Source of the DNA: Natronorubrum halalkaliphilum
Lineage (GTDB): Archaea; Halobacteriota; Halobacteria; Halobacteriales; Natrialbaceae
NCBI RefSeq assembly: GCF_009834785.1
Contig: NZ_WUYX01000053.1
Span: 72,656 to 136,655 of the forward strand
Reading direction: 5' to 3'
Length of the DNA stretch: 64,000 nt
The notes under the pieces are model-generated. The model was given only the letters and a program-made list of their open reading frames with translations. It ran no database searches and had not been told where the DNA came from. Below are positions 1-64,000 of the stretch, piece by piece. The position numbers and the translations under genes were made by a program. The number at the start of each line of letters is the position of its first letter. The first letter of the stretch is position 1.

Positions 1-692
1 CCGTCATCTTCGTTGATCTCGAGGTCGTCGATCGTCAACTGATCGACGTCCATCGTTTCGATCGTGAGGTGCTGGATCGTGAGTTCGTCAGCGTCCTCGT
101 CGATCAGATCCTGGCCGTTAGCGTCGTCGTTCTCATCGTCGACGCCGTTGTCGTCGTCAGCACCGTTTTCATCATCTGCGTCAGTGTCGTTCTCTTCTGC
201 ATCGTTTTCGTCATCTGCGTCGTCCTCGTCATCGGCATCATCGACGCCGTTGTCCTCGTCATCGACACCGGCGTCTTCCTCATCATCCGTTACGTCTTCA
301 CCATCGAGTTCGAGATCGTCGATCGAGACGTCCTCGAGTTCGAGGTGCTCGATCTCGATGTCGGAGATCGTCACCTGATCGCCGTCAGCGTCATCCTGTG
401 CGCCGTTTTCGTCGTCAGCGTCGTCGTTTTCCTCCTCGATCTCGTCGACTTCCTCGTCGAGATCGTCCTCGTCAATGTCGAGGTTCTCGACGTTTATCTC
501 CTCGATCGAGGCCTGCTCGACGGTGATGTTCTCGAGCTGGAGGGTCTCCACCTGTACGTTTTCGAGCGTTGCGTTCATGTCTCCGGCGTCGTCGTTCGCT
601 CCCGACGTTGCGCCTGCGAGGGCAGGACCCCCCGACATCGCAACCATCAGCGCGACGAAGATGACTCCGAGTGTCTGCGATCGTGAAACCAT
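1..692 (-). CDS. Secreted acidic Asp/Asn-rich repeat protein, copy 1 (C-terminus beyond the window edge)
   Basis: Starts at ATG 692 and stays open to base 1, so only about 230 N-terminal residues are visible. A Sec-type signal peptide (MVSRSQTLGVIFVALMVAMS, then GGPALAGA) is followed by short hydrophobic/polar alternating strands (TLENVQVETL, ISDIEIEHLELEDVSI) and by low-complexity blocks such as DDEDNGVDDADD. It is a paralogue of the next gene (1144-2781), sharing the signal peptide, the strand blocks and the upstream region, but its acidic repeat blocks are shorter. Function is not recognisable. The NG-containing Asp blocks recall thrombospondin type 3/calcium-binding repeats and the strand blocks suggest a beta-solenoid; both are inference. 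Likely location is the cell surface or the medium. Confidence 0.8.
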   Translation of the reverse strand, partial: MVSRSQTLGVIFVALMVAMSGGPALAGATSGANDDAGDMNATLENVQVETLQLENITVEQASIEEINVENLDIDEDDLDEEVDEIEEENDDADDENGAQDDADGDQVTISDIEIEHLELEDVSIDDLELDGEDVTDDEEDAGVDDEDNGVDDADDEDDADDENDAEENDTDADDENGADDDNGVDDENDDANGQDLIDEDADELTIQHLTIETMDVDQLTIDDLEINEDD

Positions 693-1143
693 GCATTCGT
701 TCCTACCGGCGGATCACCGCTAAAACGAGCCGACTGTTACAGTCTTCAGTCGGCGAAACACGCTGTTGGAACTCGTGCGATAATCGCTAATCCGTCGTTC
801 ATCGTACTCGGCTCGATGACTCTCATCGCGGCCGGACGAACGATGCTGATCGAAGCGAATCGGTATTGTGCCTGCGCTCGCCACCGACTTATGGCAACTG
901 CCGCAGAACGTCCCGTTACCGGCTTTTCACACTCTCCGATAACTGATACGGGACGATGCAGACTGGCCTGACCGGGCGATAGCAAGGATAGCGGCGTGTC
1001 GCACGAACCAGTACGGATTCGTCTCGAGGAGCGAGCCGTCGGCTCCAGGCTGTGACGATCGGTCGCAAAAAAAGCGCAAGCGGAAACCGGTCGGCATCGC
1101 GCCGACCGCTGCGGTAGTGCGTCGATCGGCGACGGTGTGCCGA
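693..1143. other. Gene-free stretch between the two acidic repeat genes; duplicated upstream region
   Basis: No gene seen. The part next to the 692 start (about 693-923) is recognisably homologous to the region upstream of the second paralogue (about 2782-3012): both contain CTACCGGCGGATCAC, GCTAAAACGAGCCGACTG and TGTGCCTGCGCTCGCCAC in the same order and spacing. The remainder (924-1143) shows nothing I can name. Confidence 0.7.
717..726 (-). promoter_or_regulatory. Probable TATA element of acidic repeat protein copy 1
   Basis: The minus strand reads CTCGTTTTAGC centred about 29 nt upstream of ATG 692. The same element lies at the same distance before ATG 2781. The spacing fits a leaderless haloarchaeal transcript. 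Confidence 0.5.
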
Positions 1144-2781
1144 TCAGTTCAGGACGCCGAGGATGCCGTCGTCATCTTCCTCTTCTTCGTCATCCTCGTC
1201 GTCGTCATCGTCGTCGAGGCCGTTGTCGTCATCGTCGGCCTCGTCGTCATCGTCCATTTCGGTGTCGTCAGCGTCCTCGAGGTCGGCTGCGTCACCGAGC
1301 GTCAGGGATTCGGCGGTTGCGTCACCGATGTCGATCGAAGACGCGGAGGCGTGCTCGACGGTTTCTTCGTCGTCAGCCTCGTCGTCATCGTCGACACCGA
1401 CGTCGTCATCGTCAGCATCGTCAACGCCGTTTTCGTCATCAGCGTCGTCCATGCCGTTTTCGTCGTCGTCGGCATCATCGACGCCGTTTTCGTCGTCAGC
1501 GTCGTCGTCATCTGCGAGACCGTTCTCGTCGTCAGCCTCGTCATCTTCCTCGTCCGCGAGGCCGTTCTCGTCATCGTCCATCGCATCGTCTTCCTCGACG
1601 TGCTCGACGGTCATCGAGTCGATGGTGATCTCGTCAACATCGAACTGCTCGATGGTGAGCTCGTCGATATGTTGCTCTTCGGTGTCAGCGTCGTCGTCAG
1701 CCTCGTCAGTGTCGTTGTCGTCAGCATCGTCGAGGCCGTTGTCGTCAGCCTCGTCGTCATCGTCGACACCAACGTCGTTCTCGTCGTCAGCTTCGTCGTC
1801 ATCTGCGAGACCGTTCTCATCATCGTCGGCTTCGTCGTCATCTGCGAGGCCGTTCTCGTCATCGTCGGCTTCGTCGTCAGCCTCGTCGTCCTCGACGGTC
1901 AGCTCGTCGATGGTGAGCGTCTCGACGTCCATCGTTTCGATGGTGAGCTCGTCGATGGTGAGCTCGTCAGCGTCCTCGTCGATCAGATCCTGCTCGTCGT
2001 CGGCGTCATCGACGCCGTTTTCGTCGTCGTCGGCATCGTCAACGCCGTTTTCGTCGTCGTCGGCATCGTCAACGCCGTTCTCGTCGTCGGCGTCATCCAT
2101 GCCGTTTTCGTCGTCGTCAGCATCGTCAACGCCGTTTTCGTCGTCGTCGGCGTCATCGATACCGTTCTCGTCATCGTCGGCATCGTCAACGCCGTTTTCG
2201 TCGTCGGCGTCATCCATGCCGTTCTCGTCAGCGTCCATCTCGTCGTCCTCATCGAGCTCGAGATCCTCGATCGAGACGTCCTCGAGTTCGAGGTGCTCGA
2301 TCTCGATGTCGGAGATGGTCACTTCTTCGTCGTCGGCGTCATCGACGCCGTTTTCGTCATCAGCGTCGTCAACGCCGTTTTCGTCGTCAGCGTCGTCCAT
2401 GCCGTTTTCGTCATCGTCGGCATCATCGACGCCGTTATCGTCGTCAGCGTCGTCGAGACCATTGTCGTCATCGTCGGCCTCGTCAACGCCATTGTCGTCA
2501 TCTGCGTCGTCAACGCCGTTCTCGTCAGCGTCGTCGAGCTCATCCTCGAGTTCCTCCGTGTCCGCGTCGAGGTCCTCGACGTTCAGCTCTTCAATCGTGG
2601 CGTTCTCGATAGTGACGTTATCGAGGTCCAGTGTCTCTACCTGTACGTTTTCGAGTGTTACGCCCATGTCTCCGGCGTCGTCGTTCGCTCCTGACGTTGC
2701 GCCTGCGAGGGCAGGACCCCCCGACATCGCAACCATCAGCGCGACGAAGACGACTCCGAGTTTCTGCGGTCGTGAAACCAT
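1144..2781 (-). CDS. Secreted acidic Asp/Asn-rich repeat protein, copy 2
   Basis: 545 residues from ATG 2781. A Sec signal peptide (residues 1 to about 28, ending PALAGA) precedes a mature chain that is almost only Asp, Glu, Ala, Asn, Gly and Val. Two kinds of block alternate. Many copies of a 10-11 residue unit of the type DDENGVDDADD, with V/M/I/L at the variable position, resemble Ca-binding thrombospondin type 3 repeats. Between them lie four or five strand-like blocks (LTIDELTIETMDVETLTIDE, ISDIEIEHLELEDVSIEDLE) that look like beta-solenoid rungs. There is no PGF-CTERM or LPXTG-like anchor; the C-terminus is acidic and ends DGILGVLN. I do not recognise a named family. A surface or matrix protein that binds divalent cations is an inference. 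The uniform codon pattern leaves long stop-free antisense frames, which are artefacts. Confidence 0.85.
   Translation of the reverse strand: MVSRPQKLGVVFVALMVAMSGGPALAGATSGANDDAGDMGVTLENVQVETLDLDNVTIENATIEELNVEDLDADTEELEDELDDADENGVDDADDDNGVDEADDDDNGLDDADDDNGVDDADDDENGMDDADDENGVDDADDENGVDDADDEEVTISDIEIEHLELEDVSIEDLELDEDDEMDADENGMDDADDENGVDDADDDENGIDDADDDENGVDDADDDENGMDDADDENGVDDADDDENGVDDADDDENGVDDADDEQDLIDEDADELTIDELTIETMDVETLTIDELTVEDDEADDEADDDENGLADDDEADDDENGLADDDEADDENDVGVDDDDEADDNGLDDADDNDTDEADDDADTEEQHIDELTIEQFDVDEITIDSMTVEHVEEDDAMDDDENGLADEEDDEADDENGLADDDDADDENGVDDADDDENGMDDADDENGVDDADDDDVGVDDDDEADDEETVEHASASSIDIGDATAESLTLGDAADLEDADDTEMDDDDEADDDDNGLDDDDDDEDDEEEEDDDGILGVLN
1981..2260 (-). 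repeat. Tandem coding repeats for DDENGxDDAD units
   Basis: Densest run of the 30-33 bp repeat encoding DDENG(V/M/I)DDADD inside the acidic repeat protein; further runs lie at about 1420-1520 and 2330-2530. The DNA units differ mostly at synonymous or V/M/I positions, so copy number could change by recombination or slippage. Confidence 0.8.
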
Positions 2782-3110
2782 GCACTTTCTCCTACCGGCG
2801 GATCACGGCTAAAACGAGCCGACTGTTACAGGATTATCTCGGTGAAACACACAGTTAGAAATCCTGCAACGGTCCCTAATCAGTTGTTCATCCTGTCGGA
2901 AGCGAGGAGAGTCATACAGGCCAATTCGGCGACCCCGTTGATCGAGAATTGCTCTTGTGCCTGCGCTCGCCACTCCGATACCACAATCGCCGGAGAACGG
3001 AACGTTTACCGCGCGAGTGTCGCGTCGCGGGCCCAACCCTTATCTGCGTTCGATCGGCCGCTCGGACGGAATCTTCACTGACTTACGTCCGACAGCCCAA
3101 CCCACGAGCA
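2782..3110. other. Gene-free stretch upstream of the acidic repeat gene and tgtA
   Basis: Divergent intergenic region. The left part (2782 to about 3012) is the second copy of the duplicated upstream segment described at 693-923, including the TATA-like element at about 2806-2815. The right part should hold the tgtA promoter, but I could not identify a clear TATA box. Confidence 0.6.
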
Positions 3111-4589
3111 ATGCGCGAGTGCTTCGAAGTCAGGGATACGGATGTCGGCGGCCGAATCGGCGAGCTCACCGTCCCGCGAGCCGACGTAACCGTCGAAACG
3201 CCGGCGCTGCTGCCGGTGATCAATCCGAACTTGGATACGATCAGCCCCCGCCGGCTCGCCGCGGAGTTCGGCGCCGAAATTCTCATCACGAACTCGTATA
3301 TCATCCACGGTACCGAGGACGTCCGCGAGGCGGCCCTCGAGGACGGCCTGCACGACCTCCTCGATTTCCCGGGTGCGATCATGACCGACTCGGGCTCCTT
3401 CCAGCTGTCCGAATACGGGGAAATCGACGTGACGACCGAGGAAATCCTCGAGTTCCAGCACGCGATCGGATCCGACATCGCAACGCCCGTCGACATCCCG
3501 ACCCCGCCGGACGTCTCTCGCGAGCGCGCCGCGGACGAACTCGAGACGACTCAGGAGCGCCTCGAGATCGCCGATGACGCCGAGACGGGCGAGATGCTCG
3601 TCAGCGCGCCCGTTCAGGGCTCGACCTACCCCGACCTGCGCGAGGCGGCCGGTCACCACGCGGACGGGACCGGATTGGACGTCTTCCCTGTCGGCGCGAT
3701 CGTCCCGCTGCTGAACGATTACCGGTACGACGACATGGTCGACGCCGTCGCCGCCGCCAAGCGCGGCCTGGGCGCCGACGCCCCGGTCCACCTCTTCGGG
3801 GCCGGCCATCCCATGATGTTCGCACTCGGCGTCGCGATGGGGTGTGACCTGTTCGACTCCGCCGCCTACGCGCTCTACGCCCGCGACGATCGGTACCTGA
3901 CGGTTCGGGGAACTCGCCACCTCGAGGAGTTAGACTACCTGCCCTGTTCGTGTCCCGTCTGTACTGAACACTCGCCCGACGACCTCCGCGCGCTCTCGGA
4001 CAAGCCACGGGAGAAAGAGCTCGCCGCGCACAATCTCCACGTCACGTTCGAGGAGATCCGCCGGATCAAGCAGGCCATCCGCGCGGGCAACCTCCTCGAA
4101 CTGGTCGAACAGCGCGCTCGCGCTCATCCGACGATGCTCGACGGCTACCGCACGCTGCTCGATCACGCCGCACAACTCGAGCGTTCGGATCCCGTCTCGA
4201 AAGGGGCCTTTTTCTACACCTCTCACGAGAGCGCCCGCCGGCCCGAGGTGTTGCGCCACCATCAGCGGCTCGATCGGCTCTCGGTTCCGGACTCGCTGTT
4301 TCTCACCGAGGGCGGCCCCGCGCGCGGCGACGAGTTCGACGACTCCTGGCGCGTCGAGCCGCCCTTCGGCCCCTTCCCGCGGTCGCTCTCGAAGAGCTAT
4401 CCGTTTACGGCCGAACTGCCCGCCCGGACGGACCGCGCGGCCCTCGAGGCCGCGGCCGAGGGCGTCGCGCGACTCGCCGAGGCGAATCCGGACGCCGAGA
4501 TCACGCTGGGCCACGACGGGTGGCCGACGGCGGTGCTCGAGCGGATTCCGAGCGGTGTCTCCCTGATCGATCTGACGGACGACCAGTAG
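3111..4589 (+). CDS. tgtA: tRNA-guanine(15) transglycosylase (archaeosine tRNA-ribosyltransferase)
   Basis: Exchanges guanine-15 of archaeal tRNA for preQ0, the first tRNA-level step towards archaeosine. 492 residues from ATG 3111, chosen because the family begins just before [16 protein letters not shown]; the frame is open further upstream. Visible family features are the active-site block [13 protein letters not shown] (residues about 90-102), the second catalytic region with [20 protein letters not shown] and [12 protein letters not shown], and the zinc site CSCPVC followed by a His in [10 protein letters not shown]. No C-terminal PUA domain is apparent, which is usual for the haloarchaeal form; the PUA sits in the paralogue ArcS at 13288-15051. 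The gene stands alone between the acidic repeat genes and the nos block. Confidence 0.95.
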
Positions 4590-4675
4590 TCCGCGTGGGT
4601 TCGTGACCGGGACCGAGTGTAAACACGATAACGACAGCCGGTCTTTCGATGCCGTTCTAGGCGTGTACCAGACGG

Positions 4676-4683
4676 TATATTTT
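4676..4683 (+). promoter_or_regulatory. TATA box of the nosDFY operon
   Basis: TATATTTT lies about 27 nt upstream of GTG 4706. That spacing puts the transcript start at or next to this GTG and decides for it over the in-frame TTG at 4682, which falls inside the TATA box. Confidence 0.65.
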
Positions 4684-4705
4684 GTACACGGCCCAAGGAT
4701 CAGTC

Positions 4706-6643
4706 GTGCTCGACCTCTCGACGACGAACGTATTCCTCGGAGTGCTCGCCGTCGTCGTCCTCGCGAGCGTCGGACTGTTCGTCGTCGACCCCGGCTCGAC
4801 GACGCCCGACCCCGTCGTGTTCGACGATACGGTCCCCGTCGGGCTGACGCTCGAGGCCGAACGAGGGCTCGACGACGACGTCGAACTCCCCCGAACACAG
4901 GTGTTCTACTCGCAGTATCGGTACGTCGTCGGCTACTACGGCGTCGAGACGTTCGTGGAAACCCAGCGCCAGCCCGAACACGAACAGCGGTTCGGCTATC
5001 CGATGACGGTATACGTCTCCGACTACAGCGATACGGGTGTCGAACTGACCGAGGAAGGGCATCCAACCGCGGATCGGCAACCGGGCTGGACCGACGCCGA
5101 GTCGACGTGGTTCGTCGTCGACAGCGACGCCGTGACGCCCCACGGGAAAACCGTCGTCCCCTTCTCCGACCGGGAAGACGCCGCGGCGTTTACCGACGAA
5201 CACGGCGGCACCGTCCACGACTGGGCGTCGATCCTCGAGACGCGATTCGACGGCGACGACGCGACGGTTGCGCGCGACCGCGTCGACGACCGCCACCAGC
5301 AGGCCGACGAGCGGATCGAAACGGCCGAACCGCTCGCGGATCGGCCGACGTCGATCGTCGTCGGTGACGATACGGAGACCATCCAGGAAGCGATTGAGGA
5401 AGCGCCGGCGAACACGACGATCGAGATTCCGGAAGGAACCTACGAGGAGACCATCGAGATCGACCGCCCGGTCACGCTCGCCGGCGACGGTGACGTGACG
5501 CTTCGGGGCGACGGGAACGGGACGGTCGCGACGGTAATCGCCGATCGGGTGGCGATCACGGGCCTCGAGATCGACGGCGTCGGCAACGTGACGACTGAGG
5601 GGCGGGAGTTACCCGTCGATTTCGACGACGACGCGTGGGATGCCGCGCCCACCCAGTTCTACGCCGGCACGGACGCAGGAATCGCGACGTACGCGGCGGA
5701 CGAACTGCTCGTCCAGGACGTCCGCATCGACACGCCCGCGAGCGGAATCATCACCTACGCGGGAGCGGACATCGTGATCCGTGATGTCACGGTGTCCGGA
5801 CCGGAGGATCCGTCCGATGGGCTGGCCGGCGTGCTGTCGTTCCAGTCCGCAAGCGTGATCGAAGCCTCGACGTACCAGGGCGGGAGCAACGGCATCTACC
5901 TCTATCGGTCGCCGACCACCGTCATCCGCGAAAATACGCTCGAGGGGAATCGGCTCGGGATCCACCTGATGCACACGGACGATGCTCTCCTGGCTGACAA
6001 CGTCCTCCGAGGGCAGCAAAACACCGGGATCTACATCATGACCGGGCCCCAGCGGAACGCGGTCGTCGGAAACACCGTCCGGGAGACGGCGACCGGCCTC
6101 AGTCCCGGCGGGAGCGATACGTACGTCGCGGAGAACAGCCTCGTGGAGAACGAACTCGGGTTGCGGGTCGATACGACCGCTTCGATCTACGAGAACAACG
6201 TCGTCGCCGGAAACGATGTCGGTGCGGCCGTGTCCACCATCCTGCCGACGAACCGGGTGGTCGGGAACGACTTTGTCGCCAACGGCGAACACGCCACCGC
6301 GAGCGCCGGTCCGCTTCGGATCTGGAGTCACGGCGGCGACGGAAACTACTGGCAGGGCGGTGCCGGCGTCGCCGACGGCGACCGGGCCGACCGGTCGTAC
6401 ACTCCAACGGACGCGATCGACAGTCGACTCCATCGGACCGACGGAACCCAAACGCTTGCCCGCGCGCCGGCCCTCCAGGCCTTGGCCGGACTCGAGGGGT
6501 CGGTACCGGGCATGCGAACCGGCAGTATCGTCGACCAGGCCCCGACCTGTGAACCGAACAACCCGGACCTGCTCGAGCGCACCGGGTGGGCCGACCACGC
6601 CTGGCCGTGTTACGAGACGACGCGCACGATAACCCATGACTGA
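4706..6643 (+). CDS. nosD: NosD-type copper-site maturation protein with an N-terminal NosL-like domain
   Basis: 645 residues from GTG 4706. A signal anchor (about residues 5-27, VFLGVLAVVVLASVGLFVV) places the protein outside the membrane. Residues about 35-180 resemble NosL (VSDYS, TWFVVDSDAV, PFSDREDAAAFTDEHGG) but lack the copper-binding Cys/Met motif. From about residue 215 there is a right-handed parallel beta-helix of the NosD/CASH type, with repeats such as GIITYAGADIVIRDVTV, NGIYLYRSPTTVIRENTL and TGIYIMTGPQRNAVVGNTV. NosD with the NosFY transporter is known to support copper-centre assembly in nitrous oxide reductase. It overlaps nosF by 8 nt, so they are cotranscribed. nosZ is not in the window, so the client could be another copper enzyme. 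Confidence 0.88.
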   Translation: MLDLSTTNVFLGVLAVVVLASVGLFVVDPGSTTPDPVVFDDTVPVGLTLEAERGLDDDVELPRTQVFYSQYRYVVGYYGVETFVETQRQPEHEQRFGYPMTVYVSDYSDTGVELTEEGHPTADRQPGWTDAESTWFVVDSDAVTPHGKTVVPFSDREDAAAFTDEHGGTVHDWASILETRFDGDDATVARDRVDDRHQQADERIETAEPLADRPTSIVVGDDTETIQEAIEEAPANTTIEIPEGTYEETIEIDRPVTLAGDGDVTLRGDGNGTVATVIADRVAITGLEIDGVGNVTTEGRELPVDFDDDAWDAAPTQFYAGTDAGIATYAADELLVQDVRIDTPASGIITYAGADIVIRDVTVSGPEDPSDGLAGVLSFQSASVIEASTYQGGSNGIYLYRSPTTVIRENTLEGNRLGIHLMHTDDALLADNVLRGQQNTGIYIMTGPQRNAVVGNTVRETATGLSPGGSDTYVAENSLVENELGLRVDTTASIYENNVVAGNDVGAAVSTILPTNRVVGNDFVANGEHATASAGPLRIWSHGGDGNYWQGGAGVADGDRADRSYTPTDAIDSRLHRTDGTQTLARAPALQALAGLEGSVPGMRTGSIVDQAPTCEPNNPDLLERTGWADHAWPCYETTRTITHD

Positions 6644-7373
6644 CCACGAAACCGTACTCGAGGCGACCGGTATCGATCACGACTACGGGACGGTCTCCGT
6701 CCTGCAGGACGTCTCCGCCACCGTTCGTCGGGGGACGGTGACGACCCTGATCGGCCCGAACGGCTCCGGCAAGACGACGCTAATCCGGGCACTCGCCGGG
6801 CTTCACGAACCGACTCGCGGCGAGGTCACGTATCACGGCCCCCAGACCGCCCGTCGGATCGGCTACCTGCCACAACACCCCGCGTTTCGTCCCGGGTTCA
6901 CGTGCCTCGAGACGCTCGAATTTTACGCGTCGCTCGTGGGGATCGACCGCAAAGCCGCGGCGGCGTACTTGGAGCAGGTCGGCCTCGCAGACGCGACCGA
7001 TAGACCCGTCGAAGCGCTTTCGGGCGGGATGACGCGACTGCTCGGAATCGCACAGGCGACGATCGGCGACCCGCCCGTCGTCGTGCTCGACGAACCCGGA
7101 AGCGGCCTGGATCCGGGAATGAGCGCCCACGTGTTCGACGTCGCGGCCGACCTCGCCGACGACGGAATCGCGGTGCTGTTGAGTTCGCACGATCTGGAAC
7201 TCGTCGAACGCGTCGCCGATCGGGTGCTGGTGCTCTCCGACGGACGGATCGTCGAGCGGGGATCGACGGCGACCCTCGAGGCCGAGTACGGCGCCGACTC
7301 GCTGTGGTCGGTTTACGAAAGCGTCATCGAGGGCGACCTCGACACCGTTCGCGTTCAGGGTGAGCACGCATGA
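6636..7373 (+). CDS. nosF: ABC transporter ATPase NosF
   Basis: 245-residue ABC ATPase that powers the NosDFY maturation transporter. Walker A GPNGSGKT at residues 40-47, Q-loop in YLPQHPA (about 78-84), a degenerate signature LSGGM (128-132), Walker B VVVLDEP (148-154) and the switch His in LLSSHDLELV. Starts at ATG 6636 inside the end of nosD and overlaps nosY by ATGA at 7370-7373, so translation is probably coupled. Length and position between nosD and nosY make the assignment firm by synteny; from sequence alone it is a generic ABC-2-type ATPase. Confidence 0.9.
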   Translation: MTDHETVLEATGIDHDYGTVSVLQDVSATVRRGTVTTLIGPNGSGKTTLIRALAGLHEPTRGEVTYHGPQTARRIGYLPQHPAFRPGFTCLETLEFYASLVGIDRKAAAAYLEQVGLADATDRPVEALSGGMTRLLGIAQATIGDPPVVVLDEPGSGLDPGMSAHVFDVAADLADDGIAVLLSSHDLELVERVADRVLVLSDGRIVERGSTATLEAEYGADSLWSVYESVIEGDLDTVRVQGEHA

Positions 7374-8251
7374 GCGAGGACGGAGCGACGATCGGCCGGG
7401 ACGAACGGTCTCCGACCGACCACCGGCGATCGACGGCACCCGGGTCGACCCGGCTCCTCGAGACGATCGTCCGACGAGAGCTGCGAACGGTCGCTCGCAC
7501 CCGGACGTTCTTCGTGCTCGGGGCGGCCTTCGCCGCGGTCGTACTGGGCATCGCCTGGGTCGGCGAGAGCGTGCGAGCGGGCTACGTTCCGACGCTGGTC
7601 GACCTGCTCACACCGCTTGAGTTGCTCGTTCCGATCGTGGCTGTCGCGTTCGGCTACCGGGCCATCATCGGCGACGAGCAGCGAGGCGAACTCGACGTCC
7701 TGGAGACCTATCCCGTCTCGAGTCGCGAGATCGTCCTCGGCGTCTACGTCGGGCGAGCGATCGGCCTCCTCGCCGTCGTCGTCGTCCCGCTCGTCCTCGT
7801 CGGACTCGTCGTTTCGGTCACCGAGAGCGACGCTCTGCGGACCTACGCTTCACACGCGGGTGCCGACTCGCCGATCCTGTTCGCCCGGTTCGTCGTCCTG
7901 ACGGCGCTGTTCGCGCTGACGGTGCTCGCCGTCGCCATCGCGGTTTCGGCAATCGTGGGCGGGACGCGAAGCGCGCTCGCGCTCGCGATCGTCGCACTCG
8001 TCGTCCTCCTTGTCGGGTTGGACCTCGCGCTCGCGTACGGGTTCTCCGCCGGAGTGATCGGCGACGCCGGACTCGTCCACTCGCTGGCGATCAGTCCGCT
8101 CAGCGCGTACAGGGGACTCGTTTTCGAGAGCGCCGTCGTCGTCGCCGCGGGCACCGGTCCGGCGGTCGCTGCGCCCGTCTCGAGTCTGCTGAGTTTCGTC
8201 CTCTGGACGGTTGCCTCGCTCGCGGTTGCAACGTGGGCGGTCAACCGGTGA
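7370..8251 (+). CDS. nosY: ABC-2 type permease NosY
   Basis: 293 residues with about six membrane segments (roughly 50-68, 82-103, 128-150, 175-200, 205-228 and 262-288). The cytoplasmic motif FGYRAIIGDEQRGELDVLETYPVSSREIVLGVYVGR (about residues 90-125) is characteristic of the NosY permease family. It would form the membrane part of the NosDFY complex. It overlaps nosF by four bases and is the last gene of the operon; a short convergent gap separates it from nosL. Confidence 0.88.
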   Translation: MSEDGATIGRDERSPTDHRRSTAPGSTRLLETIVRRELRTVARTRTFFVLGAAFAAVVLGIAWVGESVRAGYVPTLVDLLTPLELLVPIVAVAFGYRAIIGDEQRGELDVLETYPVSSREIVLGVYVGRAIGLLAVVVVPLVLVGLVVSVTESDALRTYASHAGADSPILFARFVVLTALFALTVLAVAIAVSAIVGGTRSALALAIVALVVLLVGLDLALAYGFSAGVIGDAGLVHSLAISPLSAYRGLVFESAVVVAAGTGPAVAAPVSSLLSFVLWTVASLAVATWAVNR

Positions 8252-8321
8252 CGTCTTCGCTGTCTTTGCCGTCTTTGCCGTCTTCGCTCGTCTCGAAAAG
8301 AGAACTCCCCGCTTGCCGCAT
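8252..8321. other. Convergent gap between nosY and nosL with a short direct repeat
   Basis: Contains three 9-bp near-repeats of the type CTTTGCCGT/CTTCGCTGT at about 8264-8288. No clear terminator hairpin is visible. Confidence 0.4.
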
Positions 8322-8906
8322 TTACATCAAGGACATGACGAGGTCCTGCGTCACCTCGTCGTGATCGTAGATTTCGCCGCCGTAATCCGCCTGGAACTCC
8401 GCCGCCTCGTCGGCGTTGCTGAACGGGACGAGCGACGCCCCCATCGCCCCTCCCACCTCGCTGTCGGCGACCAGCGTGAGTCCCGCCGCGTCGCCGAAGG
8501 CGTCGGCCTCGAGATGGCGAGTTGCCACGAGACCGTCTTCGTCCTCCTGAATCTCGTAGTCGACCGCGGAGTAGTCGGTCAGGTAGACGACCGTCGGTTC
8601 GGCCTCGGCCTCGTTATCGAAGGTAAACGCGTACGTACACAGCGAACTGCAGAACCGTGCCGGACGGTCCTCGTCGAGGATCTCCGTCGGGTCTTCGTAG
8701 TGCGTCTGGCCGGCCGGTCCAGCGTGACCGCCGATCCGCATCGTACAGTTGTCACAGTCGTGGTCGTCGTCGACTTCGATCGCGTCGGGGACGCTCGCCT
8801 CCTCGCCGTCGAGACAGCCGGCGACCGCGCCGAGACAGACTGCCCCGACGCTACCCAGGACGGTTCGACGGGTCACGATCCGACCGGTCGTGTCGGTTGA
8901 ATCCAT
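8322..8906 (-). CDS. nosL: NosL copper lipoprotein
   Basis: 194 residues from ATG 8906. The N-terminus RRTVLGSVGAVCLGAVAGC is a Tat signal with a lipobox, so the protein is probably tethered outside the membrane. The copper-binding motif CDNCTMRI (about residues 50-57) and a second Cys pair in RFCSSLC are present, followed by the NosL fold features VVYLTDYSAVDYE, LVPFSNADEAAEFQADYGG. NosL is a Cu(I)-binding accessory protein for nitrous oxide reductase. It faces nosDFY convergently and shares a divergent promoter region with the SCO gene at 9041. The TATA-like GGTTTACC lies about 25 nt upstream of the chosen start, supporting ATG 8906 over the in-frame upstream ATG at 8978. Confidence 0.9.
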   Translation of the reverse strand: MDSTDTTGRIVTRRTVLGSVGAVCLGAVAGCLDGEEASVPDAIEVDDDHDCDNCTMRIGGHAGPAGQTHYEDPTEILDEDRPARFCSSLCTYAFTFDNEAEAEPTVVYLTDYSAVDYEIQEDEDGLVATRHLEADAFGDAAGLTLVADSEVGGAMGASLVPFSNADEAAEFQADYGGEIYDHDEVTQDLVMSLM

Positions 8907-8932
8907 ACTCGAGGTTGGCAGTCTCGAGGTAA

Positions 8933-8944
8933 ACCAGATCTGGT
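8933..8944. promoter_or_regulatory. 12-bp perfect palindrome in the nosL/SCO divergent promoter
   Basis: ACCAGATCTGGT is a perfect palindrome. It overlaps or abuts the upstream edge of the TATA-like element of nosL (minus strand GGTTTACC, about 8926-8933), a position where an archaeal repressor would block TBP/TFB. The bound factor is unknown. Confidence 0.45.
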
Positions 8945-9040
8945 CTAGTTCACGAAACGGGGCGTCAGAACCGCTCACGATGGTCGTCTTCGATAGTCCT
9001 ACCAGACGCTACTTGATCGGGTCGTCCTTAGAGACGACCG

Positions 9041-9724
9041 ATGCACCGACGATCGATTCTCGCTGCAGGCGCAAGCGTCGGCACTGGGATCGTGGCGGGC
9101 TGTCTGACCGGACGAATCGCCGGCGACGAGACGGCCGACGAGGCAGTACTCGGGCCGCCGGAGGAGGAACACGCACACGGCGACGACTACGCGTACCCGA
9201 CGTACGGCGATCCGTTTCCGATCATCGAACTCCAAGATCCGCTGGCAGAGACGACCGTCGATACCGGGACGATCGACGACGAGTGTCTGGTCTGTACCGC
9301 GTTCTACGCGACGTGTCCGGCCGAGTGTATCCCCCTGATGAACGCCATCGCTACGGTCCAAGAACAGAGCGTCGAGCAGGGGATCGACGACGCGGTCCGA
9401 TTCCTGGCGATCACCTTCGATCCGGACCGAGACACCCCCGAGGAACTCCGCAACCACGCCGCGATGGTCGAGGCCGACCTCGAACGGGGCAACTGGCACT
9501 ACCTCCGACCGGCCGACGCCGCGGAGGCCGAGTCGATCGTCAACGACGATCTCGGGATCCTCTACGAGCGCGAGGGCGACGGACCGATGGTGGAGTTCGC
9601 CCACATTACGGTCACGTTCCTCGTCAACCCCGATGGCTACGTCGAACGGAGCTATCGGGGCGAGAGCCCGGACGTCGACCGGATCAGTGACGACCTCGAG
9701 GCAGTCGTCGACGCGGTGGAATGA
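9041..9724 (+). CDS. SCO1/SenC family copper chaperone lipoprotein
   Basis: 227 residues. Starts with a Tat/lipoprotein-like leader (MHRRSILAAGASVGTGIVAGC). The thioredoxin fold carries the CxxxC copper/thiol motif in TCPAEC (about residues 92-97) and the conserved His in FAHITVTFLVNPDGYV (about 190). SCO proteins deliver copper to the CuA site of cytochrome oxidase and are also implicated in CuA assembly of nitrous oxide reductase. An ATGA overlap (9721-9724) couples it to the TauE/SafE gene. A His/acidic stretch after the leader (EEEHAHGDD) could also bind metal. Confidence 0.85.
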   Translation: MHRRSILAAGASVGTGIVAGCLTGRIAGDETADEAVLGPPEEEHAHGDDYAYPTYGDPFPIIELQDPLAETTVDTGTIDDECLVCTAFYATCPAECIPLMNAIATVQEQSVEQGIDDAVRFLAITFDPDRDTPEELRNHAAMVEADLERGNWHYLRPADAAEAESIVNDDLGILYEREGDGPMVEFAHITVTFLVNPDGYVERSYRGESPDVDRISDDLEAVVDAVE

Positions 9725-10539
9725 CACAGACGTGTCACGACCCCGGGCTCGACCCGACCGCCGTCGAGCCCGTCGGACTCGTGGTCTTCGTCCTGATCGG
9801 GCTGTTCGGCGGAGCCCACTGTCTAGGGATGTGTGGCCCGCTCGTAACCACCTACGCGGATCGGCTCCGCGATGGGGACGACGGGGCCCGGGGCCGCCGG
9901 GACGATACCGTCACGCTCCGAGCGGTCCGCCAGCACGCGCTGTTCAACCTCGGCCGAACGATTAGCTACGCGCTTCTCGGCGGGCTCTTCGGCCTCGTGG
10001 GCTCGCTCGTATTCGTCACGCCGCGGGCGGTTACCGGCGTCGTAACGGACATCCACGCAGTTGCCGGGATCGTCGTCGGGGGACTGATCGTCGCGATGGG
10101 GGTCCACTACCTGTTCGGACGGGGCGTATTCGGCGGCTCCGTCGGCACGTCGCTTTTCGACCCCGTTCTCGGTCGCGCACAGCGGTGGCTGCTCAAGCGC
10201 ATCGACGCGTGGGTGAACGATGGCCGTATCCTCGGTCTGGGCGCGGCTCACGGGCTGTTCCCCTGTCCCATCCTTTATCCCGCCTTCCTCTACGCGTTCG
10301 TCCAGGGGTCGCCGATGGGCGGGGCCGCCGCACTGGCTGCCCTGGGCGCCGGGACGATTCCCGCGCTGTTCCTCTACGGGACGCTCTTTCAGTCGCTCAG
10401 CGTCGAACGGAGGATCGCGCTGCACCGCGTCCTCGGCCTGGTGTTCGTCGTGCTCGGCTACATTCCGCTCCAGCACGGTCTCGCGGTCCTGGGCGTTCCC
10501 GCACCGTCGCTACCGATTCCCTACTACCAGCCGTTATAA
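9721..10539 (+). CDS. Sulfite exporter TauE/SafE-type (UreH-like) membrane protein
   Basis: 272 residues, about six membrane segments. The N-terminal motif GLFGGAHCLGMCGPL (about residues 28-42) is the signature of the COG2836 branch of TauE/SafE proteins, usually found next to copper enzyme or cytochrome assembly genes; the second half has a related AAHGLFPCPILYP motif. The Cys/His/Met residues inside these membrane segments could carry copper, but this is inference. It overlaps the SCO gene by four bases and is therefore likely part of copper-site assembly. Confidence 0.75.
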   Translation: MTQTCHDPGLDPTAVEPVGLVVFVLIGLFGGAHCLGMCGPLVTTYADRLRDGDDGARGRRDDTVTLRAVRQHALFNLGRTISYALLGGLFGLVGSLVFVTPRAVTGVVTDIHAVAGIVVGGLIVAMGVHYLFGRGVFGGSVGTSLFDPVLGRAQRWLLKRIDAWVNDGRILGLGAAHGLFPCPILYPAFLYAFVQGSPMGGAAALAALGAGTIPALFLYGTLFQSLSVERRIALHRVLGLVFVVLGYIPLQHGLAVLGVPAPSLPIPYYQPL

Positions 10540-10674
10540 AACAGGTAACACCGGACTCGATCCGATCTCGAATCGCCGCGCCATCGGAACCGCCGAGAGG
10601 GCCATCCTACCGGGTTTTCAGTTGGACCACAGCAGGGTCGCGGTTGCATCGGTACCGACGGACAACGGGCCGTC

Positions 10675-10995
10675 TCAGGCTTCGGGCTGGGACGTGTCGG
10701 CGGCGACCCTGGCCGGTTCGCTCGCCGGCGTGCCGTCGACCGTAATCTCGAGGTTGTCACCGCACTCGACGGCGACCTCGTGGCCGTCGTAGGTAAACTC
10801 GAGACGGCCGTGTCGCGGCCCGCCGGCTCGCGTCGATTCGAAGAGCGCATCCAGTGCGTCGGGGTCGATAAACTCGTATAACGGCGGAAGTTCCGTCTCG
10901 GAAACACCCCGCTGGGTCGCGATCGCAGTGACGACGGCGATGCTTACGGAGCCGTCGAACCCGCTGTCAGCCGAACCGATGATGGATTTACTCAC
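10675..10995 (-). CDS. HalOD1 output domain protein
   Basis: 106 residues from GTG 10995. Residues about 15-80 match the haloarchaeal HalOD1 output domain (VSIAVVTAIATQRGVSETEL, PPLYEFIDPDALDALFES, RLEFTYDGHEVAV). This domain is usually found alone or attached to receivers and its biochemical role is unknown. GTG 10995 is preferred because the TATA-like CTTTTATG lies 26 nt upstream. It is the last gene of a minus-strand pair with the Lrp regulator, but has its own promoter. Confidence 0.75.
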   Translation of the reverse strand: MSKSIIGSADSGFDGSVSIAVVTAIATQRGVSETELPPLYEFIDPDALDALFESTRAGGPRHGRLEFTYDGHEVAVECGDNLEITVDGTPASEPARVAADTSQPEA

Positions 10996-11017
10996 GCCGT
11001 ACTCCAACGTTCGGAGG

Positions 11018-11025
11018 CATAAAAG
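11018..11025 (-). promoter_or_regulatory. TATA box of the HalOD1 gene
   Basis: Minus strand CTTTTATG, centre 26 nt upstream of GTG 10995; it indicates a leaderless transcript and fixes the start. Confidence 0.55.
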
Positions 11026-11132
11026 GGTAGCGCAAAACCCCATTTGACCCCACAGATCCGTTCCGATAGTTTCGGTTTCCGAGATTCAAAGCCGGTTATC
11101 AGTGGCAATTCGCAGCCGTCGGAGCGCTTCGG

Positions 11133-11603
11133 TCAGCTGTCGGTGGTCGTGGTTCCGAAGTGGTCGAACGGCTGCCGGTATTCGGCTTTGATGAGTTCTT
11201 CTCCCTCGATGTCGAGCCCTGCCCGCTGGAGGGAGCTCACGGTCGTCGTGATTTCGTCGGTGTCCTCGGCGACGATATCGACGCGGAGGTTTCGATGGCC
11301 GGTCATGAGTTCCCGGACGGCAACGACGCCGTCGAACTCCAGTGCCCTGGCGGCCAACTCCCCCCGTTCGTGGATCGGGACCGTACACTGGACGGACATG
11401 TACATCGACTTCGCCGTCCGCTCGTAGTTGATCAACGGGACGTAGCCGCTGATCACGCCTTCATCCTCGAGGCGCTGAATGCGGTTCCGGACGGTGTTTG
11501 CCGTTACGCCGACTTCGCCGGCGATATCCGTTGCCGTGGTGTGGCGGGCATCCCCCTGTAGGCGATGTAGAATTCCTCTATCGACATCGTCGAGTTCGAT
11601 CAT
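11133..11603 (-). CDS. Lrp/AsnC family transcriptional regulator
   Basis: 156 residues from ATG 11603, where the family begins (MIELDDVDRGILHRLQGDAR). N-terminal winged HTH at about residues 5-60 (TATDIAGEVGVTANTVRNRIQRLEDEGVISGY) and a C-terminal RAM/ligand-sensing domain (VQCTVPIHERGELAARALEFDG to LDIEGEELIKAEYR). Such proteins bind DNA as dimers or octamers and respond to amino acids. The target is unknown; adjacent genes (HalOD1, TRAM, DMT exporter) give no clear clue. Confidence 0.88.
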   Translation of the reverse strand: MIELDDVDRGILHRLQGDARHTTATDIAGEVGVTANTVRNRIQRLEDEGVISGYVPLINYERTAKSMYMSVQCTVPIHERGELAARALEFDGVVAVRELMTGHRNLRVDIVAEDTDEITTTVSSLQRAGLDIEGEELIKAEYRQPFDHFGTTTTDS

Positions 11604-11705
11604 AGCATTCGTTTCGTATCCAGCAGCAAGCGCTTTTGGTTCGGCCGGCGCCGCGACGACGGACACACCAGAACAGCAAAGGTACCGGGGTCGTCTGAAT
11701 TGAGT

Positions 11706-12068
11706 ATGCTCGGGGTAGCATCGCTCCTCCTCGGAGCGATCGTCATTGTCCTATTCGGCTCGTGGCTGATCAAACGGGCTCGTGGCGACGGGCGATCGAC
11801 AGCCCAACAGGAGTCGTTCGAACGTCACAAAGCGGCCCAGGAACGCGATCCGCCGGTCGATATCGGCGACGTCAGGCAAGTCGCCGTCCAGGAGTTTACC
11901 GAACACCACTCCGGCGAGCAGCAGGCGCTGTGCAAGGTCGAAGGGTTCGTCGTCTTCGCCGAAGACGTTCCCCCTGGCCTCGAGGTCGGCGACGTGATCG
12001 AGGTCAAAATCCTCTCGTTCAACCGGGGCCACACCTCCGCGACGGCGACGATTCTTGACACCGTTTGA
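11706..12068 (+). CDS. Membrane-anchored TRAM domain protein
   Basis: 120 residues. An N-terminal membrane segment (about residues 2-20, LGVASLLLGAIVIVLFGSWL) is followed by a charged linker and a C-terminal TRAM domain (about 58-118; VEGFVVFAEDVPPGLEVGDVIEVKILSFNRGHTSATATIL). TRAM is a small beta-barrel that binds RNA. Free TRAM proteins act as RNA chaperones in archaea; a membrane-anchored form could act near the translocon, which is inference. ATG 11706 is used; an in-frame TTG two codons earlier is possible. Confidence 0.8.
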   Translation: MLGVASLLLGAIVIVLFGSWLIKRARGDGRSTAQQESFERHKAAQERDPPVDIGDVRQVAVQEFTEHHSGEQQALCKVEGFVVFAEDVPPGLEVGDVIEVKILSFNRGHTSATATILDTV

Positions 12069-12195
12069 TCGCCTGGTTCGGCAGTTCCGTCGAGTGCTGT
12101 CTGGGATCGGCGTTTCCCGGCGATTATGGCTATTCACCCTAGGAGTACCACGCTCTGCGCGCTCGGCCGCCGCAGGATTTTCGTCGACGCCTCGC

Positions 12196-13110
12196 TCACC
12201 CGGAGAGGGAAACGAGCGTCGCACCAATCACGACGACGAACGCCGACGCGCCGACGCGCCAGGTGACTCGCTCGAGTCGCCGCGGCAAGAAGAGCACGGA
12301 GCAGACGACCACGAGCAACGGCGTGAGTTGCAATAGCGGCATGACGAGGACGACGGGTGCGATCTCGAGTGCGGCGAAGTAGGCGACGAAGCCGACGGTC
12401 GTCGAGATACCGCCTGCGACGTACCACGCGGTGGACGCGGTTCGAACGGGAATGCGTCGCAGCGAGCGAGTCCAGGCGAGATAGCCCACGAACCCGATCG
12501 TTGCGACGCCCGCCATGACGACGATTCCGGGGAGAATCGCCGTCCCCTCCGCAAGTCCTGTCGAGATGAAGATCGGTTCGATACCGATGCAAACGGCGGC
12601 GACGAGGGGGAGCACGAGCGTCGCCCCGGTCTCGCGGATCGACTCTTCGGGACCCGTCGCCGCCGCAGTTTCCCACGAAACGACCGCGAGTCCGGCGACG
12701 ATCAGCACGACTCCTGCGAAGTGGGCGGCCGTCAGTCGCTCCTCGAGCAGGAGTACGGCGAACACCGTCGCGAAGAGAACGTTCGAGGCGATCACCGGAG
12801 ACGTGAGATTCGCGCCGATCTCCTCGATACTCTTGAACATCAGCAAGCGCGCGACGAACATGCCGGCGACGCCGGCCGCGGCGAACGAAACGAACGACCG
12901 CGGCGTGAAGAGATCGGTGTAGGGCGGCGAGTACAACACGAGAACGGGCGGAACGACCAGCGCCACGTTACAGAGCAAGACGACGAGAACCGCGTCGGTC
13001 ACCTCCCCGTCGTCGGTCCCGAGGCGAATACAGAGAAACTGTCCCGCAAACCCCGCCGCGCCGACCGTCGCTAACAGGATACCGAGTACCGAATCCGACA
13101 CCTCGAGCAT
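12196..13110 (-). CDS. EamA/DMT superfamily transporter
   Basis: 304 residues with ten predicted membrane segments in two EamA repeats. The first ends at the typical LLLEERLTAAHFAGVVLIVAGL motif (about residues 125-145); the second has ISTTVGFVAYFAALEIAPVVLVMPLLQLTPLLVVV. Members export metabolites or amino acids; the substrate cannot be told. A TATA-like GGTTATCC lies 26 nt upstream of ATG 13110, supporting that start. Confidence 0.85.
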   Translation of the reverse strand: MLEVSDSVLGILLATVGAAGFAGQFLCIRLGTDDGEVTDAVLVVLLCNVALVVPPVLVLYSPPYTDLFTPRSFVSFAAAGVAGMFVARLLMFKSIEEIGANLTSPVIASNVLFATVFAVLLLEERLTAAHFAGVVLIVAGLAVVSWETAAATGPEESIRETGATLVLPLVAAVCIGIEPIFISTGLAEGTAILPGIVVMAGVATIGFVGYLAWTRSLRRIPVRTASTAWYVAGGISTTVGFVAYFAALEIAPVVLVMPLLQLTPLLVVVCSVLFLPRRLERVTWRVGASAFVVVIGATLVSLSG

Positions 13111-13287
13111 ACCCTACCGGTTTCGCGCAGACGCGGATAACCGCTCTGATAACGCTCGCGCCGGGTTGATGTCGCCACCCGCCGAGCAAGCGACTGCGGA
13201 ACTGCGAGCCGCGACCCGCGAAACACGAACAACGCGCCGCGACCCGCGACCGACAGCCTCTTTCGCCCTCCCCGATCCAGTTCTGGT

Positions 13288-15051
13288 ATGACCGACTACT
13301 TCGAAATCCACGAGCGCGACGGGGCTGCGCGCGTGGGTGAGCTCCGCCTCGAACTCGACACACCCCGAACGACCCCCGCGCTCGTCGACGATATCGTCGA
13401 GGACGCCGGCTCGCTCTGGAGCGACGATCGAGACGTGCCCGACGGCGACGAGTCCCAGCTTACCGTGCTCCCTCACCGATCGTTCCCCGGCGGCACCGCC
13501 GACGAGGTCCGGGAGTCGTTCGCCGTCGACTACCCCGACGTCGACTACCCCAGCGTCGCCGTCGTCTCGAGCGAGAGCCCCGCCGACCACGGAACGGACG
13601 CCTACGCCGTCTCGAACGTCCAGTCGATCACGGGCCACGGCGCGGCGCTCGTCGAAGCCGTCGTCGCCGTCCGCGAGGCGATCCCCGCCGACACCGCACT
13701 ACTGTTCTCCGGCGTCGCCACGCCGCGCAACGTCGCCCTGCTGGCCTACGCCGGCGTCGACCTGTTCGACGAGACCGCCGCCGTCGTGAAAGGAACCGAA
13801 GGGCGGTATCTGACGACCGACGAGGCCTACTTCCTCGAGGATCTCGAGGAGTTGCCCTGCACCTGTCCGGCCTGCCAAAAGCCCCGCGAAGAATTCACCC
13901 GCGAGGACTGCGCCGCACACAATGCCAACGCCCTCGCAGCCGAACTCGGCATCGTCCGCCGGCGCATACGCGACGGCCGGCTCCGGGATTACGTGGAGGG
14001 CCAGGCCCGCCACGACCAGTGGCTCACCGCCGCCATGCGCGAACTCGACTCCCAGTGGGGGTACCTCGAGGAGCGCACGCCGATCCTGCGGGACGCCCAG
14101 ATCAACGCGGCGACCGAAGACACCCTTCGGCGGGTCGAGATCCAGCGCTTTGCCGACCGAATAACGTCTCGGTACCGCAACCGATTCCGAAACCCGCTGG
14201 TTCTGGTCCCCTGTTCGGCGACCAAACCCTACAGCGAATCCCAGAGCCACCGCCAGTTCCACGACGCCATCCAGTGGCGCGCCCACCTCGTCTCCATGAC
14301 GAGTCCGATCGGCGTCGTCCCGCAGGAACTCGAGACGACCTACCCCGCCCAACAGTACGACACCGTCGTCACGGGTCGGTGGTCCGAAGACGAGAAACAG
14401 TTCGTGAGCGCGGTGCTCCGGCGCTACCTCGAGCGCAACGAGTACCCGGAGATCATCGCCCACGTTCCGGGCGAGGGCTATCGCGACATCGTCTCCCGCG
14501 TCGAAGACGAGTTGGATCTCGAGATCACCTACACCGTCCCCGAAGGCGGTCACCCGACCGACGAAGAGTCGCTTTCGAACCTCTCTTCGGCGCTGTCGGG
14601 CGAGTTAAAGTACTCCAAGCGAGAACGCGAGCACAACACCGTTCGCGCCATCGCGGACTACCTGCTCGGCGACGGGGCGGGCGACGAGCTCTTTCCCGAC
14701 ATTCAGACGACGAGCCGGTACCCCAAGATCCAGGTGCGCGACGCCGACGAAACGCAGCTCGCGACGATGGTTCCCCAGTACGGGACGCTTTCCTTTACCC
14801 TCGAAGGGGCCCGGCAGTGGGTCGATAGCGACGCGCCGACCAAGCGAGTCGAAATCGACGGCTTCGTTCCCCACGGGAGCGTGCTCGCGCCGGGCGTCGT
14901 CGACGCCGACGAGGAGATCCGCGTCGGCGACGAGGTCGTCGTCGAGGGACCGAAGGCGTTCGGCGTCGGCCGCGCGGAGATGTTCGGCCGCGAGATGCGC
15001 GAGAGCACCCGCGGCATCGCCTGCGAGATTCGTCACGTCGAAGAGAAGTGA
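13288..15051 (+). CDS. arcS: Archaeosine synthase subunit ArcS (tgtA2 type)
   Basis: 587 residues. A diverged TGT-like N-terminal half (about 1-260) keeps the zinc ligands in CTCPACQ and the block VDLFDETAAVVKGTEGRYLTTDEAYFLEDL. The middle carries the ArcS-specific motif LVPCSATKPYSESQSHRQFH (about residues 307-326). The C-terminal 80 residues form a PUA domain (KRVEIDGFVPHGSVLAPGVVDADEEIRVGDEVVVEG). ArcS attaches lysine to preQ0 in tRNA; in haloarchaea this is completed to archaeosine by the radical SAM enzyme RaSEA, whose gene is also in this window (47836-48936). The length fits the family. Confidence 0.93.
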   Translation: MTDYFEIHERDGAARVGELRLELDTPRTTPALVDDIVEDAGSLWSDDRDVPDGDESQLTVLPHRSFPGGTADEVRESFAVDYPDVDYPSVAVVSSESPADHGTDAYAVSNVQSITGHGAALVEAVVAVREAIPADTALLFSGVATPRNVALLAYAGVDLFDETAAVVKGTEGRYLTTDEAYFLEDLEELPCTCPACQKPREEFTREDCAAHNANALAAELGIVRRRIRDGRLRDYVEGQARHDQWLTAAMRELDSQWGYLEERTPILRDAQINAATEDTLRRVEIQRFADRITSRYRNRFRNPLVLVPCSATKPYSESQSHRQFHDAIQWRAHLVSMTSPIGVVPQELETTYPAQQYDTVVTGRWSEDEKQFVSAVLRRYLERNEYPEIIAHVPGEGYRDIVSRVEDELDLEITYTVPEGGHPTDEESLSNLSSALSGELKYSKREREHNTVRAIADYLLGDGAGDELFPDIQTTSRYPKIQVRDADETQLATMVPQYGTLSFTLEGARQWVDSDAPTKRVEIDGFVPHGSVLAPGVVDADEEIRVGDEVVVEGPKAFGVGRAEMFGREMRESTRGIACEIRHVEEK

Positions 15052-15087
15052 CGATCCGGCGACGGCCGTATCCGCTCATCGCGGTGC

Positions 15088-15204
15088 TCACCGACCCGGA
15101 CACGATTTGAGCTGGTGCTCGCGGTAGACGGCCGCCGGAACGGTCTCGCCGCAGAGGTCGCACTCGCGACGATCGCGGCGACCGTCGTCGGTGTCGTCAG
15201 TCAC
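15088..15204 (-). CDS. Tiny zinc finger protein (38 aa)
   Basis: Reading from GTG 15204 to TGA 15090-15088 gives 38 residues: a charged N-terminus (TDDTDDGRRDRRE), then CDLCGETVPAA, then HQLKSCPG. CxxC followed by HxxxxC makes a single zinc finger. An in-frame TAG lies eight codons upstream with no other start between, so GTG is the only option. Haloarchaea encode many such one-domain zinc proteins of unknown role. It lies just downstream of arcS, convergent with it. Confidence 0.6.
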   Translation of the reverse strand: MTDDTDDGRRDRRECDLCGETVPAAVYREHQLKSCPGR

Positions 15205-15372
15205 GGTTTGGGGTTCGATCGACGGCTACCTCGTCGTTTCGGAAACGCGCTCGAGACCGGTTCCGTTTCTGCGCTCTTTTCGCCGTTCGAACGCCGTTTC
15301 CGGATCCGGTTTTGCCGGTTTACGATGCGTATTCTGTTTACATGCTGGCGCTAACTAAGGGTCGACCTGCGA

Positions 15373-16305
15373 ATGTGCTGTCATATGGGTGAGGAGAGTC
15401 CGAAGACGGTTGGAGTCCTGGCCGAGCCGTATCTCCACGAGTGGCAGGTCCGTGCACTAGAACGGCTCCAATCGGAAACCGACGTCGACGTTTCGCTGGT
15501 CGTGTACAACGCCAGCAACACGGAGTACGAAGCCGAATCGTGGAACACCAAGGACCGGCCCAGTCTCGACGACGTCGCGCAGTTTTTCGACGCCTTCCGG
15601 CAGGAGAAGGCGTGGTCGCTCGTCCTCGCAGAGCGGAACATCGGCCGACTGTTCGGCGACGAGCAAGAGCTCTGGTACCGACACTCCCTCGAGAACGTCG
15701 ACTGTCTCGCCGGTGCCGATTTCCGCCCGTGTGAGCCACGCGTCGAGAACGGCTGGAGCGAACTGCCGGACGATATCGTTAGCCAGCTTGCAGACCGGTG
15801 TGACGTCGTGATCCGATTCGGGTTCGGCCTGATCCGCGGTGAGGTCCTGACCGCACCGAAATACGGCGTACTGAGCTTTCATCCCGCAGACATTCGGACG
15901 TATCGGGGCATGGGGCCGCCGGTGATCTTTCGCGACGGCCGGGAGCGCGCCGGATCGACGTTACAGCGCCTGGACGAGTCGATCGATGGCGGCGAAATCG
16001 TCGCCTACGACGAGGTGCATCTCGGCAATTGCCACACGCTCTGGGACGTTTTCGACCGACTCGCAGCGTTACAAATCCGTCTCCTGGCCGAGGGAATTTC
16101 CAACCTGGGAAAGCCGGCGTTCGAACCCGAAGTCGTTCCTGATGAACAGTTAGGTGACTTTTACTACCGGAAACAGCGGCGTACACCCCCGTTTGCGGGA
16201 CGTGTCCTCCTGAAAAATCTCTCCGGACGCGTCCGACGACGACTCGAGCGAACCCGGTCGTCGGAGGGGGTGTTCGAGTCGCCATCCGATATCCCCGGTG
16301 ATTAA
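15373..16305 (+). CDS. Formyltransferase-like protein
   Basis: 310 residues from ATG 15373 (ATG 15385 is equally possible). The core resembles the formyl_transf_N fold of Fmt/PurN: FGFGLIRGEVLTAPKYGVLSFHP (about residues 150-175) followed by YRGMGPPVIFRDGRERAGSTL and the Asp-containing LDESIDGGEIV. The Asn-x-His of true formyltransferases reads SFHP, so His is kept while the usual Asn is Ser. Archaea do not formylate initiator Met, so the acceptor may be a sugar or small amine; this is inference. It stands alone after arcS. The stop codon overlaps an ITR-like sequence (TAATACGGACTGCTG). Confidence 0.65.
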   Translation: MCCHMGEESPKTVGVLAEPYLHEWQVRALERLQSETDVDVSLVVYNASNTEYEAESWNTKDRPSLDDVAQFFDAFRQEKAWSLVLAERNIGRLFGDEQELWYRHSLENVDCLAGADFRPCEPRVENGWSELPDDIVSQLADRCDVVIRFGFGLIRGEVLTAPKYGVLSFHPADIRTYRGMGPPVIFRDGRERAGSTLQRLDESIDGGEIVAYDEVHLGNCHTLWDVFDRLAALQIRLLAEGISNLGKPAFEPEVVPDEQLGDFYYRKQRRTPPFAGRVLLKNLSGRVRRRLERTRSSEGVFESPSDIPGD

Positions 16306-16478
16306 TACGGACTGCTGCCAGCCCGACAGATCGTCAGTGGCTCTCAGCGGCCTCCTCTCGTTCGTCATCGTCAGGTCATCTGAGCCGGCTTCCCGGCCGA
16401 TTCGGCCTGGGCCGCCGCCGTGCTCGTCGCTATCGGACTCATCGTGACCAGACTCTCGATGATCTTCGTCGCGGTCGC

Positions 16479-16562
16479 TATAGTAGCCACTGAAAGTCAA
16501 TGCACTCCTGATCGCACGGCTGTCGTGCGGTCAGTGTGTTAATAGTTCCAGTTGTTGCTATC
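16479..16562. mobile_element. MITE-like element, family 1, copy 1 (84 bp)
   Basis: Begins TATAGTAGCCACTGAAA and ends TTCCAGTTGTTGCTAT; the ends are imperfect inverted repeats. An internal palindrome CGCACG...CGTGCG sits in the centre. It is closely similar over its full length to 23899-23982. No coding capacity, so it would depend on a transposase encoded elsewhere. Confidence 0.75.
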
Positions 16563-16667
16563 GTCGAAGCGAAACCGTCGACACACCGCAGGATCCGATC
16601 GCACCATGGAATGCCTGATTCGGTTTTTGATTCGACGGCGTCCTCGAAACCGCTGGAGCGACGGCAA

Positions 16668-16735
16668 CGGGGACGGGAATGGCGGCAACGGGGACGGGAA
16701 TACGACAACAACGGCAACGGGGACGACAACGGCGA
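16668..16735. repeat. Short low-complexity tandem repeat
   Basis: Two near-perfect units of GGCAACGGGGACGGGAAT followed by AACGG/ACAAC variants. In one frame it would encode Gly/Asn/Asp then a Thr run, but no supported gene covers it. Confidence 0.6.
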
Positions 16736-16751
16736 CATCTCGCCGACCGCC

Positions 16752-18443
16752 CTACTCTCCGAGCACCGAATTGAAGAACTTCCGTTCGGCCGTCCGGAGA
16801 TGCTGATTGAACGTCGCCGGCGCGATGCCGAGTCGCTCGGCGATCTCCTCGCCGGTACTTTCGCGGGGCCAGTCGAAGTAGCCCGCGAAGTAGGCCGTCT
16901 CGAGGGCCGCTCGCTGTTTCTCGGTGAGCTCCTCCTCGAGAACCGACGCCGATCCCGTATCGTTGGGTTCGCTGCGCTCGCTGGTTCGCTGTGCGAGGTA
17001 GGTGACGTCGTCGCGCTGTTCCTGGATGAGTTCGATCATCTGGCGCGTGTCTCGGCCGCGGGGGAGTTCGACGACGAACCGGAACTCGCCGTCGTCGACC
17101 GTCGCGGACTGGACCCGGCCGCCGTGGGTCGCGATCGTCTCGAACAGGGACACCGCAGCCGGAGCCACGAGTTCGAACTCGAACGCGTCGCGTCTGACGG
17201 CGAGGAACCGAACCTCGCCGAACCCGTCGGTTTCCTCGATCGTCTCGCGAAACACCTCCTGATCGACGCCTTCAGCCGAGCCGTAGGCCAGCAGGGTCTC
17301 GTCGCCCCGAATCAGCTGATCGAGTTCGATCGTACACTCCTCGGACGTGGAAAGCTGGATCAACGGTTTGGCCAGTTCCTCGACGCGGAACTCGAGTTCG
17401 ATGACCGCGTCGCTGACCAGTGCGTCCTTCCGCTCGATCGCCGTGATCGCGTGGGCGATGACGTCGCCGATCCGGGCGAGAATCGTCGTTTCCGGCCCCT
17501 CGAAGGACCGTGGTGACGATGAGTAGACGTTCAACACGCCGTAAACGAGATCCTCGTGAGTGATCGGAATCGCCGCGGACGATCTGTAGCCGCGATCGAG
17601 CGCTGCATCGCGCCACGGCTCGTACTCGGCGTTGTCCTCGAGGTCGTTTGCGACCTGGACCGATCCAGTTCGAATGGCCGTGCCGGACGGGCCCTGTCCG
17701 GCCGCATCGTCTTCGTCGGCGCTGATATCGACGTCGTCGAGATAGCCGTCTTCGAGGCCGGCTGCTGCCTTCGGGACGACGCGATCGCTGCCCGGGTTGA
17801 CGCCGCCGATCCAGGCGAACCGGTACGCGTCGGACTCGGCGAGGCGGTCACAGACCCGCTGTTCGAGGTCCGCCCGCGTCTCGGTCGTGATCACCGCGTG
17901 AGTGATGTCGTGTCCGATCCGATTGAGCCGGTTGAGCGCCTCGAGTTGCTCGCGCTGGCGCTGGCGTTCGTGCTCCTGGCGGGCCCGTTCGATCGCGTGG
18001 TGGATCGTCCGCACGAGCAACTCGCTGGTCACCTCGTCTTTGACCAGGAAGTCCTGTGCACCGCGCTGGATCGCCTGTACACCGACCTGCTGGTCGCGGA
18101 CGCCGGTCAACACGACGATGGGCGTTTTCCCGCTTTCCTCGTGGACGGTCTCGAGGGTCTGTAGCCCCTCGCTGTCGGGCAGGTTCAGGTCGAGCAATAC
18201 GACGTCGGGACCGGACTCGAGTCCCTCGAGGCCGTCCTCGAGGCGGGTCTCGCGGTTGATCTCCGGAGTCCGCCCCGCCGATTCGGTCGCACTGACACGC
18301 TGGGCGAGCTCTTCGGTGTCTCGAAGCATCTCCTGAATCAGGCGTGCATCGCCGGGGTTGTCTTCGATCAGCAGGATCTGTAACGTGTCGATTTCGGCGT
18401 CGGATTCGGTTTCGGTTTCGGACTGGGTATTCGTTTCACTCAT
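16752..18443 (-). CDS. Receiver-GAF-bat (HTH_10) transcriptional regulator
   Basis: 563 residues. Receiver domain at about 22-150 with acceptor Asp in [13 protein letters not shown], Thr in VVLTGV and Lys in FLVKDE; coiled linker; GAF at about 190-335 ([40 protein letters not shown]); bat GAF/HTH-associated domain at about 345-490; C-terminal HTH_10 ([44 protein letters not shown]). A phosphorylated receiver would control DNA binding by the bat-type HTH. Its start overlaps the upstream receiver gene by 8 nt, so it is the third gene of the kinase operon and probably its output. The target is unknown. Confidence 0.9.
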
Positions 18444-18903
18444 GGCTGTCCTCTTCTGGGGGGAGCCGCACGACCGAGAACCAGAACTTCTCGAAGGCGC
18501 GAACGGTTTCGATGAAGTCGTCCGGATCGACCGGCTTCGTGAGATAGGCGTTTGCGTGCAGTTCGTAGGATCTGACGACGTCCTCTTCGGCTCGAGAACT
18601 CGTCAGAACGATCACTGGAATCGATCGAAGGTCGGCGTCCGCTTTGAGCTCTTTGAGGACCTCCTCACCGTCCTTCCGGGGAAGGTTGAGATCCAACAGG
18701 ATGAGATCCGGTCGCGGCGCGTCATCGTACTCGCCGCGCCGGGAGAGAAACTCGAGCGCCTCGTTGCCGTCGGAGACGACGTGGAGGTCGTTCTCGATAC
18801 GGCCCTGTTTGAACGCCTCTTCGGTTAGTCGGACGTCACCCGGGTTGTCCTCGACTAACAGGATCTGTGCTGGTTCCGGCAGAGATTGTCTCGAATTACT
18901 CAT
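18436..18903 (-). CDS. Single-domain response regulator
   Basis: 155 residues from ATG 18903 (an in-frame GTG at 18912 is possible). A stand-alone receiver: acidic pair in [12 protein letters not shown], acceptor Asp in [13 protein letters not shown] (about residue 65), Thr/Ser in IVLTSS and Lys in [12 protein letters not shown]. No output domain. This is the RcpA-like type common next to haloarchaeal PAS/GAF kinases. It overlaps the kinase stop by 8 nt on one side and the receiver-GAF-bat gene by 8 nt on the other, so the three are translationally coupled. It may relay or buffer phosphate between the kinase and the bat regulator. Confidence 0.92.
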
Positions 18904-21900
18904 TGCTGTCACATGTCTTCGTAGGACCTGGTTCGCCGGTTTCCGGCGGTGCTGGCAACGTTACCGAGAACGTCGACCCCTCGCCGGGTTCCGATTCGAC
19001 GCGAATGTCGCCGTCGTGTCGCTCGACGATGCGCTGACAGACCGCGAGTCCGATTCCGGTTCCGGGGTACTCCTCGATGCTGTGAAGCCGATCGAACACC
19101 TGGAAGATGCGATCCGAATCGGCCGGATCGATTCCAATCCCCCGGTCGCGAACTGAGATACTCCACTCTTGTCCGTTCTTTTCCGCGAACACTGATATAC
19201 GTGGGGTCTGCTCACCAGCGTACGTGATCGCGTTATCAAGGAGATTCTGGAACACCTGCCGAAGCTGGTCCGGATCGCCGTACACGGCCGGCAGCGACTC
19301 GACGGTGATCTCGGCGTCGGTCTCCTCGATTCGCACCTCGAGGTCGGTCAGCACGTCCTCGAGGACGGCTTCGGTGTCGACGACTTCGAACGGATCGCCC
19401 TGCGTGTCGATCCGGGAATACGCGAGTAATCCGTTGATCATCTCCTGCATCCGTTCGGCCCCGTCGACCGCGTACTCGATGAACTCCTCGCCGTCCGCGT
19501 CGAGTTCGTCCGCGTATCGACGCTCGACGAGCCGCAGGTAACTCGAGACCATCCGCAGCGGCTCCTGTAAGTCGTGGCTCGCAGCGTAGGCGAACTGCTC
19601 TAACCGTTCGTTCGACGACTCGAGGTCGGAGACGAGTTCTTCGAGCCTGCGCTGGTTTTCCTTGCGCTCGGAGATGTCTCGACCGATTCCTGCCAGTACG
19701 GTGTTTCCGGCCGGGTTCTCGAGTCCCGTCGCGATGAACTCGTAGGGGATCGTTTCGCCGTCTCTGGTCACGACATCGGCTTCGACACGGGCGTTTCCCG
19801 TCTCGAAGACGTCCTGAATCGCAGTCGCGATCCGCTCCTGATCCGCCCCGGCGAAGAAGTCGAGCGGCGTCATCGAGTCGACCTCGGCGTCGGTATACCC
19901 CGTAACGTCACACAGCGTTTCGTTCCAGCGCTGGAACGAGCCGTCCTCGCCGAGGACGTAGAACACGTCGTCGATCGCGTTCAGCACGTCGTCGGTGTAC
20001 TTCTTGAACCGCTCGAGTCGGGCCTCGCGTTCGCGGAGTTTCCGTTCCTGTTCCTTGCGGTCGGTAACGTCTTGGACCATGATCATCCCCGCGAACACGT
20101 CGCCCTGCTCGTCCGCGACCGGAACCGTATACGCGAGCCACTCGCGGCCGTGTAACCGGTACTCGAAGGACGTTTGCTCACCGGCCAACGCAGCCCGAAG
20201 GTTCGATTCAAACGTCGCCCGCGTTTCGCCCTCGTACCGTTCTCGAACCGTTTGGCCGACGAAGTCGTCGACCGACGTATCGATCTCGTCGAGGATCTGC
20301 CCGCCTGCGAGGGTGTACTGGAGGTCGTCGTCGAACAGCGCGACGATTCCGTTGGGGAAGTGTTCGACCAGCGTCCGGTACCGACGCTCGCTCACCTCGA
20401 GTTCCCGTCGGTACTGTTGACGCTCGAGTTCGTAGCTGAGCCACTGAGTCACGAGTTCGACGAAGCTCCGTTCGGCGGGCGTAAACGCCGTCGACCGGGC
20501 GGCGTCGTCGGCAAAGCACAGCGTTCCGTAAAGCTCGCCGTCGACGCGAATCTGGCCGCCGAGATAGCTGTCGAAATCCCACTTTTCGTAGGCGTGATCG
20601 TCCGCCCAGCCCTCTTCGGGGGCGTTCGTGAGCACGAGCAGCTCGTCGGCTTCGATCGTCCGCCGACAGTACGTTTCCGACAGCGACGAGATCGATCCCG
20701 GCTCCAATCGATCGTCGTCGCCGGTGACGTAGACGACCTCGAAGCGATCGTCGCGTTCGTCGATATCGGCCATGAATCCGACGTCCAGTCCCAGCCGTTC
20801 GCGGCCGAGTTCGAGCAGTTGTTGGACCTTCTGTTCGAACGTCAGTTCCCGATCAGCGGTGATCGAGTACAGCCGCTGTAGGGTCCGATTGTTCTCGTGG
20901 AGTTCCCGCTCGACTCGTTTGCGTTCGCTAACGTCTCGAAAGTAGACCGACAGCCCCGTCTGGGAGGGGTACGCGTGGACCTCGAACCAGGTCTCGAGGG
21001 GCGGAAAGTACTCCTCGAAGGACGTCGGCTCCTGGGTCTTCATCGCGTGTCGGTACTCCGTTTCGAACGTCGAGTCGACGGCCGCCGGGAACGCTTCCCA
21101 GAGGGTCCTCCCGATCAGCCCCTCGTCGTCGGGATCGATCAACGCTCGTGCACGATCGTTGACGTACGTGATGGTCCACTCCGCATCCAGTCCGAAGAAC
21201 GCGTCCGTGATCCGGTCGACCGTCGTCTCGAGTTCGCCCTCGAGGCGTTTCCGTTCGGTGATGTCTTCGATAGCAAAAACGGCCTTTTGCACCTCGTCGC
21301 CGCTGGTTCCCAACGGTGCCCCGTTGACCGAAATCCAGACCCGCGTTCCATCCGGCTGCCGAACGTTCAGTTCGACGTTGTACACCGATTCCCCGCAGTC
21401 GACGACCTGTCGGAACGGCATCTCGGATTCGGGGACGGGATCGCCCGCTTCGTCTCTGGCGTCCCAGTCCGGAGCATCGTGTCTGAGCGACGTGATCTCG
21501 TCGCGACTCCGGCCAAAAATTTCTTCGGCGCGTTCGTTGGCGAACGAGACCTCACCGTCGTCGGTGATGACGGTGATCCCCATCGGACTCGTTTCGACGA
21601 TCCGATCCGTGAACGCCGCCTCTATCTGCTGACTCCGGTGAGCCCGCCGATTCTCGATGGCGGAGGCGACGATATTCGCGACGTTCTCGACGAACGAGAG
21701 GTCGTGTTCGGTGAACTCGCGGCGATCCGTCGTGTGGGCGCTGATGACGCCCCACGGCTCCTCGACAGAGCCGATAACGGCGCTGATTCCGCTCGTAACG
21801 TCGTGGTCGGCAAGCAGGTCCGTAACCGAAAATCGATCCTCCGTTTCGACGTTCTCGACGGCGACCGGGCCCTCGGCGGCCAGCGTGTACCCCACCTGCG

Positions 21901-22168
21901 AGTCGGAATCGGTTGCGATCGTCGCCGATCCAGTGAGATCGTCCCCCCAACCGATACCCCGTCTGAGCGAGACTGCGTCGTCCTCCGGACGGACCTCGAA
22001 AATCGCACCGTGGTCGGCATCGAGCGTCTCGCGGACGGCGTTCACGGCGTCGGTCAGCAGGGAGTCGATATCGGACGACTCGAGCGCCTGCTGGCCGAGT
22101 TCGGCGACGACCTCCTGCTGTCGGACGCGAGACCGAAGTTGGCCTGTTGGGGGGTCGGAGGTTGCCAT
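18896..22168 (-). CDS. Multi-sensor hybrid-free histidine kinase (GAF-PAS-PAS-GAF-PAS-PAS-HisKA-HATPase)
   Basis: 1090 residues, soluble, no membrane segments. Domains in order: GAF (about 25-170), PAS (about 182-310), PAS (about 315-425), GAF (about 435-590), PAS (about 600-720), PAS (about 735-850), HisKA with [15 protein letters not shown] (phospho-His about 865), HATPase with N box NLLDNA (about 975), G1 DRGIGID (about 1008) and G2 GTGIGLAV (about 1037). The H-box type is that of phytochrome-like kinases, but no chromophore Cys is evident. Ligands are unknown; GAF domains may bind small molecules. First gene of the operon running to 16752. Confidence 0.92.
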
Positions 22169-22612
22169 AATCGATTGCTATTCACAAGTCGGTTGACGAG
22201 CATAAATGTAGTGTTCGAAGAGACCCGCGGCTGCCACTTTCGGTGATTCCGGACAGTCCGGATCGTCCCAACAGTCGGCATCCCGAACGAGAGCGTGTCG
22301 CCGATAGTTACCGTCCCCACGGAGTCTCTCCAAACTCAGTGGCCGGCCCAGCGAGCGTAGGTCAGACTCGAGCGATCGAACAGTGGCGACAGCGACCGAT
22401 TCCGGATCGGACTGCTCGATGGGGATTTGGCGATTCTATCAACACGATATAACAACAGCTGGAACTATTTGTACACCGTATCGCACCGCCCGCGGTTCTC
22501 ACCCTTTGGGCTCCGAACCGCGATCCCGCCGTGAGATTGGGATTGAACCGACTCAGAGACCGTTATAGACGGCGATCGCTCCTCGCCGAAGAACAATCGG
22601 TACCCGGACGCC
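22169..22612. other. Gene-free stretch between kinase operon and orc gene
   Basis: Holds the promoter of the kinase operon on the minus strand (TATA-like ATTTATGC at about 22202-22209). A segment at about 22449-22484 (TATAACAACAGCTGGAAC) resembles one terminus of the family 1 MITE, reversed. No gene and no origin-like repeat cluster recognised. Confidence 0.5.
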
Positions 22613-23635
22613 CTACCCGTAATCGACCGCCTCGTCGTCGACGACCCGGTACGTCCGCCCGCGGCGCTCGCCGACGGCCTCGATGAGGTCGTAGTGGACC
22701 ATCTTCGTCAGGTAGTTCCGCAGCATTCGGTTGGTCTTCGGATCGTCGACCCGCGTTTCGTACGCGTCGTAGAGCTCCCCCGGTTCGATCTCGCCCCCAT
22801 CCGCGATAATATCGTACAGCACCCGCTGATGTTCGATCAGTCCCTCGACGGTCTTGCGCCGGATCGCCGTTCGGGCGTCCGGAATCGCCGCCTCGAGTCC
22901 CGCGTCGGATACCGACTCGCGGCCCTGCTGTGTCCCTCGTCTGGCGGCCGACCGAAGGATTCCGATTCCGACCCGCGCGTCGCCCGATGCCGCGTCGGCG
23001 ATCCGTCGGAGCTGATCGTCGGAGACGGCTTCCGGCTCGAGGGCTTTGTCCGCCCGTTCGGCGAGTATCGCGACGAGTTCGTCGGTGCCGTAGCGGTCGA
23101 ACCGAACGCGGGTTCCCGCCCGAAGGCGCGAGCGGACCCGGTCGTCGAAGCTCGCGAACAGTTCCTCCTCGCGGTTGGCGATCAGGATAAGCGAGATGTG
23201 ACCCAGCCGGTAGAGGTCGTACAGTGCGGCCGTCTCCTCTAACTGGTCGACTTCGTCCAGAATGGCGACGACCGGCCGGTCGTCCGTCTCGCGCAGTCGA
23301 TCGAACAACTCGTCTTTCGGGGACGAACGATGAATATCGGCCGTTCGCCCGACTGCCTCGAGAACGCTGTAGAGGACTCGAAACCGAGTGTACTCCTGCC
23401 AGCAGTTGACGTAGGCGACCCGAACGTCGGGGTTCTGTTCGCGCAACTGGGCGAGCGTGTAGCGGGCGATACAGGTCTTACCGACGCCGGTCGGCCCGAA
23501 GCAGAAGGCCGGATCCGCCCGCCGGTCGTCCAGCAGCGGTTCGAGCGTTTCCGAGAGGAGGTTCACCTCGTCGTGGCGGTGGACCACCTCGCTGGGCACG
23601 AAATCCTCGCGCAAGACGCGCTCGTCGACGATCAC
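22613..23635 (-). CDS. Orc1/Cdc6 family replication initiator
   Basis: 340 residues from GTG 23635. AAA+ ATPase with Walker A GPTGVGKT (about residues 45-52), Walker B VVAILDEVD and sensor-1 LILIANREE, followed by a C-terminal winged helix (about 255-340, HQRVLYDIIADGGEIEPGELYDAYETR). The protein begins IVDERVLREDFVPSEVVHRHDEV, the standard Orc1/Cdc6 N-terminus; a TATA box 29 nt upstream fixes the GTG. Such proteins bind origin recognition boxes and load the MCM helicase, but haloarchaea carry many paralogues and not all have an adjacent origin. I see no convincing ORB cluster on either side. Confidence 0.9.
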   Translation of the reverse strand: MIVDERVLREDFVPSEVVHRHDEVNLLSETLEPLLDDRRADPAFCFGPTGVGKTCIARYTLAQLREQNPDVRVAYVNCWQEYTRFRVLYSVLEAVGRTADIHRSSPKDELFDRLRETDDRPVVAILDEVDQLEETAALYDLYRLGHISLILIANREEELFASFDDRVRSRLRAGTRVRFDRYGTDELVAILAERADKALEPEAVSDDQLRRIADAASGDARVGIGILRSAARRGTQQGRESVSDAGLEAAIPDARTAIRRKTVEGLIEHQRVLYDIIADGGEIEPGELYDAYETRVDDPKTNRMLRNYLTKMVHYDLIEAVGERRGRTYRVVDDEAVDYG

Positions 23636-23660
23636 ACCATCTCGGTTAGACGGAGAGCAT

Positions 23661-23667
23661 CTTAAAC
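23661..23667 (-). promoter_or_regulatory. TATA box of the orc gene
   Basis: Minus strand GTTTAAG, 27-30 nt upstream of GTG 23635. It selects this GTG as a leaderless start over upstream in-frame codons, which would add 60 residues unlike the family. Confidence 0.55.
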
Positions 23668-23898
23668 GACGGCGTCCCGGTTCCGATACTTCCGAAAGGA
23701 GATTTTGTATCGCACTATGTGATTTATATCGCCAGTTTTCGTTCAGTTCGAGCAGAACCGAAGGCTGACAACGGAGCGATGTCTGCCGATCCAGAAGAGC
23801 AGTAGTGGAACGCACCGTCAGAGCGGAGGAAGCGGTATCGGAAATTAGGTTCCGAAACTCGAGAGACGGTCTCGGATTGGGGGGCGGCTGCCCTGTTC

Positions 23899-23982
23899 TA
23901 TAGTAGCCACTGGAAGTCAGTGCACACCTGATCGCATGACTGCGATGCGAATAGTGTGTAAACAGTTCCAGTTGTTACTATA
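23899..23982. mobile_element. MITE-like element, family 1, copy 2 (84 bp)
   Basis: Best preserved copy. The left end TATAGTAGCCACTGGAA and the inverted right end TATAGTAACAACTGGAA match at 15 of 17 positions. The internal half-palindrome is partly degraded (GATCGCATGACTGCGATGCG). No reading frame. Closely similar to 16479-16562. Confidence 0.8.
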
Positions 23983-25172
23983 AACGCAAGCGGATCACGC
24001 TGTGTTCACCGTGGAACTGCAGGTCCTAATTCTCGCCCCGAGCGCCATCACCGATATTGCGTCGGCTCGTGTCTTCGCACTCGAGACGGTGGATATCTTC
24101 GAGCAGTCGTCCCGGCACGCAGCTGTCGATAGCAGAACACCGCGGGTCGAGTAGCGATTCGATCGATTCGGAACGACGCGAACGCGTCTGGTAAGCAGAC
24201 ATTCCGAGCACGGTTGGGAGAACGCACGGTAACTGGTTTGGATCGACGACTGTAAAACCGGTTGATGCGCCCATCGACCCCCGGACTCGAGGCAGTCAAA
24301 CGGGGATCCACGAGAGGTATCAGTAGATCGTCGTCGGTATCCCGTTTGTTTCATACGCGCGCGAACGACGACGCGACGGCGACGGTTCATACGGATTGCT
24401 GAACCGGTGTCCTGGTCCAACCACCGAGGCTGTGGATGTGTCGGTACTGACTTCCAGTAGATCGTGCCAGGCAGTACCGGAGTGCGACTGATTCAATCGA
24501 TTACGAGTCAGGATCCGGTGCGCTCCAGCGAATCGTCCGCGGTCAGCATGTGACTGGCCGTTCGGGCCCCGGGCTTGGGGTCCGATTCAGCATCCACGAC
24601 CTTCCGTTTGATCGAACCCCATCGCTGACCGAGACGGTGACTCGAGGCGACGGCGGAGAGATTGGTCGGACAAAACAATACACCGTATCCCCGTTGAGCG
24701 AACGGTCGGTCGATTGTGGATGGGGGATCAGTACGAACGTGACTTTCCATTTCGAGGGTGATTTCGCCGCAGTAGCGAACCGACCATACCAGTGAGACTG
24801 TAGCGACGGTCTGTGGTAAACCCCGAACGTCGACTGAGCGTCAGTCCCCGCCCAATCGCGTTACATGCGATCGGCCGAAACGCGTTGCGGTTGGGACTAT
24901 GCGCTCTATTTCCGTTTAGACGCGTTTTGTCGCCCGTTGAGAGGTGTTTCGAGCCTGATTCGTCGAGGGATCATCCCTCCCCGCAACAGGACATAAATCA
25001 TATGGTGCGATATTAAATGTGCCCTCAACCGTCCAGATCCGAGAGTCAAATCACCTCAGTCGCCGCTCAGCGTCATCGATCACACAACATCAAACCGAGC
25101 CGCTGTGACCGTCATACCGCAAGAAAGGTGTGCAACCGACCGAGTTCGACGGTTACTCGAGAACGAGTCAGA
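23983..25172. other. Gene-free stretch of about 1.2 kb with possible remnants
   Basis: I find no convincing gene. Base composition looks less GC-rich than the neighbours and the frames lack the acidic haloarchaeal signature. An ITR-like TCATACGGATTGCTG lies at 24387-24401 and a fragment ACTGACTTCCAGTAG at about 24449-24463 resembles the family 1 MITE end. An 82-codon minus frame (24026-24274) and an 81-codon plus frame (24550-24795) could be gene remnants but match nothing I know. Confidence 0.5.
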
Positions 25173-25817
25173 CTACAAATACGCAGCGAACGCGTCGGCG
25201 AGTTTCGCTTCGGCGCGTCGCAGGTGGTGTTCGGTCGTCCGGCGGCCGATGCCGACCGCGTCCGCGAGTTCGCTGGTTGTCGTTCCCCGCGGGATTTCGT
25301 AGTAACCGCGCTCGTGAGCGAGGAGGAACACCTCGCGTTGGCGATCGGAGAGCGTCGGCAAGATGGCGTTCACCGAAAGCACCGGCGTCTCCGATTTGAT
25401 CGTGGACAGTTCCTGTTTCGACTCGACGACGACGCTGTGGGCGGCCGAAACGTCGCTGTAGAACGCGGTCAGATTCGCCGGATCGAGTGCGAGAACGCGA
25501 ACGATCTTGGCGCCGTCCGCGTATCGGAGCGGAGGCAAGAGCAGACAGTCGTTGGCCGCGAGATGGGGTTCGATCGCGTCGTCCGCGTAGTGTCTGAGAC
25601 AGGCGTCCGTGATGACGGTTCGATCGCTCTCGTTTTCGATCTGCTCGTGGACGCCAACTTCGGAACGGACGCGATCCACCACGTCTGCCTGGTGTTCGCC
25701 GGTGATGTGGAGCAGGTCGCAGTGGTCGTTACACCAGAGTTCGATGCCGGTATCGGTTCCGGCGGTCGAACTCGCGTACGGACTATCGCTCTCGATGCGG
25801 AACACGGCCTTATACAT
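25173..25817 (-). CDS. bat-type HTH_10 transcriptional regulator of the hut region
   Basis: 214 residues. The N-terminal part (1 to about 150) is a bat-associated sensory region without a recognisable named domain. The C-terminal HTH_10 spans about 155-212 ([54 protein letters not shown]). It is divergent from hutU with an 85-bp shared promoter region, so it most likely controls the hut genes in response to histidine or urocanate; this is inference from synteny. The TATA box 27 nt upstream of ATG 25817 suggests a leaderless mRNA. Confidence 0.85.
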
Positions 25818-25840
25818 GTGGAGCCCATCCTCGCCAGATT

Positions 25841-25848
25841 ACTTAAAG
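25841..25848 (-). promoter_or_regulatory. TATA box of the hut-region regulator
   Basis: Minus strand CTTTAAGT, centre 27 nt upstream of ATG 25817. Lies within the short divergent region shared with hutU, so regulator binding here could affect both genes. Confidence 0.55.
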
Positions 25849-25902
25849 GGATTTCCAAAGGGAGCATCCCGATTATCACTCTTGGGAATGGTATGCAGAC
25901 GC

Positions 25903-27651
25903 ATGGAGAAACAGCAATCGACGGGCGACACCGAACAGGGAATCGGGTCCCCATCTGCACAGTGGCTCGAGTACCAGGGTGCGCCGACCGGAACGGATAT
26001 CGAGTGCAACGGCTGGCGGCAGGAGGCCGCGCTCCGGATGCTGAACAACAACCTCGATCCCGAGGTGGGCGAACGACCGGAGGACCTCGTCGTGTACGGC
26101 GGGACGGGGCGAGCGGCCCGAAGCTGGGACGCTTACGACGCGATCCTCGACGAACTCCGCTCGCTCGAGGACGACGAGACGGTACTCATCCAGTCCGGGA
26201 AACCGGTCGGACGGTTCAGGACCCACGAACGCGCACCGCGGGTGCTCATCGCGAACTCTAACCTCGTCGGAAAGTGGGACGACTGGGACCACTTCCACGA
26301 ACTCGAGGCGAAGGGGCTCATCATGTACGGCCAGATGACCGCCGGCTCGTGGGCCTACATCGGAACGCAGGGGATCATTCAGGGGACGTTCGAGACGCTC
26401 GCCGAAGCGGCCAGACAGCACTTCCCCGACCGGGACGGGCTTCGGGGAACGATCACCGTGACGGCCGGACTCGGCGGGATGGGCGGTGCACAGCCCCTCG
26501 CCGTGACGATGAACAACGGCGTCTGCATCGCGGCTGAAGTCGACGAAGGCCGAATCGACCGGCGGATCGAGACCGACTACTGCATGACGAAGACCGACGA
26601 CCTCGACGAGGCCATCGAACTGGCACGAAAGGCCGCAGACGCGGACGAACCGCTCTCTATCGCCCTTCACATGAACGCGGCGGACATGTTCGACGGGCTC
26701 CGAGAACGGGAGTTCGTCCCCGACGTGGTGACCGATCAGACGAGCGCCCACGACGAACTCGAGGGCTACTATCCGTCGGGGTACACCGTCTCGGAGGCCG
26801 ACGCGTTGCGCGAAGACGATCCGGAACGGTACGTCGAGGAAAGTCTCGAGACCATGGAACGCCACGTCGAGGGGATCCTCGAGCTGCAGGATGCCGGCGC
26901 GGTCGCCTTCGAGTACGGGAACAACATCCGCGGACAGGTACAGGAACACCGAGACGTAGCGAACGCGTTCGACTTCCCGGGATTCGTCCCGGCGTACATT
27001 CGGCCGCTGTTCTGTCGCGGAAAGGGCCCCTTCCGCTGGGTTGCCCTCTCCGGCGAGGAAGCGGATATCCACCGAACCGACGAGGCCGTCAAGAACCTGT
27101 TCCCGGCGAAAGACCACCTCCATCGGTGGATCGACCTCGCACAGGAGCGAGTGTCGTTTCAGGGGCTTCCCAGCCGCGTCTGCTGGCTCGGCTACCAGTC
27201 CGGCGACGACCCCGACGGGCTGACCGAACGGGCGAGGTTCGCGCTGCGGATCAACGAACTCGTGGCGAGCGGCGAACTGACAGCGCCGGTCGTCGTCACG
27301 CGCGACCACCTCGACGCCGGTAGCGTCGCCAGCCCGAATCGGGAGACCGAAGCCATGAAAGACGGCTCGGGCGCCGTCGCCGACTGGCCCATCCTCAACG
27401 CGCTGCTCAACGCCTCCGCGGGGTCTGACATCGTGAGCGTCCACGACGGCGGCGGCGTCGGGATCGGGAACTCCCTGCACGCGAACAACCACGTCGTCCT
27501 CGACGGGTCGGAGCTGGCCGCCGAGAAGGCGCGACGCGTGTTCACGACCGATCCCGGAATGGGCGTCGTTCGCCACGCCGACGCCGGCTACGAGGAAGCC
27601 CTCGAGGAAGCGGCCGAGTCAAACGTCCACGTTCCGATGGAAGAGCGATGA
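25903..27651 (+). CDS. hutU: Urocanate hydratase
   Basis: Converts urocanate to imidazolone propionate using tightly bound NAD+, the second step of histidine degradation. 582 residues from ATG 25903 (ATG 25888 possible). Family landmarks: [18 protein letters not shown] (about 65-83), [16 protein letters not shown] (NAD-binding, about 190-205), [25 protein letters not shown], the Cys-containing [16 protein letters not shown] and [18 protein letters not shown]. First gene of hutUGIH; overlaps hutG by four bases. Confidence 0.96.
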
Positions 27652-28607
27652 CGCGACCATCACACTCCGTCTGGGAGTCTCCCTCGAGCGATCCGAACGA
27701 TGAGACGGTCGCGGATATCGTCGAGCCGGCGGACGCGAGCGATCTGGACGCGTTCGACGCCGTCTTCGTCGGTGAACCGTTCGACGGGGCCGTCATCGGA
27801 CGCAAAGGGGCCAGCGACGGGCCGGCGGCCATCCGCGAGGCGCTCGCCGGCGTGAAAACCCACCACTTCGAGAGCGGGCCGATCGCCGCTCTCGGCGACT
27901 ACGGGGACGTACGGGCGTCGACTCCCGATCTCGAATCCGTGCGCGAGGCGGTCTCGGCGGTCGCCCGAACCGTCCACGACTCGGCCGCGACGCCGGTCTT
28001 CCTCGGCGGCGACAACTCGCTGACGGTCCCGAACGTGGGACCGCTCGTAGACCGCGACGACGCGGACGCGGCCGTGATCAACCTTGACGCCCACCTCGAC
28101 GTCCGTGAGCGACGGGGGACGCCGACCAGCGGGACGCCGTACCGCGAACTGCTCGAGTCCGGCTTAGCCACCTACACGTGCGTCGGCGCGCGCCACTTCG
28201 AGACCTCGACCGCCTACGCGGAGTACCTCGATGAGCAGGGTGGAACGATCATCACGGCGGAAGCGGTCGGTTCGAATCTCGAGGAGGCGATTCGCCGCGC
28301 TCGAGAATCCGTCGCCGAAGTCGACTCGGTCTACCTCAGTATCGACTGTGACGTCCTCGACGCGGCCCACGCTCCCGGGGTGAGCGCGCCGACGCCGGGC
28401 GGACTCACGCCGCGTGAACTGTTCCGGTTCGTCCGCGACCTCGCGGGCCACGACCGCCTCGCCGGCGTGGAAGTCGTCGAGTGTGCACCGCCGCTGGACG
28501 AGGGCGGAAAAACGGTCGACGCGGCGGCCAGGGTCGTCGCCCACGCGCTGTCGGGGATGGCGGCCGGAACTGAGCCCGGCGCGGCCGCCGGAGGTGAGCC
28601 GCGATGA
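27648..28607 (+). CDS. hutG: Formimidoylglutamase (arginase family)
   Basis: Hydrolyses N-formimidoyl-L-glutamate to glutamate and formamide, the last step of the pathway. 319 residues, arginase/agmatinase fold with the binuclear Mn ligands visible: GGDNS (His replaced by Asn at the first metal position), NLDAHLDVR and [26 protein letters not shown] overlaps on both sides place it between hutU and hutI. Formamide made here might be used by the acetamidase/formamidase at the right window edge, a speculative link. Confidence 0.93.
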
Positions 28608-29926
28608 CCGACGCCGATACCGTCGTCTACGGCGCAGCCGAACTCATCACCGGGCCGGCGTCGGGGACGACGGGCGAGGGCGGCGACCATCCCGGCGGCG
28701 ACGACGCTCCCGCGGATCCGGACGCCGTGCTCGAGCGCATCGAGGACGGGGCGGTCGCGGTCGCGGACGGCGAAGTCGTCGCAGTCGGGCCGACAGAAGA
28801 GGTCGTCCGCGAGTATCCGCCGGAGAACGCGGCCGACGCGATCGATGCGAGCGGTAAGACCGTGTTGCCGGGGTTCGTCGACAGCCACACCCACGCCGTC
28901 TTCGCGGGCGACCGGTCCGACGAGTTCGCCGCCAAACTCCGCGGCAAGCCATACCAGGAGATTCTTGCGGAGGGCGGCGGAATCCTCCGAACGGTTCGGG
29001 CGACTCGAAACGCGAGCAAGGAGACCCTCCTCGAGAACCTGCTCGAGCGCCTCGATACGATGCTGGCGAGCGGCGCGACAACGGTCGAGGTGAAATCGGG
29101 GTACGGTCTGGACGCCGAAACCGAGCGCAAACTGCTCGAAGTCGTCGACCGGGCTGACGACGAACATCCCGTCCGACTCGTGCCCACGTTCATGGGCGCA
29201 CACGCGGTTCCGGGGGAAGCGGAGACAACCGCCGATTACGTCGACCGCGTGATCGAAGAGCAGTTGCCGGTAGTCGCCGAGCTCGCCGTCTTCTGTGACG
29301 TGTTCTGCGAGGAAGACGTGTTCTCGGTGGCGGACTCGCGGCGCCTGCTCAAGGCGGGTCGTGAACACGGACTCGAGCCGAAGATCCACGCCGAAGAGTT
29401 CGCCCGTCTCGGCGGCAGTCAACTCGCCGCCGACCTGAACGCCGTCAGTGCGGATCACCTGCTGCAAGCGACCGACGAAGACGCGGCGGCGCTGGCCGAC
29501 GCCGGCGTTGCGCCGACGCTCTTGCCGGGCACGGCGTTCGCGCTGGGGACGGCCTACGCGGAGCCGCGACGGTTCCTCGCGGCAGGCAGCGAGATCGCTA
29601 TCGCGACTGATTTCAATCCGAACTGTTACGCGCCGGGGATGGAGTTCGCGGCGACGCTCGCCTGCGTCGGCATGGGGCTGTCGCCGGCGGAGGCGATCCG
29701 AGCCAGCACCTACGGCGGCGGCGTCGCCCTTGGTGCGGACCGCCCGCGAATCGACGCGGTTCCCAGCGACTCCGGGACGCTTCGCGAAGGCGGACCCGGC
29801 GATTTGCTCGTCCTCGACGCACCGTCGCACGCGCACGTCCCCTACCGATTCGGGGACTCGGTCGTCGAACACGCGTTCATCGCCGGCGACCGCGCGTACG
29901 CCTTCCGGTCGGGGGTGAACCGATGA
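28604..29926 (+). CDS. hutI: Imidazolonepropionase
   Basis: Opens the imidazolone ring to give formimidoylglutamate. 440 residues, amidohydrolase fold. The metal-binding HTH is in VDSHTHAVFAGDRSDEF (His 95 and 97), followed by GGGILRTVRATR, KSGYGLD, TFMGAHAVP and KIHAEEF, all typical of HutI; ATDFNPN carries the catalytic Asp. The N-terminus has a Gly/Asp-rich insertion (about residues 20-40) of no clear role. Coupled to hutG and hutH by ATGA overlaps. Confidence 0.95.
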   Translation: MTDADTVVYGAAELITGPASGTTGEGGDHPGGDDAPADPDAVLERIEDGAVAVADGEVVAVGPTEEVVREYPPENAADAIDASGKTVLPGFVDSHTHAVFAGDRSDEFAAKLRGKPYQEILAEGGGILRTVRATRNASKETLLENLLERLDTMLASGATTVEVKSGYGLDAETERKLLEVVDRADDEHPVRLVPTFMGAHAVPGEAETTADYVDRVIEEQLPVVAELAVFCDVFCEEDVFSVADSRRLLKAGREHGLEPKIHAEEFARLGGSQLAADLNAVSADHLLQATDEDAAALADAGVAPTLLPGTAFALGTAYAEPRRFLAAGSEIAIATDFNPNCYAPGMEFAATLACVGMGLSPAEAIRASTYGGGVALGADRPRIDAVPSDSGTLREGGPGDLLVLDAPSHAHVPYRFGDSVVEHAFIAGDRAYAFRSGVNR

Positions 29927-31530
29927 CGGTCACGCTAGACGGAAACTCGCTGACGATCGAAGAGGTCGTCGCCGTCGCGCGGGACGATCGGTCGGTCGAA
30001 ATCGGCGACGACGCTCGCACCCGCGTTCGTGAGTCGAGAGAACGGGTCGAAGACATCCTCAAGGCCGGCGATCCGGTCTACGGAGTCAACACCGGCTTCG
30101 GCGAACTCGTCGACACGCAGGTACCGGAGTCGAGGGTCGCCGACCTCCAGACGAATCTCGTCCGGAGCCACGCCGCGGGGACGGGGCGGGAGCTCTCCCG
30201 CGAAGAAGTCCGCGCGATGATCGTCACCCGGATCAACGCCCTCCTGAAGGGGTATTCGGGGATCAGACTCGCCGTCGTCGAATTGCTGGCCGATCTGCTC
30301 AACGAGCGCGTGACTCCGGTGGTTCCCTCGCGGGGGAGCCTCGGTGCGTCCGGCGATCTCGCGCCGCTGGCCCACCTCGCACTCGTGCTCATCGGAGAAG
30401 GGGATGCGGACGTCGTCAGAGACAGAAGCGACGACGCCGCGAACGAAACCAGCGAACGGCTCTCCGGCGAAGAGGCGCTGGCGGCGGTCGGACTGGAACC
30501 GGTCGAGTTGCGGGCGAAGGAAGGGCTCGCCCTCATCAACGGAACGCAGCTAACCCTGGGGATCGGTGCGCTACTCGTCGTCGACGCCGAGCGGCTCTGC
30601 CGTGGAGCGGACGTCGCCGGCGCGCTCACGACGGAGGTGACGATGGGAACGACCGCCGCCTGCGCCGAACCGGTTCACGACCTCCGACCGCATCGCGGCC
30701 AGTCGGAGAGTGCACGCGCGGTCCGCCGATTGACCGCGGAGTCCGACGTTGTCGAATCACACCGCAACTGTGACCGCGTTCAGGACGCGTACTCGATCCG
30801 GTGTCTCCCGCAGATTCACGGTGCCGTTCGCGACGCCGTTTCCCACCTCCGGGAGGCGGTGTCGGTCGAACTCAACAGCGTCACCGACAATCCGCTGGTG
30901 TTTCCCCGGGCCGATCTCGACGACCGCGCCTCCGGAACGGATCGCGCCGCGGTCGTTTCCGGCGGGAACTTCCACGGAGCCCCGCTCGCACACCGTCTCG
31001 ACTACCTCGTCGCAGTGCTGACCGATCTCGCCGCCGTCTCCGAGCGGCGCATCGACCGGATCGTCAATCCCAACCTCCAGGAGCCCCACCTCCCGCCGTT
31101 TCTCGCCGGCGATCCGGGCGTCGAATCCGGGTTGATGATCGCCCAGTACACCGCCGCCTCGCTGGTGACCGAGTGCCGAAGTATCGGCCGCGCGGCGACG
31201 GACAACATCCCCGTCTCAGGCGGCCAGGAGGATCACGTGAGCATGAGCGCGACGGCGGCGATGAACGCACAACGGGTGCTTGAGCGCGCCCGACAGGTCG
31301 TCGCGACGGAACTCCTCTGCGGAGCGGAGGCCGCCGAGTACGTGGACGAGAAGCTCGGAAACGGAACGAGCGACGCCTACGAAACGGTTCGCGAGGTCGC
31401 CCGGCCGTTGTCGGGAGACCGACGACCCGACAGGGATGTCGCGGCGGTCGAAACGCTGATCGAAACTGGGCTGCTCGCGGCGGCGATCGACGAAGGTAAA
31501 CGTGAACGGGACCGTCAACGGGACCGATAG
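29923..31530 (+). CDS. hutH: Histidine ammonia-lyase
   Basis: Deaminates histidine to urocanate, the first step of the hut pathway. 535 residues. The MIO-forming Ala-Ser-Gly is at 142-144 in GSLGASGDLAPLAHLAL; the catalytic Tyr is in YGVNTGFG (53-60). Other landmarks are NGTQ, QDAYSIRCLPQIHG, NSVTDNPLVF and GNFHGAPLA. Last gene of hutUGIH. A small N-terminal extension is absent, so ATG 29923 (overlapping the hutI stop) is the natural start. Confidence 0.96.
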   Translation: MTVTLDGNSLTIEEVVAVARDDRSVEIGDDARTRVRESRERVEDILKAGDPVYGVNTGFGELVDTQVPESRVADLQTNLVRSHAAGTGRELSREEVRAMIVTRINALLKGYSGIRLAVVELLADLLNERVTPVVPSRGSLGASGDLAPLAHLALVLIGEGDADVVRDRSDDAANETSERLSGEEALAAVGLEPVELRAKEGLALINGTQLTLGIGALLVVDAERLCRGADVAGALTTEVTMGTTAACAEPVHDLRPHRGQSESARAVRRLTAESDVVESHRNCDRVQDAYSIRCLPQIHGAVRDAVSHLREAVSVELNSVTDNPLVFPRADLDDRASGTDRAAVVSGGNFHGAPLAHRLDYLVAVLTDLAAVSERRIDRIVNPNLQEPHLPPFLAGDPGVESGLMIAQYTAASLVTECRSIGRAATDNIPVSGGQEDHVSMSATAAMNAQRVLERARQVVATELLCGAEAAEYVDEKLGNGTSDAYETVREVARPLSGDRRPDRDVAAVETLIETGLLAAAIDEGKRERDRQRDR

Positions 31531-31655
31531 TGCCGCACCTCAGTTCGAGTGCAACCTCGAATTAGCCAGACGGCTCGGCGTCGAATCCGACGCGAAACGG
31601 TCGGCGGAGTCGTGGAATTCCAGATTGGGATGCGGGCGACGAACGATACGGGAAG

Positions 31656-31663
31656 CATAATTA
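31656..31663 (+). promoter_or_regulatory. TATA box of the GNAT gene
   Basis: CATAATTA about 30 nt upstream of ATG 31690. Supports ATG 31690 over in-frame codons upstream. Confidence 0.5.
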
Positions 31664-31689
31664 TGTCGTCCGTCGGCGGCGATGGTCGT

Positions 31690-32595
31690 ATGAGCGTTCA
31701 TCCGACGTTTTCGTTCGACGACGAGATTCAACGAACCGTCTACGAGTACGTCGAGCGAAACGGTGCTGTCACTCCCGGCGAGTTGGCGCGCTCGATCCGA
31801 ATCGACTCGGGACCGACGCACTCGAAACCCGCTCGGTCGGGCTCGTACACCGAATCGGAGTGTCTCTCGACGGACGACCTCGAGTCCTGTCTCGACGCGC
31901 TGAAAACCCAGGGCTATCTCACCGAGACGAACGGAAAACTTCGGGTCTCCCTCGCGGCGACGACGACCGAACTCGACCTCGAGGACGGCACCGCGAGCAT
32001 CAGGCCAGCCCGGGAGGAAGACCGGGCCGGCATCATCGAGACCATGCGCGAAGTCGCCGGCGAGGAAACCTATATCATCGCCGAGAACGTCGCGACGCAA
32101 CTCGAGCGAGAGTCGGCGCTCGTTCGGGCTAACGAGGAACACTCGCGGGCGATTTTCGTGGCGACATTCGAGTCTGAATCCGAAACCGACGCTGGTGCCG
32201 ACACTGACGCCGACGACGAATCCGTAACGGGCGACGCCGAACCGACCCACGACCGCGACGCAACGAGCCGCGGCTCGCCGTCGAACCGAACGGTCGCCGG
32301 CTGGCTCCACGTCGACGCCCCCGAACTCCCGTCGCTTCGCCACACCGCCGAAGTAACCGTCGGCGTCGATCCGGAGTTCCGCCGGCGGGGGATCGGCTCG
32401 TCGTTACTCGAGTACGGCCTCGAATGGGCCGACGACGCCGGGTACCAGAAGCTCTACCAGAACCTCCCGACGACGAACGAGGCCGCGATCGAGTTTCTCG
32501 AGGCCAACGGCTGGCAGCGCGAGGGCGTCCACGAAGGCCAGTACTGTATCGACGAGGAGTTCGTCGACGAAGTGATGCTGGCGACCTGGCCGTAA
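31690..32595 (+). CDS. GNAT N-acetyltransferase with N-terminal winged-helix-like region
   Basis: 301 residues. Residues about 5-90 look like a small winged helix (IQRTVYEYVERNGAVTPGELARSIRI, SCLDALKTQGYLTETNGKLRVSL). The GNAT domain spans about 100-300, with the acetyl-CoA loop VGVDPEFRRRGIGSSLLEYGLEWA and the C-terminal FLEANGWQREGVHEGQY. A hydrophilic Asp/Glu insertion (about 155-195) interrupts the fold before strand 4, a common haloarchaeal feature. Substrate unknown. It follows hutH but has its own TATA box. Confidence 0.8.
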   Translation: MSVHPTFSFDDEIQRTVYEYVERNGAVTPGELARSIRIDSGPTHSKPARSGSYTESECLSTDDLESCLDALKTQGYLTETNGKLRVSLAATTTELDLEDGTASIRPAREEDRAGIIETMREVAGEETYIIAENVATQLERESALVRANEEHSRAIFVATFESESETDAGADTDADDESVTGDAEPTHDRDATSRGSPSNRTVAGWLHVDAPELPSLRHTAEVTVGVDPEFRRRGIGSSLLEYGLEWADDAGYQKLYQNLPTTNEAAIEFLEANGWQREGVHEGQYCIDEEFVDEVMLATWP

Positions 32596-32871
32596 GGAGC
32601 CAGATCGTACAAACGTATAGTTTTCGGCCGTATCTGAAAACCTCTGACATAGAAACATTGGTAATGTTAACTGTGCACACAATCAGTAGTTCCCGGAGAT
32701 GATTGTCCTATGGGCCGAAAAGCACAAATAGTCATCTCTGATCACCGAATATCATCTCTTCCTGTCATTAGTGCCGGCTGGCCAGAATGTTGAAAAGTCT
32801 CACGTGAGATACATCACTATGGACAACTGGTCAGGCTCGAGTACAGTCAGAAATCAGTGGGGCTGCCACGA

Positions 32872-34128
32872 ATGACATCGATGATCGACAGACGGCGGTG
32901 TCTGTCCGCGATGACCGGAGCCGGAATCGCATCGCTGGCCGGCTGTCTCAGCAGCGCACTGAACGACGACGAGGACGCGCGACCGGCCCTCTCGGACCGA
33001 ACCTTTCGGTACGGTGCCGTCCTCCCGCTAACGGGTGAACTCTCGTTCATCGCCGACCCGCTCCAGAACGCGACGGCGTTGCCGGTCACCGAACTCGAGG
33101 CGTCCGGTCTCGACCTGTCTTTCGAGTACGAGGTCGCCGATTCCCGGACCACGCCGGGCGGAGCGGTCGACGCCGCAACGACGTTGATCGACGAGGAGTA
33201 CCCGGCGATTATCGGGGCGGCGGCGTCCGATGCGACTCTCCAGATGACACAGCAGGCGACGATTCCGGCGGAGGTCGTCAGCTGTTCGCCCTCGAGTACC
33301 TCGCCGACGATGTCGATCCTCAACGACCGCGGGTACTCGTTTCGAACGGCGCCGGACGACTCGATGCAGGCGGTCGTCGCGGCGCAACTCGCGTCCACGG
33401 AGCACGATGCCGAAACTGCGGCGACGATCTACACCGCCGGCGACTACGGACGGCAGCTCTCCGGCGCGTTCTCGGCGTCCTTCCGCGGCGACATTCAGCG
33501 ACAGGTTTCGTTTACGCCGGGAAGCGAGTCGTACGCGGAGCCGCTGAGTCAGGCACTTGCGGACGACCCGGACATTCTGTTCGTGATCAGTTACGTCGAG
33601 AGCGGTATCGAGCTACTGCAGGAGTATTACGGCGACCATCGGGGCGACGAGACCGTCTTCATCAGCGACGGGTTACAGGACGAATCGTTGCCGAACGAGG
33701 TAAGCGAGGTCGTCGACAACGTGTTCGGAACGGCGCCGACGTCGACCGGACCGGGCCAAGACAGGTTTGCGACGCTCTATCGCGACGAGTACGGGGACGA
33801 ACCCGCGCTGTTCACTGCGAACTGTTACGATGCGACGGCGACCGTCCTGCTGGCGAACGCCGCCGCAGGGGAAAACGACGGGACGGCTATCAGAGGGGAG
33901 ATGAATAACGTGACGTCGGGCGACGGCGTGGAGGTTCTGCCAGGTGAGCTCGCCGAGGGGATCAAGATCGCCGCAACGGGAGCCCCGGTGCGCTACCGCG
34001 GTGCATCCGGTGAAATCGAGTTCGACGTGAACGGCGACGGCGGCTCGATTACGTACGAATACTTCACGTACGATAGTGGTGGAATCGCCGTTATCGACGA
34101 GCGGACTCCCGAGGGGGCCGCAGAATGA
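32872..34128 (+). CDS. ABC-type branched-chain amino acid-like binding lipoprotein, partner of the adjacent transducer
   Basis: 418 residues from ATG 32872 (ATG 32881 and GTG 32857 are alternatives). The leader RRRCLSAMTGAGIASLAGC is a Tat lipoprotein signal. The mature part is a type I periplasmic binding fold of the Leu/Ile/Val family (YGAVLPLTGELSFIADPLQNA, GAVDAATTLIDEEYPAIIGAAAS, YTAGDYGRQLSGAFSASF, ILFVISYVESGIELL, SGEIEFDVNGDGGS). It overlaps the downstream chemotaxis transducer by ATGA, so it is probably a BasB/CosB-like ligand receptor for that transducer and not part of a transporter; no permease or ATPase genes are adjacent. Confidence 0.88.
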   Translation: MTSMIDRRRCLSAMTGAGIASLAGCLSSALNDDEDARPALSDRTFRYGAVLPLTGELSFIADPLQNATALPVTELEASGLDLSFEYEVADSRTTPGGAVDAATTLIDEEYPAIIGAAASDATLQMTQQATIPAEVVSCSPSSTSPTMSILNDRGYSFRTAPDDSMQAVVAAQLASTEHDAETAATIYTAGDYGRQLSGAFSASFRGDIQRQVSFTPGSESYAEPLSQALADDPDILFVISYVESGIELLQEYYGDHRGDETVFISDGLQDESLPNEVSEVVDNVFGTAPTSTGPGQDRFATLYRDEYGDEPALFTANCYDATATVLLANAAAGENDGTAIRGEMNNVTSGDGVEVLPGELAEGIKIAATGAPVRYRGASGEIEFDVNGDGGSITYEYFTYDSGGIAVIDERTPEGAAE

Positions 34129-36554
34129 CCGGGCAGAGTTCGGAGTCGAAGACGAATCCCGAATCCGCCCCTGCGTCCGAAACGTCGGGCCTGACTCAGC
34201 TCTCCCAGGCGATCGTGCCGTCGATAATCCGCGAGAGCTACCGCGCGAAGTTCGTCATCTCGATCCTGCTCATCGTCGTCGTGCTTTCCGTCGTGGGCGG
34301 GATCGGATACGTCGACGCCGAACGGACCGTCGAGAACGACGCCGAGCAACAGCTGACGGCGACGGTCGAGATGCACGCGGATTCTATCAACGAGTGGACG
34401 ATCGCGATGGAGTCTCACACCCGATCGCTCTCCTCGGCCACCGCGCTATCCGGAACCGACGCCGAAACCGCCGAAGCGCACGTGATCGAGACCCAGGCCA
34501 AGTTACCGGTCGACGTCAGGGCGATTCATATCGTCGACATGAACGGCGGGGAGATACTGACCAGCACCAACGGCGAACTCCGGAGTCAATCGCTCTCGAG
34601 CGTCGACGAGCCCTGGACCGACATCGAGCCGGGCGTCGATCTGACGGCGGCAAACGACGTCTGGAGTTCGCCGACGGCCTACCGGGCCGGAACGTTCGAC
34701 GATCAGGTGATCTCGTTCGCCAGTCCGATCGAAGGTGACGAGGCGCGGATCGCCGTCGTCGTCGGAACCATCGAGTACCGCGTGGACGGGCTTCGCCAGC
34801 TCCACGAGGACCAGGAAACGATGATCCTCAACACGGACGGCGACACGGTGCTCGCAAGCGACGAACTCGGTGGGAATCCGGATGAAGAAGTGGTCGAAGC
34901 CCTCGGGGGCGTCCGCGACGGAACCGCGTTCGAGCGCGACGGCGACCTGGTGACCGCCTACGCCGCGACCGCGGACAACGACTGGGTCGCCGTGACGACC
35001 GTGCCCGGCGAGCAGGCGTTTGCCGCCAGCAACGCGGTCGGATGGACCGTGCTCTCGATCGTCGGCACCGGACTCGTCACGCTCGTCGTCGGCGGGTTCT
35101 TCCTCGCTCGACACACGGTGACACCGCTGAAAGATCTCCGGAACCGCGCCGAGCGAATGGAGAACAACGATCTCACCGTCGATCTGTCGACGGATCGGGT
35201 CGATGAAGTCGGGCGACTGTATCGGGCGTTCGACGAGATGCGCGACACCCTCCAGGCCCAGATCACCGAAGCGAAATCGGCACAGGAGGAGGCCGAAACC
35301 GCACAGGAAGAGGCCGAAACTGCACAACAGGAGGCCGAGGAGGCCCGGGAGGCAGCCGAGGCGGAACGCGAGCGGATGGCCGACGTGATGGCCGAACTGC
35401 AACGGGCGGCCGACCAGTACAGCCGGACGATGCGAACCGCCGCAGACGGCGATCTCACCGTTCGAGCAACCGTCGATACCGACAACGAGCAGATGCGGGA
35501 GATCGGCGAGGAGTTCAACGCGATGCTCGAGGAACTCGAGACGACCGTTTCGAGGGTCAAACAGTTCGCGGACGACGTTTCGACGGAAAGTTCGGACGTC
35601 AAAGCGTCGAGTACGGAGGTCCAACGCGCCAGCGAACAGGTCGCCGATTCCGTCCAGGAGATTTCGGATGCGACCGAACAGCAAAACGAGCGACTACAGA
35701 CGGTCGAAACCGAGATGTCCGATCTCTCGGCGAGCACCGAAGAGATCGCATCGACCGCGTCCCAGGTGGTTGGCGTCGCGGAGCAGACCGTCGAATCGAG
35801 CCAACGGGGCCGAGAAGCCGCGGAAGAAGCGATCGAGGAGATGTCCGAAGTCGAGACCGAGGCCGAACGAGCCGTCGAGACGATCCAGTCCCTCGAGGAC
35901 GAGGTCGAACAGATCGACGAACTCATCGACGCGATTTCGGACGTCGCCGATCAGACGAACCTGCTGGCGCTCAACGCCAGTATCGAAGCGACTCGAGCCG
36001 GCGCCGACGGCGAGGCCGACGGGTTCGACATGGTCGCACAGGAGATCAAGGAACTGTCCGCCGACGCGAAGGAGGCGGCGGGGGAGATCGAGACCCGTAT
36101 CGAGACGATCCGTGAGAAGACCGACGAGTCCGTCGCCGTGGTCGAGGGAACGAGCGACAAGGTCGAGCAGGGGACCGAAGCCGTCGAGCCGGCCGTCGAG
36201 TCGCTCGAAGAGATCACCGACTACGCCGAGGACACGAACCACGGCGTCCGGGAGATCTCCGAGGCGACCGACGACCAGGCCGCATCGACGGAACAGGTCG
36301 TCACCGCGCTCGACGACGTCGCGAGTCGCAGCGAGGAGTCGGCAGCGGAAGCCGGAAACGTGTCCGCTGCCGCCGAAGAGCAGACCGCGTCGCTAACCGA
36401 CGTGACACAGAGCGTGACCGCGCTCGCGGAACGGGCGAGCGACCTCTCGGAGATGCTCGACCGGTTCGACACGGCGAACGATCGAGGCGACGAGTTGCGC
36501 TACGACGAGACCGACGCCGTCGCCGAGCAGCGGTCGCCGTCTCTCGAGCGGTAA
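34125..36554 (+). CDS. Methyl-accepting chemotaxis (halobacterial transducer) protein
   Basis: 809 residues. TM1 at about 42-62, an extracellular sensory domain (about 65-300, Cache-like), TM2 at about 305-328, HAMP at about 329-382, a Glu/Ala-rich helical linker (EEAETAQEEAETAQQEAEEA, about 388-420), a second HAMP-like stretch (about 430-480) and the signalling helices to about 800 with the hairpin tip QTNLLALNASIEATRAG. Methylation-type Glu/Gln pairs are visible. With the preceding binding lipoprotein it should sense an amino acid-like ligand and control CheA. It resembles Halobacterium BasT/CosT in architecture; the ligand is not known. Confidence 0.92.
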   Translation: MTGQSSESKTNPESAPASETSGLTQLSQAIVPSIIRESYRAKFVISILLIVVVLSVVGGIGYVDAERTVENDAEQQLTATVEMHADSINEWTIAMESHTRSLSSATALSGTDAETAEAHVIETQAKLPVDVRAIHIVDMNGGEILTSTNGELRSQSLSSVDEPWTDIEPGVDLTAANDVWSSPTAYRAGTFDDQVISFASPIEGDEARIAVVVGTIEYRVDGLRQLHEDQETMILNTDGDTVLASDELGGNPDEEVVEALGGVRDGTAFERDGDLVTAYAATADNDWVAVTTVPGEQAFAASNAVGWTVLSIVGTGLVTLVVGGFFLARHTVTPLKDLRNRAERMENNDLTVDLSTDRVDEVGRLYRAFDEMRDTLQAQITEAKSAQEEAETAQEEAETAQQEAEEAREAAEAERERMADVMAELQRAADQYSRTMRTAADGDLTVRATVDTDNEQMREIGEEFNAMLEELETTVSRVKQFADDVSTESSDVKASSTEVQRASEQVADSVQEISDATEQQNERLQTVETEMSDLSASTEEIASTASQVVGVAEQTVESSQRGREAAEEAIEEMSEVETEAERAVETIQSLEDEVEQIDELIDAISDVADQTNLLALNASIEATRAGADGEADGFDMVAQEIKELSADAKEAAGEIETRIETIREKTDESVAVVEGTSDKVEQGTEAVEPAVESLEEITDYAEDTNHGVREISEATDDQAASTEQVVTALDDVASRSEESAAEAGNVSAAAEEQTASLTDVTQSVTALAERASDLSEMLDRFDTANDRGDELRYDETDAVAEQRSPSLER

Positions 36555-36561
36555 CGAGACC

Positions 36562-36646
36562 TGAGACGGATTGCTGTAACTATGTACCGCTGATCACCAG
36601 GGACGGGTCGGTGATCGGCGGTCATTGACTACAGTAAACCGTATGA
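36562..36646 (+). mobile_element. MITE-like element, family 2, copy A (85 bp)
   Basis: Starts TGAGACGGATTGCTGTAAC and ends ACAGTAAACCGTATGA; the termini form imperfect inverted repeats. Centre is a hairpin GATCACC...GGTGATC. Nearly identical to the reverse complement of 39445-39530. No coding capacity. Confidence 0.8.
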
Positions 36647-36742
36647 GACGGGAGACGCTCGAGAGTGGCCGTGGCGGTGGACGTGGCTTCGACAGCGTCG
36701 AAATGCCGGCGCTGTGGCCGTAGGCGACGATAGCAGTCTTCG

Positions 36743-36758
36743 GTTCGGTCTTTTTTCG
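36743..36758 (+). terminator. Possible T-rich terminator
   Basis: Run of six T residues in a pyrimidine-rich context after the transducer gene. Archaeal terminators are often simple T-runs. No hairpin is needed or seen. Confidence 0.3.
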
Positions 36759-36933
36759 GTATCGAACGCGGTATTAATACCAGTCTTAGTCGCAGACACA
36801 GCCACACTCAGTTCCGATCTCAGTGGTGAGAGCGGTAACAAGACGACCGACAGTCCGCCTCCGTGCGTGCCGAGCGCGGGCGCGGGTTCGTCGTAGCCGT
36901 AGTTTCTTGCCGGTCCCCGATCTATCACGACTC

Positions 36934-37320
36934 ATGGACGAGATTTCACTCGGCGTACCGAAACCGGTGCTCGATCGACTGCCGGCCGACGAGGAGAACG
37001 TCGCGGCGGACATGCAGGAAGCGGTTGCGGGCTGGGAGCAACGCCTGAACCGAGCGATCGAGGACGCCGAGGACGACCGCGAGGCGGCGAGTCGCGTCCT
37101 CGAGGCGATCGATCGGTTCGAACAGCGCCACGGGACCTACGACGACCTCGTTCCCGAACTGCGAGCGTGGGGGCAGTCCCCGATCTACGCGATCGCGTGG
37201 CGAACCCTCTACGCCGACGTGATCGCACAGCTGTACGCCCACGACGAACTCGGCGACCGCCTCGAACGGGAGCGAAACCAGCGACTCGTCGAGGACGGGA
37301 TTCGGCTGCAGGATATGTAG
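36934..37320 (+). CDS. Conserved-looking haloarchaeal protein of unknown function
   Basis: 128 residues from ATG 36934. Very acidic and helical, Trp-containing (VAGWEQRLNRAIEDAEDDR, LRAWGQSPIYAIAWRTLYADVIAQLYAH), no membrane segment and no known domain seen by eye. The start is chosen because upstream in-frame residues are Arg-rich and unlike a haloarchaeal protein. It lies alone between a MITE-like copy and 37415 on the same strand. I do not recognise the family. Confidence 0.7.
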   Translation: MDEISLGVPKPVLDRLPADEENVAADMQEAVAGWEQRLNRAIEDAEDDREAASRVLEAIDRFEQRHGTYDDLVPELRAWGQSPIYAIAWRTLYADVIAQLYAHDELGDRLERERNQRLVEDGIRLQDM

Positions 37321-37414
37321 CGGTCGGTGAGTTCACGCCACGCTATCCGGGCGTCCGAGATATCGCGTGCGTACAGCCCAAGCGTTCAAATCCTCGCGGT
37401 CGATAGGGGACTGT

Positions 37415-37765
37415 ATGGAGTTTGCAGTTTCACGGGACGGAACGGCGCTCGTCACCTTGCAGGGCGGCAGCGACACGACCGCCTGCGACGACGCGACGGC
37501 CGATTTCACGTCGACGCTCGAGTCCCTCGAAGCCGACGGCACGGTGGTGGACTGGACGATCGACGAGGCGGAAATCTACGAACACCCCTCGGGGCCGTTC
37601 GACCCGTACACGATCGCCGTCGAGTTCGCGGTCACCGTGATCGTCGACGCCGGAGACGCGGACGAGGCGGCCGAAGTCGGTGCCGACACGATCGACGACA
37701 CGCTCGAGCGCGCCGATATCGACGCCGTCAGCTACACGTCCGCACCGGCGGCCTCCGCGGCCTGA
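37415..37765 (+). CDS. Small acidic protein of unknown function
   Basis: 116 residues from ATG 37415. Mixed alpha/beta pattern (MEFAVSRDGTALVTLQGGSD, EHPSGPFDPYTIAVEFAVTVIVDAGDADEAAEVGADTIDDTLERADID). No known domain recognised. The region looks like a compact ferredoxin-like fold, which is a guess. Transcribed in the same direction as its neighbours with 94 nt to the preceding gene and 102 nt to the SAMP gene. Confidence 0.65.
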   Translation: MEFAVSRDGTALVTLQGGSDTTACDDATADFTSTLESLEADGTVVDWTIDEAEIYEHPSGPFDPYTIAVEFAVTVIVDAGDADEAAEVGADTIDDTLERADIDAVSYTSAPAASAA

Positions 37766-37836
37766 TCGATCGGGTCGTCGGTCGAGGACGACGAGCCGCT
37801 CGGGACGTCGACACAGGCCCGTTCGGGACAGCGAAC

Positions 37837-37845
37837 AGTATATCC
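37837..37845 (+). promoter_or_regulatory. TATA box of the SAMP/MoaD gene
   Basis: CAGTATATC with centre 27 nt upstream of ATG 37868; implies a leaderless transcript. Confidence 0.55.
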
Positions 37846-37867
37846 CACCACGCAACAAGCATCGTGT

Positions 37868-38158
37868 ATGGAGATCGACTTGCGATTTTTCGCGACCTTT
37901 CGCGACGCCGTCGGCGAGAAGGACCGAACGCACGCGTTCGACGATGACGCGACGGTCGGCAACGTTCTCGCCGCGCTCGAGGCCGAGTACGACGGGCTCG
38001 AGGGACAGTTGCTCGAGGACGGCGAGGACGGCGTCGCGATCAGGCCGCAACTGAGCGTGCTCAAGAACGGCCGCGACGTGGTCCATATGGCCGGCGTCGA
38101 AACGGAACTCGATTCGGGCGACCGGTTGTCGGTGTTCCCGCCGGTTGCAGGCGGGTAG
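37868..38158 (+). CDS. Ubiquitin-like small archaeal modifier / MoaD family protein
   Basis: 96 residues ending in the diagnostic GlyGly (VFPPVAGG). Beta-grasp fold: MEIDLRFFATFRDAVGEK, LAALEAEYDGLEGQLL, PQLSVLKNGRDVVHMAGVETELDSGDRLSVFPP. Such proteins are adenylated by UbaA and act either as protein tags (SAMP) or as sulfur carriers for molybdopterin/tungstopterin (MoaD). An aldehyde ferredoxin oxidoreductase that needs the pterin cofactor is 5 kb away (42858-44780); the closest relative (SAMP1 versus another SAMP) cannot be decided by eye. Confidence 0.88.
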   Translation: MEIDLRFFATFRDAVGEKDRTHAFDDDATVGNVLAALEAEYDGLEGQLLEDGEDGVAIRPQLSVLKNGRDVVHMAGVETELDSGDRLSVFPPVAGG

Positions 38159-38319
38159 TCGGCTCGGCCTTCGGTGAGCGCCGCGAGTGTCCGATACTGT
38201 GAGTGGTGTTCTCGTACCCGCGACGCTCGGGTGGTGTTGCGAACGGCCCGCGCGAACGCCGCCATCGATTCGAGAACGATTTACGCGGCGGTAGCCGGAG
38301 AGTGAGTGAGAGCTTCGAA

Positions 38320-39111
38320 ATGGTGGCAGATCCCGAAGCGAACGAAAAACGTGCTCGAGAGCCGAGCGAGGCGGTAAGCGAAGCAGTCGGCGAAAGAACA
38401 AGCGGAGAGCGAGACCCGAAGGCGGAGCGCATGACCTTCGAGTGGGACGGGATCCGGACCGGGTTCGTCACCTGTCTCCCGGTCGCGTTCGGCGTCGCCG
38501 GCTACGGCGTCGCGTTCGGCGTCCTCGCCAATCAGGCCGGGCTGAGCGTGGCGGAGGCGGCGCTGATGAGCGCGACCGTCCTGGCCGGGGCGTCCCAGAT
38601 CATCGCCGTTGAACTCTGGGCGGAGCCGCTTCCGGTCGCCGCGATCGTCTTCACGACGTTCGCGGTCAACCTGCGCTACTCGCTGATGGGGGCGGCGTTA
38701 CAGCCCTGGTTTCGGCGACTCTCGCCGAGTCGGATCTACGGGAGCCTCTTCTTCATGGCCGACGAGAACTGGGCGCTGACGATGCGCGACCTCAAAGCGG
38801 GGAGCGGCCGCGGCGCGTTTCTGCTCGGGAGCGGGATCGCGATGTGGGTGTTCTGGGTCGGTGCAACGGTACTCGGCGTCCTCGCCGGCGAATCGGTCGG
38901 TGATCCAACCCAGTATGGCTTCGACTTCATTCTCGCCGCGGTCTTCGTCGCACTCGCGGCGGAACTCTGGGAGGGGCATTCGACGCTGGTTCCCTGGGTC
39001 GTCGCCCTCGGCACGAGCGTCGTCGCCGCGGACCTTCTCCCGGGCCGGTGGTACATCCTGCTGGGCGGGCTGGCCGCGGCCCTCGTCGAGGTGATTCGCC
39101 ATGATCGATAA
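38320..39111 (+). CDS. azlC: AzlC family branched-chain amino acid exporter, large subunit
   Basis: 263 residues from ATG 38320 (ATG 38431 would remove a charged N-terminal tail of 37 residues and remains possible). Core family features: FGVLANQAGLSVAEAALMSATVLAGASQ and FTTFAVNLRYSLMGAAL, with about five to six further membrane segments. AzlC and AzlD form a two-subunit exporter for branched-chain and other amino acids. A TATA-like GATTTACG lies about 40 nt upstream. The end overlaps azlD by 11 nt. Confidence 0.88.
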   Translation: MVADPEANEKRAREPSEAVSEAVGERTSGERDPKAERMTFEWDGIRTGFVTCLPVAFGVAGYGVAFGVLANQAGLSVAEAALMSATVLAGASQIIAVELWAEPLPVAAIVFTTFAVNLRYSLMGAALQPWFRRLSPSRIYGSLFFMADENWALTMRDLKAGSGRGAFLLGSGIAMWVFWVGATVLGVLAGESVGDPTQYGFDFILAAVFVALAAELWEGHSTLVPWVVALGTSVVAADLLPGRWYILLGGLAAALVEVIRHDR

Positions 39112-39418
39112 CGCGCTCTCGCTCGACCCGCTCGTGGTGGGCGTCATCCTCGCGATGGCGGCCGTCACGGTCCTGACGAAAGTCGGCGGGATCTGGGTCG
39201 TGCGTCGAATCGAATTGAGCGACCGACTCGAGGCCGGTCTCAACGTTTTGCCGGGCGCGATCGTGATCGCCGTCCTCGGTCCGGAGCTCGCGGCCGGCGG
39301 CCCCGCCGAGTGGGGCGCGGCCGGGCTCGTGTTAGTCGTGATGTGGCGAACCGAGAACATCCTGCTCGCGCTGGTCGCCGGCGTCGCGGCCGTCGTGGCG
39401 TTCAGAGCACTCATCTGA
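39101..39418 (+). CDS. azlD: AzlD family branched-chain amino acid exporter, small subunit
   Basis: 105 residues, four membrane segments. Typical AzlD sequence: AAVTVLTKVGGIWVVRRIE, LEAGLNVLPGAIVIAVLGPEL and a last segment LALVAGVAAVVAFRAL. Overlaps azlC by 11 nt, giving a coupled two-subunit exporter. MITE-like copy B begins 27 nt after its stop. Confidence 0.88.
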   Translation: MIDNALSLDPLVVGVILAMAAVTVLTKVGGIWVVRRIELSDRLEAGLNVLPGAIVIAVLGPELAAGGPAEWGAAGLVLVVMWRTENILLALVAGVAAVVAFRALI

Positions 39419-39444
39419 ACGGGCGCGCTCGTCGTCACCGCCGT

Positions 39445-39530
39445 TCATACGGTTTACTGTGGTCAATGACCGCCGATCACCAGAGCCGGGGTCGGTGATC
39501 GGCGGTACATAGTTACGGCAATCCGTATCA
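39445..39530 (-). mobile_element. MITE-like element, family 2, copy B (86 bp)
   Basis: Starts TCATACGGTTTACTGTGG and ends GGCAATCCGTATCA. Its reverse complement matches copy A (36562-36646) almost base for base, including the GATCACC/GGTGATC central hairpin. A and B are therefore inverted copies 2.8 kb apart. Confidence 0.8.
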
Positions 39531-39538
39531 ATGGGCGA

Positions 39539-39546
39539 CTTTATCG
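39539..39546 (+). promoter_or_regulatory. TATA box of the gene at 39569
   Basis: CTTTATCG, centre 26 nt upstream of ATG 39569, directly after MITE copy B. Indicates a leaderless transcript for the 39569-40276 gene pair. Confidence 0.5.
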
Positions 39547-39568
39547 GCGTGGCACTCCAACTAACGCT

Positions 39569-39883
39569 ATGACAACGCGCATCGAGCGCTCCTTTCGCGG
39601 CATCTCCGAACGGCTCGTGGTTCGATACCTGACGAACCTGGGTGGCGAACGGATCGCCAAAGACACCGTCGAGGGCGAAGACTGGACGGCGACGTTTTCC
39701 TCGGAGACGGTCGCGATCGGGCCTTCGCTGACGCTGACGGAGGTGACGATCGTTTTCGAGGAAGAGGGTGAGAGTGAGGGCAAGGATGAAGGAGAGAGCG
39801 GAGAGACGAACAGCGATACGGACGACAGCCTCGAGTCCCTCGTCGATAAGTTCGCACAGAAAGCGATGCGAGCGGGCGGATAA
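39569..39883 (+). CDS. Small protein of unknown function
   Basis: 104 residues. N-terminal 65 residues alternate strand and helix (RIERSFRGISERLVVRYLTNLGGERIAKDTVEGEDWTATFSSETVAIGPSLTLTEVTIVFEE), followed by an acidic low-complexity linker and a short helix LESLVDKFAQKAMRAGG. I do not recognise the family, though the compact form is like other conserved haloarchaeal small proteins. The next gene starts at the base after its stop, so the two are cotranscribed. Confidence 0.72.
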   Translation: MTTRIERSFRGISERLVVRYLTNLGGERIAKDTVEGEDWTATFSSETVAIGPSLTLTEVTIVFEEEGESEGKDEGESGETNSDTDDSLESLVDKFAQKAMRAGG

Positions 39884-40276
39884 ATGGCGAGCGAACCGAT
39901 CGAGGGACAGGTACTCGTGCTCACGGCCGCGAAGGCGAGCGTCCCGCCGACTCGACTGCCGGACCTGGTCGAACGCGCCCAGGCAGTGCTGGAACCGGAC
40001 CTCGAGCGATACCGTCGCGAGTACGAACGGCTGTACGAAGACGACGATCTCGAGGCGTTCGCCGTCGAGTGGGGTCACTGGGAAGCCCTCGCGCTCGACG
40101 TGACAGACCGGGAGCTGTCGGCGATCCGGCGTGCACACGAGGAACAACTGCTGCGAATCGGCCGTCGGACCGATCGCGAGGCGGAGTTCGAGACGACACT
40201 CGAGATTCGGGAGCCAGTCTGTATCGGGACGAGCGACGGTGGCGACGGCGGCGGTGACGGCGACGAGAGTCAGTAG
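39884..40276 (+). CDS. Small protein of unknown function, paired with 39569
   Basis: 130 residues. Helical and acidic: LVLTAAKASVPPTRLPDLVERAQAVLEPDLERYRREYERLYEDDDLEAFAVEWGHWEALALDVTDRELSAIRRAHEEQLLRIGRR, with a Gly/Asp-rich tail. No known domain recognised. ATG follows directly on the stop of 39569-39883, implying coupled translation and perhaps a complex. Confidence 0.72.
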   Translation: MASEPIEGQVLVLTAAKASVPPTRLPDLVERAQAVLEPDLERYRREYERLYEDDDLEAFAVEWGHWEALALDVTDRELSAIRRAHEEQLLRIGRRTDREAEFETTLEIREPVCIGTSDGGDGGGDGDESQ

Positions 40277-40376
40277 GCCGAGATCGAGTCCCGATCCCGC
40301 GGCGAGCGGGAACCGGTACCGGCGGTCGATGGCAACTATAAAGAGCGTGTTCCTCCTTGCACGAATCACTGAGACG

Positions 40377-40829
40377 ATGGCTATCGACCAGGAAAGCGAA
40401 ATGACCGATACGGAGATAGATGACTTTCTCGGTCGTCACGAGACGGGGGTACTGTCGCTCGCACGCACCGACGACCCGTACGCGATCCCGATCTCGTACG
40501 GCTACGACGACGGCGAGCGGGAGTTCTATATGCGGCTGGTGTCGACGCCGGAAAGCGAAAAACGGGCGTTCCTCGAGTCCTCGCCGGCGGCACGGCTCGT
40601 CATCTACGACGAACAGGAGTCAGCCTACCGGAGCGTGATCGCCACGGGCACCCTCGAGAACATCCCTCCAGCCGAGTTGACGCCGGGCCAGATCGCCCAG
40701 TACGGCGATGCGAAGCGACCGTTGTTCGAAATCTGGGCACAAGGGAAAGCCGAACTAGATATCGAGCTCTACCGACTCGAGCCGGACTCGCTCAGCGGTC
40801 GGCGGACGGAGATCGACCGCGAGGTGTAA
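40377..40829 (+). CDS. Pyridoxamine 5'-phosphate oxidase-like flavin/split-barrel protein
   Basis: 150 residues from ATG 40377. Split beta-barrel of the PNPOx-like family: EIDDFLGRHETGVLSLARTDDPYAIPISYGYD, REFYMRLVSTPESEKRAFLESSPAARLVIYDEQ, YRSVIATGTLENI. This haloarchaeal type is usually annotated as pyridoxamine 5'-phosphate oxidase family and likely binds FMN or F420; the substrate is unknown. A TATA-like ACTATAAAG (40335-40343) precedes it. Confidence 0.82.
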   Translation: MAIDQESEMTDTEIDDFLGRHETGVLSLARTDDPYAIPISYGYDDGEREFYMRLVSTPESEKRAFLESSPAARLVIYDEQESAYRSVIATGTLENIPPAELTPGQIAQYGDAKRPLFEIWAQGKAELDIELYRLEPDSLSGRRTEIDREV

Positions 40830-40875
40830 CGCGTAACGCGAGCACGGACACGGACAGTCATCGCGTCTCGAGCAC

Positions 40876-41031
40876 TCAGTTCGTTTGTTGTTCCTGTTGC
40901 TCGGCGAAGTCCGCGGCCGTAACGTCGGCGCCACAGACCGGACAGCCGTGTGTCAACGTTGCGTCACGCATCGACTCGTTGACTTCGATTGCTTGTTCGC
41001 ATTCCGGACAGGTAAATTCGTATCTGCTCAT
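40876..41031 (-). CDS. Small zinc ribbon protein (51 aa)
   Basis: Reading from ATG 41031 to TGA 40878-40876 gives MSRYEFTCPECEQAIEVNES, then a helix-like stretch, then HGCPVCGADVTAADF and a Gln-rich tail. Two CPxC knuckles (CPEC and CPVC) form one zinc ribbon. This resembles the DUF7560 type of haloarchaeal small zinc ribbon. Role unknown. It is the nearest gene on the same strand downstream of the Cys-cluster bat regulator. Confidence 0.78.
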   Translation of the reverse strand: MSRYEFTCPECEQAIEVNESMRDATLTHGCPVCGADVTAADFAEQQEQQTN

Positions 41032-41173
41032 GAGAGGGGTGGGAGTGGATTCGTGTGAAACGTGGGTCGTCTACGTTGATAGCTGTGCGTCCACTATATA
41101 TAGGGTTGCGGTTCACCGCCGACCACCAGTAGTTCCCGAAGCTTTCTTGTGGCCTGAGTCGCGACGACCGCGT

Positions 41174-41851
41174 TCAGGAGTCATCGTACTCGAGGATCGC
41201 ATCCAACAGCTTCGTCTGTGCGGCCGCGAGATGCTCGGTGAAGGTCGTTCCGGTAATGCCGAGTTCGTCGGCAACTTCGCCGGCGTTCGCCCGCTTCGGA
41301 TGCTCGAAGTACCCCATCCGATGGGCCGTCTCGAGGACCTCCAGCTGCCGAGTGGTGAGCGTGCTCCGATCGACGAAGACGAGGTTCTGTTCGCCGTGGT
41401 CTTGCTGTGACTGGAGGAGTCGCTGGACGTCGAGATTCGAGCACCGGCCCTGCAGGTCGCCGATGATCGCCTGTAAGCTCTCCATATCCGATGCGTGGAA
41501 GGTCAGGTACAGCGCCGCCCCCTGCGTTCGGACGTCGATCACCGGCGAGTCGTGGCGTTCGATACACTCGCAGGGACAGCCGTGACCGAGCGCACGAGTG
41601 AACCGGTACACCTCGCTCGAGCCGTAGGAGAAGACCTGCGAGAGTTCGACGTCCGCGTCGAGAGTGAACTCCTCGGGATCGGGATACTCGTCGGCCTCGA
41701 GCATGAACTCCTCGGTGACGCGCTCGGGCGCGTCCGGGTTCGTGCTCCTCGAGACCGACTGGACGCGGCCGCTGACCGCCGCGGAGGCCTGCGTCACGAC
41801 GCAGCCAGCCGGGTCGTCGATCTTCACCTCCGCGCGAATCCCCGTAGCCAT
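41174..41851 (-). CDS. bat-type HTH_10 regulator with cysteine cluster (NarO/DmsR-like)
   Basis: 225 residues. The N-terminal region has Cys17 and a C-x-C-x-C cluster (Cys92, 94, 96, in GHGCPCECIERHDSP), followed by the bat-associated segment (VIDVRTQGAALYLTFHASDMESLQAIIGDL) and a C-terminal HTH_10 (LTTRQLEVLETAHRMGYFEHPKRANAGEVADELGITGTTFTEHLAAAQTKLL). NarO and DmsR of haloarchaea combine a cysteine motif with this HTH and activate anaerobic respiration genes; as far as I recall the Cys cluster is thought to sense oxygen. This protein is a candidate of that class. Divergent from the winged-helix gene at 42100. Confidence 0.8.
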   Translation of the reverse strand: MATGIRAEVKIDDPAGCVVTQASAAVSGRVQSVSRSTNPDAPERVTEEFMLEADEYPDPEEFTLDADVELSQVFSYGSSEVYRFTRALGHGCPCECIERHDSPVIDVRTQGAALYLTFHASDMESLQAIIGDLQGRCSNLDVQRLLQSQQDHGEQNLVFVDRSTLTTRQLEVLETAHRMGYFEHPKRANAGEVADELGITGTTFTEHLAAAQTKLLDAILEYDDS

Positions 41852-42042
41852 TAGCTATTGATGTGAGTTCAGGCCCCCTAAACCCTGTGTCCGCAGGGGA
41901 TCGCCGACGGATCAGTCGCCGGTCGTCCGACGGTTCGGGTCTGATCGCGTGCGGCCCACCATTTGACCCGTGTTACCGCCTCCCAAATATTGGCCGTACA
42001 CCGACTCGAGCGCCGGATTTTCCACACCCCATATAAAGCACC

Positions 42043-42053
42043 CTGTATTTATT
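42043..42053 (+). promoter_or_regulatory. TATA-like element upstream of the winged-helix gene
   Basis: TGTATTTATTG; a second AT-rich CATATAAAGC lies at 42029-42038 and may serve the opposite strand. A GGAGTGA (42089-42095) 4-5 nt upstream of ATG 42100 could be a Shine-Dalgarno sequence, so this mRNA probably has a leader. Confidence 0.4.
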
Positions 42054-42099
42054 GGGCCTCAATTGGAGGGGGCTCCCCCGTTACTATGGAGTGAAGACG

Positions 42100-42489
42100 A
42101 TGTCCGCTACGAACTCCACTACGAAGCGAGGATGGCCAGCAAACGACGACCCAGCCGACCCACAGACCGTACTCGGTGCGCTGGACGACGACGCCTGCCG
42201 GGCCATTCTCGAGGCAACGACCGAGGAATCGCTGACTGCGACGGAACTCTCCGAGCAGTGTGACATTCCGATGTCGACGGCCTACCGGAAGGTCGAGAAG
42301 CTGACGGAGGCCGACCTCGTCGAAGAGCGAGTCCGAATCAACACCTCAGGCAAGCACGCGACCGAGTACCGCAAGTGCTTCGACGACGTTCGCGTCTCGG
42401 TCTGTTGCGATAGCGGCATCGAAATCGAGATGACGAAGCCGAGCGCCGAGGCCGAATCCGGCGCCACCTACGCCGTTGCCGACGACTGA
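42100..42489 (+). CDS. Winged-helix (ArsR-like) transcriptional regulator
   Basis: 129 residues from ATG 42100. HTH at about residues 28-80 (VLGALDDDACRAILEATTEESLTATELSEQCDIPMSTAYRKVEKLTEADLVEERVRI), followed by a small C-terminal part with VSVCCDSG that might bind metal or thiol. The haloarchaeal group is commonly found divergent from bat-type regulators, as here. Targets unknown. Confidence 0.82.
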   Translation: MSATNSTTKRGWPANDDPADPQTVLGALDDDACRAILEATTEESLTATELSEQCDIPMSTAYRKVEKLTEADLVEERVRINTSGKHATEYRKCFDDVRVSVCCDSGIEIEMTKPSAEAESGATYAVADD

Positions 42490-42857
42490 TCCGCCGACAG
42501 CTCACGACGTGAGTGTCTCTCCGCGCTCCACTCGAGTGCGCTCTCGGCCCACGTCGTAGCGGACCACACGTTGCAGACGGGTCGTCTGCACCACTTCTTG
42601 TTCGACCCTTCCGGCATCGATCAGTCTCCGTCTCGAGCGGCACGGAAACGTCGCGAGGATATCGGTCGAACTGCCAACGCCCCGGAAATCGAACGCTAGC
42701 GACGGCGAATCATGTACCCGTTACTCCCCTCCCACTGGTTTGCAAATCCCATACCGTTCGCAGTTAAGGTAGCCTCCAGGTATTTGCCGACGATCGATTT
42801 CAACCGAAAATTGCGTCCGAAAGAGCAGTACGGGTACAGCGGCCCGAGAACCGACGA
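42490..42857. other. Gene-free stretch before the AOR gene
   Basis: Convergent gap between 42489 and the AOR stop at 42858. I read all frames and see nothing supported; one stop-free frame reads through 42495-42695 but lacks a start and family resemblance. Confidence 0.5.
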
Positions 42858-44780
42858 TCAGTCGTCGGCCGGAGCCGCGGAGTCTCCGGCGGAGACGCCC
42901 GTTCCCGGTCCGAGATCGATCTCGAGTTCCTCGAGTTTCTCGTCGGGGACGACGCCGTCGACCCAGCCGCGGTGATCGTAGTACTCCGCCTTCATCTCCT
43001 CGAGTTCGCAGTACTCGCCCTCGCTGGCACCCTGACCGCGGATGCCGTCTTCGAGGAACCGTTCCGGCAGGGAGTCGTCGCTTCCGTCGAAGCCGGCGAG
43101 GTTGTTGTAGTAGCGCTCTAAGTTGTAGATCCGTTCGCCGGCCTCGAGCAGTTCCTCTTCGCTGACGTCCAGTCCGGTCATGCCGTTGTACTGGAGTACG
43201 TACTCCTCGATGCCCTCCGCGAACGCGTTGAACTTGCAAATGTCGAAGCTGTCCGAGATGGCGTGAAGATCCTGGAACTGGGCGGTGAGTTCGCCCTTCC
43301 CCTCGTACTCGTAGGGGTCGACCTTCTCGGGAACGCCCAGAATCTCGGCGGCGGGGGTGTACCCCCGAAGGTGACAGGCTCCGCGGTTCGAGGTGGCGTA
43401 ACCGATGCCCATCCCCTTCATACAACGCGGATCGTAGGCGGCGATTGTCTGGCCCTTGACCGCAAGCGAGTTGTCGTGGGCGTCTTTGGCCTCCGCGACG
43501 CGGCGGGGCCCTTCGGCCAGCAGATCCGCGAGATCGTCCTCGCGGCGGGCGACCCGTTCGATCATGTCGATCATGGTCTCGTGGTCGCCCCAGTCTAACT
43601 CGCCGACGCCCTCGAGTTTGCCCTCCTCGGTCATCTCCATGGCCATCGCCATCATGTTGCCCGCGTCGATGGTGTCGAGACCCATGTCGTTACAGCGGTC
43701 GAGCATGAGCGCGATGGCGTCGCGGTCGGTGTGACCGGAGTTCGGGCCGAGCGCGTAGGCGGATTCGTACTCGTAGGACTCGGTGCGGACGTTCATTTCC
43801 TCGCCCTTGTGCATCGCCTGGACTTCGACTTCCTTCTTGCAGGCGACCGGACAGGAGTGACAGGTCGGCTCGTCGACCAGGATGTTCTCGCGGACGTTCT
43901 CCCCGGAGACGCGCTCGGCGTCGATGTCGACGCCCTCCGCGTCGCGCATGGCTTCGGTTGAGGTGTACTGCCCGTTCTTCGTCGGCAACCCGTCCATCTC
44001 CTCGCCGATGTTCATCAGGACGTTCGTCCCGTACATCGAGAGGCCGCCCTCGTTGGGTGCGGTGACGTCGGACTCCGTGATGGCCTGCATCGCCTGCTGA
44101 TGGCCCTCTTTGAACGTCTCCTGATCCGCGGGCTGGGGCATCTTCGTCGTCGATTTGACGACGACCGCCTTGAGGTTCTTCGACCCCATGACACAACCCG
44201 TCCCGCCGCGGCCGGAGGCCCGGTCGTCCTCGTTCATGATACAGGCGTACTTCACGCCGTTCTCGCCGCCCGGACCGATCCCCATCACGCTGAGGTTCTT
44301 CCCGTAGGAGCCGTCTACTTCCTCCTCGAGCGCGTCGCGGGTGTCGTGAAACCCTTCACCCCAGAGATGAGAGGCGTCCCGCAGTTCGACCTCGCCATCC
44401 TCGACGACGGCGTAGACGGGATCGTCGGCTTCCCCTTCGAACAACAGGCCGTCGAAGCCGGCCCACTTGAGTCGTGCGCCGGACCAGCCGCCGTGGTGGC
44501 TGTCGGTGACTGTTCCGGTCAGCGGCGACTTCGTACAGACGGCGATCCGGCCGCTCATCGTCACCTGCGTGCCGGACAGCGGCCCGTTCATAAACGCGAG
44601 CAGATTGTCCGGCCCGAGCGGATCGACGTCCGCTCCCTGTTCGAAGACGTACTTTACCCCGAGCCCGCGCGCGCCGATATACTTCCTCGCGTCCTCCTCG
44701 TCGATCGACTCGTACGCGACTGACCCCTCCGAGAGATCGATACGGGCGACGTTGTCCTGAAATCCGCCAAGTTCAGTCAT
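42858..44780 (-). CDS. Aldehyde ferredoxin oxidoreductase (tungstopterin family)
   Basis: 640 residues. Oxidises an aldehyde to the acid with ferredoxin as acceptor, using a tungsto-bispterin and one [4Fe-4S] cluster. Visible are the N-terminal RIDLSEGSVAYESIDEEDARKYIGARGLGVKYV, GPLSGTQVTMSGRIAVCTKSPLTGTVTDSHHGGW, GRGGTGCVMGSKNLKAVVV and the cluster ligands Cys307, Cys310, Cys314 (TCHSCPVAC) with the distal Cys515 (FDICKFNAF). A good Shine-Dalgarno AGGAG (44786-44790) precedes ATG 44780, so its mRNA has a leader. An upstream inverted repeat may be an operator. Confidence 0.92.
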   Translation of the reverse strand: MTELGGFQDNVARIDLSEGSVAYESIDEEDARKYIGARGLGVKYVFEQGADVDPLGPDNLLAFMNGPLSGTQVTMSGRIAVCTKSPLTGTVTDSHHGGWSGARLKWAGFDGLLFEGEADDPVYAVVEDGEVELRDASHLWGEGFHDTRDALEEEVDGSYGKNLSVMGIGPGGENGVKYACIMNEDDRASGRGGTGCVMGSKNLKAVVVKSTTKMPQPADQETFKEGHQQAMQAITESDVTAPNEGGLSMYGTNVLMNIGEEMDGLPTKNGQYTSTEAMRDAEGVDIDAERVSGENVRENILVDEPTCHSCPVACKKEVEVQAMHKGEEMNVRTESYEYESAYALGPNSGHTDRDAIALMLDRCNDMGLDTIDAGNMMAMAMEMTEEGKLEGVGELDWGDHETMIDMIERVARREDDLADLLAEGPRRVAEAKDAHDNSLAVKGQTIAAYDPRCMKGMGIGYATSNRGACHLRGYTPAAEILGVPEKVDPYEYEGKGELTAQFQDLHAISDSFDICKFNAFAEGIEEYVLQYNGMTGLDVSEEELLEAGERIYNLERYYNNLAGFDGSDDSLPERFLEDGIRGQGASEGEYCELEEMKAEYYDHRGWVDGVVPDEKLEELEIDLGPGTGVSAGDSAAPADD

Positions 44781-45103
44781 GATAACTCCTCGCTGTTCAC
44801 TTCGTCGCCTATCCTGTTAGTCGTTCTCACTCCCCCGTAACCGAGTGTGGTTACGTGCGCGTGCTCGAACGATCAGGAGTAGTCCCCACCGAGTACTGGC
44901 AAGGGTTCGAATCGGTGACGAACCGCCGGTAGCAAATACTGCCGAATCGTAACTAATGGGAGTCCCCAGACGGCGCTATTCGAGCGATATTTGGTGCTCT
45001 CGGGCAGCTGCTGTCGCACTCGAGAATGTCGTCGCTGGGTCGACCCGCTACTGGGCCGACAACGATACCGAGCGGACCGCCCGCCGTGGGGGACGGGCCG
45101 TGC
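44781..45103. other. Gene-free stretch with two inverted repeats upstream of AOR
   Basis: Carries the AOR leader and promoter. Two inverted repeats stand out: GTAACC-GAGTGT-GGTTAC (44837-44854) and GGTTCG-AATCGGTGA-CGAACC (44905-44925). No gene or tRNA: the second repeat looks superficially like a T-arm but lacks the rest. Confidence 0.55.
44837..44854. promoter_or_regulatory. Inverted repeat, possible operator of the AOR gene
   Basis: Perfect 6-bp arms GTAACC/GGTTAC around six bases, 57-74 nt upstream of ATG 44780. The position fits an operator around the core promoter. The regulator is unknown. Confidence 0.4.
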
Positions 45104-45298
45104 TTATAACAGCAGTGCGACGACGGCAAGGATGATGAAGATCAGCACGAAGATCCGCGCGATCTCCATCGAGATGCCGGCGACGCCGCGGGCTCCGACC
45201 GCTGCAGCGACGATCGCGAGCACGAAGAAGATGATCGCCCAGTACAGGAAGCCGCCGCCGCCCATCTGAAGTGGTACCGACGTTGCGATGTCGAGCAT
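45104..45298 (-). CDS. DUF1328 (YtjA-like) small membrane protein
   Basis: 64 residues from ATG 45298, fixed by a TATA box 27 nt upstream. Two membrane segments: FLYWAIIFFVLAIVAAAVGARGVAG and ISMEIARIFVLIFIILAVVALLL, which is the DUF1328 pattern. Function unknown; family members are stress-related inner membrane proteins in bacteria. Confidence 0.85.
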   Translation of the reverse strand: MLDIATSVPLQMGGGGFLYWAIIFFVLAIVAAAVGARGVAGISMEIARIFVLIFIILAVVALLL

Positions 45299-45321
45299 AA
45301 CTCGAGCTATCACGAGGTGGT

Positions 45322-45329
45322 AGATAAAT
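45322..45329 (-). promoter_or_regulatory. TATA box of the DUF1328 gene
   Basis: Minus strand ATTTATCT, centre 27 nt upstream of ATG 45298, leaderless arrangement. Confidence 0.55.
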
Positions 45330-45394
45330 CTCGGCGACCGTCCAGACGCTAACTCCGGGCTACAGCCGATTAAGATGCCGTTCCGCCGGCGATA

Positions 45395-47392
45395 TCAAGC
45401 CGAAGATTGCTTATCCGTGAAGAAGGCTCCACAGAGCTTCGCTTCGGCCGAGCGCAAGTGTTCGTGGAAGGTCGGCCGGGAGACGCCCATCGACTGAGCC
45501 AGTTCCTCCCCAGTCGTCGGTCGGGGCCACTCGAAGTAGCCGCTCAGATAGGCCCGCTGTAACGCGGCGAACTGGCGATCGGTAAGCTCGGCTTCGAGCC
45601 TGGCGGCGAACTCCTGGTGAGTCTCTTCCTCGCGGTCGCGTTGTTCGAACGAAATGACGTCGGTGCCCGCATATCGGTCTTCGACGGCCTCCACGACCGA
45701 CCGAACGTTGGCCGACCGCGGAATCTCGAGCGTGAGACGTGCCCGGCCGTCTTCGCTCTCGATCGATTGGGTCCGGACGCCGCGGTCGGAGAGCCAACCG
45801 ACGAGGTCGTCACCGCCGGACAGTTCGATCAGGCACTCGCCGTCGCGTTCGACGATGACCCGGCAGTCGAGGTCGGGAATCTCGGCGACGGCCGCGGTGA
45901 GGTCGTCGGCGGTGGCGTCGGGCCCGGTGACGGTAAACAGCGATGCCGTCTCGTCGCCGGTTCGGTGGACCGATCGACGGTACTCGAGGCGACAGTCCGC
46001 AATCTCGGAGAGGGCGACGGGGCCGACGGCCGTATCGGTGAGCGCAAGTTCGACGGCAACGACCGCGTTCGTCGCGAGCACGCGACTCGTCTCCCGGGCG
46101 TTGACGCCGCTCGCGACCGCGCGCGCGAGCGCTGAGAGGATCACGGTCTCGCGTTCGTCGATTGGCGGGTTGCGGTCCGTACAGACTGTAAGGACCCCGT
46201 ACTCGATCCCGTTGTACGACAGCGGGAACGAGGCGTGGGTCGTCCCCTCGAGCGAGTCGGTGGCGATGGCGTTCTCGGCGAGGGTTTCGGCGGCCGGATG
46301 GTCGCCGGTCGTCGACACTCCAGCGTTACCGGCACACGCGCCGGTACTCGCCCGAACGTCGATCGTTCCCGTTGCGGGGTTTCGCTCGCCGATCCAGGCA
46401 CCCTCGTAGGCCGACTCGGCGGCAATCCGATCGCACACCGCCTCCTCGAGTTCGTCTCGCGTCGTCGAGCCCGCGACCACGTCGGTCACGTCCTGGATCA
46501 ATCCCTCGATCCGTTCGAGGATGTACTCGAGTTCCTCAGTTCGGCGCTCGAGTTCGAACTCGGCCTCCTTGCGCGCCGTCACATCGTTCTGGAAGCCGAC
46601 GTAGTGGGTGACCTCGCCCGCATCATCGCGAACGGGGGCGATCGTGACCTCGTTCCAAAACTCGGTGCCGTCCTTTCGGTAGTTCTTGAGTTCGACGGTC
46701 ACCGGACGGTCCTCGTCGATCGCCGCCGCCATTTCGGCGATTGCGTCTTCGTCGGAGTCGTCGCCCTGTAGGAACCGACAGTTTCGCCCAATGACGTCGT
46801 CGTAGCTGTAGCCGGTCATTTCCTGATAGGCGTCGTTGATGTAGACCAGTGGATTGTCCTCGAGATCCGGGTCGGAGATCGTGATCCCGACCGGGGCTTC
46901 GTTGATCGCTCGCTCTTTGACCACGCGATCGGTTTCGCTGACCGTGGTTCCGTCAGTGACACCGGTGTTCGAGACTGTGTTATCGGTACGGTCCACGTCA
47001 CCGACGCGTTCGAACACGATCGTTGCGCCCTCGGCCGAGCGATGGACGCGGGCGTTGAATCGCTTCCCGTCACCGCTCTCGGCGTCGTCAGCGAGCGCGA
47101 CGTGGCGAACGGTCCCGACCGCCGTCTCGTCGATCGCTGTCTCGAGTCGCGTCCAGTGTTCGAGTGCAGTCGACGCGTCCCAGTTGCCAGCACCGCTACC
47201 GGTACCGGCATCAGCACCGACTTCCTCCCGTGCCTCCTCGACCGGAAGTTCGAAGAGATCCCGTGCCACACCGTTAGCGTACGTAATCGTCCCGTCAGCG
47301 ACGGCGACGACGGGGTCGACTACGGCCTCGAGTGCGGTGGCTGCCGGGGTTGCACGTCCCCCATCATCAGACGCCGCATTGGCGTTCTCCAT
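45395..47392 (-). CDS. PAS/LOV-GAF-bat (HTH_10) regulator, Bat-like
   Basis: 665 residues. Order: PAS-like (about 15-130), PAS with the LOV flavin-binding motif GRNCRFLQ (202-209; the photoactive Cys would be 205) at about 155-280, GAF (about 300-445, CDRIAAESAYEGAWIGERNPATG), bat-associated domain (about 450-600) and HTH_10 (LTDRQFAALQRAYLSGYFEWPRPTTGEELAQSMGVSRPTFHEHL). The PAS/LOV-GAF-HTH_10 order is that of Bat, the bacterio-opsin activator of Halobacterium, which responds to light and oxygen. No opsin gene is in the window, so the target may differ. Soluble; a typical haloarchaeal photosensory candidate. Confidence 0.9.
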   Translation of the reverse strand: MENANAASDDGGRATPAATALEAVVDPVVAVADGTITYANGVARDLFELPVEEAREEVGADAGTGSGAGNWDASTALEHWTRLETAIDETAVGTVRHVALADDAESGDGKRFNARVHRSAEGATIVFERVGDVDRTDNTVSNTGVTDGTTVSETDRVVKERAINEAPVGITISDPDLEDNPLVYINDAYQEMTGYSYDDVIGRNCRFLQGDDSDEDAIAEMAAAIDEDRPVTVELKNYRKDGTEFWNEVTIAPVRDDAGEVTHYVGFQNDVTARKEAEFELERRTEELEYILERIEGLIQDVTDVVAGSTTRDELEEAVCDRIAAESAYEGAWIGERNPATGTIDVRASTGACAGNAGVSTTGDHPAAETLAENAIATDSLEGTTHASFPLSYNGIEYGVLTVCTDRNPPIDERETVILSALARAVASGVNARETSRVLATNAVVAVELALTDTAVGPVALSEIADCRLEYRRSVHRTGDETASLFTVTGPDATADDLTAAVAEIPDLDCRVIVERDGECLIELSGGDDLVGWLSDRGVRTQSIESEDGRARLTLEIPRSANVRSVVEAVEDRYAGTDVISFEQRDREEETHQEFAARLEAELTDRQFAALQRAYLSGYFEWPRPTTGEELAQSMGVSRPTFHEHLRSAEAKLCGAFFTDKQSSA

Positions 47393-47502
47393 ACCCGTTC
47401 TAGGGAAGGCGATACCCTAAGAACCCTGGTTATCGGACGGACGAATCAGTTATCGGACGGATCACCACGCATGTTATAAATCTCCGTGACCTATGATAGC
47501 AC

Positions 47503-47694
47503 ATGTCTAGCTTTCGATCACCGTTCGAGCGACTTCGAGCGAAGTTCGACGAGTCGGAGCTGAAATGCCCGGCGTGTGGCTACATGGATACTGACGGCGG
47601 CTGGCGCGTCAGTACCTCCGGCAGTCGCGTCCAATACCAGTTCATCTGTCCGACCTGCCACGCCATCGAGACGCGTGAAATGCGCCTCGAGTAG
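47503..47694 (+). CDS. Small zinc ribbon protein (63 aa, HVO_0649-like)
   Basis: Sequence has two CPxC knuckles: LKCPACGYMDTDGGWRV and FICPTCHAIETREMRLE, forming a zinc ribbon, with the N-terminus FRSPFERLRAKFDESE. This resembles the HVO_0649 family of haloarchaeal zinc finger proteins. Role unknown. It is divergent from the Bat-like gene with 110 nt between them. Confidence 0.8.
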   Translation: MSSFRSPFERLRAKFDESELKCPACGYMDTDGGWRVSTSGSRVQYQFICPTCHAIETREMRLE

Positions 47695-47804
47695 GGACCG
47701 ATGCAGTCGGTCGTCGGAGGCGTTCGCTCGAGGGCGAGTCGTCCTTCGACGGCACTATCGCCGGTGAGCGAACGCGATTTTGTCGTCAGTTCCCAGACGA
47801 AGGC

Positions 47805-47812
47805 GCTTTAGG
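47805..47812 (+). promoter_or_regulatory. TATA box of the RaSEA gene
   Basis: GCTTTAGG, centre 28 nt upstream of ATG 47836. Selects ATG 47836 over the in-frame TTG at 47824. Confidence 0.5.
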
Positions 47813-47835
47813 CGCTGGGCCGCTTGCCTCACACA

Positions 47836-48936
47836 ATGAGTAAACCCACGCCCGACGTCTACGAGCAGGGCAAGGGCATGGACGCCCACAACCAGGCGAT
47901 GCGGGAGATCCGCTCGCGCAAGGAGGCGAGCTACGACCCCCACGAGCCGACTCGCGTCTGGCTCGACGAGGACAACACCCCCGGCGGCGTCAAGCAGAGC
48001 CTGACGATCATCTTAAACACCGGCGGCTGCCGCTGGGCCCGCGCCGGCGGCTGTACGATGTGTGGCTACGTCGCCGAAAGCGTCGACGGCGGCAGCGTGA
48101 GCCACGAGGCGCTGATGGACCAGATCGACATCTGTCTGGAACACGAGCAGGAACACGGCGACGAACCCGCCGATCTCATCAAGATCTACACCTCCGGCTC
48201 CTTCCTCGACGAGCGGGAGGTCGGCGCCGAGAGCCGCCGCGCCATCGCCGAAACCTTCGGCGACCGCGAACGGATCGTCCTCGAGTCCCTGCCCGACTTC
48301 GTCAGCCGCGAGAAAATCGGCGACTTCACCCAGTACGGGATCGATACGGACATCGCCATCGGCCTCGAGACGGCGACCGACCGCGTGCGTCACGACTGTG
48401 TGAACAAGTACTTCGACTTCGCCGACTTCGAGGACGCCTGCGAGGAGGCCGCAGTCGCCGATGCGGAGGCGGGCGACGATGTCGAGGCGGGGATCAAAGC
48501 CTACCTCCTGATGAAACCGCCGTTCCTCACGGAGTCCGAAGCCGTCGCGGACATGATCTCGTCGATCGAACGCTGCGCCGACGTGGAGGGCTGTCACACC
48601 GTCTCGATGAACCCCTGTAACGTCCAGCGCTACACGATGGTCGACGAACTCTACTTCAACGACGGCTACCGGCCCCCGTGGCTCTGGTCGGTCGCACACG
48701 TCCTCGAGGAAACCGCGGACGTCGACGCCATCGTCGTTTCCGACCCGGTCGGACACGGTTCCGACCGCGGCCCGCACAACTGCACGGAGTGTGACGACCT
48801 CGTCCAGAAGGCGATCAAGGATTTCGACCTTCGACAGGATCCCTCCGTCTTCGAACAGGTTTCCTGTGAGTGTGAGCTTACCTGGGAGACGGTTATGGAG
48901 CGCGAGCGGAGTTTTAACCAACCGCTGACTCGATGA
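47836..48936 (+). CDS. Archaeosine biosynthesis radical SAM protein RaSEA
   Basis: 366 residues. Radical SAM domain with the unusual cluster motif C-x7-C-x2-C in GGCRWARAGGCTMCGY (about residues 57-72), then IKIYTSGSFLDEREV, LESLPDFV, IAIGLETATD and KAYLLMKPPFLTE, and a Cys-rich C-terminus (NCTECDD, CECELTW). RaSEA acts with ArcS to turn the lysine-preQ0 adduct on tRNA into archaeosine (as reported for archaea); TgtA and ArcS are in the same window. Symbol left empty because usage varies. Monocistronic, leaderless by TATA spacing. Confidence 0.9.
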   Translation: MSKPTPDVYEQGKGMDAHNQAMREIRSRKEASYDPHEPTRVWLDEDNTPGGVKQSLTIILNTGGCRWARAGGCTMCGYVAESVDGGSVSHEALMDQIDICLEHEQEHGDEPADLIKIYTSGSFLDEREVGAESRRAIAETFGDRERIVLESLPDFVSREKIGDFTQYGIDTDIAIGLETATDRVRHDCVNKYFDFADFEDACEEAAVADAEAGDDVEAGIKAYLLMKPPFLTESEAVADMISSIERCADVEGCHTVSMNPCNVQRYTMVDELYFNDGYRPPWLWSVAHVLEETADVDAIVVSDPVGHGSDRGPHNCTECDDLVQKAIKDFDLRQDPSVFEQVSCECELTWETVMERERSFNQPLTR

Positions 48937-49110
48937 CTCGCTACTCCGCTGACTCGCCCCCTCGCCACATCGGCACCTCGCCGACTCACCGGCCCGTGAT
49001 GGCCCCTGGCGAGTGCGCGAAAGCCGGCCGCTCACCGTTCATTCTCCCATAAGATAGATTACCGCCCCCGGCTAGGAACGACGTATGTCCGGACCGGGGT
49101 ATACGATGGC

Positions 49111-49196
49111 TGATACGGTTTGCTGTAACGATTTACCGGTGCAACCGCAAGACGGTTCGCGGTCGCACCGCCAATGACGGACAGTGGACCGTATGA
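49111..49196 (+). mobile_element. MITE-like element, family 2, copy C (86 bp)
   Basis: Starts TGATACGGTTTGCTGTAAC and ends ACAGTGGACCGTATGA, the same termini as copies A and B. The core hairpin differs (GGTGCAACCGC...GCGGTCGCACC). Its right end lies 11 nt before the cheC ATG, so it may supply part of that promoter or leader. Confidence 0.75.
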
Positions 49197-49207
49197 GGGG
49201 TAATTCG

Positions 49208-50539
49208 ATGGAGATCGACATTCGCTCCCTCGAGACGTACAACGAACTGGCGCGGGAGGGAACCGAATCCGCGGCGACTGCGCTCCGGGAGCTGACGGGC
49301 GTCGAGACGCGCGTCGACGTAACCGACGTCTCGCTGCTCTCGGTGTCGGATCTCCAGTACGAGTTCGCCGGTCGAACGTTTGCAGGCGTCGAGGTTTCTC
49401 TGGGTGCGCCGCTCTCCGGAGAGACCGTCCTCGCGTTCGACGAGGCCGGACGGGACGCCATCACGAGCGAGCTGGTGCCGACCGACGACCCGGAGCGGGT
49501 CGAGGAAGCGATCGCGGAGGCCGGGAACATCATGGTCAACGGGTTTATTAGCGGCTGGGCGGACCACCTGGACACGAAAGTCGAGGTCTCACCGCCGACG
49601 TACGTCGAGGGAACCGGAATCGACGTGCTCCCAGAGGCGATGCTCGCGGGCAAAAGCCAAAGCGAACGCAAAGGCGAGCGCGGCAGTCCCGACGCCACGA
49701 CGAGCGAGCGCGACGACGTCGATGGCGAAAGCGAATCGAACGGAGAGTACGTTTTCGTCTTCCGCAGTCGCGTCGAAGCCATCGGCGAGGATATCGACTT
49801 CCGGATGCTGCTGTTTCCGAAAATCGAATCGATCGAGCAACTGCTCGAGAGCGACGGCGACGGCAACCCCGACACCGACGCCACCGGCGGGAACGACGGC
49901 GGAAACGGCATCTCGCTGGACAAACTCGAGGTCTTCACCGAGATGACCGAACGGGGCGCGACCAAGGCCGCCGCGAACGTGACGACGATGACCGGCCTCG
50001 AGACCGCCGTCGAGGTGAACCAACTGAGTTTCATCCCCATTGCCGACATCCCCGCACAGGTCGGCGACGACCGACGAGTCGGAACCGCCGTCGAGTACAC
50101 CGGCTCGCCGAGTGGCTACCTCGCGATCCTGTTCGATCCGGCGTCGGCGCGGGAGAGCGTCGACGCGTTGTTGCCGGTCGAGAGCGACGGCGAGTGGGGC
50201 GAGCGCGACCGGGAGGCCCTCGAAGAGCTCTGCAACATCGTCGCGAGCGGCTTCCTCGACGGCTGGGCGAACGTGCTCGAGACCTCGATCAAACATTCCC
50301 CGCCGCGGTTCATCGCGGACATGGGCTCGTCGATCATGAGTCCGATCATCGCCGACATCGGCCGAACGGAGAACTACGCGTTCCTGCTCGACTCGACGAT
50401 CAAAACCGGCGACAGCGACTCGCTCCAGTGTCAGCTGTTCGCGCTCCCACGCCGCGACGAGTTGGCGACCGCGCTCGAGGAGTTGCTCGTCAACCGGGCC
50501 GGCAAAACGCGCGCGGATCCCGACGAACTCTTCGAGTAG
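49208..50539 (+). CDS. cheC: Tandem-domain CheC chemotaxis phosphatase
   Basis: 443 residues from ATG 49208. Two CheC domains: residues about 1-200 (active-site region AIAEAGNIMVNGFISGWADHL) and about 235-440 (ALEELCNIVASGFLDGWANVL); each has the Glu-x-x-Asn motif and the later SPP proline. A hydrophilic Asp/Ser linker (about 150-180) lies inside the first domain. CheC dephosphorylates CheY-P and binds CheD. A normal CheC has one such domain of about 200 residues, so this is a fused double form. An in-frame GTG in the MITE is less likely. cheD lies convergently next to it. Confidence 0.88.
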   Translation: MEIDIRSLETYNELAREGTESAATALRELTGVETRVDVTDVSLLSVSDLQYEFAGRTFAGVEVSLGAPLSGETVLAFDEAGRDAITSELVPTDDPERVEEAIAEAGNIMVNGFISGWADHLDTKVEVSPPTYVEGTGIDVLPEAMLAGKSQSERKGERGSPDATTSERDDVDGESESNGEYVFVFRSRVEAIGEDIDFRMLLFPKIESIEQLLESDGDGNPDTDATGGNDGGNGISLDKLEVFTEMTERGATKAAANVTTMTGLETAVEVNQLSFIPIADIPAQVGDDRRVGTAVEYTGSPSGYLAILFDPASARESVDALLPVESDGEWGERDREALEELCNIVASGFLDGWANVLETSIKHSPPRFIADMGSSIMSPIIADIGRTENYAFLLDSTIKTGDSDSLQCQLFALPRRDELATALEELLVNRAGKTRADPDELFE

Positions 50540-50652
50540 GTCCCGTAAACATTCGCTGTCTGCTCGCCGCCTTCGGCGGCTCCTTGAGGGAGGCGGCCCG
50601 ATTTCACGACGTGACTTGCAGACCCAGCCCGCGTGTCCACACTCACCACAAC

Positions 50653-51141
50653 CTAACAGGTCGTTTCTCCGTCTGCGGTCGTGATCTGCAACTCGCCCGT
50701 ACTCGGATAGAACAGGACTTTTCGACCCGCGTCGCCGCCGACATCCGTACCACACAGCGGGATGTTCCGGGCCTCGAGAACGGTCTGTGCAGCCTCGACG
50801 TTGCGTTCTCCGATCGGCCGGTCGAAGCTGTCGAAGCCGATCATCGTCGCCCCGCCGGCGAGTTTCGCCCACGCCCGGGTCGAGCGACCGCCGGCGGATT
50901 CGAACGCCGAAAGCAACGCCGCGATACCGAGATCCGCGAACTTTGCGTCGGGATGGCCGCTGGTCCCGTCTGCGGCATCCGGTAACATGAAATGGAGGAG
51001 CCCGCTCACGCACGCCGTTTCGTCGTGGATCACGACGACGCCGCAGGAGCCGACGCCGCTGGTTCGTAACGGTCGCTCGTCCGTCGACAGGGCGTATTCG
51101 GCGACGCCGACCGGGATTGGGTTCGGATCTAATTCAGGCAC
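50653..51141 (-). CDS. cheD: Chemoreceptor glutamine deamidase CheD
   Basis: 162 residues. CheD deamidates Gln residues in chemoreceptors and is regulated by CheC. The catalytic Cys is in GVGSCGVVVIHD and the His in GLLHFMLPDA, followed by KLAGGATMIG and ERNVEAAQTVLEARNI. Transcribed towards cheC with a 113-bp gap. Length is that of the family. Confidence 0.93.
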   Translation of the reverse strand: MPELDPNPIPVGVAEYALSTDERPLRTSGVGSCGVVVIHDETACVSGLLHFMLPDAADGTSGHPDAKFADLGIAALLSAFESAGGRSTRAWAKLAGGATMIGFDSFDRPIGERNVEAAQTVLEARNIPLCGTDVGGDAGRKVLFYPSTGELQITTADGETTC

Positions 51142-51227
51142 ACGACCACCGTGGAGCGAATCTCCGAGTTGAAGTCGTCGTTGCCCGGTAGTATGGTTTC
51201 TGGCCGCGATCGAGTGCCGACGGAGAT

Positions 51228-54200
51228 TCAGTTGTCCGCTGGCGGTTCAGCGGCGCTACGCTGGGTCAGCGCAGTCTCCGCTCGCGGAACTTGAATCTCG
51301 ACGACCGTGCCACGCGGCTGGTACTCGTCGAACGAAAGTTGGCCGCCCGATTGGGAGACCACCCAGTTGACCAGCCAGAGCCCGAGCCCGCTCGCGTGTC
51401 GCAACTGCGTAATCTCGCGTTCCTCCTGGAGCAACTCCCGTTCCTCGTCGGGGATTCCGGGTCCGTTATCGGTGATCGAAAGTGTGACGAAATCGTCGGT
51501 GGTGGGATCGGCCGCGTCGTCTGCTCGCTGCGTCGAGAGACGCACGTCGATAGTCGGTGACTCCGCGTCGTTGTGTTCGACCGCGTTCTCGAGCACCTGG
51601 AAAATAGCCGTCTGAATGTACTCGTCGGCGCGGACGAACGTGCGGTCGGGTATCGTACAGCTGACGTCGACGTCGCTGTAGACGGACTCGAGTCGATCGG
51701 TGGCCCGTTCGGTCGCGTCGGCGATATCGATCGGGCCGATCGTCGATTCGCTCCGCTCGAGCGTTCGTTCGACGGCTCGCGTCTTCTCCGCGAGACTGAT
51801 GAGTTCGCTGGCTCGCTCCTGAATCGTTTCCACGTACTCGGTATCGTCGTCGTCGACGGCGTCGACGAGCATCTCGGCGCAGCCGTTGATGATGTTCATG
51901 CCGTTTCGCAGATCGTGGCGCAGGACACGGTTCAGTATCTCGACGCGTTTCTGTCGCTGTTTCCGCTCGGTGATATCGGTGTAGACGCCGAACGCGCGTT
52001 CCGACTCGTCGTCGATCTGCATCGGGACGACCCGCATCATGAAATCTCGCAGGCCGTCGGCCGTCCGCCGTTTGACTTCGGCTTCGACGGGGTCCCCGCT
52101 GACCCCGTGATGGTTCAGCGTCTCGGCGGTCTGGGTTCTGTTCGTTGGAACGATGAACTGATCGAGCGGTTTGCCGAGCACCTCCTGTTCGTCGTAGCCG
52201 AAGACGCGCTCGAAAGCCGAGTTGACGTCCTCGATAATCGGCCCGTCGTCGTGCAAACGCGTATTGACAACGGCGTCGGGGACGTTCTCGAACAGCGCGA
52301 AAAACCGGTCGCGCTCCTCGGTGAGCTCTGCCTCGAAGGCCAACCGGTCCAGAGTATCGGTCACGTGAGAGAGCAGTAATTCCGCGAGTTCTTCGTCGGC
52401 AGAGTCGAACGCGCCTCGCTCCGTCGAAACCGCCTGAAAGACACCGTGGTCACCGATCGGAACGCTGAGTATCGACCGGTAGGGGTCGTCATCTTCCGTG
52501 TCAGTCGCTTCGCGAATGTCGTCTATATGGTATGTTTGCTGATTTCGATACGTTTTCCCCGCGATACCCTCCTGGATGTGGGTCCGGTCGGAATACTCCC
52601 CGTCATCGATCGGCGGCGCAATCGCCTGCTTGACGAGATATTCGCCTTCGCGACGACCGACGAGGCACACGTCGAAGTTCAACACGTCTTCGGCCGCCTC
52701 GACCGAAAGATCGAAGACCGCCGCCTCGCTCTCACAGTCGTCGAGTCGCGACGCGATTTCGTGGAGGCTCTCGATCTTCGCCTTCCGGTCGACGAGTTCT
52801 CGTTTCATCCGTTTGCGGTCGCTGATATCGCGAACGATACCGACCGTTCCCACGAGGTCGCCGTCGGAGTGCAACAGCGTCACATTGACCTCGCTCGGGA
52901 TGCGCTCGCCGTCGCTCGTTTCGACGGTTACCTCGTAGGTCGCGACGGAATCGTCGCCGGCTGAGACGAGTTCGCGAACCCGTCTCCCCGCGTGTTCGAG
53001 ACTGTCCTCAGTGAGCGTCTTCGAGACGTGTTCGCCGAGGAGTTCGTCGCGGTCGTAGCCGGTCACTGCCGTCAGGGTATCGTTGACGCTAACGAAACGG
53101 CCGTCGCGATCCAGCGCGTAGACACTGTCACCGACGGCCTCCACGATCGCCTTCGTCCGCTCGAGTTCGCGTTCGCGGGCGGCCCGGTCGAGCGCCGCTT
53201 CGGCCGTCGCGGCCAGCACGTGAACGAGGTGCATGTCGACGATATCGAGTTCCGTCTCGCCCGTCGACGCGACCGTCAACAGGCCGTGCTCGCCGAGGGG
53301 GTGAACGATCGCGTTCCCGACGCTCGTCGCGATATCGTAGGGAACCATGTCCACCGCAGCGTCGTCGATGATCGACGGCTCCTGGTCCTCGTAGACGGTC
53401 CAGAGAATCCCGTCACCGGGTCCGATCGTGGGGAGGTCGTCGGTCTGTTCGTCGAGTTGGCCCGTCATCGCGGCGATCTCGAGGCTGTCAGTGTCTTCGT
53501 CGTAGAATCGAAGTCCCGCGAGCGACTCGTCGATGACGCGATCGGTCGCATCGACGACGAGGTCGCCGATTTCGGCCATCGATTCGGCCCGCATCAGATC
53601 GTGTGTCGTTCGCTGGAGCGCCTCGAGTGCGTTCGCTCGTTTGAGATCCCTGGTAACGTCCTGTGCGAACGAGAGGACGCTGACGACCTCGCCGTCGTCG
53701 TCGATCAGCGGCGTGTTGAACCACTCGCAGGTGATCGTCGTCCCGTCCTGGCGAACGTTTCGATTGACCTGGCGCTTGGCAGTTTCGTCCAGATCACCGT
53801 CGACGAGAGTCTCCCAATGATCGGCGACATCGTCACGCCTCGCGTCGGGAACGAGCAGCGACATGCCGGACTCGCCCATCGCTGCCTCGGCGGTGTAGCC
53901 GAACAGTTCCGTCGCCGCCGGGTTCCAACTACACACCTCGAACTCGAGCGTCCATTCGATGATCGCGAGCGGGGACTGATCGATAACGAGGTCGAGTCGG
54001 TCGATCGGATCGGCGAGTGATCCGCCGGATTCGGGCGTGGTCTCATCGCGGGAAGCTCCGCTGGCCGACGAATCGGGGATGAAATCGGGATCCCCGTTGC
54101 GTTCGCTCGCGGCCAGACGAGTCGGCGGGGGTTCGGATTCGGCTGGCACCGACTCGGCGTCGGCGAGCAGGTCGTCCACCCGCGTTACGAGGGTCTCGAC

Positions 54201-54512
54201 GCCTTGTGAACGAGGGATGTAGCCGTCGGCGCCGGCAGCGATCACCTCGCCGGCGAGCGTTTCGCTTCCGTTCTCGGGGAAGACGACGATCGGTACCTCC
54301 GGTCTGCGGTCTCGAATCTGCGTGCAGAGATCGACGCAACTGGTGTCGGGGAGCGCCCCTGCGATCACCACACACGCAGCGGTCGACAGCCGGGCTAGAC
54401 AGCCGGCTGCAGACCCGACCACTGTGGTCGAAAAGCCAGTGTCGCTCATGGCCCCACTTACGTCGAGTGTCCCCCCGGAATCGACGTAGATGAGGCGTGT
54501 CTCGTATTCCAT
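51228..54512 (-). CDS. Multi-PAS/GAF histidine kinase with degenerate N-terminal receiver
   Basis: 1094 residues from ATG 54512 (chosen because the residues upstream are Arg-rich and unlike the family). A receiver-like domain (about 1-115) lacks the phospho-acceptor Asp (VVIAGALPDTS), so it is likely not phosphorylated. PAS (about 165-290), GAF (about 300-435), PAS (about 440-560), GAF (about 580-715), PAS (about 725-850), HisKA with LRHDLRNGMNIING (His about 866) and HATPase with FQVLENAVEHND, DNGPGIP and GLGLWLVNW. Cytoplasmic. It is an orphan kinase: no receiver or output gene is adjacent. Confidence 0.9.
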   Translation of the reverse strand: MEYETRLIYVDSGGTLDVSGAMSDTGFSTTVVGSAAGCLARLSTAACVVIAGALPDTSCVDLCTQIRDRRPEVPIVVFPENGSETLAGEVIAAGADGYIPRSQGVETLVTRVDDLLADAESVPAESEPPPTRLAASERNGDPDFIPDSSASGASRDETTPESGGSLADPIDRLDLVIDQSPLAIIEWTLEFEVCSWNPAATELFGYTAEAAMGESGMSLLVPDARRDDVADHWETLVDGDLDETAKRQVNRNVRQDGTTITCEWFNTPLIDDDGEVVSVLSFAQDVTRDLKRANALEALQRTTHDLMRAESMAEIGDLVVDATDRVIDESLAGLRFYDEDTDSLEIAAMTGQLDEQTDDLPTIGPGDGILWTVYEDQEPSIIDDAAVDMVPYDIATSVGNAIVHPLGEHGLLTVASTGETELDIVDMHLVHVLAATAEAALDRAARERELERTKAIVEAVGDSVYALDRDGRFVSVNDTLTAVTGYDRDELLGEHVSKTLTEDSLEHAGRRVRELVSAGDDSVATYEVTVETSDGERIPSEVNVTLLHSDGDLVGTVGIVRDISDRKRMKRELVDRKAKIESLHEIASRLDDCESEAAVFDLSVEAAEDVLNFDVCLVGRREGEYLVKQAIAPPIDDGEYSDRTHIQEGIAGKTYRNQQTYHIDDIREATDTEDDDPYRSILSVPIGDHGVFQAVSTERGAFDSADEELAELLLSHVTDTLDRLAFEAELTEERDRFFALFENVPDAVVNTRLHDDGPIIEDVNSAFERVFGYDEQEVLGKPLDQFIVPTNRTQTAETLNHHGVSGDPVEAEVKRRTADGLRDFMMRVVPMQIDDESERAFGVYTDITERKQRQKRVEILNRVLRHDLRNGMNIINGCAEMLVDAVDDDDTEYVETIQERASELISLAEKTRAVERTLERSESTIGPIDIADATERATDRLESVYSDVDVSCTIPDRTFVRADEYIQTAIFQVLENAVEHNDAESPTIDVRLSTQRADDAADPTTDDFVTLSITDNGPGIPDEERELLQEEREITQLRHASGLGLWLVNWVVSQSGGQLSFDEYQPRGTVVEIQVPRAETALTQRSAAEPPADN

Positions 54513-54595
54513 AGTGCGAGTTCTCCGACAGGTCGCGTATCCCAACCAACGAGCCACGGCGGATTACGGTTTGACCTGCCCCCATTGCGGAGTCA

Positions 54596-54613
54596 TATAG
54601 TAGCCGTTACTAT
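54596..54613. repeat. Short inverted repeat resembling fused MITE ends
   Basis: TATAGTAGCCGTTACTAT joins what look like the two outermost termini of the family 1 element (TATAGTAGCC and GTTACTAT). Arms ATAGTA/TACTAT are perfect. Could be an excision scar or an independent operator/promoter element between the kinase and purQ. Confidence 0.35.
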
Positions 54614-54653
54614 CGGGAGTCTCGTCGGACACGGAATAAACATAGTGGCCGAA

Positions 54654-55346
54654 TCAGACACCGGTTTCAGCCGATTCGAAACCGCGAAGGACGCCCTGCC
54701 CGTCGGTAGAACCGATGTCGGGCAGCGTCGCCCGCTCGGGATGGGGCATCAGGACGGCGACGGTCTCCCGCTCGCCGAGGACGCCCGCGACGTTATGCTT
54801 CGAGCCGTTCGGGTTGACCGCCGGCCCCGTTTCACCGTCTTCGTCGCAGTACCGGAAGAGGACGCGATTGTCGTCCTCGAGCGCATCGAGTCGGTCGTCG
54901 TCGATCTCGTACCGTCCCTCCCCGTGGGCGATGGGTACCTCGATGACCTCGCCCTCGTCGTAGTGGGCCGTCCACGGTGTGTCGTCGCGCTCGACGCGGA
55001 GATAGACGTGTTCACACTGGAAGCGGGCGCTCCGATTGGTCGTGAACGCGCCCTCGGTGAGTCCGGACTCGCAGCCGACCTGTGCGCCGTTACAGACGCC
55101 GAGGACCGGCGTACCGTCGGCCGCAGCCTCGCGCACGTCGTCCATGATCGGTGCGCGGGCCGCCATCGCACCCGCACGGAGGTAGTCGCCGTAGGAGAAC
55201 CCGCCCGGAAGGACGACCCCCGTCGTTTCCTCGGGGAGGCCGTCTTCGTGCCAGACGATTTCGGCGTCGATACCGAGGTGCTCGAGCGCGCGCTCGGCGT
55301 CTCGATCGCAGTTCGAACCGCCGAACCTGATGATCGAAACGGTCAT
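54654..55346 (-). CDS. purQ: Phosphoribosylformylglycinamidine synthase, glutaminase subunit PurQ
   Basis: 230 residues. Class I glutamine amidotransferase that supplies ammonia to PurL in purine synthesis. Nucleophile Cys in VLGVCNGAQVG (about residue 85), catalytic His/Glu in LMPHPERA (about 200), N-terminal IIRFGGSNCDRDAERAL. It starts on the base after the purS stop (TAG then ATG), so the two are cotranslated. PurL is not in the window. Confidence 0.96.
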   Translation of the reverse strand: MTVSIIRFGGSNCDRDAERALEHLGIDAEIVWHEDGLPEETTGVVLPGGFSYGDYLRAGAMAARAPIMDDVREAAADGTPVLGVCNGAQVGCESGLTEGAFTTNRSARFQCEHVYLRVERDDTPWTAHYDEGEVIEVPIAHGEGRYEIDDDRLDALEDDNRVLFRYCDEDGETGPAVNPNGSKHNVAGVLGERETVAVLMPHPERATLPDIGSTDGQGVLRGFESAETGV

Positions 55347-55598
55347 CTATCGCTCGTCGACCTCCACGTCGTAATCGTGGATGGTCGGATTCGCCAGGAG
55401 CCGTTCTGCCATCTCGCTCGCGCGCTCGCTCGCGGCGTCGGCCGACTCGGCCTCGAGGTCGATTTCGAAGCGGTCGGCCGAGCGCAGATCCTCGAGTTCG
55501 AAGTCCAGACGCTCTAAGGCCTGTTTCGTGGTTTCGGCCTCCGGGTCCAGCACACCGTGTTTGAGTCGAACAGTCACCGTCGCGGTGTAGGCGGTCAT
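55347..55598 (-). CDS. purS: Phosphoribosylformylglycinamidine synthase subunit PurS
   Basis: 83 residues from ATG 55598. PurS dimers bridge PurL and PurQ. Family sequence: TATVTVRLKHGVLDPEAETTKQALERLDFELEDLRSADRFEIDLEAESADAASERASEMAERLLANPTIHDYDVEV. The start is fixed by family length and by a TATA-like CGTTTTTGAG about 27 nt upstream. Confidence 0.95.
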   Translation of the reverse strand: MTAYTATVTVRLKHGVLDPEAETTKQALERLDFELEDLRSADRFEIDLEAESADAASERASEMAERLLANPTIHDYDVEVDER

Positions 55599-55978
55599 CA
55601 ACTGATACCCCGTAACCGTGCTCAAAAACGCTTTCGCCTCGCGGCCGTGATACACGTTCGTGGATATCGTCGCCCCATTAGGCGGAAACCGGCGACTGAC
55701 GTCGTTGGAGTGCGCGTCAGCTACTCTACCTACAGCTATACTGCTCGAGAGAACATTGCCTCGAGCGTGGTGACGGTCGAGTGGTACAGTTGGACGAAGT
55801 AGTACTATTACAGACACCAACTCTCGGGAGATGTGGATTTACTAAAAGGAGCCATTCAAACGGCGCATTTTCATACTATGGGCCGGATGCGCGGATCGTT
55901 GCTCGACGGAAACGAGCAGAGAGACGATCCGGCCGATCTCGGCGGGTGGTTTTTGTGTTGATTCGTGGACAATAACCT
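55599..55978. other. Gene-free stretch between purS and the SHOCT gene
   Basis: Divergent intergenic region holding the purS promoter (minus strand CGTTTTTGAG, 55621-55630) on the left. AT-rich segments at about 55801-55880. No RNA gene or open frame that I can support. Confidence 0.55.
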
Positions 55979-56434
55979 ATGGCCGAGGAACGACCGGTGA
56001 TCCGCGTGTCCACACCGGCGGTAGCCGTCACCGTCGTCGCGCTTCTCGGAACGCTCGTTACGCTCGCGACCCTCCAGTCGCCGGTCGCCATTCTGCTGGT
56101 GATCTTCGGATTCATATTCGGCGACAACCTGCTCAGACACGTCACGACGGCGATCGACGACAATAGCGCCGAGTCGATGGCCGAGCGCGAATCGGCCGCG
56201 AAAGCGGAGCCGGGAGACCCAGAGGACGCCCTCGAGCGATTGCGCGTTCGATACGCCGACGGCGAACTCTCCGAAACGGAGTTCGAACGCCGACTCGAGG
56301 TGCTCCTCGAGACCGAGACGGTCGCGGATGTCGAACGATACCTCGAGGACGACGGCGACCGAGCGAACGGTCGCGAACGGAAGACCGAACCCGAACCCAA
56401 ACCGGACCGCGAACTCGAGCGATCCTCCGGGTGA
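55979..56434 (+). CDS. SHOCT domain membrane protein
   Basis: 151 residues. Two N-terminal membrane segments (about 12-30 and 34-50; AVAVTVVALLGTLVTLATL and PVAILLVIFGFIFG), then a linker and the SHOCT motif ALERLRVRYADGELSETEFERRLEVLLE (about 82-110), ending in a charged tail. SHOCT is a short oligomerisation motif common in haloarchaeal membrane proteins. Role unknown. Confidence 0.85.
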   Translation: MAEERPVIRVSTPAVAVTVVALLGTLVTLATLQSPVAILLVIFGFIFGDNLLRHVTTAIDDNSAESMAERESAAKAEPGDPEDALERLRVRYADGELSETEFERRLEVLLETETVADVERYLEDDGDRANGRERKTEPEPKPDRELERSSG

Positions 56435-56521
56435 GCACGGGGATGCAGACGGACTGCTGGACCGAGTTACAGCACGCGCAGAGCGGCCGCGGGGCCACCG
56501 GAACTGACGACGGCAGCCGTC

Positions 56522-58237
56522 TCAGACCAGGAGCCGTCCGACCCACGCGATCACGAGCGCGAAGCCGATTGCAGCGCCGACCTGTCGGGCGAGCATCGCC
56601 GCGACGAATCGGACCGAAACCTCCCGTGCGACCGTGATCGCGGTGACGAGACACGGGAGTAACACGCCGGCGAGGTAGACCGCCACGAGCACGTCGACGG
56701 GCGAGAGGACGGCCAGTCCCACCGTCTCCGCAGTCAGCAGCGCGATGCCGTCCTTTCGAATCGCCGCGAAGACGATCGGAAGCGCCGCCTCGGTCGGCAG
56801 GGCAAACGCGGTCATCGCCGGCTCGAGGACGGACCCGAATCGGTCGAGGAGACCGACGTACTCGAGCAGCGCGGCGGCGATACAGATCCCGACGAAGATG
56901 GGCAGTGCGGTCGTGACAAAACTCGCGATCGAACTGCGGGCCTCGCGCCAGATCGCGCTCGGACGGGGCCACTCGAGGAAGCTCCGACGATCGACGGCGA
57001 GATCGGTCGTTCGCGCGTTCGCCGGCGCGATTACCCTGACGTAGAGGAGCGTCGTCGCGACGAGGATCGCGAGGTACGGAACGACGAGCCAGGCCATTCC
57101 TACCGCCGCGAAGACGGCGAGAGTGGCGGGGAACTGGTAGGAACATGCCGAACCGAACGAAATCGCCGAGATGGTGGTACACCGGGTACAGTCCGAACAC
57201 CCCCGCGTGCTCGTCACCGCCGGCACGTTACAGCCAAAGCCCATGACGACCCGAACGAGGTCTCGGCCGGTGAGTCCGACCCGGCGCATGAGCGGATGGA
57301 GCGCCGTCGTCACACACATCGTGAGGCCGCTCGCCGAGTACGCACCCATGAAGAGCGCGAAGATGAGCATCGTCGGGAGCGCCCAGACGAACAGAAACGG
57401 CCCCATCGAGAGCAGGCCGTAGTCGCCGCCGAGTACGGCCGCGAGCGGCCCCGGTAGTGTTTCGGCCCAGGCGACCGCGGGCTCGAGTGCGCTGCCCACG
57501 AGCGGGTCGAGTTCCCCGGCTACGGTATTGGCGAACCAGACGGCGACGGCTGCGGGTGCCAGCAAGACGAGCGCGCTTACGACCGGGCCGAGCAACGGGT
57601 GCTCGAAGATTCGCACGGGCGGTTCGATCGTCCACCCGGCCCGGACTGCGGTCCCGCCCGGGAATTCGTCCGCGTGGTGCAGTGCCTCGAGGATTCCCCG
57701 TCCGTCGGTGACCGGGGGCTGGCCGGCGGCGGGCGTGCCCTCGGCCGGTCCATCGTCGGCTGACCTGCCCCCTCGAGCGCCGCCGTCCGTCGCGACGCAG
57801 GAGAGCCGCCGTGCATCGACCGGTAACACGGGAACGCCGAGGTCACCCTCGAGAGCGGTGATCACGCTCGTCGCACCGTCGGTAGCCCGCACCTTGTCCC
57901 AGTGGGTGACGATCACCGCACCGAGTCGCCCCTGGACGAGGGGCAAGAGGTCGGCGAGTTCCCGGTCGAGGTCGGTCGCGGAGACGACCAGGGCAACGGT
58001 CTCCGCGCGCTCGAGGGACGCAAGCGCCTCGCGCGTCGTCTCGGTGTCCGCTTCGAGGGTGATCCCGGGTGTATCGATCACCTCGAGGTCGTCGGTCCGG
58101 TACCGTTCGCTCGCAACCGTCGAACCGCCGACGTTCGCGTCGGCCGGGATTGCGCCGGTGAGCCCGGCTGCGAGCGCCGATTTGCCGACGCTCTCTTTCC
58201 CGACCAGAACGACGCGGTCCCGGTTCGTCCGGCTCAT
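56522..58237 (-). CDS. FeoB-like ferrous iron/metal transporter
   Basis: 571 residues. N-terminal G domain with G1 GKESVGKS (13-20), G3 DTPG and G4 THWDK, then an Asp/Gly-rich region and eight to ten membrane segments including the two Gate motifs. The first Gate, MGFGCNVPAVTSTRGCSDC, carries the conserved GxGCxVP; the cluster GCSDCTRCTT just after it is unusual. FeoB imports Fe(II), but the short form (typical FeoB is 650-770) may carry another metal. Symbol omitted for that reason. Convergent with the SHOCT gene and divergent from the decayed cobW. Confidence 0.82.
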   Translation of the reverse strand: MSRTNRDRVVLVGKESVGKSALAAGLTGAIPADANVGGSTVASERYRTDDLEVIDTPGITLEADTETTREALASLERAETVALVVSATDLDRELADLLPLVQGRLGAVIVTHWDKVRATDGATSVITALEGDLGVPVLPVDARRLSCVATDGGARGGRSADDGPAEGTPAAGQPPVTDGRGILEALHHADEFPGGTAVRAGWTIEPPVRIFEHPLLGPVVSALVLLAPAAVAVWFANTVAGELDPLVGSALEPAVAWAETLPGPLAAVLGGDYGLLSMGPFLFVWALPTMLIFALFMGAYSASGLTMCVTTALHPLMRRVGLTGRDLVRVVMGFGCNVPAVTSTRGCSDCTRCTTISAISFGSACSYQFPATLAVFAAVGMAWLVVPYLAILVATTLLYVRVIAPANARTTDLAVDRRSFLEWPRPSAIWREARSSIASFVTTALPIFVGICIAAALLEYVGLLDRFGSVLEPAMTAFALPTEAALPIVFAAIRKDGIALLTAETVGLAVLSPVDVLVAVYLAGVLLPCLVTAITVAREVSVRFVAAMLARQVGAAIGFALVIAWVGRLLV

Positions 58238-58340
58238 GCGGGACGAATCACTCCTCGTGGCACGGCTGTGGAGTGAGTCGCGGCGAGAACGGGGAGATCT
58301 GAGTCTCAGATCATATTCGAGAAAACCGTCTCGCCGCCAT

Positions 58341-58403
58341 ATTAATAATGTTGCTAGTTCGAATAATAACTTCTATTACTGTGGTGGAGGTATTGTTAAT
58401 CAG
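58341..58403 (+). promoter_or_regulatory. AT-rich promoter/operator region of the decayed cobW
   Basis: Contains ATTAATAATG, GAATAATAAC and a TATA-like TCTATTAC (58372-58379, about 28 nt upstream of ATG 58404). The upstream repeats are candidates for a metal-responsive repressor site (Fur/Zur/DtxR class), which is inference. The related TATTAATAAT also lies before the flavoprotein at 60784. Confidence 0.4.
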
Positions 58404-58822
58404 ATGCCCGACAACTCGATTCCCGTCACAGTACTGTCCGGTATCCTCGGCGCCGGCGAGACGACCGTTTGCAACGTCCTGTGCGAGAGCGACGACCGCG
58501 ACCTGCCCGTGCTCGTCAACGACACGGGCGAGGTGAACGTTGGCGAGATTCCGGAGGAATCTCGAGAAGACGAACGGGGAGTGAAGCGACCCGTGAGCCG
58601 CGCCGAACTCGCCCGCGAGCAGCAGTTCGACGGAATCGCCGTCGAGTCCACCGGCATCGCCGAACCGCTTCCCGTCGCCCAGAGGCTCACGCTCGGATTC
58701 GACTCTGCAAGGACACGGAAGAAACCGAAGCAGAGGCGTGGACAGAGCCAGAGTCAGTACCCGCTGACCAGCACAACCACGCGGAGGAACTCGGTATTGC
58801 GGACTGACGCGAGCCTACGATG
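58404..58822 (+). pseudogene. Decayed CobW-type GTPase (zinc/cobalt metallochaperone family)
   Basis: Starts MPDNSIPVTVLSGILGAGET at 58404. The Walker A of CobW is GxGKTT, but here it reads GAGETT (Lys to Glu). The CxCC metal motif region is missing: VLVNDTGEVNV jumps within about 35 residues to VESTGIAEPLPVAQ, which in intact homologues is more than 60 residues away. A frameshift near 58715 moves the homologous C-terminal part (ADQHNHAEELGIAD) to another frame, ending at 58807. The reading frame itself continues to 58823 with unrelated residues. It is probably a relic of a zinc-limitation CobW; GTPase function should be lost. Confidence 0.75.
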
Positions 58823-59041
58823 ACCGAACGAAACACCAAACCCGATGCAGACCAGCCGGCGACCCCCGACCCACAGTCGGCAGACGGCGATATCTCGCCG
58901 TGTTATCAGGCCTACCTCGAGCGCAACAACCACCGGCCGGATAGCTGTACCATCTACTCGGCGGTCACCGCAGGCACTATCGAAGAGACGTGGATCAAAG
59001 CTTACGGGTCGGCGTTCGTCTCTCGAGACGAGATGCGCTGA
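58820..59041 (+). CDS. DUF7511-like small protein
   Basis: 73 residues. C-terminal part RPDSCTIYSAVTAGTIEETWIKAYGSAFVSRDEMR resembles a small haloarchaeal family (DUF7511 as I recall it, with PDxCTIY and the SxxxMR end). It directly overlaps the end of the cobW relic (ATG 58820), so it was probably cotranscribed with the intact gene. Function unknown. Confidence 0.7.
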   Translation: MTERNTKPDADQPATPDPQSADGDISPCYQAYLERNNHRPDSCTIYSAVTAGTIEETWIKAYGSAFVSRDEMR

Positions 59042-59206
59042 CGAGACCGGCATCGAAACGCCCCGCGCGCCGAACGAGACAACTCGAGCAGCAATCGACC
59101 GTCCATCACACGGAGCGAGACGAGGCTATCGACCGTCTCGCGTCGCCGGGCGGCCGACCTCGACCGACCCAATCCGAACCTTGATGCCGGCGATAGCTCG
59201 GTTGTG

Positions 59207-59216
59207 CTTTTTATCC
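59207..59216 (+). promoter_or_regulatory. TATA box of the C2H2 zinc finger gene
   Basis: CTTTTTATCC with centre 29 nt upstream of ATG 59241; sets the start for the 50-residue protein. Confidence 0.55.
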
Positions 59217-59240
59217 CTGCTCGTCGGTAGTCGATCCCGT

Positions 59241-59393
59241 ATGTCCTACAGCTGTTCGAACTGCGACGAGTCGTTCCAGTCCGCGGCGGGCGTCACCCAA
59301 CACGTCGCGTTGCATCACAACACCTGTGCCGTCTGTGACGACTCGTTCGACCAGACCGACGACTTACGCGAACACGTCCACACGACACACTGA
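59241..59393 (+). CDS. Tandem C2H2 zinc finger protein (50 aa)
   Basis: Two classical C2H2 fingers back to back: YSCSNCDESFQSAAGVTQHV with ALHH, then CAVCDDSFDQTDDLREHVHTTH. Each has CxxC, the aromatic/Leu core and HxxxH or HxxxxH. The start is set by the TATA box at 59207. Such minimal C2H2 proteins occur in haloarchaea, but their DNA, RNA or protein targets are unknown. It is nested among metal-related genes; it may simply bind zinc. Confidence 0.82.
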   Translation: MSYSCSNCDESFQSAAGVTQHVALHHNTCAVCDDSFDQTDDLREHVHTTH

Positions 59394-59446
59394 GAAACCC
59401 CGGAGCCACCCCGTTGTCTTTTTTTGACGCGAGGATAGCTCACAAC

Positions 59447-60784
59447 TCAACAGTCACAGTAGTCGGGGTCACAGCACTCGAGGTCCTCGAGAAACATCTG
59501 CTTCTCTCGATAGGCCTCGAGCGGCCCGGTATCGACGCCGAGCCGGTCGCCGATGGTTTCGGCGACGACGGCGAACCGTTGCCGGAACTTGTAGATGAAG
59601 CAAAACTTCTGGCCGTCGTGGGCGACCTGCGGTCCGGTAAGGAAGAGGCCGGGAGTCTCGGTCGATTCGTCTCGATCGGTCAGCTCCGGGGATCCGTTCC
59701 TCTCCATATCCTCCTCTTCGTCCCCCTCCCCACTTCCATAGTCGAACAGGTCTTCGACGAGTGCGAGGCTGCCGTCGAATCCGGTCGCCAGCAGCGGCGG
59801 AGCGCGGGAACGAAACCAGTCGCCCGCGGTCGTTCGGACGACGTAGCCGTCGTCGTCGGTTCTGACCGGCCCCGTTTGCGTGCGATCGATCGCGTCAGCC
59901 CGAGCGCCGGTGACGAGATCGAGTGCCCGACCGTCGGTCAGCGCCGCCTCGAGTCGCTCGCTCGTCCGCGGCGAAAGCACCTCGCTCGGATCCGGGCTGC
60001 GATACTGCCACGGACCGTCGTCGTCGAGAACCGTGACCGAACACCCGGCGTCGACGAGCCCCAGCGCCGCGTCGATCCCGCTCTCCGCGCCGCCGACGAT
60101 GACGATATCGTCGGTGATGGGGCCGGCGGCACCCGCACCGTCGGCCGCGACGCGTTGTCGCCCGGACCGATCCGGTTCGGTGGTGGACGGCGACTCGGCG
60201 GCGTCGCCGGAGCGGTCGGCCGACCACCGCTCGGCGTAGGCCGCCCACGAGTCGACGGTCGAAACGTGGACCGCGTGCTCCGCGCCGGGAATCGAGCCGT
60301 TCGACGGGTAGCCGTACTGGCCCGCCGCCCAGACGACGTACTCGGACTCGATGGGGCCCTCGGTCGTCTCGAGCGTAAATCGACTGGTATCGGGTTCGAC
60401 GTCACGGCTCGGATCCGGCGAGGCGCTTCGGTTAGGGACGACGCGGTCGACCTCGATCCCGGCGTGGATCGGGAGGTCGTGAAACGCCGCGACTGCCTCG
60501 AGGTAGTCGGCGTACTGGTCGCCGGTCGGATGCTCGCAGTCGAGTGCGAGCGCCGGCGACGTATCGAGCGTGATCGCGTTCAGATCGCGCACTCCGAAGG
60601 CGTTGGCGGGGAACGACGGGGTCAGGAGCCGCATTTCCTCGGGCCACTGCCGAAAGGAAGCGCCGATGCAATCGCGTTCGAGGACGACGAACTCGACGTC
60701 GATGGCCTCGAGTGCGACCGCGGTTCCGATGCCTGCAGGTCCGGCACCGATGATCGCGACGTCGGGCGTCGTGGGAAGGGTCAT
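59447..60784 (-). CDS. FAD-dependent NAD(P) oxidoreductase with Cys-rich C-terminal tail
   Basis: 445 residues. FAD-binding GxGxxG in IIGAGPAGIGTAVALEA (11-26), FAD/NADP region IVIVGGAESGIDAALGLVDAG (about 227-247) and an ATGFD-type loop (LLATGFDGSLA). Resembles the flavoprotein monooxygenase/thioredoxin reductase-like group. The last nine residues, CCDPDYCDC, are an unusual metal- or thiol-binding tail. An acidic insertion (SGEGDEEEDMERN) is present near 360. It lies convergent to the C2H2 gene in the metal-related block. Substrate unknown. Confidence 0.75.
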   Translation of the reverse strand: MTLPTTPDVAIIGAGPAGIGTAVALEAIDVEFVVLERDCIGASFRQWPEEMRLLTPSFPANAFGVRDLNAITLDTSPALALDCEHPTGDQYADYLEAVAAFHDLPIHAGIEVDRVVPNRSASPDPSRDVEPDTSRFTLETTEGPIESEYVVWAAGQYGYPSNGSIPGAEHAVHVSTVDSWAAYAERWSADRSGDAAESPSTTEPDRSGRQRVAADGAGAAGPITDDIVIVGGAESGIDAALGLVDAGCSVTVLDDDGPWQYRSPDPSEVLSPRTSERLEAALTDGRALDLVTGARADAIDRTQTGPVRTDDDGYVVRTTAGDWFRSRAPPLLATGFDGSLALVEDLFDYGSGEGDEEEDMERNGSPELTDRDESTETPGLFLTGPQVAHDGQKFCFIYKFRQRFAVVAETIGDRLGVDTGPLEAYREKQMFLEDLECCDPDYCDC

Positions 60785-60810
60785 ACGCTACTAGTAAGTC
60801 TCCTCTCCGT

Positions 60811-60822
60811 ATTAATAATTCT
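60811..60822 (-). promoter_or_regulatory. AT-rich promoter of the flavoprotein gene
   Basis: Minus strand AATTATTAAT at about 28-38 nt upstream of ATG 60784. The same ATTAATAAT string occurs in the decayed cobW promoter (58341), suggesting shared regulation. Confidence 0.45.
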
Positions 60823-60960
60823 TGGTTAGATGTTGCCAACTGTTCGTAAATAGCTACCACCCAATAGTAGTCTCTCGTTCGCAGGAACATCTACAGAAAG
60901 CAGGACTTTTGACCACACGTAGACTGAATTCCGTAGTGATGGAACGCATTTCGCTCGAGC

Positions 60961-60968
60961 GGAGGTGG
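60961..60968 (+). promoter_or_regulatory. Shine-Dalgarno sequence of purU
   Basis: GGAGGTGG, 5 nt from ATG 60974. Strong SD sites are a minority in this window; this one selects ATG 60974 over the in-frame GTG 60965, which overlaps it. Confidence 0.65.
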
Positions 60969-60973
60969 TTGCG

Positions 60974-61924
60974 ATGACGACTGACATAACCGAAATCACC
61001 GTAATCGGAGACGACGACACCGGGCTGGTCGCCAACGTGACCAGCCTCCTGTTCGAGCGCGGAATCAATATTGAAGACCTCGATCAGGCAGTTCGGGACG
61101 GCGTCTTCCGGATGTACCTCGCCGTCGACACCTCGGAGATGGTCTGTACGGAGGAAACCCTCCGACAGGACCTCAACGACCTCGGCGACGACCTCGGGCT
61201 CGACGTCCAGGTCCGGTTCCCCGCCGACCGGGAGACACAGCAGATCGCCGTCCTCGTCACGAAAGAGAGCCACTGTCTGGAGGCGCTGTTCGAGGCGTGG
61301 GCTAACGACGAACTCGGTGCCGACATCGGCGTGGTGATCGGCAACCACGACGACCTCCAGCCGTTGGCCGAACACTACGACGTGCCGTTCCACGACATCG
61401 GCGACGAAGGCGGCCAGCAAAACGAGGACGAACTCCTCGAACTCCTCGCCGACTACGACGTCGATCTGATCGTGCTGGCGCGATACATGCGCATTCTCAG
61501 CCCGAACGTCGTCTTCCGCTACGAGGATCGCATCATCAACGTTCACCCGTCGCTGCTGCCCGCCTTCCCCGGCGCGGAAGCCTACCGGCAAGCGATCGAG
61601 GAAGGGGTGCGCGTAGCCGGTGTCACCGCACACTACGTCACGACCGACCTCGATCAGGGGCCGATCATCTCCCAGCGAGCGTTCGACGTACCGGACGACG
61701 CTGACCTCGACGAGATGAAACGCCGGGGCCAGCCCCTGGAGGCCGACGCCCTGCTCGAGGCGGTCAAGCTTCACCTGAACGGCGACATCTCGGTCCACCG
61801 CGGTCGAACGTCGGTCCGAGAGAACGCCACGCAGTATCAGCTCGGTCTCCCCGAAGAAATCGACGAGTTCACGCCCGATCGGCCGGTCGACGGGATCGGC
61901 AGTGTGGTCGCCAAGGATCGGTAG
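60974..61924 (+). CDS. purU: Formyltetrahydrofolate deformylase
   Basis: 316 residues. N-terminal ACT domains (about 1-85, ITVIGDDDTGLVANVTSLLFERGINIEDLDQAV) and a formyltransferase-fold domain (about 90-290) with the catalytic region VLARYMRILSP, NVHPSLLPAFPGAEAYRQAIEEGV and GVTAHYVTTDLDQGPII. The reaction is 10-formyl-THF to THF plus formate, which can feed formate-dependent purine steps. The ACT domain would sense glycine or methionine. A strong SD sequence precedes it. Confidence 0.93.
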   Translation: MTTDITEITVIGDDDTGLVANVTSLLFERGINIEDLDQAVRDGVFRMYLAVDTSEMVCTEETLRQDLNDLGDDLGLDVQVRFPADRETQQIAVLVTKESHCLEALFEAWANDELGADIGVVIGNHDDLQPLAEHYDVPFHDIGDEGGQQNEDELLELLADYDVDLIVLARYMRILSPNVVFRYEDRIINVHPSLLPAFPGAEAYRQAIEEGVRVAGVTAHYVTTDLDQGPIISQRAFDVPDDADLDEMKRRGQPLEADALLEAVKLHLNGDISVHRGRTSVRENATQYQLGLPEEIDEFTPDRPVDGIGSVVAKDR

Positions 61925-62108
61925 CGGTCGGGAGTCTTCGATTCCCGCCATCACGGACCGCGTCGTTTCCGAACGTCCTCGAAGCGCTCAGTTCGTTTCC
62001 CCGCAGAGACGGCGAACCGCGGCCCGACGGGACGACGGTACTGTCCGTCAGGAACGGGCGACCGTCTACGGACGAGAGCAGGTTGCGGACCACTACGTCC
62101 GCGGTACG

Positions 62109-62558
62109 TCACGTATCCATTCGAACGGTCACGACGGGGACCGGACTCCTGCGCACGACTTTTTCCGCGACGCTCCCCATCACCAGCCTGCCCGCTCCGG
62201 ACCGCCCGTGGGTCCCCATGACGATCGCGTCGATTTCCTCGTCCGCGGCGTACTCGAGGATCTCCACGTCGGGCTTGCCGTACTCGATGGCCTCGACTGT
62301 CTCGAGGTCGTGCTCCGCGGCCAGTTCGACGACCTCGTCGATAGCCTCCTGTCCTTCCGTTTTCTGTGCGTCCACGACCTCTCCGTGTTCGGCTGACGCC
62401 GGTTCCGGACCTGCGGTAAATCCTCCCAGCGGGATGGGTTCGACGGCGTACACGGCGTGGACCGTCGCGCCGTGTTCGGCCGCCAGTTCGACTCCTTTCT
62501 TCGCGGCGTTTCGTGCCGGTTCGCTCCCGTCCGTCGGAATCAGGATTCGCTCGAACAT
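62109..62558 (-). CDS. Universal stress protein (UspA family)
   Basis: 149 residues from ATG 62558. Typical fold and ATP-binding motif MGTHGRSGAGRLVMGSVAEKVVRRSPVPVV (about 115-145), with MFERILIPTDGSEPA at the N-terminus. Role in stress adaptation is a family-level statement. A TATA-like ATATAGATATATGG (about 62586-62599) and an 11-bp palindrome precede it. Confidence 0.92.
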   Translation of the reverse strand: MFERILIPTDGSEPARNAAKKGVELAAEHGATVHAVYAVEPIPLGGFTAGPEPASAEHGEVVDAQKTEGQEAIDEVVELAAEHDLETVEAIEYGKPDVEILEYAADEEIDAIVMGTHGRSGAGRLVMGSVAEKVVRRSPVPVVTVRMDT

Positions 62559-62605
62559 AGTAGGATTACCAATGCTACGAGTTACCATATATCTATATTC
62601 GGTTC

Positions 62606-62616
62606 CCAATTATTGG
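62606..62616. promoter_or_regulatory. Short palindrome upstream of the usp gene
   Basis: CCAATTATTGG, an 11-bp perfect palindrome just upstream of the TATA-like element of the usp gene. Possible operator; could also arise by chance in this AT-rich stretch. Confidence 0.3.
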
Positions 62617-62681
62617 TACTACAACGCTTTGTCCGGGAGATTGAAACAAATCACTGCTATCTTTCAGCAGGGAAAGGGGCG

Positions 62682-62852
62682 TCAGGCTGTATTCGTCGTC
62701 TCCCAGACCTCGAGACAGTCGTCGCTACAGAAGTACTCGTACGCCGCTTCTCCCTCCTCGAGTGACGTCACGACGCGTTGGTCGGAAGACGATGCGACGA
62801 GTTCGCCACAGCTTCCACACGCCGGGGAATCCTCGTCAGTCGAATCAACCAT
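62682..62852 (-). CDS. Small zinc-binding protein (56 aa, DUF7576-like)
   Basis: Starts ATG 62852. MVDSTDEDSPACGSCGELV has a CxxC, later YFCSDDCLEVW has a second CxxxC. This four-Cys pattern is that of a haloarchaeal small zinc protein resembling DUF7576. Function unknown. Not linked in an operon with the usp gene (124 nt apart). Confidence 0.75.
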   Translation of the reverse strand: MVDSTDEDSPACGSCGELVASSSDQRVVTSLEEGEAAYEYFCSDDCLEVWETTNTA

Positions 62853-63126
62853 CGAGTGAGTGAAAGGGCAAGACACACTTGAACGAACCTGTTGCGGCGG
62901 TATCAGCCAGCGGCTGGAATACGGCGTCTTCAACGCCGTGAACCGAAATCGAGTTTCGACGAATGGGCGATCGTTCAGCGAGGATTGACTTCGGGGGTGG
63001 GCACTCAGTTGCAAGGGTGGACGGCGGTCGCGAGCCAAACCCGGTTGCCGGCCGTGTTCGGACAACTCGAGTACGGATTCCGGCGGCAGTAGCCTTATCG
63101 AGGGCGACGGCGTAGTTTGGTATGCG

Positions 63127-64000
63127 ATGTCACAGCAAGAAATCCAACAGGAGCTGAACGTCGACCAGTACACGCTCGGACTCGTCGGTCCCGACCAGGA
63201 GTGGGCGGGCACCGTCGCTGACGGCGGGACGATCACGACGTACACCCCGCCGGGCTGTTGGGGCCCGATGGTGACACCCGAGTTCCACGGCGGCCACGAG
63301 GTCACTCGTCCGGTTCGCGTCGAGGGCGCGGAGATCGGCGACGCCGTCGCGCTCCACATTCGAGACGTCGAGGTGACGAGCATGGCGACGAGCACCGGGT
63401 CGATGGCCGAGCGCGAGGGCGCCTTCGGCGACGACCCCTTCGTCGATCACCGCTGTCCCGAGTGCGGCACCGAATGGCCCGAGACGGTCGTCGAGGGGAC
63501 CGGCGAGGACGCGATCAAATGCGCCGACTGTGGCGCGAACGCCTCCTCTTTCGGCTTCGAGTACGGCTACACCGTGGCATTCGACGACGACCACACCGTC
63601 GGGGTCACGGTCGACGAGAACGGCGCACACGAACTCGCCGAAAACGCCGACGAGGTGATGGATATTCCCGAAAACTCCCGTCAACACCCGATCTTGCTGT
63701 ACGAGCCCGGCGAGATGCCCGGCACCCTCGGACGGCTGCGTCCGTTCATCGGAAACGTCGGGACGACGCCGCCGGTCACGATGCCGGACTCCCACAACGC
63801 GGGGGATTTCGGCCAGTCCCTCATCGGCGCCGAACACGACTACGGCGTCGAAACCGAAGACGACCTCGAGGCCCGCACGGACGGCCACATGGACATCCCG
63901 CAGGTCCGGGCGGGCGCGACGCTCATCTGTCCGGTCAAGGTCGACGGGGCCGGCGTCTACGTCGGCGACCTGCACGCCAACCAGGGCGACGGCGAACTCT
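63127..64000 (+). CDS. Acetamidase/formamidase with zinc ribbon insert (3' end outside window)
   Basis: Starts ATG 63127 and is open to the right edge (291 codons visible). Family landmarks: TYTPPGCWGPMVTPEFHGGHEVTRPVRVEGAEIGDAVALHI, FGFEYGYTVAFDDDHTV, GTTPPVTMPDSHNAGDFG and GDLHANQGDGE (metal-site region). Between them lies a zinc ribbon with C110, C113 (HRCPECGTEW) and C132, C135 (KCADCG), which I do not expect in bacterial acetamidases. It would release ammonia from formamide or acetamide. TATA-like CCTTATCG lies about 27 nt upstream of the start. Confidence 0.88.
   Translation, partial: MSQQEIQQELNVDQYTLGLVGPDQEWAGTVADGGTITTYTPPGCWGPMVTPEFHGGHEVTRPVRVEGAEIGDAVALHIRDVEVTSMATSTGSMAEREGAFGDDPFVDHRCPECGTEWPETVVEGTGEDAIKCADCGANASSFGFEYGYTVAFDDDHTVGVTVDENGAHELAENADEVMDIPENSRQHPILLYEPGEMPGTLGRLRPFIGNVGTTPPVTMPDSHNAGDFGQSLIGAEHDYGVETEDDLEARTDGHMDIPQVRAGATLICPVKVDGAGVYVGDLHANQGDGEL

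Follow-up and report, generated by a model that had tools for sequence, protein, structure and literature searches.

A retained tandem pair of predicted secreted acidic repeat proteins with fixed blocks and variable linkers in Natrialbaceae

Organization of the T1/T2 locus

The window, the whole stretch of 64,000 nucleotides of Natronorubrum halalkaliphilum DNA that was analysed, begins inside the first of two minus-strand genes, T2 and T1 (Table 1). Their start codons at 692 and 2781 lie 2089 bp apart, confirming the offset given in the original prediction, which had read the genes as a tandem duplication of a secreted acidic repeat gene together with its promoter and had considered a longer array to the left. 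On extending the assembly leftwards, T2 was found to terminate 536 bp beyond the window edge (stop codon at L011 10121, about −535 in window coordinates), and a gene for a NUDIX hydrolase comes next; the locus holds exactly two genes in this assembly, which argues against a longer array. An assembly gap of 10 N directly left of position 1 (L011 10647–10656) falls inside T2, where the sequence reads EINEDD, then N, then IFNGDDD, and the pieces on both sides form one gene with the blocks in their usual order. Since a GILDQIGDFFEGLF-like segment follows block C in other T2 proteins, some 11 residues of such a segment are probably concealed by the gap.

Table 1 Features of the T1/T2 locus in window coordinates.
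Feature	Position	Strand	Remark
T2 paralog (copy 1), N-terminal part (signal peptide, blocks A, B, C)	3..692	-	readable part; runs on left of the window
T1 paralog (copy 2), 545 aa, complete	1144..2781	-	
T1 signal peptide, aa 1 to about 28	2698..2781	-	by inspection
T1 block A, aa 43-73	2563..2655	-	
T1 block B, aa 154-176	2254..2322	-	
T1 block C, aa 274-296	1894..1962	-	
T1 block D, aa 375-392	1606..1659	-	
T1 block E, about aa 474-500	1282..1362	-	
T2 upstream region	693..923	-	alignment with T1 upstream region
T1 upstream region	2782..3012	-	alignment with T2 upstream region
T2 promoter element GTAACAGTC-N6-TTTTA	721..740	-	
T1 promoter element GTAACAGTC-N6-TTTTA	2810..2829	-	
19-bp sequence common to T2 and T1 upstream DNA	866..884 and 2955..2973	-	
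tgtA-type tRNA-ribosyltransferase	3111..4589	+	conserved divergent neighbour of T1, context only

Similarity of the two copies

Alignment of the two upstream regions yielded 166 identical out of 226 aligned bases (73%), with a score of 86 compared to a mean of −47 for shuffled sequences (sd 7, maximum −25), corroborating that the duplication included the promoter. Within the coding DNA, nucleotides 1–150 of T1 and T2 are 87–97% identical in 30-nt bins, the identity dropping to 47% by nucleotide 300, and the mature regions range from 47 to 79%. The block order is the same in both genes, and the proposed common signal peptide and strand blocks are thus borne out. Gene conversion of promoter and signal peptide across the whole family found no support at synonymous sites, where identity was 0.64 within genomes versus 0.60 across types of the same genus. 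In this genome only, a local conversion tract is plausible, since 24 of the 25 signal-peptide codons are identical between T1 and T2.

Block architecture and predicted fold

Based on a gapped alignment of the family proteins, each protein comprises a signal peptide followed by five blocks, A–E, in fixed order with low-complexity acidic linkers in between. The signal peptide-like start, the five blocks and the acidic linkers agree, at the level of sequence, with the proposed secreted acidic repeat protein. Across 116 proteins, blocks A–D display a period-5 hydrophobic pattern, in which two phases reached 0.94–1.0 and the other phases at most 0.07, with a phase slip in block E. T2 proteins alone carry an amphipathic segment, GILDQIGDFFEGLF, between blocks C and D.

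The AlphaFold2 model of the window protein places strands on all five blocks with pLDDT values of 70–80 where C, D, and E are best modelled, at an overall mean pLDDT of 47 and a pTM of 0.35. The strand stacks are of moderate confidence, and Foldseek returned no fold match for them. A sequence search of the PDB yielded no solved relatives, and Pfam and NCBIfam scans of T1 and T2 detected neither a family above cut-off nor an anchor or binding domain; a Pentapeptide_4 match reached 13.9 bits compared to a gathering score of 38, and 20.2 bits in a distant homolog.

The blocks resemble pentapeptide repeat proteins (PF00805, PF13599) in keeping strictly to a five-residue period, with hydrophobic residues at two inward-type positions (φ-x-φ-x-x), and, in the predicted model, in their β-strand character. 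The pentapeptide repeat consensus is of the A(D/N)LXX type with a small first residue, whereas in T1 and T2 this position is occupied by bulky V, L, I, M or F and the blocks are interrupted by long acidic linkers. T1 and T2 may work like a pentapeptide repeat protein; filing them as members of that family is not justified, because they depart from the small-residue consensus and score under the Pfam cut-off.

A private promoter element

In 114 of the 116 family genes, an element of the form GTAACAGTC-N5-GTTTTAGCC precedes the ATG by 46–47 nt, and an AACAGTC-N6-TTTTA-like element was found in all 116 (at most three mismatches). Exact matches to the core occur twice in this genome, at T1 and at T2, and in 64 out of 391 Halobacteria genomes, all but one of which belong to the Natrialbaceae; the sole exception precedes an unrelated frame. 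By eye, an AACGGT-N6-GTTTAT-like sequence is seen in distant homologs from other families. The 46–47 nt spacing would fit a leaderless transcript, the major class in Haloferax volcanii, where it accounts for 72% of protein-coding transcripts (PMC4983044). Compared with the haloarchaeal promoter consensus of TTWT with a CGAAA BRE (PMC4983044), the family promoter keeps TTTTA and differs in its upstream element. The upstream 19-mer was rejected as a general family element, being present in only 11 of the 116 family genes (at most two mismatches).

Family distribution and age

The family occurs in 100 of the 125 Natrialbaceae genomes with one or two copies each, and no genome contains more than two real copies, as cases with three matches were split matches of one gene or weak distant matches. 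The comparison of relatives hence does not support the suggested copy-number-variable array, and the variation observed consists of differences between species in linker length and composition and of the loss of one or both copies.

In the tree built from the block columns of the 116 family genes, which were extracted from regions around the family matches, the T1/T2 label required 6 changes compared to 38.5 in shuffles; the T2 label came from a pattern search for the T2 segment that missed some T2 genes, including, owing to its gap, that of the window, which was mislabelled in this count and set to T2 afterwards. T1 and T2 genes of different genera mostly cluster with their own type, albeit not as two perfectly clean clades. 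The T1 proteins of the four loci L082–L085 (genus g14) are very long (687–815 aa) and sit on a long branch of this tree. The gene order tgtA-T1-T2-NUDIX-PadR is conserved, with T1 beside tgtA and T2 beside NUDIX and PadR. In Natrinema it is split into tgtA-T1 and T2-NUDIX-PadR, the halves being about 30 kb apart and inverted in several genomes, as would be expected from a rearrangement breaking between T1 and T2. The grouping by type, the fixed synteny and the absence of genomes with more than two real copies together argue that T1 and T2 are an old tandem duplication within the Natrialbaceae, retained and stable at two copies. T2 may be the older form, as the gene found in single-copy genomes is often T2-like and placed at the base of the tree.

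The family is missing from several Natrialbaceae genomes and hence not essential. At one locus (L163; G025:C1:2367763) an intact T2-type promoter remains beside NUDIX/PadR with the protein gene missing, which we read as a promoter left behind as a fossil when the gene was lost. Between two Natrinema hispanicum strains, one gene shows a difference of 4 aa. Weaker relatives of the same block style were detected in other families of the order, their linkers being rich in NET/NES, ETTTEE or TEAPTTT, and the search for plasmid relatives yielded short matches only. A literature search found nothing on the family. The analysis thus defines an uncharacterised, predicted secreted pair, retained by most of a haloarchaeal family, by its architecture, its own promoter and its constant position in the genome.

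Linker composition and the sequon split

The linkers evolve fast, as illustrated by T1 proteins whose blocks are identical over 157 columns but whose lengths are 439 and 526 aa. Among the named genomes, proteins contained 0–4 N-glycosylation sequons in 12 loci that we take to be soda-lake or alkaliphilic versus 15–53 in 9 presumably neutral loci, a classing by taxon with few labels, in which the habitats of Natronococcus A-GB1 and A-GB7 and of Haloterrigena H1 were guessed from the genus. Sequon density is bimodal over the 116 genes, and 11 changes on the tree account for the split. The two copies of a genome are usually of the same type, and the densities of T1 and T2 co-vary within genomes (Spearman 0.85, 35 pairs). 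Asp plus Glu make up 46–57% of the mature proteins in most soda-lake lineages versus 21–41% in neutral-brine lineages. Neutral-lineage proteins carry several times more sequons than their composition predicts, whereas most soda-lake proteins, although Asn-rich, carry no more than predicted. Within the genus of the window, one genome (L070, G004) has sequon-rich T1 linkers with 8.7 sequons per 100 aa, the other examined members having 0–1.0.

That the sequon-poor linkers result from a lost N-glycosylation machinery was rejected, as STT3/AglB was present in 19 of 19 genomes tested; an aglB homolog has also been described in the alkaliphile Natrialba magadii (PMC3403918). The sequon densities of S-layer proteins, taken over the first 500 aa only, overlap between the two groups (0.88 and 1.36 per 100 aa), so the bimodal split of T1 and T2 is absent there. 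Since AglB is found throughout and the S-layer densities overlap, the sequences point to the switch being a property of the T1/T2 linkers rather than of the glycosylation system. It is possible, and on balance rather doubtful, that the linkers switch as a unit between an N-glycosylated and a bare polyacidic form with habitat pH, in both paralogs and with blocks and promoter fixed. If true, this would be a natural experiment on the role of glycans at the hypersaline cell surface, in which the contribution of N-glycans could be tested on naturally occurring versions of a single scaffold, with glycosylation sites or bare.

Proposed role and alternative explanations

We propose, tentatively and at slightly less than even chances, that the old and retained T1/T2 pair constitutes an exported coat or extracellular-matrix protein, built of solenoid blocks with an anionic or glycosylated brush. 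In this reading, one regulator would control leaderless transcripts of both T1 and T2, and the proteins would leave the cell through Sec. The blocks would fold into a pentapeptide-like β-solenoid, in which some 24–25 pentads could form about six turns of a square solenoid, and the linkers would make up a hydrated brush of high charge, which would carry N-glycans in neutral-brine species and be a bare polyacid in soda-lake species. The coat or matrix function itself, which we draw from this charged, hydrated brush on a block scaffold, is the weakest step of the explanation.

Haloarchaeal S-layer glycoproteins are secreted, as predicted for T1 and T2, and likewise acidic and equipped with N-glycosylation sequons. 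They differ from T1 and T2 in their unsplit sequon density and in two signals: an NCBIfam scan of T1 and T2 gave no match to TIGR04207, which has matches on other contigs of the same genome, and none to PGF-CTERM (whole T1; T2 minus its C-terminus). Halomucin of Haloquadratum walsbyi is a large secreted mucin-like haloarchaeal protein for which a coat role has been proposed. The likeness is by description only (secreted, coat role); halomucin is far larger than T1 and T2.

A recent or ongoing tandem array, whose changing copy number would vary the cell surface, could account for the tandem copies including the promoter, the near-identical signal-peptide codons of this genome, the assembly gap inside T2 and the linker lengths that differ among close relatives. 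It appears very improbable in view of the maximum of two real copies in 125 genomes, the separate lineages of T1 and T2 with their fixed places and the strongly diverged mature-region DNA, and a local conversion tract could explain the high signal-peptide identity. The split in sequons might alternatively stem from lineage-specific expansion of short DNA repeats by slippage together with codon drift, free of selection by habitat or glycosylation. This would agree with linkers made of short tandem units that change rapidly in length, and with the mere 11 changes on the tree; we hold it to be somewhat unlikely, as T1 and T2 of one genome co-vary despite their earlier split, and the sequon excess of the neutral lineages has no counterpart in most soda-lake proteins despite their many Asn residues.

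Instead of a passive coat, T1 and T2 could be adhesins or cell–cell contact proteins, with blocks binding a partner and linkers serving as extensible spacers. Distant homologs with an extra C-terminal segment, CARDB-like by eye, and the amphipathic segment private to T2 point in this direction, but the scans found no anchor or binding domain in T1/T2, and no adhesion domain turned up when two distant homologs were scanned against Pfam, leaving this role unlikely. Less probable still is a cation-binding or charge-buffering protein, whose polyacidic linkers would capture divalent cations or act as a surface buffer, with the glycans being incidental: the acidic residues of most soda-lake lineages would suit such a function, but their content falls in neutral-brine lineages while the blocks stay unchanged, and high charge is therefore not the conserved trait.

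Neighbouring genes

To the left of the window, a neighbouring gene (L011:6662–8650, plus strand) encodes DUF4397 domains parted by acidic EYGEEDEYDEE-type repeats. It is a further local gene with T1/T2-like linkers and accompanies the pair in several genera. A TnpB/OrfB-like transposon-type ORF, recognized by eye (L011:839–2212, plus strand), lies some 9 kb to the left of T1 and T2. Inside the window, NosL and NosD domains are combined in one protein (4682–6643, plus strand), followed by an ABC-transporter-type gene pair.

Follow-up and report, generated by a model that had tools for sequence, protein, structure and literature searches.

The window, a 64,000-nt stretch of the genome of the archaeon Natronorubrum halalkaliphilum, carries three copies (A, B and C) of a family of ∼80-bp nested-palindrome MITEs. 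We read the family as a DDE-type MITE whose palindrome flips via hairpin or cruciform intermediates, and give this reading a probability of about 0.78. Two observations go beyond the first-pass annotation of this DNA: the loop occurs in both orientations with respect to the ends of the element, and roughly half of the scored copies are placed on stop codons.

Copies in the window

The three copies were found at the places first proposed for them, in spans that take in the 3-bp target duplications. A fourth, decayed copy was also detected:

36562-36646: copy A with its duplications
36562..36564: TGA, target duplication on the left of copy A, beginning 7 bp beyond the MCP/HAMP transducer gene that stops at 36554
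36565..36643, + strand: copy A, of core type 1 and 79 bp long
36587-36598 / 36610-36621: arms of copy A, with the loop at 36599-36609 (AGGGACGGGTC)
36644..36646: TGA, target duplication on the right of copy A
39445-39530: copy B with its duplications
39445..39447: target duplication TCA of copy B
39448..39527, − strand: copy B, of core type 1 and 80 bp long, with its L end on the right
39470-39481 / 39494-39505: arms of copy B, with the loop at 39482-39493
39528..39530: target duplication TCA of copy B
49111-49196: copy C with its duplications
49111..49113: target duplication TGA of copy C
49114..49193, + strand: copy C, 80 bp, second core type
49136-49147 / 49160-49171: arms of copy C, with the loop at 49148-49159
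49194..49196: target duplication TGA of copy C
24390..24466, + strand: decayed fourth copy, five end mismatches, flanks TCA / CCA

As the first-pass annotation had it, copies A and B have the arms GATCACC/GGTGATC in common and copy C has a different hairpin, that of the second core type. The shared termini are real as well, but the nearly constant end is ∼14 bp per side, not ∼25 bp. Copy A has G, not T, as its first base, and copy C is a diverged copy with four end mismatches. The duplication of copy B starts 26 bp past the end of an AzlD gene, leaving 38 bp between its own end and the next predicted gene (39569). Copy C is followed after 14 bp by a CheC/CheX gene with a predicted start at 49208. 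None of the three copies is on a stop codon. With up to three mismatches allowed, a 16-base end motif had 13 matches in the window versus 2.57 expected by chance, some of the 13 not being ends of copies.

The element family

The element has the termini TACGGWTTRCTGTA. Its outer stem is formed by the nearly constant 14-bp ends, 12 of 14 positions of which pair in most copies, and two conserved asymmetric mismatches in this stem tell the left end from the right. The inner stem of 12 bp varies in sequence with its pairing kept, and encloses a loop of ∼12 bases. A two-ended pattern matched 73 places in the own genome versus none for a reversed control pattern; 68 copies were counted under strict rules and 108 when mismatches were allowed. 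Length was 78–81 bp in 104 of the 108, too short for a transposase. The family is short, non-coding and multi-copy, with terminal inverted repeats and a target duplication of fixed length, as MITEs are.

Hosts are nearly all Natrialbaceae (31/96 Natrialbaceae genomes versus 1/296 others), and no match to the element was present in the phages and viral contigs searched. An apparent 1.1-kb element at one locus (C57) turned out to be two 80-bp copies. For the stop-codon test a second repeat (AGGGATCAGC...), which sits nested within one copy of the element, was considered as a control family; it has only two exact-ended copies. No earlier description of the element was found in the literature searched, a scope without ISfinder, preprints and most subscription journals; searches for MITEs with stop codons (among the matches listed) and for stop-codon targets in the transposase and archaeal literature likewise gave none.

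Target sites and insertion

Insertion duplicates a 3-bp TNA, perfectly in 186 of 234 copies and in 60 of the 68 strict own-genome copies; a perfect duplication is absent in 33/120 copies of named records and 14/108 own copies. The target is a palindrome around T-S-A (C-TSA-G). In 8/8 alignable same-genus genomes copy B is absent from the orthologous intergenic stretch, and at the on-stop locus L058 the element is, by eye, missing in relatives, whose genes have their terminal TGA at about that position. Recognition of the ends by a transposase, one of two readings first suggested for the shared termini, agrees with the nearly constant ends, the TNA duplications and the orthologous stretches that lack copy B. 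A DDE transposase supplied in trans would recognise the 14-bp ends; the TNA duplication is the one sequence feature that points to an IS5-type enzyme as the putative mobiliser. As a side observation, one of the eight genomes (G006) has another stretch, right behind the stop of the upstream gene, that by eye resembles a heavily decayed copy; it lies at a different position and was not accepted by the relaxed finder.

No autonomous element was identified in 40 own-genome regions around ends outside the 68 copies (single-end patterns; five further L-type ends were left out of the fetched regions). Neither element ends nor de novo inverted repeats flanked by a TNA duplication were identified at 42 transposase loci, some of them overlapping (PF01609 was searched in eight genomes, and 30 of the 79 matches of one such search were fetched), and PF13586 had no match above the cut-off in eight genomes. 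Long-range pairing of ends gave longer relatives of 108–181 bp and one 2.3-kb pair (L171:1429-3739) with a TCA duplication, four end mismatches and two predicted genes. This pair was set aside because the two genes match no Pfam family and one of its ends pairs better over 108 bp; it may hold a partner of unknown type.

Loop inversion

Read from L to R, the loop between the arms is AGGGACGGGTC in copy A and GACCCCGGCTCT in copy B, opposite relative to the ends. Across the family both orientations occur, in ratios of 59:27 and 10:7. Six pairs of element types, on six backgrounds and in four genomes, differ only by an exact inversion of the loop. Of the 299 own-genome pairs no more than two substitutions apart, 115 have opposite loops, and among 10 listed copies of a Natrialbaceae MAG (19 counted in total) four lie one way and six the other. 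At the level of sequence, comparison of copies thus shows inversion of the loop, with the arms on either side identical, on several backgrounds. No in-place inversion was seen between certain orthologues; the one candidate pair (L151/L236) may represent two separate insertions.

Once the inner palindrome had folded into a hairpin or cruciform, a template switch of the replicating strand within it would flip the loop. Alternatively, the flip may happen as a transposition intermediate passes through a hairpin or cruciform form. The same process would tend to keep the arms complementary.

Insertion on stop codons

Using home-made gene models, we scored 175 copies and found 88 in which the duplicated triplet is also the stop codon of the gene, TGA in nearly every case (46/91 in the own genome, 4/5 in the same genus and 38/79 in named records); a first, different gene test had placed only 22/75 on stops. 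Since the duplicated triplet is the stop codon, the protein of the gene is unchanged. The concentration on stops would come mainly from a target motif matching C-TGA (often GAC-TGA, Asp-stop) and from harmlessness there, any further preference being at most modest. All 88 calls were unchanged when genes were called on sequence without the element. An earlier result that no copy lies inside a gene was weak, as insertion splits the gene model, and in the element-free recount 2/175 copies would interrupt a predicted gene. Pfam domains were present in 10/10 on-stop genes tested, and on an N. bangense plasmid the duplicated TGA closes a gene annotated by NCBI. The stop of the same gene is occupied in different records in two cases (L017/L197 and L151/L236), which are indistinguishable from repeated insertion.

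Alternative explanations

It is unlikely that the transposase is drawn to stop codons or gene 3′ ends as such, in true site-directed transposition. The on-stop excess does survive adjustment for both half-sites (adjusted odds ratio 4.10, 2.73–6.15; the odds-ratio analysis left out six copies in later-fetched loci), it holds in convergent gene pairs alone, regions without promoters, and the on-stop share has no age trend (young 14/30 versus old 32/61). Against neighbouring downstream sites within 60 bp of a stop, however, the residual is only about twofold (2.05, 1.26–3.36); it is not significant in tandem pairs alone (1.83, 0.94–3.55), nor is there a significant excess for the strictest motif class in convergent regions (6/4 versus 9/12). 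The −1 base is C in 88/103 on-stop insertions versus 297/589 other TGA genes, so sequence explains much of the excess. Quite improbable, too, is a combined scheme in which a folded single-strand or cruciform copy intermediate rejoins the inner hairpin either way, so that every transposition round can flip the loop, and the transposase prefers stop codons, TGA being a safe harbour regenerated by duplication. Loop orientation might instead go back to a small number of old variant lineages, or to exchange among copies; several copies have hybrid arms (CACC with GGCG), so that copies may exchange sequence, but the six exact inversion pairs and the many near-identical own-genome copies with opposite loops make this account, without repeated inversion, quite unlikely.

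We consider it very unlikely that the family is a functional RNA element, that is, a 3′ UTR hairpin like the E. coli REPs near stops, whose stem is kept by selection because it acts on translation or mRNA decay. The predicted RNA fold of copies A, B and C is strong (−39.2 to −41.8 kcal/mol, z −4.5 to −5.9), one in two scored copies directly follows a stop codon, and REPs that lie within 15 nt of a stop codon are reported to stall ribosomes (PMC12306157). The covariation check first suggested for the cores was run on the collected copies: cores differ yet pair, with 13 of 24 pairs changed on both sides. Covariation cannot prove RNA function here, as loop inversion between identical arms shows a DNA-level process that could copy arm to arm. 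In 69 on-stop copies read on the mRNA strand, mismatches lean to G-U (37 versus 25 A-C, as raw counts), whereas over all 80-mers neither DNA strand stands out (55 G-T versus 61 A-C). Neither the element (43:41 to the upstream gene) nor its loop (39:45 on the mRNA strand) has a preferred orientation, Rfam gave no matches at gathering score within the window, young and old copies do not differ in on-stop share, and 23/171 copies lie between divergent genes. With no clear strand signature, no orientation preference and no Rfam match in the window, the functional RNA hairpin of the first-pass annotation found no backing, and RNA function is unsupported.

Comparison with known systems

Prokaryotic MITEs with TNA duplications are assigned to the IS5 family by the rule for its IS1031/IS427-type subgroup. 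The present element resembles them in being short and non-coding, with terminal inverted repeats, a 3-bp TNA duplication and high copy number. It differs in being almost wholly palindromic, in its inverting loop, in that every second intact copy scored is placed on a stop codon, and in having no identified autonomous partner that shares its ends (in a partial search). Small loop inversions are known from chloroplast hairpins, where a loop between inverted arms occurs in both orientations; those are single loci, whereas here inversions occur in a multi-copy mobile element and in several genomes.

REPs are transposed by a Y1 transposase. Like REP/BIME sequences, some of which lie close behind stops (PMC12306157), the present elements are extragenic palindromes; they are, however, longer, with TNA duplications and constant ends. 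The SMRs (80–110 bp) and PATEs of Haloquadratum walsbyi are likewise transposase-free haloarchaeal repeats in many copies; neither causes a target duplication and PATEs are without terminal inverted repeats (PMC3119063). The present element makes a TNA duplication and so falls outside that description.

Implications

The family offers a natural record of hairpin-loop inversion in archaea that can be counted, and its near-identical copies serve as internal controls. It also carries a warning that covariation in repeated palindromes can stem from DNA-level copying and not necessarily from RNA function. A short target motif can put a mobile element on stop codons without harm to the protein, and the family puts strong hairpins directly behind dozens of genes. 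Knowing the family is also useful for annotating Natrialbaceae genomes.

Copies in the window and in the genome

The first-pass annotation had described three copies, A, B and C, of a MITE-like family with shared ends and exchangeable cores; all three are real and were correctly placed. With the target duplications removed they are:

36565-36643, copy A, core type 1
39448-39527, minus strand, copy B, core type 1
49114-49193, copy C, core type 2

Read from a common end, the three copies follow, exactly or closely, the layout TACGG(A/T)TTGCTGTA - spacer - inner arm - loop - inner arm - spacer - TACAGTAAACCGTA, which is a nearly complete palindrome; the core types are classes of inner arm and loop. 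The two-ended pattern occurs at 73 places in the 4.56-Mb genome (reversed control, 0) and the oriented pattern at 68, while a mismatch-tolerant finder run on the own-genome loci that we read, less than the whole genome, gave 108 distinct copies. A lone end-like motif with two mismatches, at positions 16305-16320 of the window, may be all that is left of a further copy.

Host range

Of 125 family genomes, 38 carry the oriented pattern, and they represent 11 of 29 genera. An order-wide draw found it in 32 of 392 genomes, 31 of 96 family members and 1 of the 296 others (a split counted by hand), and the sole outside host has a single 69-bp copy. Named hosts among the matches listed are Natrarchaeobius, Natrialba, Natronolimnohabitans, Salinadaptatus, Natronococcus, Halobiforma and Natronorubrum. 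Plasmids of N. bangense also carry the element; a search of phages and viral contigs gave no match.

Target sites and mobility

Judging from its sequence, the element appears to move like a DDE transposon. Perfect TNA duplications flank 60 of the 68 strict copies (one of the 68 has N in its flank) and 186 of 234 copies in a wider set of loci: 94/108 in the own genome, 5/6 in the same genus and 87/120 in sequence records with host names, the last set including a few Natronorubrum. The duplicated triplets among the 186 are TGA (98), TCA (85), TTA (2) and TAA (1), and the target site is palindromic, about G-W-C-T-S-A-G-W-C. Copy B is absent from the orthologous stretch in all eight alignable same-genus genomes, the intergenic stretch being too diverged to fix the exact empty base; in a ninth genome, G002, the two genes flanking B were matched on separate contigs. 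At one locus where the duplicated triplet is a gene's own stop codon (L058), the relatives' genes end, by eye, in TGA near the same place without the element (the printed stretch of genome G007 is shifted).

Several other loci deserve mention. In genome G006 (L073), a different stretch, immediately following the stop of the AzlD-type upstream gene, resembles a badly decayed copy on visual inspection; the relaxed finder rejected it. Two own-genome copies 0.6 kb apart (L027, C38:101309 and 102005) have exactly opposite loops, share a base found in no other strict copy and are perhaps a local transposition pair. In L017/L197 and in L151/L236, elements of different sequence occupy the stop codon of one and the same gene in separate genera, reflecting either an old shared insertion or a repeatedly used target.

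By its TNA duplication and the general rules for such groups, the element may belong to the IS5 group. A search over part of the transposases identified no autonomous partner with matching ends. In Salinadaptatus, 2.3 kb between end-like motifs with 3 and 1 mismatches (L171:1429-3739) carry a TCA duplication and two predicted minus-strand genes that match no Pfam family; this could be a longer relative or a chance arrangement. Salinadaptatus also has 137-bp versions (L168:6115-6251, L193:5428-5564 and L217:4319-4455) with an extra internal stretch that contains GTGAGTCGAAC or its complement; the ends are the same, and one side is extended. One own-genome copy (L110, C60:127953-128139) holds a nested element of about 97 bp with ends AGGGATCAGC/GCTGATCCCT, a repeat with only two exact-ended copies in that genome.

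Arm pairing, loop inversion and tests for a possible RNA function

Cores were compared in 68 distinct 80-mers: three of the own genome and 65 that make up all the distinct ones from the named records. There is very little variation in the outer ends; even two mismatches of the outer stem (6/75 and 9/72) are conserved, and they mark left versus right end. The inner arms come in many types (GATCACC, GATCGCC, GCGCAACCGC, GCGCACCCGC, GAGCGACCG and others) and stay complementary: 96.4% of cells are paired, against 26-40% when the arms are slid. The covariation check proposed in the first-pass annotation found arm pairing maintained, with both-side changes in 13 of 24 pairs versus 6.0 in shuffles, counts that treat related copies separately, so that the changes are not independent events; this is not by itself proof of an RNA function.

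The loop occurs in both orientations: among own-genome copies, core type 1 has 59 forward and 27 reverse loops, and core type 2 has 10 and 7 (5 of 108 copies unclassed). Six element-type pairs from four genomes are identical save for an exact loop inversion (own genome, 2; Natrarchaeobius, 1; Salinadaptatus, 1; a Natrialbaceae MAG, 2). A and B have opposite loops, plus other differences. Because loops are opposite in 115 of 299 own-genome pairs differing by at most two substitutions, loop inversion keeps pace with one or two substitutions per element. No inversion in place was caught among the certain orthologues compared. Template switching or cruciform processing at the inner palindrome likely inverts the loop, and the same process could also copy changes from arm to arm. 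As such copying could make covariation, covariation alone does not show RNA function. In a 60-bp own-genome version with TGA/TCA flanks (L029, C38:145242-145301), the inner part seems to be turned around with respect to the ends, which would fit the inversion of a larger nested arm.

None of the tests for an RNA-strand signature was clearly positive. Mismatches were G-T in 55 cases and A-C in 61; the corresponding counts for the mRNA strand in 69 copies on stops were 37 and 25. Element orientation relative to the gene was 43:41, loop orientation on the mRNA strand 39:45, and an Rfam search of the window gave 0 matches.

Insertion at stop codons

Genes were called by codon usage. The copies scored had perfect duplications and lay 200 bases or more from a locus end, which leaves A and C outside the sets; none of A, B and C lies on a stop codon. 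The duplicated triplet is a gene's native stop in 46/91 own-genome, 4/5 same-genus and 38/79 named-record copies, where the target matrix predicts 14.5% (own) and 18.6% (named records). Calling genes again on the sequence without the element leaves all 88 at stop codons; of the 175 copies, 2 would then lie within a predicted gene and interrupt it. A different, earlier gene test placed 22 of 75 on stops. Pfam domains were present in all ten of the on-stop genes examined, and in one of two annotated N. bangense matches the NCBI gene ends in the duplicated TGA.

Between convergent genes the excess on stops holds (43 on stops and 21 elsewhere, versus 191 and 1043 available TSA sites), and in the strictest motif class of these regions it is not significant (6/4 versus 9/12). 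The odds ratio is 4.10 (2.73-6.15) adjusted for both half-sites. Taking as comparison the sites no more than 60 bp from a stop, it is 2.05 (1.26-3.36), and with tandem pairs alone 1.83 (0.94-3.55). The on-stop share is similar in young (14/30) and old (32/61) copies; with little power, this argues that slow loss is not the whole cause. C precedes the stop in 88/103 on-stop elements versus 297/589 other TGA genes; GAC is the final codon in 39/103 versus 70/589. From the odds ratios and the C bias, most of the on-stop concentration would come from a motif that fits C-TGA together with gene ends that tolerate insertion; beyond motif and tolerance, a small remainder of on-stop preference remains.
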